DNA of 26,028 nucleotides. Origin: a virus. A program made the position numbers and the translations under genes. This document shows positions 1 to 26,028 of this stretch, piece after piece. The stretch's first letter is position 1. Each line of letters starts with the position of its first letter. The stretch is taken from positions 1 through 26,028 of the IMG/VR virus record IMGVR_UViG_3300017720_000058, one strand, 5' to 3'. A model generated the notes under the pieces. It saw only the letters and a program-made list of their open reading frames with translations. It did not search any database and was not told where the DNA came from.

Positions 1-22
1 TATGAAACAAAGGAGATGCAAG

Positions 23-208
23 ATGGCTAAGTATACCTTGTATGCAAAGAAAGTTTACTACTATCGTAAAGATATTAATGCTCAAGATAAAAAGAGTGCA
101 GAAAAAAGAAGTGCTGACTATGAAGCAGACGATAATCCAGAAAGATTATTTGAACCTTCAGGTACTGAGTTTTATATAACTAGCATAGAGGAGAGTGATG
201 ATGAGTGA
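23..208 (+). CDS. Small hypothetical protein with acidic tail
   Basis: A 61-residue protein of unknown function. An in-frame ATG also exists at position 2, but the ATG at 23 is preferred because a clean ribosome-binding site (AAAGGAG, 9-15) sits 7 bases before it. The N-terminal third is basic and tyrosine-rich (YYYRKD) and the last 20 residues are acidic, ending EESDDE. No known motif, signal peptide or membrane segment is visible. Its stop overlaps the start of the next small gene (ATG at 201), so it is the first readable gene of a tightly packed early-type operon. Function not assigned. Confidence 0.7.
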   Translation: MAKYTLYAKKVYYYRKDINAQDKKSAEKRSADYEADDNPERLFEPSGTEFYITSIEESDDE

Positions 209-344
209 CAAAGAAAAGTATGAAGAACTATGTGAAGCATTAGTAGGTATAGATGCTACTGAAAGATATACTCACGAAGATATACTTTCATATGTTTATA
301 ACTTAAAAGATACAGAGGAGAAATATTATGACAACAAAAAGTAA
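201..344 (+). CDS. Small hypothetical acidic protein (47 aa)
   Basis: A 47-codon frame beginning MSDKEKYEELCEAL. It overlaps the preceding stop by 8 bases and runs into the next gene, whose ATG is at 328. The overlap on both sides and the AGAGGAG sequence just before (187-193) match the packing of its neighbours, so it is likely real despite its length. The protein is acidic and predicted helical, with no recognisable domain. Confidence 0.55.
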   Translation: MSDKEKYEELCEALVGIDATERYTHEDILSYVYNLKDTEEKYYDNKK

Positions 345-630
345 ACCAAAGATAGATGCAGTAACATTAAATTTAGTTAATAAACTAAAGCAGATAGATG
401 ATACAATCAATGAAGGTGCTTGGGAGTACATACATCTAGGAGATATACTAAGATTACAAGATGCTTTTCATACTACTATTAATCACTATGACTTAAAGAA
501 AAAAGGTGGTATAGGAGAACATGGAGCAGATGAAGGTAAATACACACAATTCTGGCATAGTGATTATGTATGCTATACAAACCCAGAAGCATATGACCCA
601 AGCAAAGTAGAGGAGGAAGATGATGAGTAA
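328..630 (+). CDS. Hypothetical protein (100 aa)
   Basis: A 100-residue soluble protein starting MTTKSKPKIDAVTLNLVNK. The ATG at 328 follows an AGAGGAG site (314-320) located inside the preceding gene. The N-terminal half looks helical, the centre holds a short Lys/Gly stretch (KKKGG), and the end is strongly acidic (VEEEDDE). No catalytic motif, cysteine pair or membrane segment is seen. Its 3' end carries the AGGAGG site (611-616) for the following gene, indicating co-expression. Function unknown. Confidence 0.75.
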   Translation: MTTKSKPKIDAVTLNLVNKLKQIDDTINEGAWEYIHLGDILRLQDAFHTTINHYDLKKKGGIGEHGADEGKYTQFWHSDYVCYTNPEAYDPSKVEEEDDE

Positions 631-880
631 ATATGAATATGGATTTGAAGAGTGGTCACAAGATACAAGAAGGTATACTTTAAAGTGTGACAGAAAACTA
701 ACACGAGATGAAGCAAATGATGCAGTCTATGAAATAGTAGGTGAAATTCATGATGATGAAACAGAACATAAGATTCCATTAGATGATGGTACTATTGTTA
801 TGATTACTTATCATGGTAATGAGTTTGGTAATTCAGATTGTGGAATAACAGAAGGAGTGGAGGATTTAGCAGATGATTAA
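623..880 (+). CDS. Hypothetical protein (85 aa)
   Basis: There are adjacent ATGs at 620 and 623. The second gives a better 6-base gap from AGGAGG (611-616), so 623 is chosen. The protein is acidic and soluble. A likely beta-rich centre (DDGTIVMITYHGNEF) follows a helix that begins with RDEANDAVYEIV. No named family is recognised. It overlaps the glutaredoxin start (873) by 8 bases, placing it in the same transcript. Confidence 0.7.
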   Translation: MSKYEYGFEEWSQDTRRYTLKCDRKLTRDEANDAVYEIVGEIHDDETEHKIPLDDGTIVMITYHGNEFGNSDCGITEGVEDLADD

Positions 881-1205
881 ATATATTATATACACACAAA
901 AGAACTGTGAGTATTGTGCTAAAGCAAAGGCATTACTAGATGAAGCAGATGAAGTATACGAAGAGAGAGTGCTAGACAATCTACCTAAGATAAAAAGATT
1001 TAGAGAAGCAGGACACAAGACTGTACCACAAATCTTTCTACACATAGGTGGGTATACAGAACTAGAAGAGTTTATGTTTCCACCAGACATAGATTTTGAT
1101 GCAGACTTAAATCTAATAGAAGAAACTAGACCTAGTGCAAAGGTAATACCTTTCAAAGGACAGATAGGTTCTATCTCTGGAAAGAAGGAGGATAAAGATG
1201 AGTAA
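873..1205 (+). CDS. Glutaredoxin-like protein
   Basis: A thiol-disulfide oxidoreductase of the thioredoxin fold, likely reducing protein disulfides in the host cytoplasm. The redox pair is C12-E-Y-C15 after a first beta strand (IKYIIYTQ). The cis-proline segment TVPQIF is at about residue 51, followed by the GG-YTEL motif typical of the glutathione/partner-binding face. At 110 residues it is slightly longer than a classical glutaredoxin, with a lysine- and acid-rich tail. A class II ribonucleotide reductase with a C-terminal cysteine pair is encoded downstream, so supplying electrons to it is a reasonable inference. The overlap with both neighbours shows it belongs to the small-gene operon. 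Family call is firm; the substrate is inferred. Confidence 0.92.
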   Translation: MIKYIIYTQKNCEYCAKAKALLDEADEVYEERVLDNLPKIKRFREAGHKTVPQIFLHIGGYTELEEFMFPPDIDFDADLNLIEETRPSAKVIPFKGQIGSISGKKEDKDE

Positions 1206-1365
1206 AAAAATTAAATGTCAAAGAGAAGGTTGCTCTAATAAAGCATATCCAGAAGATATGGAGAACAGAGCAAGTAATCTTTTACTATGTGATGACTGTT
1301 ATACAGAAATAAGATACTTGATGGCAGACTATTTAGATATACATATACAGGAGATTAAGATATGA
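1198..1365 (+). CDS. Small Cys-rich, probably zinc-binding protein (55 aa)
   Basis: A 55-residue frame starting MSKKIKCQREGC, with AAGGAGG (1185-1191) 6 bases before the ATG and its start overlapping the glutaredoxin stop. Four cysteines occur as C-x4-C (residues 7 and 12) and C-x2-C (in LLLCDDCY), spaced as in short treble-clef or zinc-ribbon folds. The rest is helical. Zinc binding is inferred from this spacing; nucleic-acid or protein binding would be typical but is not shown. Confidence 0.65.
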   Translation: MSKKIKCQREGCSNKAYPEDMENRASNLLLCDDCYTEIRYLMADYLDIHIQEIKI

Positions 1366-1517
1366 GTTTTAAAAAATATAAAGTAGAACTAGAACTTGAC
1401 TTTGATAAACGACCTAGAAAAAAAGATATATTACATAGGTTGTTTGACGTAATGAAAGAAGACAAAGTTGAATATAAATTATACAAGTATAACAATAGGT
1501 TATACCATAGAGTTTAG
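1362..1517 (+). CDS. Small basic hypothetical protein (51 aa)
   Basis: This frame starts with an ATGA overlap on the preceding stop (ATG 1362, TGA 1363-1365), with AGGAG at 1349-1353. It encodes 51 residues, very rich in Lys, Arg and Tyr (FDKRPRKKDILHRLFDVMK). Alternating strand-like and helical segments suggest a small folded protein that might bind nucleic acid. No family is recognised. Confidence 0.55.
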   Translation: MSFKKYKVELELDFDKRPRKKDILHRLFDVMKEDKVEYKLYKYNNRLYHRV

Positions 1518-1531
1518 AGGGGGACTTAACT

Positions 1532-1624
1532 ATGATAAATATAAATAAAGAAATGTTACAAATACTTATAAGTATTTTAATGTGGTATTTTCTATGTTTT
1601 ATTGTACCTTATGTTGGGTATTGA
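1532..1624 (+). CDS. Membrane micropeptide (30 aa)
   Basis: A 30-codon frame starting MININKEMLQILIS, preceded by a strong purine run (AGAGGGGG, 1516-1523) 8 bases before its ATG. Residues 9-27 are nearly all hydrophobic and would span a membrane once. The ribosome-binding site and its fit between genes support it, but a peptide this short cannot be proven from one sequence. Its last codons overlap the -35 box of the promoter at 1621. Confidence 0.45.
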   Translation: MININKEMLQILISILMWYFLCFIVPYVGY

Positions 1625-1649
1625 CTATATGGAAAATGTAATGTATAAT
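1621..1649 (+). promoter_or_regulatory. Sigma70-type promoter TTGACT-N17-TATAAT
   Basis: A -35 TTGACT at 1621-1626 and a perfect -10 TATAAT at 1644-1649 with the ideal 17-base spacing. Transcription would start near 1656, about 15 bases before the ATG at 1671. It belongs to the set of near-identical promoters listed in this window. Confidence 0.6.
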
Positions 1650-1670
1650 AAAAATATTATGAGAAAAGAT

Positions 1671-1862
1671 ATGTATGTAATAGCTATGCCTTATCCTAAT
1701 GAGATACAGTTACCAGATATATTAGAAGAAAATAATGGTGAGGTTATGTATTTTAAAAATAAAAATGATGCTAAAAAGTTTTTACAAAACTTATATGATG
1801 ACAGAAATATACATATACAAGCATTAATAGATGACAACATAGAGATTATGAGAGTACAATGA
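1671..1862 (+). CDS. Small hypothetical protein (63 aa)
   Basis: The open frame extends upstream, with ATGs at 1629, 1641 and 1659. The ATG at 1671 is preferred because it follows GAGAAAAG and lies just downstream of the promoter whose start point is near 1656; earlier ATGs fall in or next to the promoter elements. From there the product begins MYVIAMPYPNEIQLPDIL. It alternates strand and helix and includes FKNKNDAKKFLQNLYDDRN. No known domain is recognised. The stop overlaps the next gene's ATG (ATGA). Start choice is uncertain. Confidence 0.6.
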   Translation: MYVIAMPYPNEIQLPDILEENNGEVMYFKNKNDAKKFLQNLYDDRNIHIQALIDDNIEIMRVQ

Positions 1863-2017
1863 ATGAATTAGAAATATTAAAAAAAAATGTAAGAGATTTA
1901 CAAGAGCAATTACGTAATGCTTATGTAAGAATCAAACAACTACAAGAAGAATTAGATAAAAATAAACCTGATAAAGGTTTGTATAATCCAGATGCAGGAT
2001 ATATTAAAGATGAATAA
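1859..2017 (+). CDS. Small coiled-coil protein (52 aa)
   Basis: A 52-residue frame with an ATGA overlap on the previous stop. Residues 1-36 carry regular heptad-like hydrophobic spacing with charged flanks (LEILKKNVRDLQEQL, then IKQLQEELDK), indicating a short coiled coil that may dimerise. The tail (GLYNPDAGYIKDE) looks unstructured. Function unknown; translation is probably coupled to its neighbours. Confidence 0.55.
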   Translation: MNELEILKKNVRDLQEQLRNAYVRIKQLQEELDKNKPDKGLYNPDAGYIKDE

Positions 2018-2147
2018 TGATAGAGAAAGAAGATTAAAAGCTACAGGAAAATGGTTTCAACGTAGCACTAAGAAAAACTTATGGGTGAACCATGTGTTTC
2101 CCATACTTTTAACTGTAAGTTTTATATTTTATTTACTTACATTATAA
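2010..2147 (+). CDS. Small tail-anchored membrane protein (45 aa)
   Basis: A 45-residue frame overlapping the end of the preceding gene by 8 bases. The N-terminal half is highly basic (NNDRERRLKATGKWFQRS, then KK). The last 17 residues are hydrophobic (VFPILLTVSFIFYLLTL), so the protein would insert with its charged end in the cytoplasm. Phages often encode such early membrane peptides to alter the host envelope, but no specific role can be read from this one. Confidence 0.5.
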   Translation: MNNDRERRLKATGKWFQRSTKKNLWVNHVFPILLTVSFIFYLLTL

Positions 2148-2161
2148 CAAGAGAGAGTAAG

Positions 2162-2341
2162 ATGAATTTATTAGAAGAAGAAATAAAAGAACTAATTAAA
2201 GAAAGATATTATGAGTACCTTGAGGAAGGTTATGAATCTTTTGAAGCTATGGAATTAGCCAAGAGAGATATACATGAAACAAAAGAAGTTGAGATAGATG
2301 CTTATAATAAAGTATATGATAGTTCTTTTGATATTGACTAA
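2162..2341 (+). CDS. Small acidic helical protein (59 aa)
   Basis: An upstream in-frame ATG exists at 2081, but that extension lies within the membrane-peptide gene. The ATG at 2162, after an AGAGAG purine run (2150-2155), gives a coherent 59-residue acidic protein beginning MNLLEEEIKELIKERYYEY. It is almost wholly helical and charged, ending SSFDID. No family recognised. The promoter for the primase-helicase begins in its last codons. Confidence 0.6.
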   Translation: MNLLEEEIKELIKERYYEYLEEGYESFEAMELAKRDIHETKEVEIDAYNKVYDSSFDID

Positions 2342-2362
2342 CAGTATATAATAGTATATAAT
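2334..2362 (+). promoter_or_regulatory. Sigma70-type promoter TTGACT-N17-TATAAT, upstream of primase-helicase
   Basis: TTGACT at 2334-2339 and TATAAT at 2357-2362 with 17 bases between. A start near 2369 would leave a 16-base leader before the ATG at 2385. The -10 region is part of an exact 10-bp tandem repeat that supplies a second TATAAT at 2347-2352. Confidence 0.65.
2343..2362 (+). repeat. 10-bp tandem direct repeat containing two TATAAT boxes
   Basis: The decamer AGTATATAAT occurs twice in a row (2343-2352 and 2353-2362). Only the second copy is correctly spaced from the TTGACT at 2334. The extra copy may aid melting, or it may be a replication slip. Confidence 0.8.
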
Positions 2363-2384
2363 AAAAATTTTAATGGGGATAATT

Positions 2385-4025
2385 ATGGAAAAGACATGGC
2401 TAGACAGGGGTGCTTGTCCTAAGTGTGGTTCAAGTGATGGTAATGTTAGACATTCTGAAGGATATAGCTTTTGTTTTTCCTGTAACACTAGATTTGGAGA
2501 GAGTATGCAACAGGAAAAGGTAATACCAATGAAGACTGAGAGTTTAATTAAAACTGTAGGTACTACAGGTGCATTAACTGAACGTAATATTAGTAAAGAA
2601 ACAGCACAAAAGTATCACACACAAGTTAAAGTAAATGGTAACATGAATACGCACCACATCTACAAATACTTTGATAGTGGTGGAAACAATATTGGTAATA
2701 AAATTAGAGATGTAGCCACAAAAAATATGTGGGTTGAAGGAAACATATCTGATGCAGTATTGTTTGGACAAGATTTATTTACAGGTGGTGGTAAGTATGT
2801 AACTATTACTGAAGGAGAAGTAGATGCTATGTCTGCCTACGAATTATTAGGTAGCAAGTGGGCATGTGTATCTGTTAAGACAGGTGCAGGTTCTGCAGTA
2901 CGAGATTGTAGAAAAGCATTTGAATATTTAGATAGCTTTCAAAATATAGTTATATCATTTGATATGGATAAGCAAGGTAAAGAAGCTAGTGAAAAGGTAG
3001 CACAGTTGTTTAGTCCTAACAAATGTAAGATAATGAACATGGAATTTAAAGATGCTAACGAGTATCTCAAGATGGGTAAGAGAGAAAAGTTTTCACAAGC
3101 ATGGTGGAATGCACAACCTTTTACTCCTGCAGGTATAACTAACCTTAGAGATTTAGGAGATGCTTTATATACAGAGGAGTATTGTGAAACAGTACCTTAT
3201 CCTTGGGGTAAGATGAATGAAAAGACTTATGGTATGAGAACAGGTGAGTTAATTACATTTACATCTGGTGCAGGTATGGGTAAGTCTTCTATTATGAGAG
3301 AACTCATGCATCATTTACTCAAGAATACAAATCATAACATAGGTATACTTGCATTAGAAGAGAGTATTAAAAATACTGCATTTAATATTATGTCAGTAGA
3401 AGCTAATGCTAGATTATATATCAAAGAGATTAGAGATAAGTTTAGTAGAGAACAATTACAAGAGTATCAAAAGAATACAGTTGGCTCTGGTAGGTTCTTT
3501 GCCTTTGACCACTTTGGTTCTATTGACAATGACGAGATACTATCTAGAGTTAGATATATGTCTCAAGCATTAGAATGTAAATGGATATTTGTTGACCATT
3601 TATCTATACTTGTATCAGGTCAAGAAGATGGAGATGAAAGAAAGTCTATTGATGTATTGATGACTAAGTTACGTTCTCTTGTAGAGCAAACAAACATTGG
3701 TATGTTATTAGTATCACATCTACGTAGACCTGCAGGTGATGCAGGGCATGAGAATGGTAAAGAGATTACTTTATCACATCTTAGAGGTTCAGCATCTATT
3801 GCACATCTTAGTGATGGTGTTATTGGATTAGAAAGAAATCAACAAGATGATGATGAAGTTAAATCTAATACTACAACGATTCGTATATTAAAGAATAGAT
3901 ATACAGGTGAAACAGGGATAGCTACACATCTACATTATAATAAAGAAACAGGTCGTATGAAAGAGATTGACAATCCTTACGAAGTAGATTATAATGCAGA
4001 GAATACAGAGGAGGTACCCTTCTAA
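2385..4025 (+). CDS. T7 gp4-like DNA primase-helicase
   Basis: A bifunctional replication protein: primase makes RNA primers and the C-terminal RecA-type ring helicase unwinds DNA ahead of the polymerase. Visible in order: zinc ribbon C11-x2-C14 and C30-x2-C33; TOPRIM motifs ITEGEVDAMS (about 141-150) and SFDMD (191-195); Walker A GAGMGKSS (295-302); Walker B-like WIFVDHLSIL; LLVSHLRRP; and TLSHLRGSASIAHLSDG near the C-terminus. At 546 residues it is close to T7 gp4 (566). The tail is acidic and ends EEVPF; in T7 an acidic tail with terminal Phe contacts the polymerase. The ATG at 2385 is preferred over 2373 because GGGG (2376-2379) sits between them. A perfect promoter lies just upstream, and another, serving the next genes, lies inside its 3' end. 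Confidence 0.95.
   Translation: MEKTWLDRGACPKCGSSDGNVRHSEGYSFCFSCNTRFGESMQQEKVIPMKTESLIKTVGTTGALTERNISKETAQKYHTQVKVNGNMNTHHIYKYFDSGGNNIGNKIRDVATKNMWVEGNISDAVLFGQDLFTGGGKYVTITEGEVDAMSAYELLGSKWACVSVKTGAGSAVRDCRKAFEYLDSFQNIVISFDMDKQGKEASEKVAQLFSPNKCKIMNMEFKDANEYLKMGKREKFSQAWWNAQPFTPAGITNLRDLGDALYTEEYCETVPYPWGKMNEKTYGMRTGELITFTSGAGMGKSSIMRELMHHLLKNTNHNIGILALEESIKNTAFNIMSVEANARLYIKEIRDKFSREQLQEYQKNTVGSGRFFAFDHFGSIDNDEILSRVRYMSQALECKWIFVDHLSILVSGQEDGDERKSIDVLMTKLRSLVEQTNIGMLLVSHLRRPAGDAGHENGKEITLSHLRGSASIAHLSDGVIGLERNQQDDDEVKSNTTTIRILKNRYTGETGIATHLHYNKETGRMKEIDNPYEVDYNAENTEEVPF
3967..3995 (+). promoter_or_regulatory. Perfect-consensus sigma70 promoter inside the primase-helicase 3' end
   Basis: TTGACA (3967-3972), 17 bases, TATAAT (3990-3995): all twelve consensus positions match. 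The predicted start near 4002 would give a leader of about 23 bases containing the AGAGGAGG site (4007-4014) and then the ATG at 4025. It would add transcription of the zinc ribbon and DNA polymerase genes. Confidence 0.65.
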
Positions 4026-4213
4026 TGAAGTGTTGGCATTGTGATACAGAAATAATATGGGGAGGAGACCATGATACTGAAGATGATGAAGATTATAGTA
4101 TGGTGACAAATTTAACTTGTCCTAATTGTGGTGCTTTTCATTTAGTATATTTACCTAAAGAAGAACAAGAGAATGATAAACAAAGGGGGATAGATTTTGA
4201 AAGTAGTTCTTGA
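4025..4213 (+). CDS. Zinc-ribbon protein (62 aa)
   Basis: A 62-residue protein with two CxxC knuckles, C-W-H-C near residue 3 and C-P-N-C near 32, the classic four-cysteine zinc ribbon. A very acidic stretch (GGDHDTEDDEDYS) lies between them. It starts in a TAATG overlap with the primase-helicase stop and is preceded by AGAGGAGG. Its end overlaps the polymerase start by 17 bases. Its position between helicase and polymerase suggests a replication accessory role, but this is only context. Confidence 0.75.
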   Translation: MKCWHCDTEIIWGGDHDTEDDEDYSMVTNLTCPNCGAFHLVYLPKEEQENDKQRGIDFESSS

Positions 4214-5831
4214 TATAGAAACAGACCAGATAGATGCTTCAGTAGTTAATTGTATTGTTGCAAAGGATATTAAAACAAATGTATCAACAGTATTTGACCC
4301 AAGTAATATGCATGTATTTAAGAATTGGTCTAAAGATATTGACCAATATATTATGCATAATGGTTTATCATTTGATGCTCCTGTATTAAATAGATTACTA
4401 GGTACAAATATTAAACCTTCACAAGTATTAGATACATTAATATTATCACAACTATTTAATCCATTACGTGATGGTGGTCATGGATTAAAAGCATGGGGTG
4501 ATAGATTTAATTTTCCTAAAGGTGATATAAAATCATTTGCTAATTATTCTTTTGAGTTACAAAAGTATTGTATGCAAGATGTAGATATAACACACAAATT
4601 ATACGAGCATTTAAAGAAAGAAGGCAGAGGTTTTTCTAGGTCTTCCATTGATTTAGAACATCAAGTCAGAGTTATCATTGACCAACAAGAGAGAAATGGT
4701 TTTGCATTAGATGTTCGTAAAGCTATGTCTTTATATAATACATTAAGAGATGAAGCAAGTGCATTAGAGAAGTGGGGTAAGATACACTTTGACCCTACAA
4801 GAAAAGATTTAAAAACAAAAACAAAATATATACCTTTTAATATAGGTTCACGACAACAAATAGCTGATAGATTACAGGAGTTAGGTTGGAAACCTAAGAA
4901 GCATACTGATAAAGGCAATGTAATTGTTAATGAAGAAGTTTTAGATAGTATAAATCTAGAAGAAGCAAAGAAGTTTGCTAGGTATTTACTATTACAAAAA
5001 AGAATTGCACAGATTAAATCTTGGATTGAATCGTGTGATGATAAAGATGGAAGAGTACATGGTAGAGTTATGACATTACGTACTGTGACAGGTCGTATGG
5101 CACATAACAGTCCTAACATGGCACAGATTCCTGCTGTTCGTTCTCCATATGGTAAAGAGTGTAGGGAATGTTGGACTGTTGACAATCCCTATACTCATTC
5201 CATTGTAGGTACAGATGCTAGTGGATTAGAGTTACGTTGTTTAGCACACTTAATGAATGATACTAATTTTACTGAAGAAGTTTTGAATGGAGATATACAT
5301 ACTGCTAATATGAAAATGGCAGGATTAACAGATAGAGACCAAGCAAAGACATTTATCTATGCATTTATGTATGGTGCAGGTGCATCTAAAATAGGTAAAA
5401 TAGTAGGTAAAGGTGCTAAAGAAGGACAGATACTAATTGATAGGTTTCTTTCTAATATGCCTGCTCTTAAAAGAGTTAGGGATAGTGTAACTGAAACAGC
5501 TAAGAGAGGTAAGATAAAAGGTATTGATGGTAGATTATTATATGTACGTTCTCCACATAGTGCATTGAATACATTACTACAAGGAGCAGGTGCAGTCGTA
5601 TGTAAGTTGTGGTTAATAAATATGAATAAAAGAATAGTACAAACAGGTGTTGATGCTAAGTTAGTTGCTTCTATACATGATGAATACCAATATGAAGTTG
5701 CAAAGAAAGATGTAAAAAGATTTGGTAGTATTACCAAAGATGCAATGAAGGACACAGAGCATCAATTAAAAATGAAATGTCCATTAGATAGTGAGTGGAA
5801 GGAGGGTAAGACATGGGCAGAAACACATTAG
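4197..5831 (+). CDS. T7-like family A DNA polymerase with 3'-5' exonuclease
   Basis: The replicative polymerase. The start is TTG at 4197, 7 bases after AAGGGGG (4183-4189); it must be here because exonuclease motif I (D6-x-E8) begins at once. Exo II is HNGLSFD (54-60) and Exo III is YCMQDVD (124-130). Polymerase motif A has D340 in VGTDASGLELR, motif B is RDQAKTFIYAFMYG (380-393) and motif C is HDE (494-496). Tyr388 occupies the position of E. coli Phe762 and T7 Tyr526. At 544 residues it is about 160 shorter than T7 gp5. The region corresponding to the thioredoxin-binding insertion (about 190-215 here) is only a short linker, so processivity probably does not depend on thioredoxin as in T7. 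It overlaps endonuclease VII by 19 bases. Confidence 0.96.
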   Translation: MKVVLDIETDQIDASVVNCIVAKDIKTNVSTVFDPSNMHVFKNWSKDIDQYIMHNGLSFDAPVLNRLLGTNIKPSQVLDTLILSQLFNPLRDGGHGLKAWGDRFNFPKGDIKSFANYSFELQKYCMQDVDITHKLYEHLKKEGRGFSRSSIDLEHQVRVIIDQQERNGFALDVRKAMSLYNTLRDEASALEKWGKIHFDPTRKDLKTKTKYIPFNIGSRQQIADRLQELGWKPKKHTDKGNVIVNEEVLDSINLEEAKKFARYLLLQKRIAQIKSWIESCDDKDGRVHGRVMTLRTVTGRMAHNSPNMAQIPAVRSPYGKECRECWTVDNPYTHSIVGTDASGLELRCLAHLMNDTNFTEEVLNGDIHTANMKMAGLTDRDQAKTFIYAFMYGAGASKIGKIVGKGAKEGQILIDRFLSNMPALKRVRDSVTETAKRGKIKGIDGRLLYVRSPHSALNTLLQGAGAVVCKLWLINMNKRIVQTGVDAKLVASIHDEYQYEVAKKDVKRFGSITKDAMKDTEHQLKMKCPLDSEWKEGKTWAETH

Positions 5832-6262
5832 TACAAAAAGAATTGTTTAATGATTGTGAATCTATTGACACAAGCAAACCATTAAAGACATGTGTTAAGT
5901 GTAAGAAGACTAAACCATTAGATGCCTTTCAAAGTTATGGTCATAATCAAAAGACTACAGGATTACCTTCTACTGAAAGAGTTTGTAAATCGTGTGCTAA
6001 TGAGAGGAATAGACAAACAAGACAATTAAGATTAGTTACTCCTCCTCCACCTAAAGATTATAGATGTCCTATTTGTTTGACAAGTGCTGAAGAAAACAAT
6101 CAAAGGAATAATCAATGGTGTTTAGACCATGACCATGATACAGGAGAAGCTAGAGGTTGGTTATGTAATAAATGTAATTCAGCTTTAGGTTGGTTTGATG
6201 ATAACATAGATTTTTTAAAAAGAGCAGTACAATATTTGGAGAAGAGTAATGGTAACAGTTAA
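5813..6262 (+). CDS. Recombination endonuclease VII family nuclease
   Basis: An HNH-type, zinc-supported resolvase that cuts branched DNA such as Holliday junctions and clears replicative DNA before packaging (T4 gp49 family). The C-terminal half carries the family signature: CPICLTS, CLDHDHDTGEARGWLCNKCN, then ALGWFDDN; the HDHDTG segment holds the catalytic histidines. An extra N-terminal CVKC...CKSC pair forms a second zinc knuckle, often seen in phage versions. It starts at ATG 5813 inside the polymerase gene, with AAGGAGGG at 5801-5808, and overlaps the next gene by 14 bases. It probably replaces the T7 gp3 resolvase in this module. Confidence 0.92.
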   Translation: MGRNTLVQKELFNDCESIDTSKPLKTCVKCKKTKPLDAFQSYGHNQKTTGLPSTERVCKSCANERNRQTRQLRLVTPPPPKDYRCPICLTSAEENNQRNNQWCLDHDHDTGEARGWLCNKCNSALGWFDDNIDFLKRAVQYLEKSNGNS

Positions 6263-7319
6263 AGAGTTTAAAGGAAGACATGACCACAAAGATTATATTA
6301 AACGTGGTATAAGAACAGAGAATTTATTTATAGATGAAGCAATTAAATTAGGATATGAAGTTAAGGTTGCTTCTGATTCTCAGAACATGTCTGACCATAT
6401 TGATTTAATTTTAATGAAAGGAGATGAAACATTTACAGTAGATATAAAAGCAAGAAGAACAGGAACAGATAAGTCAAAAGGTTTTGATGACTTATGGACT
6501 GTAGTGGAGTTCAAAAATACTATGGGTAATCCAGGTTGGTTATATGGCAAATGTGATTACTTTGTTTTTGAACAGGAAGATGAATATGTTTTTGCTAACT
6601 CTGAAGAGTTAAGAGAGTTGTGTCATGAAGTTGTAGACTTAACTGATAAAGTTAAATATTTTCGTGAAGCAAACTATAAAGTTTGGGGTAGGAGTTACCA
6701 AAACAAAAAAGATTTAATGTCTAGAATAGAAATGTCAAAAGTATTACAATTAAAAAGTACATTTAATTGGAAAAAAAGTCTTGACTTTTCTACTAGAATA
6801 TGTGATAATTCTATTTTAACAACAATAAAGGATAATAATATGAGTGTAATAAAAGGTAATGCCCATTGGGCAAGTATAACAAGTCCAAATACAACATTTG
6901 ATTCAGATGGTGTGTGGACTATTGATGTTGGTAATCTTGACGAGAAGAATAAGAAGATTGCTTTAGGTGATGGAATCTCTGTGAAGAATAAGAATGATGA
7001 TAGAGGTGACTTTGTTACTATCAAAAGAAAGGTGAGAAGAAAAGATGGTAACTTGAACAAAGCTCCTGAAGTTGTAGATGCTCAGAAGAGAGCAATGATT
7101 GGTACATTAATTGGTAATGGTTCTGAAGTTAATGTATTATATTCTACGTATGAGTGGGAGTTTGGTGGTAAGTCTGGTGTATCTGCTGACTTGAGAGCAA
7201 TACAAGTAACCAACTTAGTACCATATAATACTGATGCAGATGCTGATGAAGCATTTGGTGTAGTTGAAGATGGTTTCGTATCTAAAGAAGCTGACGAAGA
7301 AGTTTCTTTTGCTAGTTAA
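6249..7319 (+). CDS. Nuclease-like domain fused in frame to gp2.5-type SSB
   Basis: One uninterrupted 356-codon frame holds two proteins. Residues 1 to about 175 look like a PD-(D/E)XK nuclease domain: Glu in RTENLFIDEAIKLGYEV, Asp in DHIDLIL and the core VDIKARR (D-x-K), followed by DLWTVVEFKN. Residues 198-356 are a T7 gp2.5-like single-stranded DNA-binding protein (see the internal gene at 6840). The linker codons (about 178-197) coincide with a promoter and ribosome-binding site, so the linker looks like former intergenic DNA that has lost its stop. The nuclease call rests on motif order and composition only. The start at 6249 overlaps endonuclease VII. Whether the long form is made, or only separate products, cannot be read from sequence. 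Confidence 0.75.
   Translation: MVTVKEFKGRHDHKDYIKRGIRTENLFIDEAIKLGYEVKVASDSQNMSDHIDLILMKGDETFTVDIKARRTGTDKSKGFDDLWTVVEFKNTMGNPGWLYGKCDYFVFEQEDEYVFANSEELRELCHEVVDLTDKVKYFREANYKVWGRSYQNKKDLMSRIEMSKVLQLKSTFNWKKSLDFSTRICDNSILTTIKDNNMSVIKGNAHWASITSPNTTFDSDGVWTIDVGNLDEKNKKIALGDGISVKNKNDDRGDFVTIKRKVRRKDGNLNKAPEVVDAQKRAMIGTLIGNGSEVNVLYSTYEWEFGGKSGVSADLRAIQVTNLVPYNTDADADEAFGVVEDGFVSKEADEEVSFAS
6781..6809 (+). promoter_or_regulatory. Sigma70-type promoter TTGACT-N17-GATAAT upstream of SSB
   Basis: TTGACT at 6781-6786 and GATAAT at 6804-6809 with 17 bases between, plus an extended -10 TG (6801-6802). The start near 6816 precedes AAAGGA (6827-6832) and the ATG at 6840. It lies inside an open reading frame yet has the same architecture as the other promoters here. 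Confidence 0.65.
6840..7319 (+). CDS. T7 gp2.5-like single-stranded DNA-binding protein (internal start)
   Basis: The in-frame ATG at 6840 has AAAGGA (6827-6832) 7 bases before it and a promoter just upstream, so a 159-residue SSB is very likely made separately from the long fusion. It starts MSVIKGNAHWASITSPN. The OB-fold region ends with GNGSEVNVLYSTYEWEFGG, then LRAIQVTNLVPY, which parallels the end of the T7 gp2.5 OB fold (IGGGSKLKVKYS and after). The tail is acidic (DADADEAFG, then EADEEVSFAS). In T7 such a tail with a Phe at the end recruits polymerase and helicase; here Phe is third from the end. It coats single-stranded DNA during replication and recombination. Confidence 0.85.
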   Translation: MSVIKGNAHWASITSPNTTFDSDGVWTIDVGNLDEKNKKIALGDGISVKNKNDDRGDFVTIKRKVRRKDGNLNKAPEVVDAQKRAMIGTLIGNGSEVNVLYSTYEWEFGGKSGVSADLRAIQVTNLVPYNTDADADEAFGVVEDGFVSKEADEEVSFAS

Positions 7320-7337
7320 TCTCTAACTTAGAAAGGG

Positions 7338-7391
7338 TATGGGGAGTTCTGGCTAAAACCAACATACAGTAATCAGCTTGGTCTCCCCATA
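7338..7391 (+). other. Unassigned two-stem RNA structure between SSB and exonuclease genes
   Basis: An exact 9-bp outer stem pairs TATGGGGAG (7338-7346) with CTCCCCATA (7383-7391). A 5-bp inner stem pairs ACCAA (7358-7362) with TTGGT (7378-7382) and abuts the outer stem on its 3' side, leaving an 11-base bulge (7347-7357) and a 15-base loop (7363-7377). It fills most of the 80-base gap and is clearly richer in G and C than its surroundings. No U-run follows, so it is not a standard terminator. The downstream ATG at 7400 lacks a clear ribosome-binding site. It could be a leader element, an RNase III-type processing site or a replication element. Confidence 0.6.
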
Positions 7392-7399
7392 TATTAGAT

Positions 7400-8263
7400 A
7401 TGAAAACAATAGATACATTAGTAGAAGATATATATAATTTATTTGACCCTATGGTTACAAATACTATAGACGAAAAAGAATTAGATAAACATCTAAAAGA
7501 ATTTACAAAGAATGTAACTAATAATATTAAGACTGTTTTAAATGAACAACCTAGAAAACAAAGAAGATTATCTTTATCTTCTATAGGTAAACCTACTAGA
7601 CAGTTATGGTATGATAAACATTCTAGTTCAGAAGCAAGACCTATATCTTCATCTACTAGAATTAAATTTTTGTATGGTCATATACTTGAGGACTTACTTA
7701 TACTATTGTCTAGAGCATCTGGTCATACAGTTACAGAAGAACAAAAACAAGTAGATGTAGAAGGTATTAAAGGACATCAAGATTGTAAGATAGATGGTGA
7801 GTTAGTAGATTGTAAGAGTGCTAGTGGTTACTCATTTAAAAAGTTTGCTAATAATAACTTAGTTAATGATGACCCTTTTGGATACATAGCACAAATATCT
7901 GCATACTCTGCAGGTAATAATGTTAAAGAAGCATACTTCTTAGCTATAGATAAACAGCATGGCAATCTTGCCTTAACAAGAGTACATGATTTGGAGATGA
8001 TAGATGCAAAAGAAAGAGTTAAGTATCTTAAAAATGTATTGGAAAGTAAAACAGTTCCTGATAGATGTTATAGTGATATTCCTGAAGGTAGTAGTGGGAA
8101 TAGGAAGCTTGCTATTGGGTGTGTTTTTTGTCCTCATAAAAGAGAGTGTTGGTCTGATGTTAACAATGGTAAAGGACTTCGTGCATTTAAGTATGAAAGG
8201 GGTACAACATATCTTACACAAGTTTATAAAGAACCTAGAGTTCAAGAAATAATAGATTGGTAA
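7400..8263 (+). CDS. RecB/Cas4-like PD-(D/E)XK exonuclease
   Basis: A phage recombination or DNA-degradation exonuclease of the RecB-like fold. Motifs in order: GHILE (93-97), GHQDCKIDG (125-133), LVDCKSA with catalytic D137 and K139, and AQISAY (164-169). Near the C-terminus C241-x2-C244-x5-C250 matches the iron-sulfur cysteine pattern of Cas4/AddB nucleases. The N-terminal fourth cysteine expected in those families is absent: SLSSIGKPTRQLWYDK has no Cys. Residues 1-50 form an additional charged helical segment. It sits between SSB and nucleotide genes as part of the replication/recombination module; no CRISPR genes are near, so a Cas role is not supported. The start ATG at 7400 follows the structured leader. 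Confidence 0.88.
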   Translation: MKTIDTLVEDIYNLFDPMVTNTIDEKELDKHLKEFTKNVTNNIKTVLNEQPRKQRRLSLSSIGKPTRQLWYDKHSSSEARPISSSTRIKFLYGHILEDLLILLSRASGHTVTEEQKQVDVEGIKGHQDCKIDGELVDCKSASGYSFKKFANNNLVNDDPFGYIAQISAYSAGNNVKEAYFLAIDKQHGNLALTRVHDLEMIDAKERVKYLKNVLESKTVPDRCYSDIPEGSSGNRKLAIGCVFCPHKRECWSDVNNGKGLRAFKYERGTTYLTQVYKEPRVQEIIDW

Positions 8264-8273
8264 AGGAAATAAA

Positions 8274-8495
8274 ATGGTAGCAAAAGCATATATATTAGAA
8301 GCAGTTATGTCTCACTATACAGCAGAGAGAGATAAAGCATTAGCAAATATTAAAATACATATTAACAATCCTGTGGGTGTAGGTGAACACCCTAAGATTG
8401 TAGAAGATGTTATTGAATTAGTACATAAAGCATCTGAAGCAAAAGATGCAATAGAGATGTTACATACAATAGTAAATGATGAAAAAGAAAATTGA
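8274..8495 (+). CDS. Small helical hypothetical protein (73 aa)
   Basis: A 73-residue protein beginning MVAKAYILEAVMSHYTAERDK, with AAAGGAAA (8262-8269) before the ATG. It appears to be two helices joined by a Gly/Pro turn (NNPVGVGEHP). The second helix (IVEDVIELVHKASEAKDAIEML) has coiled-coil-like spacing. Not recognised. It overlaps the next gene by about 20 bases. Confidence 0.7.
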   Translation: MVAKAYILEAVMSHYTAERDKALANIKIHINNPVGVGEHPKIVEDVIELVHKASEAKDAIEMLHTIVNDEKEN

Positions 8496-8781
8496 TATAT
8501 TTATAGATGTAGAACACAAGAAACATGAAGCACCTGAACGTGGTTTATTTTTATCTGTTATCTTACAAGCATTATTAGACGCAACTAATAGTAAAAGTAA
8601 AGTAAATAAAGATAGAGCAATAGCATGGTTCTTTTGTAGTGTTGGTGTTACGTGTGATAACTTTGAGCAGATATGTGACCATGCAGGATTAAGTCCTTCA
8701 TATACAAGAAGTTTTGCATACAAAGTTATTCATTCACCAGACTTAAAATATGTTAGACAAAGAATAAAAAAGATGTTATAA
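8476..8781 (+). CDS. Hypothetical protein with helix-turn-helix-like segment
   Basis: A 101-residue basic protein; adjacent ATGs at 8476 and 8479 are both possible starts. The segment NFEQICDHAGLSPSYTRSFA, running into YKVI, has the spacing of a helix-turn-helix DNA-binding unit (helix, Ala-Gly-Leu turn, second helix), and the C-terminus is basic (VRQRIKKML). A phage regulator or DNA-associated protein is possible. The HTH reading is by eye only, and no family name is assigned. Confidence 0.7.
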   Translation: MMKKKIDIFIDVEHKKHEAPERGLFLSVILQALLDATNSKSKVNKDRAIAWFFCSVGVTCDNFEQICDHAGLSPSYTRSFAYKVIHSPDLKYVRQRIKKML

Positions 8782-8782
8782 T
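8754..8782 (+). promoter_or_regulatory. Possible weak sigma70 promoter TAGACA-N17-TATAAT
   Basis: TAGACA (8754-8759) and TATAAT (8777-8782) with 17-base spacing, at the end of the preceding gene. The -35 deviates from the TTGAC(T/A) form seen at the other promoters. It would serve the DUF3310 and RNR genes with a leader of about 90 bases. Chance occurrence in AT-rich DNA is quite possible. Confidence 0.3.
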
Positions 8783-8872
8783 ATGGATTTTAATTTATTA
8801 ACATGTTTTATTACAGGAATATTATTGGGTATGTTTATTGTTTTAATAGCATACTTTTTAACTAAATTATAG
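8783..8872 (+). CDS. Membrane micropeptide (29 aa)
   Basis: A 29-codon frame two bases after the previous stop, starting MDFNLLTCFITGILLGMF. Almost the whole peptide is one membrane-spanning helix, ending in KL. It fills the gap between two genes with no wasted sequence, but it lacks a strong ribosome-binding site and would depend on coupling. Possibly real. Confidence 0.45.
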   Translation: MDFNLLTCFITGILLGMFIVLIAYFLTKL

Positions 8873-8881
8873 GAGAGAATT

Positions 8882-9178
8882 ATGGGATTAATGGATAAGG
8901 CTATAGCAGATACAGTAAAAGAGAAAAAAGATTTTAAGAAAATAAACTTAGAGAAAGAAGCTAAGATTGCTACAGATAGACAGGTAGGTGGTGACCATTA
9001 CAAAACATGTAAGATACAACCTGTTGACTATATTGTAGAAAATAACCTTACTTTTCTTGAGGGTAATGTAGTAAAATATATTACTAGACATAGAAGAAAA
9101 GGTGAAGGTGCAAGAGACATTGAGAAAGTAATACATTATTGTGAATTAATATTGGAGAAAGATTATGGTAGAGAATAA
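8882..9178 (+). CDS. DUF3310 protein (T7 gp1.7-like)
   Basis: A 98-residue protein. Residues 34 to about 95 match the DUF3310 signature: VGGDHYKTCKIQPVDYI, FLEGNVVKYITRHRRKG and DIEKVIHYCELIL. T7 gp1.7, which carries this domain, acts as a nucleotide kinase; in many phages the domain accompanies nucleotide metabolism, as here with the RNR nearby. The N-terminal 30 residues are lysine-rich and variable. GGAGAG (8872-8877) precedes the ATG. The family call is strong; kinase activity in this version is inferred. Confidence 0.9.
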   Translation: MGLMDKAIADTVKEKKDFKKINLEKEAKIATDRQVGGDHYKTCKIQPVDYIVENNLTFLEGNVVKYITRHRRKGEGARDIEKVIHYCELILEKDYGRE

Positions 9179-9920
9179 TTTAAACGAAAAACAAGAAACA
9201 TTTTGTCAACATTATGCAGTTAGTCATAATGCTGCACAATCTGCACGTGAAGCAGGATATTCACAAAAGTCTGCATATAATCAAGGTTATAGATTGTTAA
9301 AGGTATCAGAAGTTATGAATAGAATTAACAATATTGAAGATAAAAATAAAAATAAAAGTATTAATTTTAGTATTGTAGACGAATATATATATCAATATGA
9401 AGCATGTAAAAGAAATGGTCATTCTAATAGTGCTTTAAAAGCTTTAGAAAAAATTGAAAAATTTAAAACTACTGAATCAGAAAGAATTAAATCTTTAATA
9501 GAAAATAATAAGTTATATGAGCAACAAATTATAAATTTACAAAAAGAAAATGTAGATTTAAAAAGTACAAAAGGGTTAGATATTAAAAAAGGTTGGTTAT
9601 ATATAATAAGTAGAGAAGGTCTTATTAAGATAGGAAAAACAACTAATTTAAAAAATAGAATACAATCTCATAAATCTCAGTCTATAGGATTATTATTTAA
9701 ATTTTTAAATGCATATGTTGTAGATGATTTTCACAATATGGAACGTGAGTTAATTAAAATATTTAATAATACAGGAACATCAGTAACAAAAGAAAGTGAG
9801 TGGTATCAACTAGAAGAAACAAAAGCTTTAAATTTATTTAAAGAATCTATAAAAATAATACATACTAAAAATTTAAATAATATTTTAGGAGAATTAAAGG
9901 GGGTTATCAATGGGAAATAA
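9165..9920 (+). CDS. TerS-like DNA-binding domain fused to a GIY-YIG (T5orf172/MUG113-type) nuclease
   Basis: A 251-residue two-part protein. Residues 1-100 resemble the small terminase subunit of this same phage (17253-17741): NAAQSAREAGYSQKSAYN-type helix-turn-helix, then RNGHSNSALKALEKIEKF. A helical linker (about 101-135) follows. Residues 143-215 are a GIY-YIG domain: WLYII (145-149), IKIG (154-157), catalytic Arg165 in LKNRIQSH, a probable metal-binding Glu in NMERELIKIF, and ESEWYQLE. Freestanding GIY-YIG homing nucleases often sit beside phage RNR genes, and this one lies directly upstream of the RNR and overlaps it. The fusion suggests a homing or interference nuclease that borrowed TerS DNA recognition. 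The GIY-YIG domain and the TerS similarity are well supported; the biological role is inferred. Confidence 0.85.
   Translation: MVENNLNEKQETFCQHYAVSHNAAQSAREAGYSQKSAYNQGYRLLKVSEVMNRINNIEDKNKNKSINFSIVDEYIYQYEACKRNGHSNSALKALEKIEKFKTTESERIKSLIENNKLYEQQIINLQKENVDLKSTKGLDIKKGWLYIISREGLIKIGKTTNLKNRIQSHKSQSIGLLFKFLNAYVVDDFHNMERELIKIFNNTGTSVTKESEWYQLEETKALNLFKESIKIIHTKNLNNILGELKGVINGK
9414..9448 (+). repeat. Paralogous DNA segment shared with terS (31/35 identical)
   Basis: These 35 bases match 17493-17527 at 31 positions in the same orientation. They encode NGHSNSALKALE here and NGHTNSAIKALE in terS. The similarity remains at DNA level, implying descent of one gene segment from the other or from a common donor. 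Confidence 0.75.
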
Positions 9921-11832
9921 CTATTTACCAACAGAATATCAGACGTTTATTCATGCATCTAGATATGCACGTTGGTTACCAGATGAAATTAGAAGAGAAA
10001 CATGGATAGAAACAGTAACTAGATTTACTAATTTTTCACAAATACATTTAAAGAAAAATTTAGGTATAGAAATAGATAGTGAAATTTGGAGAAGAATAGA
10101 AGATAATATTATAGGGTTATCTGTTATGCCTTCTATGAGAGCATTAATGACAGCAGGTGCTGCATTAGAAAGAGAGAACATAGCAGGATATAATTGTTCA
10201 TATATTCCTATTGATAATCCAAAAGCTTTTGATGAAGTATTATATATTCTTATGAATGGTACAGGTGTAGGTTTTTCTGTTGAAAGACAATACATAGATA
10301 AGTTACCTACTATACCAGATAGAGAGTTTGAGAAAACAGATGATGTTGTTTCTGTTAATGATTCAAAAGAAGGTTGGGCAAGAGCATTTAAAGATTTAGT
10401 ATCTTATTTATATACTTGTAGAATACCTAAAATAAATATAAGTAAAGTTAGACTTGCAGGTGCTAGATTAAAAACATTTGGTGGTAGAGCAAGTGGTCCT
10501 CAACCTTTAGTAAATCTATTTGATTTTACTATTGATAAATTTAAAAATGCTAAAGGTAGAAAATTATCTTCTATGGAGTGTCACGATATTGTGTGTAAGA
10601 CTGGTGAGGTTGTGGTTGTAGGTGGTGTACGTAGGTCAGCTCTTATATCTCTGTCTAACTTATCAGACCAGAGATTAAGAGTTGCCAAGTCTGGTGCATG
10701 GTGGGAAACAAATCCAGAAAGAGCATTAGCTAACAACTCAGTAGCATATACAGAGAAACCTGATGCAGGTATTTTTATGAAAGAATGGTTAGCATTATAT
10801 GAAAGTAAGTCTGGAGAACGTGGTATCTTTAATAGAAAGTCTGCACAAGAAAAAGCTAGAGAGAATGGTAGACGTAATGGTGATTGGGACTTTGGCACTA
10901 ATCCTTGTAGTGAAATTATATTAAGACCTAATCAGTTTTGTAATCTTACAGAAGTAGTTGTAAGACCAGATGATACAGAAGATATGCTACATAGTAAAAT
11001 AGAAGTAGCTACTATACTAGGTACAATACAAGCAACACTAACAGACTTTGGTTATCTTAGAAAAAGATGGCAAACAAATACAGAAGAAGAAAGATTACTT
11101 GGTGTATCTCTTACAGGTATTATGGATAATGGTATACTATCTAGAATGAGAACTGCTTTACCAGATATATTAGGTAAGATGAGACATAAAGCTGTAATGG
11201 TAAATGCAGAGTGGTCAAAGAAGTTAGGTATACCACAGTCAACAGCTATCACATGTGTTAAACCTTCTGGCACAGTTAGTCAATTAGTTAACTCTGCTAG
11301 TGGTATTCATGCTAGACATAATCCTTATTATATTAGAACAGTAAGAGGAGATAAGAAAGACCCTTTAACACAGTTTATGGCAGACCAAGGCATACCTTGT
11401 GAAGATGATGTTATGCAACCTAATAACTCTGTGTTTTCTTTTCCTATGAAAGCAGACCCTGGTGCTATATATAGATATACTATGACTGCTATTGAACAGT
11501 TAGAGATATGGAAGTGTTATGCACAACATTGGTGTGAACATAAACCATCAGTAACTATATCTGTTAAGGAACATGAATGGATTAATGTAGGTAATTGGTG
11601 TTGGGATAATTTTGATACACTATCTGGTATATCATTCTTACCTTTCTCAGACCATACATATCAACAAGCACCTTATCAAGATATAGACGAGATGCAGTAT
11701 AAAGAATTAGAATCTAAGATGCCTAAAAATATTGATTGGAGTAAATTACAAAATTATGAAACAGAAGATAATACAAGAGGTTCACAGGAGTTAGCTTGTA
11801 AAGCAGGGTCTTGTGAGTTAGTAGATATATAA
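9910..11832 (+). CDS. nrdJ: Class II (adenosylcobalamin-dependent) ribonucleotide reductase, monomeric RTPR type
   Basis: Reduces ribonucleotides to deoxyribonucleotides for phage DNA synthesis, using adenosylcobalamin to form the thiyl radical. Visible: C96 in AGYNCSYIP, VVGGVRRSALISLSNLSD (about 236-253), the active-site loop NPCSEIIL with N331, C333 and E335, C344 in NQFCNLTEVV, PSGTVSQLVNSASGIHAR, and a C-terminal redox pair C630-x4-C635. All key residues are present, so it looks functional. At 640 residues it is about 100 shorter than Lactobacillus RTPR. AAAGGGGG (9896-9903) gives a strong ribosome-binding site inside the end of the nuclease gene. The glutaredoxin encoded at 873 may reduce its C-terminal cysteines. 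Confidence 0.95.
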   Translation: MGNNYLPTEYQTFIHASRYARWLPDEIRRETWIETVTRFTNFSQIHLKKNLGIEIDSEIWRRIEDNIIGLSVMPSMRALMTAGAALERENIAGYNCSYIPIDNPKAFDEVLYILMNGTGVGFSVERQYIDKLPTIPDREFEKTDDVVSVNDSKEGWARAFKDLVSYLYTCRIPKINISKVRLAGARLKTFGGRASGPQPLVNLFDFTIDKFKNAKGRKLSSMECHDIVCKTGEVVVVGGVRRSALISLSNLSDQRLRVAKSGAWWETNPERALANNSVAYTEKPDAGIFMKEWLALYESKSGERGIFNRKSAQEKARENGRRNGDWDFGTNPCSEIILRPNQFCNLTEVVVRPDDTEDMLHSKIEVATILGTIQATLTDFGYLRKRWQTNTEEERLLGVSLTGIMDNGILSRMRTALPDILGKMRHKAVMVNAEWSKKLGIPQSTAITCVKPSGTVSQLVNSASGIHARHNPYYIRTVRGDKKDPLTQFMADQGIPCEDDVMQPNNSVFSFPMKADPGAIYRYTMTAIEQLEIWKCYAQHWCEHKPSVTISVKEHEWINVGNWCWDNFDTLSGISFLPFSDHTYQQAPYQDIDEMQYKELESKMPKNIDWSKLQNYETEDNTRGSQELACKAGSCELVDI

Positions 11833-11894
11833 TGTTAGATTATATTGTTATTATAATATGTATATCATTAATATTAAATGTATTATATACATAA
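11832..11894 (+). CDS. Possible hydrophobic micropeptide (20 aa)
   Basis: A TAATG overlap with the RNR stop opens a 20-codon frame, MLDYIVIIICISLILNVLYT, which is entirely membrane-compatible. There is no separate ribosome-binding site, so it could be made only by coupling. It resembles the other hydrophobic micropeptides here, but chance is possible. Confidence 0.3.
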   Translation: MLDYIVIIICISLILNVLYT

Positions 11895-11901
11895 AAAGTT
11901 C

Positions 11902-11930
11902 TTGACTTTCATATATTTATACTGTATAAT
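11902..11930 (+). promoter_or_regulatory. Sigma70-type promoter TTGACT-N17-TATAAT upstream of hsp20
   Basis: TTGACT at 11902-11907 and TATAAT at 11925-11930, 17 bases apart, in the 97-base gap after the RNR genes. It shares CTTGACTTT with the SSB promoter. The start near 11937 leads straight into a terminator-like hairpin. It would drive hsp20 and possibly the sugar and late genes beyond the terminator at 12401. Confidence 0.7.
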
Positions 11931-11935
11931 TACAT

Positions 11936-11964
11936 AAATGAGTGCCAGAGATGGACTCTTTTTT
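11936..11964 (+). terminator. Promoter-proximal hairpin with U6 tract (attenuator or upstream terminator)
   Basis: GAGT (11940-11943) pairs with ACTC (11955-11958), and CCA (11945-11947) pairs with TGG (11952-11954), enclosing the loop GAGA with one bulged G. Six T follow (11959-11964). Flanking A and T runs could extend the stem past one mismatch. It lies within about 30 bases of the predicted hsp20 start, so it may act as an attenuator or 5' stabiliser, or end read-through from the RNR operon. Confidence 0.5.
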
Positions 11965-11991
11965 AACTTGCTTATTTAAGGAGATAAATAT

Positions 11992-12393
11992 ATGTTTGAA
12001 GTAGATACATTTTCAAGACAAGCTATTGGCTTTGATAGATTGTTTGATGTAATGAATAACATGAGAGGGAAAGATGTAAATTATCCACCTTATGATATTA
12101 TAAAAGAAGATGAAGAAACTTTTATTATAGAGTTTGCTTTATCAGGATTTAGTAAAGATGATTTAAATATTACTGTAAAAGAAAATCATCTAACAATAGA
12201 GGGTGATTATATAAAGTCAGAAGATTTAGAATACTTGCATAAAGGTATTGCTAAGAGGTCTTTCACTAGGGACTTTGTTCTAGCAGATACGTTACACGTT
12301 GAAGACGTTACATTCAATGAAGGTATATTAAGAGTTACTCTTAAACAGATTGTACCTGAAGAACAAAAGCCTAAGAAGATTAAGATTAATTAA
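11992..12393 (+). CDS. Small heat-shock protein (Hsp20/alpha-crystallin)
   Basis: A 133-residue IbpA-like holdase that would bind unfolding proteins during infection or virion assembly. The alpha-crystallin core spans about 33-120: YDIIKEDEETFIIEFALSGF, LNITVKENHLTIEG, then FNEGILRVTLKQ, which carries the GxLxxxL signature. The C-terminal KKIKIN supplies the I-x-I motif that locks oligomers. AAGGAG (11978-11983) precedes the ATG at 11992. The gene has its own promoter and a terminator after it, so it can be expressed as a single-gene unit. Hsp20 genes are known from marine cyanophages and some pelagiphages. Confidence 0.95.
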   Translation: MFEVDTFSRQAIGFDRLFDVMNNMRGKDVNYPPYDIIKEDEETFIIEFALSGFSKDDLNITVKENHLTIEGDYIKSEDLEYLHKGIAKRSFTRDFVLADTLHVEDVTFNEGILRVTLKQIVPEEQKPKKIKIN

Positions 12394-12400
12394 GTTTATA

Positions 12401-12434
12401 AATTAGGGGGTTGAAATATACCCCTATTTTTTTT
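12401..12434 (+). terminator. Rho-independent terminator after hsp20
   Basis: TAGGGG (12404-12409) pairs with CCCCTA (12421-12426), followed by eight T (12427-12434). The stem can extend past one mismatch by pairing the preceding A run with the T tract. Placed right after the hsp20 stop, it is the clearest terminator in the window. Confidence 0.8.
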
Positions 12435-12444
12435 GAGGAAATAT

Positions 12445-12690
12445 ATGAAAAAGTTATTAATATTATTATTTTTTTTTACTACTGTTAGTTATTCAGGAGA
12501 TAATATTTTGGATTCACTAGGTTATAGATACTATCATGATTTAGATAATGAACATGATGGTTCAAAGTTTAGAGCTTATGCTACAAAAAATTTTTATCAA
12601 AGTAAATTAAAGTTTGCTTATGAAAGAAAAAGAACAGGTCGTGGAGTAGAAGCAGGTACATGGTTCATTGACCATGAGTATAAATTTTAA
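12445..12690 (+). CDS. Small exported protein with beta-barrel-like C-terminus
   Basis: 81 residues from the ATG at 12445, with GAGGAAA before it; an in-frame TTG at 12433 is less likely. The N-terminus is a typical signal peptide (MKKLLILLFFFTTVSYS) with probable cleavage near residue 17 and no lipobox cysteine. The mature part has alternating strand-like segments (YRYYHDL, KFRAYATKNF, KLKFAYERK), and the last strand, GTWFIDHEYKF, ends in Phe as in outer-membrane proteins. It may sit in or near the outer membrane, but 60 residues is too short for a full barrel alone. Function unknown. Confidence 0.65.
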   Translation: MKKLLILLFFFTTVSYSGDNILDSLGYRYYHDLDNEHDGSKFRAYATKNFYQSKLKFAYERKRTGRGVEAGTWFIDHEYKF

Positions 12691-12699
12691 AGGATGCAT

Positions 12700-13488
12700 A
12701 TGCTATTAAAAAAAACAATGGTAAACACAGTTTACGTAGGGTATGACCCTAAAGAACATACTGCTTATGAGGTATTAAAATTTTCATTAGAAAGAATATC
12801 CACTAAACCTGTTAGAGTTATACCTTTGAGAAGAGATATACTTACAAAGATAGGTATATATACTAGAAAACATAATAGCATAAGTGGTCAAGACTATGAT
12901 GAGATAGATGGTAAACCTTTTTCTACACAGTTTAGTTTTAGTAGATTCTTAATACCTGCATTAAATATGTATGAAGGTCTAGCTTTATATATGGATTCTG
13001 ATATGTATGTAAGAGCAGATATAAATGAACTATTTAAAATGTGTGATAATAATTATTATCCTATACATGTAGTTAAACATAAGTATGAACCTAAAGATAA
13101 AAAGAAAATGGATGGTAAGGAACAACATGTTTACCCTAGAAAGAATTGGTCTAGTTTAATTATGTTTAATTGTGGTCATGAAGTAAATCAAAAACTGACA
13201 CCACAAGATGTTAATACTAAATCAGGTAGATGGTTACATACCTTTCAATGGTTACCAGATAAAGAAGCAGATATAGGTACAATACCTGAAGAATGGAATT
13301 GGTTAGACAATCATTCCTCTACAGATATAGATGCAAAGAATGTTCACTTTACAACAGGTGGTCCTTGGTTTAAAGACTGGGGTTCTAAAAGAGATAAAGA
13401 TGTAAAGTATGCTATTGAATGGTCTAATGATGCCCAATGGTTACAAACTCAAGGTATATTAGATGTTAATAAGGATTATATGATATGA
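12700..13488 (+). CDS. GT-A glycosyltransferase (GT8-like)
   Basis: A 262-residue sugar transferase. The DxD metal/nucleotide-sugar site is D99-S-D101 in LALYMDSDMYV, preceded by the GT8-like FSTQFSFSRFLIPAL (about 75-89). The acceptor side has PRKNWSSLIMFNC and NWLDNH. The ATG at 12700 fits the AAAGGA (12689-12694) better than the in-frame ATG at 12694. It opens a set of sugar-active genes, with the next gene overlapping by 4 bases (ATGA). Likely roles are modification of host surface glycans or decoration of virion or DNA components; substrate unknown. Confidence 0.85.
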   Translation: MLLKKTMVNTVYVGYDPKEHTAYEVLKFSLERISTKPVRVIPLRRDILTKIGIYTRKHNSISGQDYDEIDGKPFSTQFSFSRFLIPALNMYEGLALYMDSDMYVRADINELFKMCDNNYYPIHVVKHKYEPKDKKKMDGKEQHVYPRKNWSSLIMFNCGHEVNQKLTPQDVNTKSGRWLHTFQWLPDKEADIGTIPEEWNWLDNHSSTDIDAKNVHFTTGGPWFKDWGSKRDKDVKYAIEWSNDAQWLQTQGILDVNKDYMI

Positions 13489-15782
13489 AAATAAATTTTG
13501 TTACATCTTTTAATGAAGACTTATATAATAAATTTGGTACTTTATTTTTTAAATCTATCTACGAAAATTGGGAACCTAGTTTAAAAGTAAAAGCTTATCA
13601 CCATAACTTTCCTGCTGATAAATATTCATTAGAAAAACATATTGACTATACAAATCTTGAAGAACATAGAAAATATAAAAGATTTATAAAAGAAAATGCT
13701 GTTCATAATGGAACAGAAGATGGTAAGATACCTTATAATGATAAACTTGATGCTATTAAATGGTCACATAAAATGTTTGCTTTAACTGACCATGCATTTA
13801 CATTAGCAGAAAAAGATAAAGAACCAGGTTGGTTAGTGTGGGTAGATGTTGATTCTTATGCATCAAAAAGATTAACACAAAAAGATTTAGAAAAAATATT
13901 AACTGATAATGTAGACATAGTACATACAGGTAATCATTCTTTTATTGCTTTTAATTTAAATAAAAAACCACCACTAGATTTATTATGGGATTTAAGAAGA
14001 ACCTATATGAATGGTGAGGTTATACAATATAGAGAATGGACAGATAGTTTTATTCTTGAAAGACTTTTAAATATATACAAAGCTCATGGTTTAAAAATTT
14101 ATGATGCTAGAGATATTATACCTAGTTATATAATACATATGGAAGGAGTTTCTAATTCTAATATATTACCACTAAGAGATTTAAAAGGTAATCGTATATT
14201 TGAATTATCAAAAGATAATGTAACACAAGATATTAAACCTGCAAGATATGAAAGAAATGCAGAACTTATAAGACATTTTAAACCTAAAACTATATTAGAA
14301 ACTGGTACATGGAATGGTGGTCGTGCTATTGAAATGGCATTAGCTTCTTTTGAGAACACAGATACAGTAGAATATTATGGTTTTGATTTGTTTGAAGATG
14401 CTACAATAGAAACAGATAAAGAAGAGTTTAATGTTAAAGCACATAATACTATGGAAGCTGTAGAAAAAAGATTAGAAGAATTTAAAGTTAAGATGAAAGA
14501 AAAAAATAAAACATTTAATTATGTTTTAACTAAAGGTAATACAAGAGAAACATTAAAAGCTGAAAACTTATTTAAATTTTTACCTACTATAGATTATGCT
14601 TTTATAGGTGGTGGTGATAGTGTAATAACAAAACAGAGTGATTATGATTGTTTAAAACATATACCTGTTATTGTTATAGATAACTATTTTTCTAAAGATA
14701 AAGATGGTAATACAGTTAAACCAGAATATTGTGGAACTAATAAAGTAAAAGATAGTTTATCTAAAACTATTAAAAATAATATATTACCTAGTGAAGATTT
14801 AGTAAGAGGTGGTGGTAATACACATTTATTATTAATTGTAAATGATGATAAGTTACCTTCTCCACCTAGACATTTATTTAGTGTACCTATAAAAGTAAAT
14901 CCTAGAGATTGTGTACCTAAAGATTATATAAGAGATAATATTAGAACTAATTTTAAATTAATAGATAAATGGTTAGGTAAGTTTCCTATGCATGATAACA
15001 AATGTATTATAGTATCAGGTGGACCTTATACAGATTATAAAAAATTACAGGCATTAATTAAAAATAATCCTACAGCAAAGATAGTAGCTGTTAAACATTC
15101 TTATGGAAAGTTATTAGAACATAATATAAAACCTTGGGCATGTGTTGTATTAGACCCTAGACCTATCACAGGTAAAAGTACACATGGTATTATAAGAAAA
15201 GATTTATTTAAAAATATAGACCCAAGCACTAAATTTTTTGTAGCTTCTATGACAGACCCTTCTGTTACTAAATATTTAATAGAAAGAAAGGCAAACATAT
15301 GGGGATGGCACGCATTTACAGAATCATTACGTGACCCTGAAGAACAAAAGAAAGGTATACATAATAATGTAGTAACTCTTAATAAAGATTTAGGATTACC
15401 TGAAGGTACTACATTAATAACAGGTGGTACTTGTGCAGCTATGAGAGCATTAGGTATTATGCATACTATGGGATTTAGATTCTTTGAGTTATTTGGTTAT
15501 GATTCTAATATGGAAGAACCTACTAATGAACAAAAGAAAGAAACAACAGGTGCTGAAGATGAACAACCAAGACCTAAATATTTTAAAGTATCTGTTAATA
15601 AACAAGAGTTTTGGACAACAGGTGAGTTACTTGCATTAGCACAGGACTGTGAAAAATATTTTAATGAATCACCTATGGAGATGGATATTAATTTTCATGG
15701 TGAGAATACTTTAGTTTCTGCTTTATGGAAGCTATCCAATAGATATAAATTAAAACAACAATCTTTTAAAGGTGATTTATAA
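13485..15782 (+). CDS. Three-module protein: GT-A glycosyltransferase, methyltransferase fold, MptE-like/DUF115
   Basis: A 765-residue cytoplasmic enzyme. Residues 1 to about 225 are a GT-A-type glycosyltransferase domain with DVDSY near 120 (WLVWVDVDSY) and NHSFIAFN. Residues about 255-425 form a Rossmann methyltransferase-like domain: TILETGTWNGG (motif I), EYYGFDLFED, then DYAFIGG and VIVIDNYF. Residues about 500-700 match the MptE-like/Maf (DUF115) family: IIVSGGPYTDYKKL, then IKPWACVVLDPRP, LITGGTCAAMRALG and FELFGYDSN. Maf proteins attach nonulosonic acids to flagellin, so sugar transfer is the likely theme. The frame is unbroken across domain borders. It overlaps both the GT8-like gene and the following methyltransferase. 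Confidence 0.8.
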   Translation: MKINFVTSFNEDLYNKFGTLFFKSIYENWEPSLKVKAYHHNFPADKYSLEKHIDYTNLEEHRKYKRFIKENAVHNGTEDGKIPYNDKLDAIKWSHKMFALTDHAFTLAEKDKEPGWLVWVDVDSYASKRLTQKDLEKILTDNVDIVHTGNHSFIAFNLNKKPPLDLLWDLRRTYMNGEVIQYREWTDSFILERLLNIYKAHGLKIYDARDIIPSYIIHMEGVSNSNILPLRDLKGNRIFELSKDNVTQDIKPARYERNAELIRHFKPKTILETGTWNGGRAIEMALASFENTDTVEYYGFDLFEDATIETDKEEFNVKAHNTMEAVEKRLEEFKVKMKEKNKTFNYVLTKGNTRETLKAENLFKFLPTIDYAFIGGGDSVITKQSDYDCLKHIPVIVIDNYFSKDKDGNTVKPEYCGTNKVKDSLSKTIKNNILPSEDLVRGGGNTHLLLIVNDDKLPSPPRHLFSVPIKVNPRDCVPKDYIRDNIRTNFKLIDKWLGKFPMHDNKCIIVSGGPYTDYKKLQALIKNNPTAKIVAVKHSYGKLLEHNIKPWACVVLDPRPITGKSTHGIIRKDLFKNIDPSTKFFVASMTDPSVTKYLIERKANIWGWHAFTESLRDPEEQKKGIHNNVVTLNKDLGLPEGTTLITGGTCAAMRALGIMHTMGFRFFELFGYDSNMEEPTNEQKKETTGAEDEQPRPKYFKVSVNKQEFWTTGELLALAQDCEKYFNESPMEMDINFHGENTLVSALWKLSNRYKLKQQSFKGDL

Positions 15783-16387
15783 TGAAACCCTCTAAAGAAT
15801 ATTATGAATTAATTGATGCATATAAAATAATACATCAAGAAGAAGGTAAGTTTAGAGGTATTAGTTTAACACCTCTTGTTCCTACTCTTGTAAATCTTAC
15901 TAAAGAAAATAATTGTAAAACATTATTGGATTATGGTTGTGGTAAAGCCATACCTTATGATAAAGATAAATGTAATGAGATGGGATTAAAGAATACTGTT
16001 CAAGAATTGTGTAATATAAAAGAATTTTATTTATATGACCCTGCCTATGAAAAGTATTCAACACTACCTGATAAAAAATATGATATTGTAATATGCACAG
16101 ATGTATTAGAACATATAGCAGAACAAGATATAAACTATGTTTTAACTAAGATATTATCTTATAGTAATAAAATAGTATTTTTAAATATTTCTTGTCAACC
16201 TGCTTTAAAACATTTTAAACAAGGTAATCTTAAAGGTAAAAATTTACACATATCTGTGTTTGACCCTTCATGGTGGGCACATAAGATAGGAAGAGTTTGG
16301 AATAAATTTAATCATTTAAAAATATATACGTTATGTGAAACTAAAGAAGGAACACATGCTACGTGTATTAAAAAGGAGAAAAAGTAA
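15782..16387 (+). CDS. Class I SAM-dependent methyltransferase
   Basis: 201 residues. Motif I is TLLDYGCGKA (about 47-56), the acidic strand-2 end is YLYDPAYEKY, and motif IV is YDIVICTDVLEHI (about 99-111), the standard layout of small Rossmann methyltransferases. It begins in a TAATG overlap with the three-module glycosyltransferase, suggesting that it methylates the sugar product of that pathway. No target-recognition domain typical of DNA methyltransferases is present. Substrate is inferred only from context. Confidence 0.85.
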   Translation: MKPSKEYYELIDAYKIIHQEEGKFRGISLTPLVPTLVNLTKENNCKTLLDYGCGKAIPYDKDKCNEMGLKNTVQELCNIKEFYLYDPAYEKYSTLPDKKYDIVICTDVLEHIAEQDINYVLTKILSYSNKIVFLNISCQPALKHFKQGNLKGKNLHISVFDPSWWAHKIGRVWNKFNHLKIYTLCETKEGTHATCIKKEKK

Positions 16388-16794
16388 TGGCATTAACAGC
16401 ATTAATAGCACCTGCTACTAAACTAATAGGTAAGTTTATAGAAGATAAAGACCAGAAAAATAAACTTGCACATGACTTAGCAACTATGGCAGAGAAACAT
16501 GCACAAGAATTATCTAAAGGACAAATAGAAGTTAATAAAGAACAAGCTAAACATCCTAGTTTATTTGTATCAGGAGCAAGACCTGCAATAATGTGGGTAT
16601 GTTGCCTAGGATTACTATGGCAGTTCTTTGTAGGACCTGTATTAACATGGGCTACAGGTATATGGTTTCCTGATATGGTTCCACCACAGCTAGAAGTAGA
16701 AGGATTAATTACATTAGTAATGTCACTTTTAGGACTTGGAGCAATGAGGTCATTTGAAAAATCAAAGAATGTAGCAAGAGATAATTTAAAGTGA
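16387..16794 (+). CDS. Holin of the 3TM / gene-transfer-agent type
   Basis: 135 residues. A helical N-terminal part (about 1-60) ends in KHPSLFVSGARPAIMW, a segment typical of the phage holin family with three membrane segments (PF11351-like). Strong membrane helices are at about 67-92 (WVCCLGLLWQFFVGPVL) and 103-121 (VEGLITLVMSLLGLGAM). It would make membrane lesions to time lysis and release the endolysin, which here is encoded on the opposite strand. AAAAAGGAG lies before the ATG. It is followed by other small membrane-protein genes. Confidence 0.82.
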   Translation: MALTALIAPATKLIGKFIEDKDQKNKLAHDLATMAEKHAQELSKGQIEVNKEQAKHPSLFVSGARPAIMWVCCLGLLWQFFVGPVLTWATGIWFPDMVPPQLEVEGLITLVMSLLGLGAMRSFEKSKNVARDNLK

Positions 16795-16994
16795 CAACAG
16801 TATTTTTATTAGTATTATACTTAGGACAAGTACAACAGGAAAGTAATATGGTATTTGCAGATATTAATAGATGTAGATATTTTGCAAGAACATTAATGAG
16901 ACAACCTGCTGTACCTGGTGGTGCTAAATATAAAGCTATATGTAAACCTATAGAAGTAGATGCTAATAATCCAAAAGTAAGGATATACAGATGA
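16791..16994 (+). CDS. Small hypothetical protein with hydrophobic N-terminus (GTG start)
   Basis: 67 residues from a GTG at 16791 that overlaps the holin stop (GTGA). The N-terminus TTVFLLVLYLG is a short hydrophobic segment that may be a signal or anchor. A soluble part with two cysteines (NRCRYFARTLMRQ and YKAICKPIE) follows, perhaps disulfide-linked outside the cytoplasm. Its position beside the holin suggests a lysis-linked role, for example spanin-like, but there is no lipobox or coiled coil to support that. Confidence 0.6.
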   Translation: MTTVFLLVLYLGQVQQESNMVFADINRCRYFARTLMRQPAVPGGAKYKAICKPIEVDANNPKVRIYR

Positions 16995-17119
16995 ATATAT
17001 TACAATATATATGGTATAAATTAAGAGAAATAGATTCTATGTATTATGAGGTAACAGCTTACATAATAATTACTATATTAATATGTGGTGGATTTAGTTG
17101 GATTACAAGTAAGATATGA
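16991..17119 (+). CDS. Small single-pass membrane protein (42 aa)
   Basis: A frame with an ATGA overlap on both sides (start 16991, stop 17117-17119). The N-terminal half is amphipathic (MNILQYIWYKLREIDSMYYE), then comes one membrane segment (AYIIITILICGGFSW). It lies in the holin gene group and may affect lysis timing. Unnamed. Confidence 0.5.
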   Translation: MNILQYIWYKLREIDSMYYEVTAYIIITILICGGFSWITSKI

Positions 17120-17244
17120 ATTATTTAAAAACAATATATAATATTAAAACATATTTAAGAAACAATAGGAGTAGATATATGGAATTAGTTTTACATGCAG
17201 TTATTACTGGACTTATTGCAGGTTTAGTTCTTATATTAATATAG
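17116..17244 (+). CDS. Small membrane peptide (42 aa, or 21 aa from an internal start)
   Basis: Reading from the ATGA overlap at 17116 gives 42 residues: a basic N-terminal half, then a hydrophobic half (LVLHAVITGLIAGLVLILI). An internal ATG at 17179 has AGGAG (17167-17171) 7 bases upstream and would make only the 21-residue membrane helix. Both forms may be made. Such single-helix peptides near holin genes can be lysis accessory proteins. Confidence 0.5.
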   Translation: MNYLKTIYNIKTYLRNNRSRYMELVLHAVITGLIAGLVLILI

Positions 17245-17252
17245 GTATATAA

Positions 17253-17741
17253 ATGGCATTAAAAGAAAAGTATGAGAAGTTTGCACAAGGTATGGTTATT
17301 CATAACAATGCTACAGAAGCAGCTAGATATGCAGGATATACAGCAAACTCTTCTCATGCATTAGCTAATACAGGATTTAGATTAAAGAATTTACCTGAAA
17401 TAAAAGATAGAATAAAAGAATTAGAAGATAATCTTGAAACTAATGTTGATGTTATTACTGAGATAGAAAGACAATATGATTTTGCAAAGAGTAATGGGCA
17501 TACTAATAGTGCTATTAAAGCTTTAGAGTTACTATCTAAGATAAGGGGAGCAAAGAGTGATAAAGAAGTAAACACTTCTCCTGAAGGACTAGAACAAAAT
17601 ATAATTAATTCACTTAATATATTAGGTAAAAAGAAAGTAGAAAATATAATTAGTAAGTGTGATTTTAATCAACAGATAGAATCAAGTACAGAACAGCACC
17701 AACAGCACCAAGAAAAAATATCACAAGAACACCAAGAATAG
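17253..17741 (+). CDS. terS: Small terminase subunit (TerS)
   Basis: 162 residues. The N-terminal part has the TerS-type layout: FAQGMVIHNNATEAARYAGY, then FRLKNLPEIKDRIKELE, a helix-turn-helix followed by a helix. The central NGHTNSAIKALELLSKIRGA is an oligomerisation-type helical segment. The last 30 residues are Gln/His/Glu-rich (STEQHQQHQEKISQEHQE) and look disordered. It would recognise phage DNA and feed it to the large terminase, which is not in this window. It is the last plus-strand gene, and its final 77 bases overlap the 3' end of the opposing gene. A paralogous N-terminal region occurs in the GIY-YIG fusion at 9165. Confidence 0.8.
   Translation: MALKEKYEKFAQGMVIHNNATEAARYAGYTANSSHALANTGFRLKNLPEIKDRIKELEDNLETNVDVITEIERQYDFAKSNGHTNSAIKALELLSKIRGAKSDKEVNTSPEGLEQNIINSLNILGKKKVENIISKCDFNQQIESSTEQHQQHQEKISQEHQE
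17493..17527 (+). repeat. terS copy of the paralogous 35-bp segment
   Basis: This segment matches 9414-9448 at 31 of 35 bases in the same orientation, within the region encoding the shared NGH(S/T)NSA(L/I)KALE motif. Confidence 0.75.
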
Positions 17742-18114
17742 TATTCTCTATCATCTGTGCTTGTTTTCTTTTAGCTTCTGCTATTGCTTCTTTCTTTTTC
17801 TTTCTTATGTTTACTTGTATTCTAATTACTTCATTCCAAGCATTAGGACCATAATGCATATTAACAAAGTTACGAAGTTCATTCTCCATCTGCTGTGCTT
17901 TTTTAAGAGCAGCAAAAGATTCTAAAGCTTCCTCTTCAACAGAACCAAAAGACCTACCTTTTGCTTTATTATGACCTTCTTTAACCTCTTGAATAGCACC
18001 CATCCATCTGCCAAGGTCTTTGGACATACCTTCAATTTCTTTCCCAACTTGAAATCCTCTTTTAATTGCATTATATGCAGTTGTAGCAATACCAATAGCT
18101 GATATAGGGTCCAC
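17665..18114 (-). CDS. Hypothetical protein with C-terminal membrane anchor
   Basis: 149 residues from a GTG at 18114, chosen because AAGGAG is 5 bases upstream; an ATG 5 bases further upstream is out of frame. The protein begins MDPISAIGIATTAYNAIKRG. It has a long charged helical middle (about 60-118, rich in Lys/Glu/Ala, e.g. IRKKKKEAIAEAKRKQAQM) and ends with one membrane helix (NTILGVLVIFFLGAVGAVLY). It follows the endolysin gene on the same strand, so a lysis or inner-membrane role is possible. It overlaps terS tail to tail by 77 bp. Confidence 0.75.
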   Translation of the reverse strand: MDPISAIGIATTAYNAIKRGFQVGKEIEGMSKDLGRWMGAIQEVKEGHNKAKGRSFGSVEEEALESFAALKKAQQMENELRNFVNMHYGPNAWNEVIRIQVNIRKKKKEAIAEAKRKQAQMIENTILGVLVIFFLGAVGAVLYLILSVD

Positions 18115-18123
18115 ATCATCTCC

Positions 18124-18513
18124 TTATTTATAAGACCATATCCAAGGTCTTGGACTCGTTATTGATTTTCTAGGCATAGTATCTAAATGTATAAATCTTT
18201 TAGCATGTATTCCATTTTGTTTAACACCTATACCTGTAAAACCTAACTCCATAGCTAGTTTAACTATCTCAAAAGCTTTATGTCCAGAGCATACAACATC
18301 AACAGCACAACCTTTTAAATGTGCAGATTGTTTGCTACCACCTATAGCTATATTATGTGATTCACTTCTATAACCAGAACTAATAGTCATAGGTTGTTTT
18401 AATTTATCTCTTAGCTCATCAAGCTTACTCATAAACTTTTCATCCATATGTACCTCACCTGTACCTTTACATCTTAATTCTTCTTCAGAAAAGTATTTCC
18501 ATCTAGTTACCAT
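18124..18513 (-). CDS. M15-family peptidase, endolysin-like
   Basis: 129 residues with the zinc D-Ala-D-Ala carboxypeptidase / L-Ala-D-Glu endopeptidase layout (peptidase M15 family). SSGYRSESHN is at 45-54. SAHLKGCAVDV has zinc ligands H65 and D72, and RFIHLD gives the third ligand H109 with D111. It would cut peptidoglycan cross-links or stem peptides at lysis. There is no signal peptide, so it needs a holin, a candidate for which is on the other strand at 16387. AAGGAG precedes the ATG. The gene overlaps the upstream membrane/coiled-coil gene by 11 bases. Confidence 0.9.
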   Translation of the reverse strand: MVTRWKYFSEEELRCKGTGEVHMDEKFMSKLDELRDKLKQPMTISSGYRSESHNIAIGGSKQSAHLKGCAVDVVCSGHKAFEIVKLAMELGFTGIGVKQNGIHAKRFIHLDTMPRKSITSPRPWIWSYK

Positions 18514-18754
18514 TAGCTTGTCTCCTTATCATATCATCTATCTTACTTTCTAGTCTATCAAATCGTTGCATAAGTTGTGTCATATCATCTTTAACATCTT
18601 CTTTAGTGGCATACATAAGTGCCATGTTTTCTTTAGACTTAGATAGCTCATCTTTTACTTTACTAATAGCACCAGATGTAGAACGTATCCACCATAGAAA
18701 TCCACCTATTGCCATAGTTAATATTGCATTCCATATCATTGTCATATCTGCCAT
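18503..18754 (-). CDS. Membrane-anchored coiled-coil protein (83 aa)
   Basis: Residues 6-24 (MIWNAILTMAIGGFLWWIR) form a membrane helix. Residues 30-78 form a long charged helix with heptad-like spacing (KVKDELSKSKENMAL, DDMTQLMQRFDRLESKIDDM). AGGAG is 6 bases before the ATG. This arrangement resembles small phage proteins encoded beside endolysins, such as XhlA-like or inner-membrane spanin-like proteins. The position directly before the M15 peptidase supports a lysis role, but assignment to a specific class is not secure. Confidence 0.75.
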   Translation of the reverse strand: MADMTMIWNAILTMAIGGFLWWIRSTSGAISKVKDELSKSKENMALMYATKEDVKDDMTQLMQRFDRLESKIDDMIRRQANGN

Positions 18755-18757
18755 TGT

Positions 18758-21700
18758 TTACTCCTGTTCTGTTTCTTGTATTTCTAGTAAAGGTAAATTA
18801 TCATATCTTGCTATAATAGTTTGTATTTCTTTTAAATTATTTACTGGTATACGTTGTTCGTTATTTAATCTAAGTAGAAGATTATTAATTTTTGGTGATG
18901 TTGATACTCCTTTTATGTTATTACCTGCATTTGCAATCATAGTGTTCATAGCTTTTTTAGGAAATTGTTTTGTTCCTTGAATAGTTAGTATATTGTATAT
19001 ATCTTTTGCTAGTTTTTTTCTAACTACATCACCACCTACTTTTTCATAAAATTCTAACTTTTGAACTTCATGTAAAAACTCTGCTAGTTCTTGTTGTCTT
19101 TTATAAGATGTTGCTAAAGCATTATTTAATTCTTTATAAAAATTTAATGTACTATCTTTATCAGTCCAATCAACATTAAAAGATTTATTTAAAGAGGAAA
19201 ATAATTCTGAATCAGCACTTGATATTTTTTTTGTTAACCCACCTACTTTTATATTTATACTTCTATCTATGTCATCTGTTTGATGTTTAAAACCACTTAA
19301 TGAAGCTATTTGGTCTTCATATCTTTTAGGGAAACCTGCATCTGTTGTTCCTAAACCTTTTTTTATTTCATTATTTACTGTTTCTGAATTAAGTGATTTC
19401 CATATATTTTCACCTGTAGTATAGGTTCCAGGTACAAATGCTTTACCAATATTTAAACCATCTGCAAATCTTCTTTTTATATAATCATCAGACTCTTTAT
19501 ATAAAGATTTACCTTCTTTAGTTGTTCCTCCTCTAACAAAAGAATCTAATAATGGTTCTACTAATAAACTTTCATTAATAAAAGGAGCAAAAGCACTTTC
19601 ACTTGCTGATAAAAGGTCATTTAATTTTTTTTGTATTTCATCTACATTACCACTTTGTAAAGAAAACATAAATGGAAAAAACTTTTCACCTAATTGAATT
19701 ATAGGAGCATGAGGTAAAGTATATGTTAAATTTCTAGAACGAACTTCTCGTTTACCTGTTTTAGGATTTTTAAATATAGGACTTATATATTCTCTTATCT
19801 CATCTTTTTGCCAATCAGCTCCTAATAATCTTAATATCTTATCATCTTCTAATCTAATACCAAACTGTTTACGTTGATGTTGTAAATATTGTTGACCTGC
19901 AATAAATGCAGTTGTTAAACCTGCAAGTCTAGATGCACCTGCTCTTACTAATTGTGGATTACCTGCTTCTAATGAGCCAACTTTAGGTAAACCTTTTAAT
20001 ATATCACTTGAACCAATCTTAATTATTTCTTTTGTATTTCTAAACATCTCTGCAGTAAATGCAGGAAAAGCACCTATTGGCATCCTTCTTAATTGTTTAA
20101 TACCTCTAGGTATCATATTATATGTTGGCATGGTATTTTTAACAACCTCTGCTGCTAAATTTCTTAACTGTTCTTCTGTAGCTTTAGGATATGCTCTTGA
20201 ATATCTTTGCATTTCTCTATAAAAAGCAACAGCTTTCATAACATCATCTTCTGCAGAATATACATCACCTGCTACTTTCATAGTTTTATCATAAAACTTT
20301 TTTACAAAGTTATCTGTATTTTTAAAAGCATCATCCATACTTTGTATAATAAACTGTGCTCTTACTCCACTACTTAATACACCTCTTTCTGTTAAATCTC
20401 TTACTTCTTTTAATGCTTGAGGAGTTCTTTTAGTTAATACCATTGCTGCTTGTGGAAGTTCTTTTGCTACCCCTACTCCTAAATTACCATTTGCTCCTAA
20501 TAATATAAAGTTACCCTCAAGGTTTTTAATATGTGTTACACCTGATAAAGATGTTTTTGCTCCACTAACATAACCACTCAACCCATAATATCCTCTTAAG
20601 AAAGGATTAACATCATCACCTATAGGTTTTAGTTCTGTTCCTGTTTGTAATATTTTTTTAAATTCAGGAGTTGTAAAAACTCTAGCCAAAGGATTAGCAT
20701 TATCTCCAAAAGCTCTAAGATAATTATTAGCTAAATCTGATAACTCTGATGAAAATTTACCTGATGGTGCAAAACCCATTTGCATTTCTTTTTTTGGTAA
20801 TATTTTATATAAATCTACACCATAGTCTGATTTAGCTATCTTTTCTATATTTTTTAAAAAGTTATGTTCTACTACTAATGAACCTAGTTTCTTTGTTGTT
20901 TCATTAAATTTAACTAAGGGGTCATCTATAGGTCCTAATATAGCTCTAAATGCAGGGTCTATATTTTTTCTTGCAGTTAATACTTTACCAAAAGCATGGT
21001 CTTTTACAGCTTTAGAACTTCCTAAATTTAATATATCTAAATTATCTACATCTTTAATTCCTTTTTTATTGATGTAGTTCATTAACATACCATCTATATT
21101 ATCTCTAGTAGCATTAGGATAAGATTGTTTAATTACTCTTCTTGCTAATTGAACAGCTTCAAATGCTTCTCCCTCTGTGGCTTTACCATCTTTTAATATC
21201 TTTGTAACCTCTTTAATATATTTAGGGTCTGTAAAAGCTTTAAAATCTTGAGTTAAATACAAACCTAAATTTTTATCTATAGTAGTGTTTAAACCTTTTG
21301 ATATACCTAAATTTTTAGTTTCTTCTGATAAAGAATCAATAATACCTCTAAGTCTTCTAACACCTAATTGCATCTCAGGTTTTAATTCTTTATAAGCAGC
21401 ACCACTAATACTTTTTTCTTTTTTTAATAAATTATCATAATGTTGTTCTATAATAGATTGCTCTGCTTTTGTTCTTTTCTTAAAAGGTTTATCTAATATT
21501 TTTAATATTTCTGGTGTTGCATCATCTTGTAAATTAGGAGTTTTACCTAAAGCATTTTTTATTACTAATAGTTCATCATCACCTAATTCATTATAACTTT
21601 TACCATAAACTTTTTTAATTAATTTTTCAAATCTTTTTGTTTCACCTTTTGCAGCTATTGCTAAACTTTTTAATGCACCTTCTTTTTGTGTAAAAGCTCT

Positions 21701-22777
21701 GTATGTTTTTTGGTCCATACCTTGTCTAGATGTAAAAAATCTAGAAAGAAAATTTGTGCTCATTTTTCCTTTCTTAGGGTCACTTAAAACATCTATAGGT
21801 TGAGATAAAATAGTTTTAAATATAAACTTACCTGTATCTGGGTCCTCTACTATTTCTGTTTCTTTTACTTTAACATTCTTGACTGGTTCTCCTATACCAC
21901 TTTTAATAGCTTCATCTTTTTTTAAAGTTCTTTGTGTACCTCTAATAGCACTTGTTGCAAGTTTACCTAAATCTATACCACCTTTTATTACAAGTCCTGC
22001 AGTTTCAAATACACCACTTACTGCTGCTGAATCAATAGCTTTCTTTACTACCTTTAAAGCATCAGGGTCATCAGGATTAATAGCTAATTTTTCTAATGGT
22101 TTAGCTGTTTCAGGAAAAGTAGTTATTAAAAAATTAGAAAAGTTTTCATCTTTATTACCAACTAAAACTTCTGCTCCTGTAAAAGAAGCTAGTCTATTAA
22201 CTACTTTGGGTAAGTTAGGAACAGATTTAGTTAAAGCTTTTGAGATAGCTGTTGTTCCTGTTATTAAAGAACCTATCTCTCCTGCTACTTCTTGAACTTT
22301 TGTAGTTGGAGGGTCAAATGTTTCTTTTGCTACACCATATACTCTAGATGTATAAGGATTATTAGAAAGATAGTCATCAACTTTTTTTGCTTTGTCACCT
22401 ATAAATTCTTCTGCAGCTTCAGGTAAAACAGCTTCTGCCAGTTGACCAACACCTTTTGCTACTGACCTTACACCTGCTTGAATAGGTTTAATAATAACTT
22501 TTTCTTGAAAGGTATCATAATCTTTTTGTAGATGTCCAGGTGCTAATAAATTTAATCTTTTTTTAGATAATCCTAATGCTTCTGCTTCTCTAAACTTAGC
22601 TTCATGTTCTTGTGCTTTTTTAGACTCTAAAGTAAATTCATCAAAATCAAAACCTTTTGATTCTACATATTCTTTAACATCCTCTACAGACTTAACATTG
22701 CTATTATTATCATTAAGTTGATTTATTACATCCTCACGTAAATCTACGTAAGTATTTGTCATATAATTTAATGTCAT
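18758..22777 (-). CDS. Very large virion protein, probable internal/ejection protein
   Basis: 1339 residues, the largest gene here. It starts in TAATATG right after the preceding stop, with no clear ribosome-binding site of its own. Helix-rich and Lys/Leu/Ala-rich throughout. Modest hydrophobic patches occur at about 165-185 and in the stretches NFILLGANGNLGVGVAKE and GYYGLSGYVSGAKTSLSG. A later segment (IPRGIKQLRRMPIGAFPAFT) resembles conserved parts of large phage ejection or polyvalent proteins. No transglycosylase, protease or tail-fibre repeat is obvious. Size and place after two other structural genes suggest a T7 gp16-like ejection or internal core role; that role is inference. Confidence 0.7.
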   Translation of the reverse strand: MTLNYMTNTYVDLREDVINQLNDNNSNVKSVEDVKEYVESKGFDFDEFTLESKKAQEHEAKFREAEALGLSKKRLNLLAPGHLQKDYDTFQEKVIIKPIQAGVRSVAKGVGQLAEAVLPEAAEEFIGDKAKKVDDYLSNNPYTSRVYGVAKETFDPPTTKVQEVAGEIGSLITGTTAISKALTKSVPNLPKVVNRLASFTGAEVLVGNKDENFSNFLITTFPETAKPLEKLAINPDDPDALKVVKKAIDSAAVSGVFETAGLVIKGGIDLGKLATSAIRGTQRTLKKDEAIKSGIGEPVKNVKVKETEIVEDPDTGKFIFKTILSQPIDVLSDPKKGKMSTNFLSRFFTSRQGMDQKTYRAFTQKEGALKSLAIAAKGETKRFEKLIKKVYGKSYNELGDDELLVIKNALGKTPNLQDDATPEILKILDKPFKKRTKAEQSIIEQHYDNLLKKEKSISGAAYKELKPEMQLGVRRLRGIIDSLSEETKNLGISKGLNTTIDKNLGLYLTQDFKAFTDPKYIKEVTKILKDGKATEGEAFEAVQLARRVIKQSYPNATRDNIDGMLMNYINKKGIKDVDNLDILNLGSSKAVKDHAFGKVLTARKNIDPAFRAILGPIDDPLVKFNETTKKLGSLVVEHNFLKNIEKIAKSDYGVDLYKILPKKEMQMGFAPSGKFSSELSDLANNYLRAFGDNANPLARVFTTPEFKKILQTGTELKPIGDDVNPFLRGYYGLSGYVSGAKTSLSGVTHIKNLEGNFILLGANGNLGVGVAKELPQAAMVLTKRTPQALKEVRDLTERGVLSSGVRAQFIIQSMDDAFKNTDNFVKKFYDKTMKVAGDVYSAEDDVMKAVAFYREMQRYSRAYPKATEEQLRNLAAEVVKNTMPTYNMIPRGIKQLRRMPIGAFPAFTAEMFRNTKEIIKIGSSDILKGLPKVGSLEAGNPQLVRAGASRLAGLTTAFIAGQQYLQHQRKQFGIRLEDDKILRLLGADWQKDEIREYISPIFKNPKTGKREVRSRNLTYTLPHAPIIQLGEKFFPFMFSLQSGNVDEIQKKLNDLLSASESAFAPFINESLLVEPLLDSFVRGGTTKEGKSLYKESDDYIKRRFADGLNIGKAFVPGTYTTGENIWKSLNSETVNNEIKKGLGTTDAGFPKRYEDQIASLSGFKHQTDDIDRSINIKVGGLTKKISSADSELFSSLNKSFNVDWTDKDSTLNFYKELNNALATSYKRQQELAEFLHEVQKLEFYEKVGGDVVRKKLAKDIYNILTIQGTKQFPKKAMNTMIANAGNNIKGVSTSPKINNLLLRLNNEQRIPVNNLKEIQTIIARYDNLPLLEIQETEQE

Positions 22778-22778
22778 A

Positions 22779-24563
22779 TTAGTTTGTTACTTGTTTAACT
22801 TTAGGAGAATTTAAATTTAATGCTTCTAAAACTTTATTTGTATTTACACCATCTGGATTTTGTACATTATATTTAGAAGTAACTTTTTTCTTTGCATCTT
22901 TTTCAGTTATATCACCCAATTTTATAGCATCTGATAATGAACCTTTAGCATATGCAATAGCTTTAGATTGATTATTATCAAATTTATCTAATCCTTGTTG
23001 ATATTTAAAACTTAAAAATTGGTCATAAAGAGCATATTTATTTAATGTAGATTGGTTTACTGCTGTACCATCTGCTTTTTGTATACCAGTAATTTTACCA
23101 TCAGTATAAATAGCTCTTGCACCTGTTAAAGAAATACCAAAATCTTTTAAATCATTAATAGCAGCAGAACTTGCTTTTGCTAAATCTAAACTAGATGCTT
23201 TTAATTTAGCTTGATTTAATTTAGATGTGGCTCTAGATGATAATATTGCTTCTTTAGATTTTAATGCTTCTAATATAGCTTTAGCACCTTCTAAGTTACC
23301 TTCACCTTGAGCTTGTTTTAATTTAACTTTTAGAGATGCTATTTCTTTTTGTGTATCTCCTGCAGTTTTAGCAACACCTGGTAAAATTTGTAATCCTGCA
23401 CCTAATAAATTACCTGCTTGACTAGCTTCTGGTGATAATATTCTTTGACTTATATCACCTAATACTTTAGATTGTAAATAAGCAGGGCTTGTTAAATATC
23501 CATATGTTTTTTCAATATCTTTTAATCCTTCTTGTCTTTGTTTTACTGCAGACCTAACATCACCTATTGCTGTTTCTAATTCATCTTGAGGTCCTATTTG
23601 ACCTGGTACAGCTCTCTTAACTAATCCTGCAATACCACCACCAGTTTTACCTTGTCCAAATACAGGTTTACCAGTAAAGGTTCCATACAAGCTACCTACA
23701 CCTGCTAGTCCACCTATAAGCTGTTGACCTAAACTAGGTTGTGGAGGTGGAGGAGGTGCAAACTGTGTTGTTGTTAATGGAGTGCCTGATACTACTTGTT
23801 GATATTTTTGCATAGCTGAATAAGGCTCATCTTTTTCTTGTAAGAATTGTCTATAAGCTTCATCTAATGCTGCTTGTGTTTGTTGTTGTTTTTGTTCACC
23901 TACAGCTTGTTGAGCTCCTATTTCTGCTAAACCTGTTTTAAATCCTGCACCTGCTATGTTAGCTAAGTTTGTAGAAGCTTGTCCTTGTCTCATTCTTTCA
24001 GCATCTAATGCTGCTCTAGCATCTGCAAATGCAGCTTGACTACCTTTAGTTTGTATATCACTTAATAACTTTTGTTGTTCTCCTAATGATTGTGCTTCTA
24101 ATAATGTACCTCTAGTACCACCAAAAGAACCTTGAGCTACTTGTGCTGCTCTTATCTTAGGTAATACATTTTGTTCAAAAGCTTTTTGTGATTCTCTTTT
24201 TTCTATATCTACAACAGCTTGTTGATAAGGAGACATAGCTTCTTGTATCTGTGCACCTGTAATACCTGATGCAGCATCTCTTGTTAATTGTTCTGCTTCT
24301 GCATACTTAGGTGCAGTTGCTCCTTGTAATCCTGCTATCCCTGTAAATGCTTGTTCTTGTTCTGGAGCAAATTGTGCAATCGTAGGACCTTCATAAGGAG
24401 TGTATCCTTCTTCAACTCTTTTATTATATAGTGCCTGTGCTTTACCTAATATATCTGTATAATAAGGTTTTAACTGTTCAGGTATTTCTGTAACTGATAA
24501 GGGTTGTGCACCTACTACAGGTTGTGCAGGTTGTGACCCAAATAATGAAGATAATATTGCCAT
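22779..24563 (-). CDS. Virion structural/internal protein (594 aa)
   Basis: Starts MAILSSLFGS, with AAGGAG 7 bases upstream inside the preceding gene. The N-terminal third has SVTEIPEQLKPYYTDILGKA and GYTPYEGPTIAQFAPEQEQA, a pattern I associate with structural proteins of marine podoviruses. The middle is Gln/Ala-rich and helical (e.g. LAEIGAQQAVGEQKQQQTQA). A proline cluster (QFAPPPPPQP) and a glycine-rich stretch follow, then a C-terminal helical region. Probably an internal or tail-associated protein acting with its two large neighbours in DNA delivery. Exact virion location cannot be told. Confidence 0.7.
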   Translation of the reverse strand: MAILSSLFGSQPAQPVVGAQPLSVTEIPEQLKPYYTDILGKAQALYNKRVEEGYTPYEGPTIAQFAPEQEQAFTGIAGLQGATAPKYAEAEQLTRDAASGITGAQIQEAMSPYQQAVVDIEKRESQKAFEQNVLPKIRAAQVAQGSFGGTRGTLLEAQSLGEQQKLLSDIQTKGSQAAFADARAALDAERMRQGQASTNLANIAGAGFKTGLAEIGAQQAVGEQKQQQTQAALDEAYRQFLQEKDEPYSAMQKYQQVVSGTPLTTTQFAPPPPPQPSLGQQLIGGLAGVGSLYGTFTGKPVFGQGKTGGGIAGLVKRAVPGQIGPQDELETAIGDVRSAVKQRQEGLKDIEKTYGYLTSPAYLQSKVLGDISQRILSPEASQAGNLLGAGLQILPGVAKTAGDTQKEIASLKVKLKQAQGEGNLEGAKAILEALKSKEAILSSRATSKLNQAKLKASSLDLAKASSAAINDLKDFGISLTGARAIYTDGKITGIQKADGTAVNQSTLNKYALYDQFLSFKYQQGLDKFDNNQSKAIAYAKGSLSDAIKLGDITEKDAKKKVTSKYNVQNPDGVNTNKVLEALNLNSPKVKQVTN

Positions 24564-24564
24564 T

Positions 24565-26019
24565 CTATACTCCTTGTACCATTGGTTTTAAAGCAGCTAA
24601 CCCATCTATTTCATTAGGTTGTTTTGTATTACCAAATGCTTTTTCTCTAATTTGTTTAATTGTTTTATCCATAACTCTTGCTCCCTCTGCAGGATTACCA
24701 TCACCTAATGCTGCCATTGTGTAGCTATCTACTACATACTCTGTAGGACTTACTGCTAATGTTCCTACTTGTTCTTGTCCTTCTTTAATAGGCATATAAA
24801 CATTATCATCCATACCACCACCTTGACCAGGAACCATACCACTAAACTCACTACCTCTAGCCATAGATATTAAACCACCTTGTGCTGTTTCTACTACTTC
24901 TGTAGGCTCATAAACAGTTCTACCCCTATACTGATATCTACCACCACCTAAAGCTCTATTTAAAATTTCATCTATAGTTCTAATAGGAATAACTCCTGTC
25001 ATATCATATACAACTCTTTGTGAATTATAACCATCAGGATATTCTACTGTATAACCTTCTCTTCTTAAAGCTTCATCTTCTTCTTCTTGTCTTCTTTTTG
25101 CTAATTCTTTTTGTTCTTCCATTTCTACATAAGAGCTACCTAAATCTCCTGTTACTCCTTTAGTTGCTATATTTAATAGTCCTGATTTAGTCATTGGATT
25201 AAAATCTTGTGCAATAGCACCACTTACATCTTTTACAGATTGAGGTACATATTCTCCTACTGCAGATGTTGTTCTTTGTAATAGGTTAGGAGCATAAGGG
25301 TCTGGCATAGTTGAAACTGGGTCAACAGTTGGTGTAAATCCTCCTCCAGAAATAATATTATCTGCATTTCTAGCAGCAATATCAACTTGTTGTTTTCTAA
25401 AAGCTTCTAAAGTATTAGCTGATTCTGCATTTTTTGCTGCTAATAAATTATTAGCTTCTGTAACTTTAGGGTCAGTAAAAGTTCCACCATATCCTCCATC
25501 TTTACCTGGAGTGTAAGTTGTTCCATCAAAAGTATTTGGTGCAGAGTCTGCTACTTCTAAAGCTCTTCCTTCAGATAAAATAGATTGTCTACTTGCATCA
25601 GTTGGGTCACCCATAAATGTTTTACCTGCCATCTTATTACTTACACCTCTAAAAGTCCCTGCAGTAACACCACTAATTAATCCTGCTTTAGCAGAATCTT
25701 TAAAACTTCTACCTGCTAATAAATTACCTGTAAGAGAACCAAGACCTGTTGTAAAACCAAACATACCAGGACCCATAGCAGCTACTTGTTGACTTAAAGT
25801 TAAACCTGCTCCTGCAGCTCCACCAAATCCCATATAAGCAGCAGCATAAGGTGCAGCTATAGCTAATGCAATAGGTGCTAATGTTTTAAATGCATCAGAC
25901 TTAACAACATTTTTAACACCTTTTGCAGCACCTTTAACAATTCTTTTACCTGCTCTAACTATTTTATTTAAAAATACTTCAGGCATACCTGTTGTTGGAT
26001 TAATAGTTACAGTTAACAT
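24565..26019 (-). CDS. Virion structural protein with conserved C-terminal GxGxGMxD-type domain
   Basis: 484 residues; the start ATG is only 9 bases from the window edge, so its ribosome-binding site and any longer start cannot be judged. A basic N-terminal segment (KIVRAGKRIVKGAAKGVKN) is followed by a hydrophobic Ala/Gly stretch at about 48-80 (APIALAIAAPYAAAYMGFGG), suggesting membrane interaction. The centre is low complexity. Near the C-terminus SGMVPGQGGGMDDNVYMPI, then LAVSPTEYVVDSYTMAALG and NPAEGARVMDKTIKQIR resemble a module that recurs in phage structural proteins (GxGDGMSD...GEFVVPADVVS...LG-G). It is the first gene of the visible minus-strand virion block. Confidence 0.7.
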   Translation of the reverse strand: MLTVTINPTTGMPEVFLNKIVRAGKRIVKGAAKGVKNVVKSDAFKTLAPIALAIAAPYAAAYMGFGGAAGAGLTLSQQVAAMGPGMFGFTTGLGSLTGNLLAGRSFKDSAKAGLISGVTAGTFRGVSNKMAGKTFMGDPTDASRQSILSEGRALEVADSAPNTFDGTTYTPGKDGGYGGTFTDPKVTEANNLLAAKNAESANTLEAFRKQQVDIAARNADNIISGGGFTPTVDPVSTMPDPYAPNLLQRTTSAVGEYVPQSVKDVSGAIAQDFNPMTKSGLLNIATKGVTGDLGSSYVEMEEQKELAKRRQEEEDEALRREGYTVEYPDGYNSQRVVYDMTGVIPIRTIDEILNRALGGGRYQYRGRTVYEPTEVVETAQGGLISMARGSEFSGMVPGQGGGMDDNVYMPIKEGQEQVGTLAVSPTEYVVDSYTMAALGDGNPAEGARVMDKTIKQIREKAFGNTKQPNEIDGLAALKPMVQGV

Positions 26020-26028
26020 AGAAGATAA

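Follow-up and report, generated by a model that had tools for sequence, protein, structure and literature searches.

A two-hairpin leader preceding a viral hsp20 gene resembles ROSE-type RNA thermometers

The stretch of DNA analysed here, referred to throughout as the window, is the complete 26,028-nucleotide IMG/VR virus record IMGVR_UViG_3300017720_000058, for which no close DNA relatives were found among the named phages. It carries a gene for a small heat-shock protein, hsp20, downstream of a ribonucleotide reductase (RNR) gene, and the features of the intervening leader are collected in Table 1. A 20-codon open reading frame (ORF) (MLDYIVIIICISLILNVLYT) at 11832-11894 overlaps the stop codon of RNR and extends almost to the hsp20 promoter; taking the longest ATG ORF per relative, small hydrophobic ORFs occupy about the same place in many of the 46 clade relatives introduced below. 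Elsewhere in the window, the ORF at 9165-9920 joins a small-terminase-like N-terminus to a C-terminus of the GIY-YIG/T5orf172/MUG113 type. Strand and GC skew switch near 18 kb (18124-26019), the left part being on the plus strand and the right part, with ORFs of 1339, 594 and 484 amino acids, on the minus strand.

Table 1. Features of the hsp20 locus (positions in the window)
Feature	Position	Strand	Remarks
RNR gene	9910-11832		upstream of hsp20
Sigma70-type promoter, TTGACT-17-TATAAT	11902-11930	+	-35 box 11902-11907, -10 box 11925-11930; 11/12 consensus
Hairpin I	11940-11958	+	outer stem GAGU/ACUC, bulged G11944, inner stem CCA/UGG, loop GAGA; 7 bp
U6 tract	11959-11964	+	taken to belong to an A/U-rich linker; frequent chiefly in the window clade
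ROSE-type anti-Shine-Dalgarno, CUU-G-CUU (U(U/C)GCU motif)	11967-11973	+	G11970 bulged; core of the search pattern; within covariance model match 11957-11983
Shine-Dalgarno sequence, AAGGAG	11978-11983	+	3' arm of the SD hairpin; loop 11974-11977
hsp20, small heat-shock protein, 133 aa	11992-12393	+	Pfam PF00011, 1.4e-18; phrog_432, 7.8e-42
Terminator-like site after hsp20	12406-12434	+	6-bp stem (4 G-C pairs), T-rich tail; scan: 12406-12425 plus T run

The hsp20 protein was used to search viral contigs, and the best 80 of 199 relatives were kept. The leader type of the window is shared by 46 of these, and the window and these 46 loci are hereafter called the clade. A preliminary description of this DNA had reported a strong promoter followed at once by a hairpin, and both elements hold up well. 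At 11/12, the promoter ranks among the top two promoter-like sites within 8000-26028. Since such sites are overall no commoner there than in shuffled sequence (87 versus a mean of 103.6), the site alone would be weak proof. It is, however, kept in all 47 clade leaders, and in every one of them hairpin I starts 8 or 9 nt past the -10 box. Judging from the position of the -10 box, transcription would start near 11937, giving a predicted leader of 55 nt (11937-11991) with the hsp20 start codon placed 8 nt past the Shine-Dalgarno (SD) sequence. As a terminator-like site lies 3' of the gene, hsp20 would form its own transcription unit.

Hairpin I has the sequence GAGU-G-CCA-GAGA-UGG-ACUC. The hairpin and its U6 tract, which together had been placed at 11940-11964, are confirmed, with a minimum free energy of -7.5 kcal/mol (z -2.42), a stability equalled or exceeded by 6 of 200 shuffles. 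In six of the 47 clade leaders the CCA/UGG stem has become CUA/UAG by a change on both sides. A consensus terminator scan did not return hairpin I, probably because of its bulged G, and did report the classical terminator after hsp20.

The second element of the leader is a short hairpin on the SD sequence itself (11967-11983), which was missing from the preliminary description. Its pairs are C11967-G11983, U11968-A11982, U11969-G11981, C11971-G11980, U11972-A11979 and U11973-A11978. The pairing of U(U/C)GCU with the SD sequence has been described as typical of ROSE-like RNA thermometers (PMC3669281, PMC11182007, in the text available), and here UUGCU at 11968-11972 faces AGGA. The further traits expected of such elements are likewise present: by sequence, G11970 is bulged within the SD hairpin; the leader comprises hairpin I and the SD hairpin, where two to four hairpins with the SD sequence in the last are the rule; and the leader is the 5' UTR of a heat-shock gene, with hsp20 directly downstream.

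Most of the other relatives, whose Hsp20 proteins are 45-60% identical, follow the same plan in other letters, as seen in the 16 leaders displayed. In this plan a hairpin carrying a bulged G is separated by a linker from a CUUGCUUA-like stretch, which the SD sequence follows; the U tract does not belong to it. A core pattern, T[TC]GCT-N2-14-AGGA/GGAG, was found within the 140 nt upstream of hsp20 in all 78 testable loci among the best 80 of 199 relatives (L057 and L067 were left out as their upstream sequence is too short), and these represent 50 distinct upstream sequences. When hsp20 and all other ORFs of at least 100 amino acids in the same loci were treated on equal terms, using the first in-frame ATG and 45 nt of upstream sequence, the core preceded 63 of 78 hsp20 genes and 4 of 331 other ORFs. 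The 15 misses stem from mechanically chosen starts and vanish when a nearby in-frame start is taken, which restores the core in 78/78. A strict form, CTTGCTTA..AGGAG, gave 56/78 against 3/331 on the same terms, and all three of the exceptions are dnaK genes. The fourth ORF with the looser core, in L076, has no evident element and looks like a chance match.

The association extends to a second chaperone gene. A dnaK gene with its own ROSE-type leader occurs on the virus contigs L049 (3012-4895), L053 (3014-4900), L062 (2870-4753), L195 and L166, and in the first three it adjoins hsp20 on the upstream side of the latter. In L168 (5074-7748), groES-groEL and hsp20 adjoin, with a ROSE-like element before hsp20 and another upstream of groES. 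This first element stands directly 5' of a 14-codon ORF, and groES follows about 130 nt further on with a promoter-like sequence of its own, so control of groES/EL by the element is uncertain. ROSE-like leaders also precede ORFs of 85-90 amino acids of no known family in L089 and L173; an initial identification of these as phasins was dropped for lack of Pfam or PHROGs support.

A scan of viral contigs by the motif alone returned at least 119 matches in the fetched stretches. Among the 119 matches listed, a short protein motif identifies an hsp20-like ORF behind 86; dnaK follows 2, other ORFs follow 19, and 12 have no start codon in reach. Of the 31 in these last two groups, 23 were judged to be chance and excluded before the leaders were folded, and the remaining 8 are either truncated hsp20 ORFs or other ORFs that follow an evident hairpin I. 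For the named phages, 20 of the 507 records with hsp20 matches were fetched, and the core precedes hsp20 in 15 of these. In a further one, P-HM1 (L210, 129918-130774), the core lies just downstream of the annotated hsp20 start, which is itself upstream of the ROSE-type leader and SD sequence. The true start there is probably the ATG after CAGGAG, in which case the annotated Hsp20 may be too long. The remaining four (S-TIM5, S-B68, PA5oct and SCTP-2) have altered SD stems that by eye still pair around one bulged G. A search of the genome_contigs collection for hsp20 relatives found none, and neither did a search of viral_contigs for a PA5oct-like hsp20.

For wider comparison, a set of 71 non-redundant leaders was prepared by removing those shorter than 60 nt or at least 80% alike. 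About 67 of these precede hsp20 and the others dnaK (2) or unidentified ORFs, including those of L089 and L173; the set derives in part from the matches listed in scans, and the counts given for it are therefore counts in a sample. A finder that requires the outer stem, the bulged G and the inner stem located hairpin I in 70 of the 71 leaders, the sole exception being a dnaK leader. The median score was 20.5, as opposed to 6.3 in dinucleotide-preserving shuffles, of which 2 of 213 reached 20.5. Of 70 leaders, 45 have a TAAATA or TATAAT box in the 28 nt that run up to the start of the hairpin, compared with 55 of 1,400 random 28-mers. On account of this enrichment, such leaders seem as a rule to have a promoter directly 5' of the hairpin; this promoter would appear to be sigma70-like in the window and late-promoter-like in T4 relatives, for which the available text of PMC3037559 names the late promoter motif TATAAAT.

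The pairing of hairpin I is also supported by covariation. As a plain MAFFT alignment of the diverse leaders (A2) misplaced the SD sequence, the variable loops were padded with N in a structural alignment (A3) of 45 leaders. The window clade was left out of A3, as were leaders whose linker or loops were long, whose bulges differed, or whose stems had fewer than five pairs. In A3, 98.8% of cells pair, against 78.9% after shuffling, although helix 1 is perfect by selection, the rows having been preselected for pairing; the covariation score is 0.569 against 0.148. Nine of the 13 pairs change on both sides, with helix 2 supplying few of these changes.

These comparisons bear directly on the proposal, made in the preliminary description, that hairpin I and its U6 tract act in attenuation or antitermination. 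A promoter-proximal intrinsic terminator would end most transcripts at about 28 nt, with some allowed through to hsp20 by a further signal. The hairpin and U6 tract are present as such a model demands, and at least five T occur in the eight bases after hairpin I in 43 of the 47 clade leaders. Only 8 of the 70 non-redundant leaders have such a tract, yet hairpin I and the ROSE motif persist in them. Furthermore, the stem is short and bulged, and the terminator-like site after hsp20 looks quite different. Comparison with related hsp20 leaders, which had been suggested as a check, thus gave a divided answer in which the hairpin is kept and the U tract outside the clade is not. Since leaders outside the clade mostly lack the U tract, termination was set aside as the main reading; as the conserved function it is improbable, hairpin I is probably not mainly a terminator, and within the clade some transcripts may end at about 28 nt.

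A second suggestion was that the hairpin might end read-through from RNR. It does lie between RNR, which ends at 11832, and hsp20. Its fixed spacing behind the hsp20 promoter throughout the clade, and its recurrence before hsp20 where other genes (regA, purL, hypothetical genes) lie upstream, make this a most unlikely main role.

It could also be imagined that the leader is itself translated. An AUG at 11938-11940, which the preliminary description does not mention and where the transcript is predicted to start, opens a 13-codon ORF (MSARDGLFFNLLI) that runs through hairpin I, with a stop codon (11977-11979) overlapping the SD sequence, and a leaderless message might be translated from this AUG through both hairpins with coupling to hsp20. 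An ATG 6 or 7 nt past the -10 box is found in 47/47 clade leaders (among the best 80 of 199 relatives), and in 10 of them it is in frame with hsp20 with no intervening stop. In the other 37, however, variation in the T run upsets the frame, and the spacing from the stop to the hsp20 start takes nine different values. Among wider leaders an ATG marks the hairpin start in 13 of 69, and the invariant letters are also letters of hairpin I. Such an arrangement is very unlikely to be the function of the leader. The unkept frame argues against a conserved peptide, and less so against effects of ribosomes starting there.

Evidence for the SD pairing comes from a small number of compensated changes, several of them read by eye, because the helix is almost invariant in an aligned set that was gathered by its motif. 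The SD stem of S-TIM5 reads CCAC-G-CUU/AAG-GUGG by eye, as in L221-L223. Also by eye, the stems UUAC-G-CU/AG-GUAA of S-B68, AUCUU-G-C/G-GAGAU of PA5oct and CU-G-CCU/AGG-AG of SCTP-2 each pair with one G bulged. Compensation is seen in S-H9-1 (GUC-G-CUU/AAG-GAC) and in L226, where AUC-G-CUU/AAG-GAU corresponds to CUC/GAG in its relative L224. The invariance of the bulged G in A3 is due to selection, so that independent examples of it come, by eye, from L226 and the four phages with altered stems. A candidate lower stem beyond the SD sequence (e.g., UUUA/UAAA or GUCAU/AUGAC) was rejected: in a swap test the bases beyond the SD stem gave no covariation, the native stems having -7.24 kcal/mol and the swapped ones -7.35, with 138 of 200 swaps at least as stable.

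A covariance model, R1, was built from the 45 A3 leaders, the window clade being left out. Its best match falls at the hsp20 leader in all 47 clade sources (best 80 of 199 relatives) at E-values of 0.0003-0.03, with two further matches, in L011 and L012, at 0.18. Searched on its own, the window gives the leader as best match (11957-11983, E 0.0013; next 0.58), covering the SD half only, perhaps owing to the four-pair outer stem of hairpin I in the clade. Among 15 phage loci outside the model, eight match at the leader with E-values from 2e-9 to 0.4, and the model did not find L203, L211, L213, L214 and L221-L223. When 20 whole phage genomes were searched at E <=0.5, R1 returned 10 matches in nine records, eight of them directly before hsp20: L201, L202, L208 and L219, which are in the model, and L205, L207, L216 and L217, which are outside it. 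The two matches in PA5oct lie on the strand opposite the annotated genes, one intergenic and one intragenic, and were taken as chance. With stricter filters, no match was obtained in 11 of the 20 genomes, four of the 11 being in the model.

The same model reaches into bacteria. Loci of Pseudomonas, Azotobacter and Stutzerimonas (at least 120) were fetched by a pattern consisting of the exact apex of hairpin I, GATGCCGAAGTCGGGTC, and a subsequent YTYGCT, and 115 of the 120 matches listed have an ibpA-type ORF behind this pattern. R1 recognizes 27 of 80 such loci tested at the expected leader: 9 of 20 at E <=1 (one by its SD half only) and 18 of 62 at E <=0.1, two loci being in both lists. One off-target match occurred, in L279.

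The nearest Rfam family is RF02523 (ROSE_3). It gives no match in the window at E up to 10. With E-values allowed up to 1, it matches the hsp20 leader in three of the 20 phage records that were fetched, with 34.1 bits (Melnitz, L202, the best relative), 26.8 and 24.6 bits, all under the 43-bit cut-off. ROSE_3 matches L069 at 20.3 bits, but a search at E up to 10 gave no match to the leader of L068, which is nearly identical. At gathering thresholds, no Rfam family was found in the window or in ten related loci, and weak matches to freshwater-2 and others were judged to be chance. Because of the lack of a window match and the scores below the cut-off, the leader is not filed as a member of RF02523; it is classed as ROSE-like by its motif, register and layout.

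Calculations of folding present a less uniform picture. By nearest-neighbour rules, the isolated SD stem of the window would melt at 26.8 C, close to the phage median of 27.4 C (71 stems), and the Pseudomonas median is 66.0 C (38 stems). The low value may reflect a switching temperature that fits marine conditions, or it may mean that the stem by itself is too weak for regulation. Results for whole leaders depend on the stretch folded: with ViennaRNA, which does not include the non-canonical pairs reported for ROSE hairpins, the probability that the SD sequence is unpaired goes from 0.17 to 0.44 between 5 and 42 C for 11937-11994, and from 0.86 to 0.57 for 11937-12000. One truncated context of the window gave an ideal-looking curve, with an SD-stem probability of 0.98 at 5 C that has dropped to 0.11 by 45 C; it was set aside because other contexts disagree. 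Over the 71 leaders, the exact SD stem has a mean probability that hardly varies between 5 and 45 C (0.30-0.35). The SD sequence is predicted to be more occluded than in 160 control SD sequences at 20 C (median unpaired 0.41 versus 0.51, p 1e-7), and shuffling the upstream 30 nt raises this median to 0.44 (p 0.005). Its opening between 10 and 40 C is no larger than in the 160 controls (0.036 versus 0.059).

The weak SD stem of the window would also suit a constitutive leader, in which a 5' hairpin stabilizes the mRNA ahead of a strong ribosome site, and the flank is conserved for reasons other than regulation. Stabilization by a 5' hairpin is feasible, and has been raised for hairpin I of Pseudomonas (PMC3669281, in the part available). 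Such a leader leaves unexplained the U(U/C)GCU opposite the SD sequence, the compensated SD changes, the bias towards chaperone genes and the architecture in common with tested thermometers, and it is considered unlikely.

Somewhat less unlikely, by analogy with E. coli, is autogenous feedback, besides or instead of a response to temperature, whereby the phage Hsp20 would bind and repress its own leader until titrated away by aggregating proteins. The weak temperature dependence of whole-leader melting is in keeping with this. The equivalent of Arg93 of E. coli IbpA is present in 61 of the 62 complete phage Hsp20 proteins of the non-redundant set (9 of the 71 being left out) and corresponds to R89 in the window, the alignment column having been placed from what we take to be the E. 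coli IbpA sequence. In E. coli, IbpA represses itself via the ibpA 5' UTR and needs this residue of its alpha-crystallin domain, according to the available text of PMC10474464. The arginine may, however, be kept for other reasons, and the ROSE motif also precedes dnaK.

Taken together, the hsp20 leader is best read as a short two-hairpin ROSE-like RNA thermometer, to which a probability of roughly 0.7 is assigned. The promoter would start the RNA a few bases 5' of hairpin I, which would form a stable 5'-terminal hairpin with a bulged G, probably protecting the transcript end and helping hairpin II to fold. The weak second hairpin would pair the SD sequence with CUUGCUU, one G being bulged. At low temperature this hairpin would hinder ribosome binding, and upon warming or other destabilization it would open, allowing Hsp20 to be made. 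Temperature-sensitive folding of the leader had been one of the suggestions of the preliminary description. The comparisons favour it, but the sensor would be the stretch 11967-11983 and not the hairpin then described.

A broader and decidedly tentative proposal is that unrelated tailed phages keep a chaperone riboregulon, with ROSE-type SD stems tuned to seawater and possibly bound by Hsp20, that senses both warmth and aggregation load. It would cover hsp20, in some phages dnaK and perhaps groES/EL, and the aggregating protein could be, for example, the capsid protein. If so, the leader would release chaperone on demand during infection.

Thermometer-type leaders were seen in cyanophages, pelagiphages, a Methylophilales phage, the phage of the window and, by eye, a Pseudomonas phage. 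These occurrences suggest translational control of Hsp20 production, the probable trigger being warmth or protein-folding stress. The hsp20 gene is reported in all 16 marine T4-like cyanophages compared in PMC3037559, where, in the text available, its role is guessed to be capsid scaffolding. Leaders of one design before the chaperone gene of many unrelated marine phages could help to reveal why hsp20 is carried; the reason for its carriage becomes testable and, if the reading is correct, marine phage production would be tied to water temperature. No report of a ROSE element in a phage was recognized in the literature searched, outside of which lay subscription papers and preprints, and the terms "thermometer" and "UTR" are absent from two papers on cyanophage small heat-shock proteins. 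The range of ROSE elements, which have been described for proteobacteria, would come to include viruses and hsp70.

Among known systems, the closest is the ibpA leader of Pseudomonas, which, in the available text of PMC3669281, has two hairpins in 61-62 nt, of which hairpin II melts and hairpin I does not; the P. putida thermometer was tested there by reporter assay. Like it, the phage leader spans about 60 nt of 5' UTR ahead of a gene for a small heat-shock protein, with a predicted stable hairpin I and the SD sequence in hairpin II. The SD stem of the window lies in the same register as that of P. putida, with a lower C-G pair, a U-G wobble, the bulged G and a C-G pair, and the hairpin I apex GAUGCCGAAGUCGGGUC is identical in the phage contig L165 and in Pseudomonas ibpA leaders. 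The phage leader differs in being phage-borne, in its A/U-rich linker, in having no ROSE_3 match in the window, and in an SD stem that lacks the upper G-C clamp and has a predicted melting near 27 C, against 66 C. A search of E. coli genomes for the Pseudomonas ibpA found none.

Classical ROSE elements of rhizobia, Caulobacter, Salmonella and E. coli ibpA also place a U(U/C)GCU/SD hairpin before small heat-shock genes (PMC3669281, PMC11182007), and have three to four hairpins in the descriptions available, unlike the two of the phage leader. E. coli IbpA resembles the phage protein in being a small heat-shock protein with the conserved arginine behind a thermometer-type leader; its repression through its own 5' UTR is described in PMC10474464, and binding of RNA by the phage Hsp20 is putative. 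Thermometers already described in phages are those of lambda cIII, SPbeta blyA and a Caudoviricetes sigma70 leader, which are likewise temperature-linked leaders acting on translation. In the available text of PMC11182007, the blyA and sigma70 leaders are given as the fourU type, unlike the phage hsp20 leader, and none of the three is termed ROSE or placed before a chaperone gene. The cyanobacterial hsp17 thermometer, as presented in the available part of PMC4477652, likewise stands before a small heat-shock gene.
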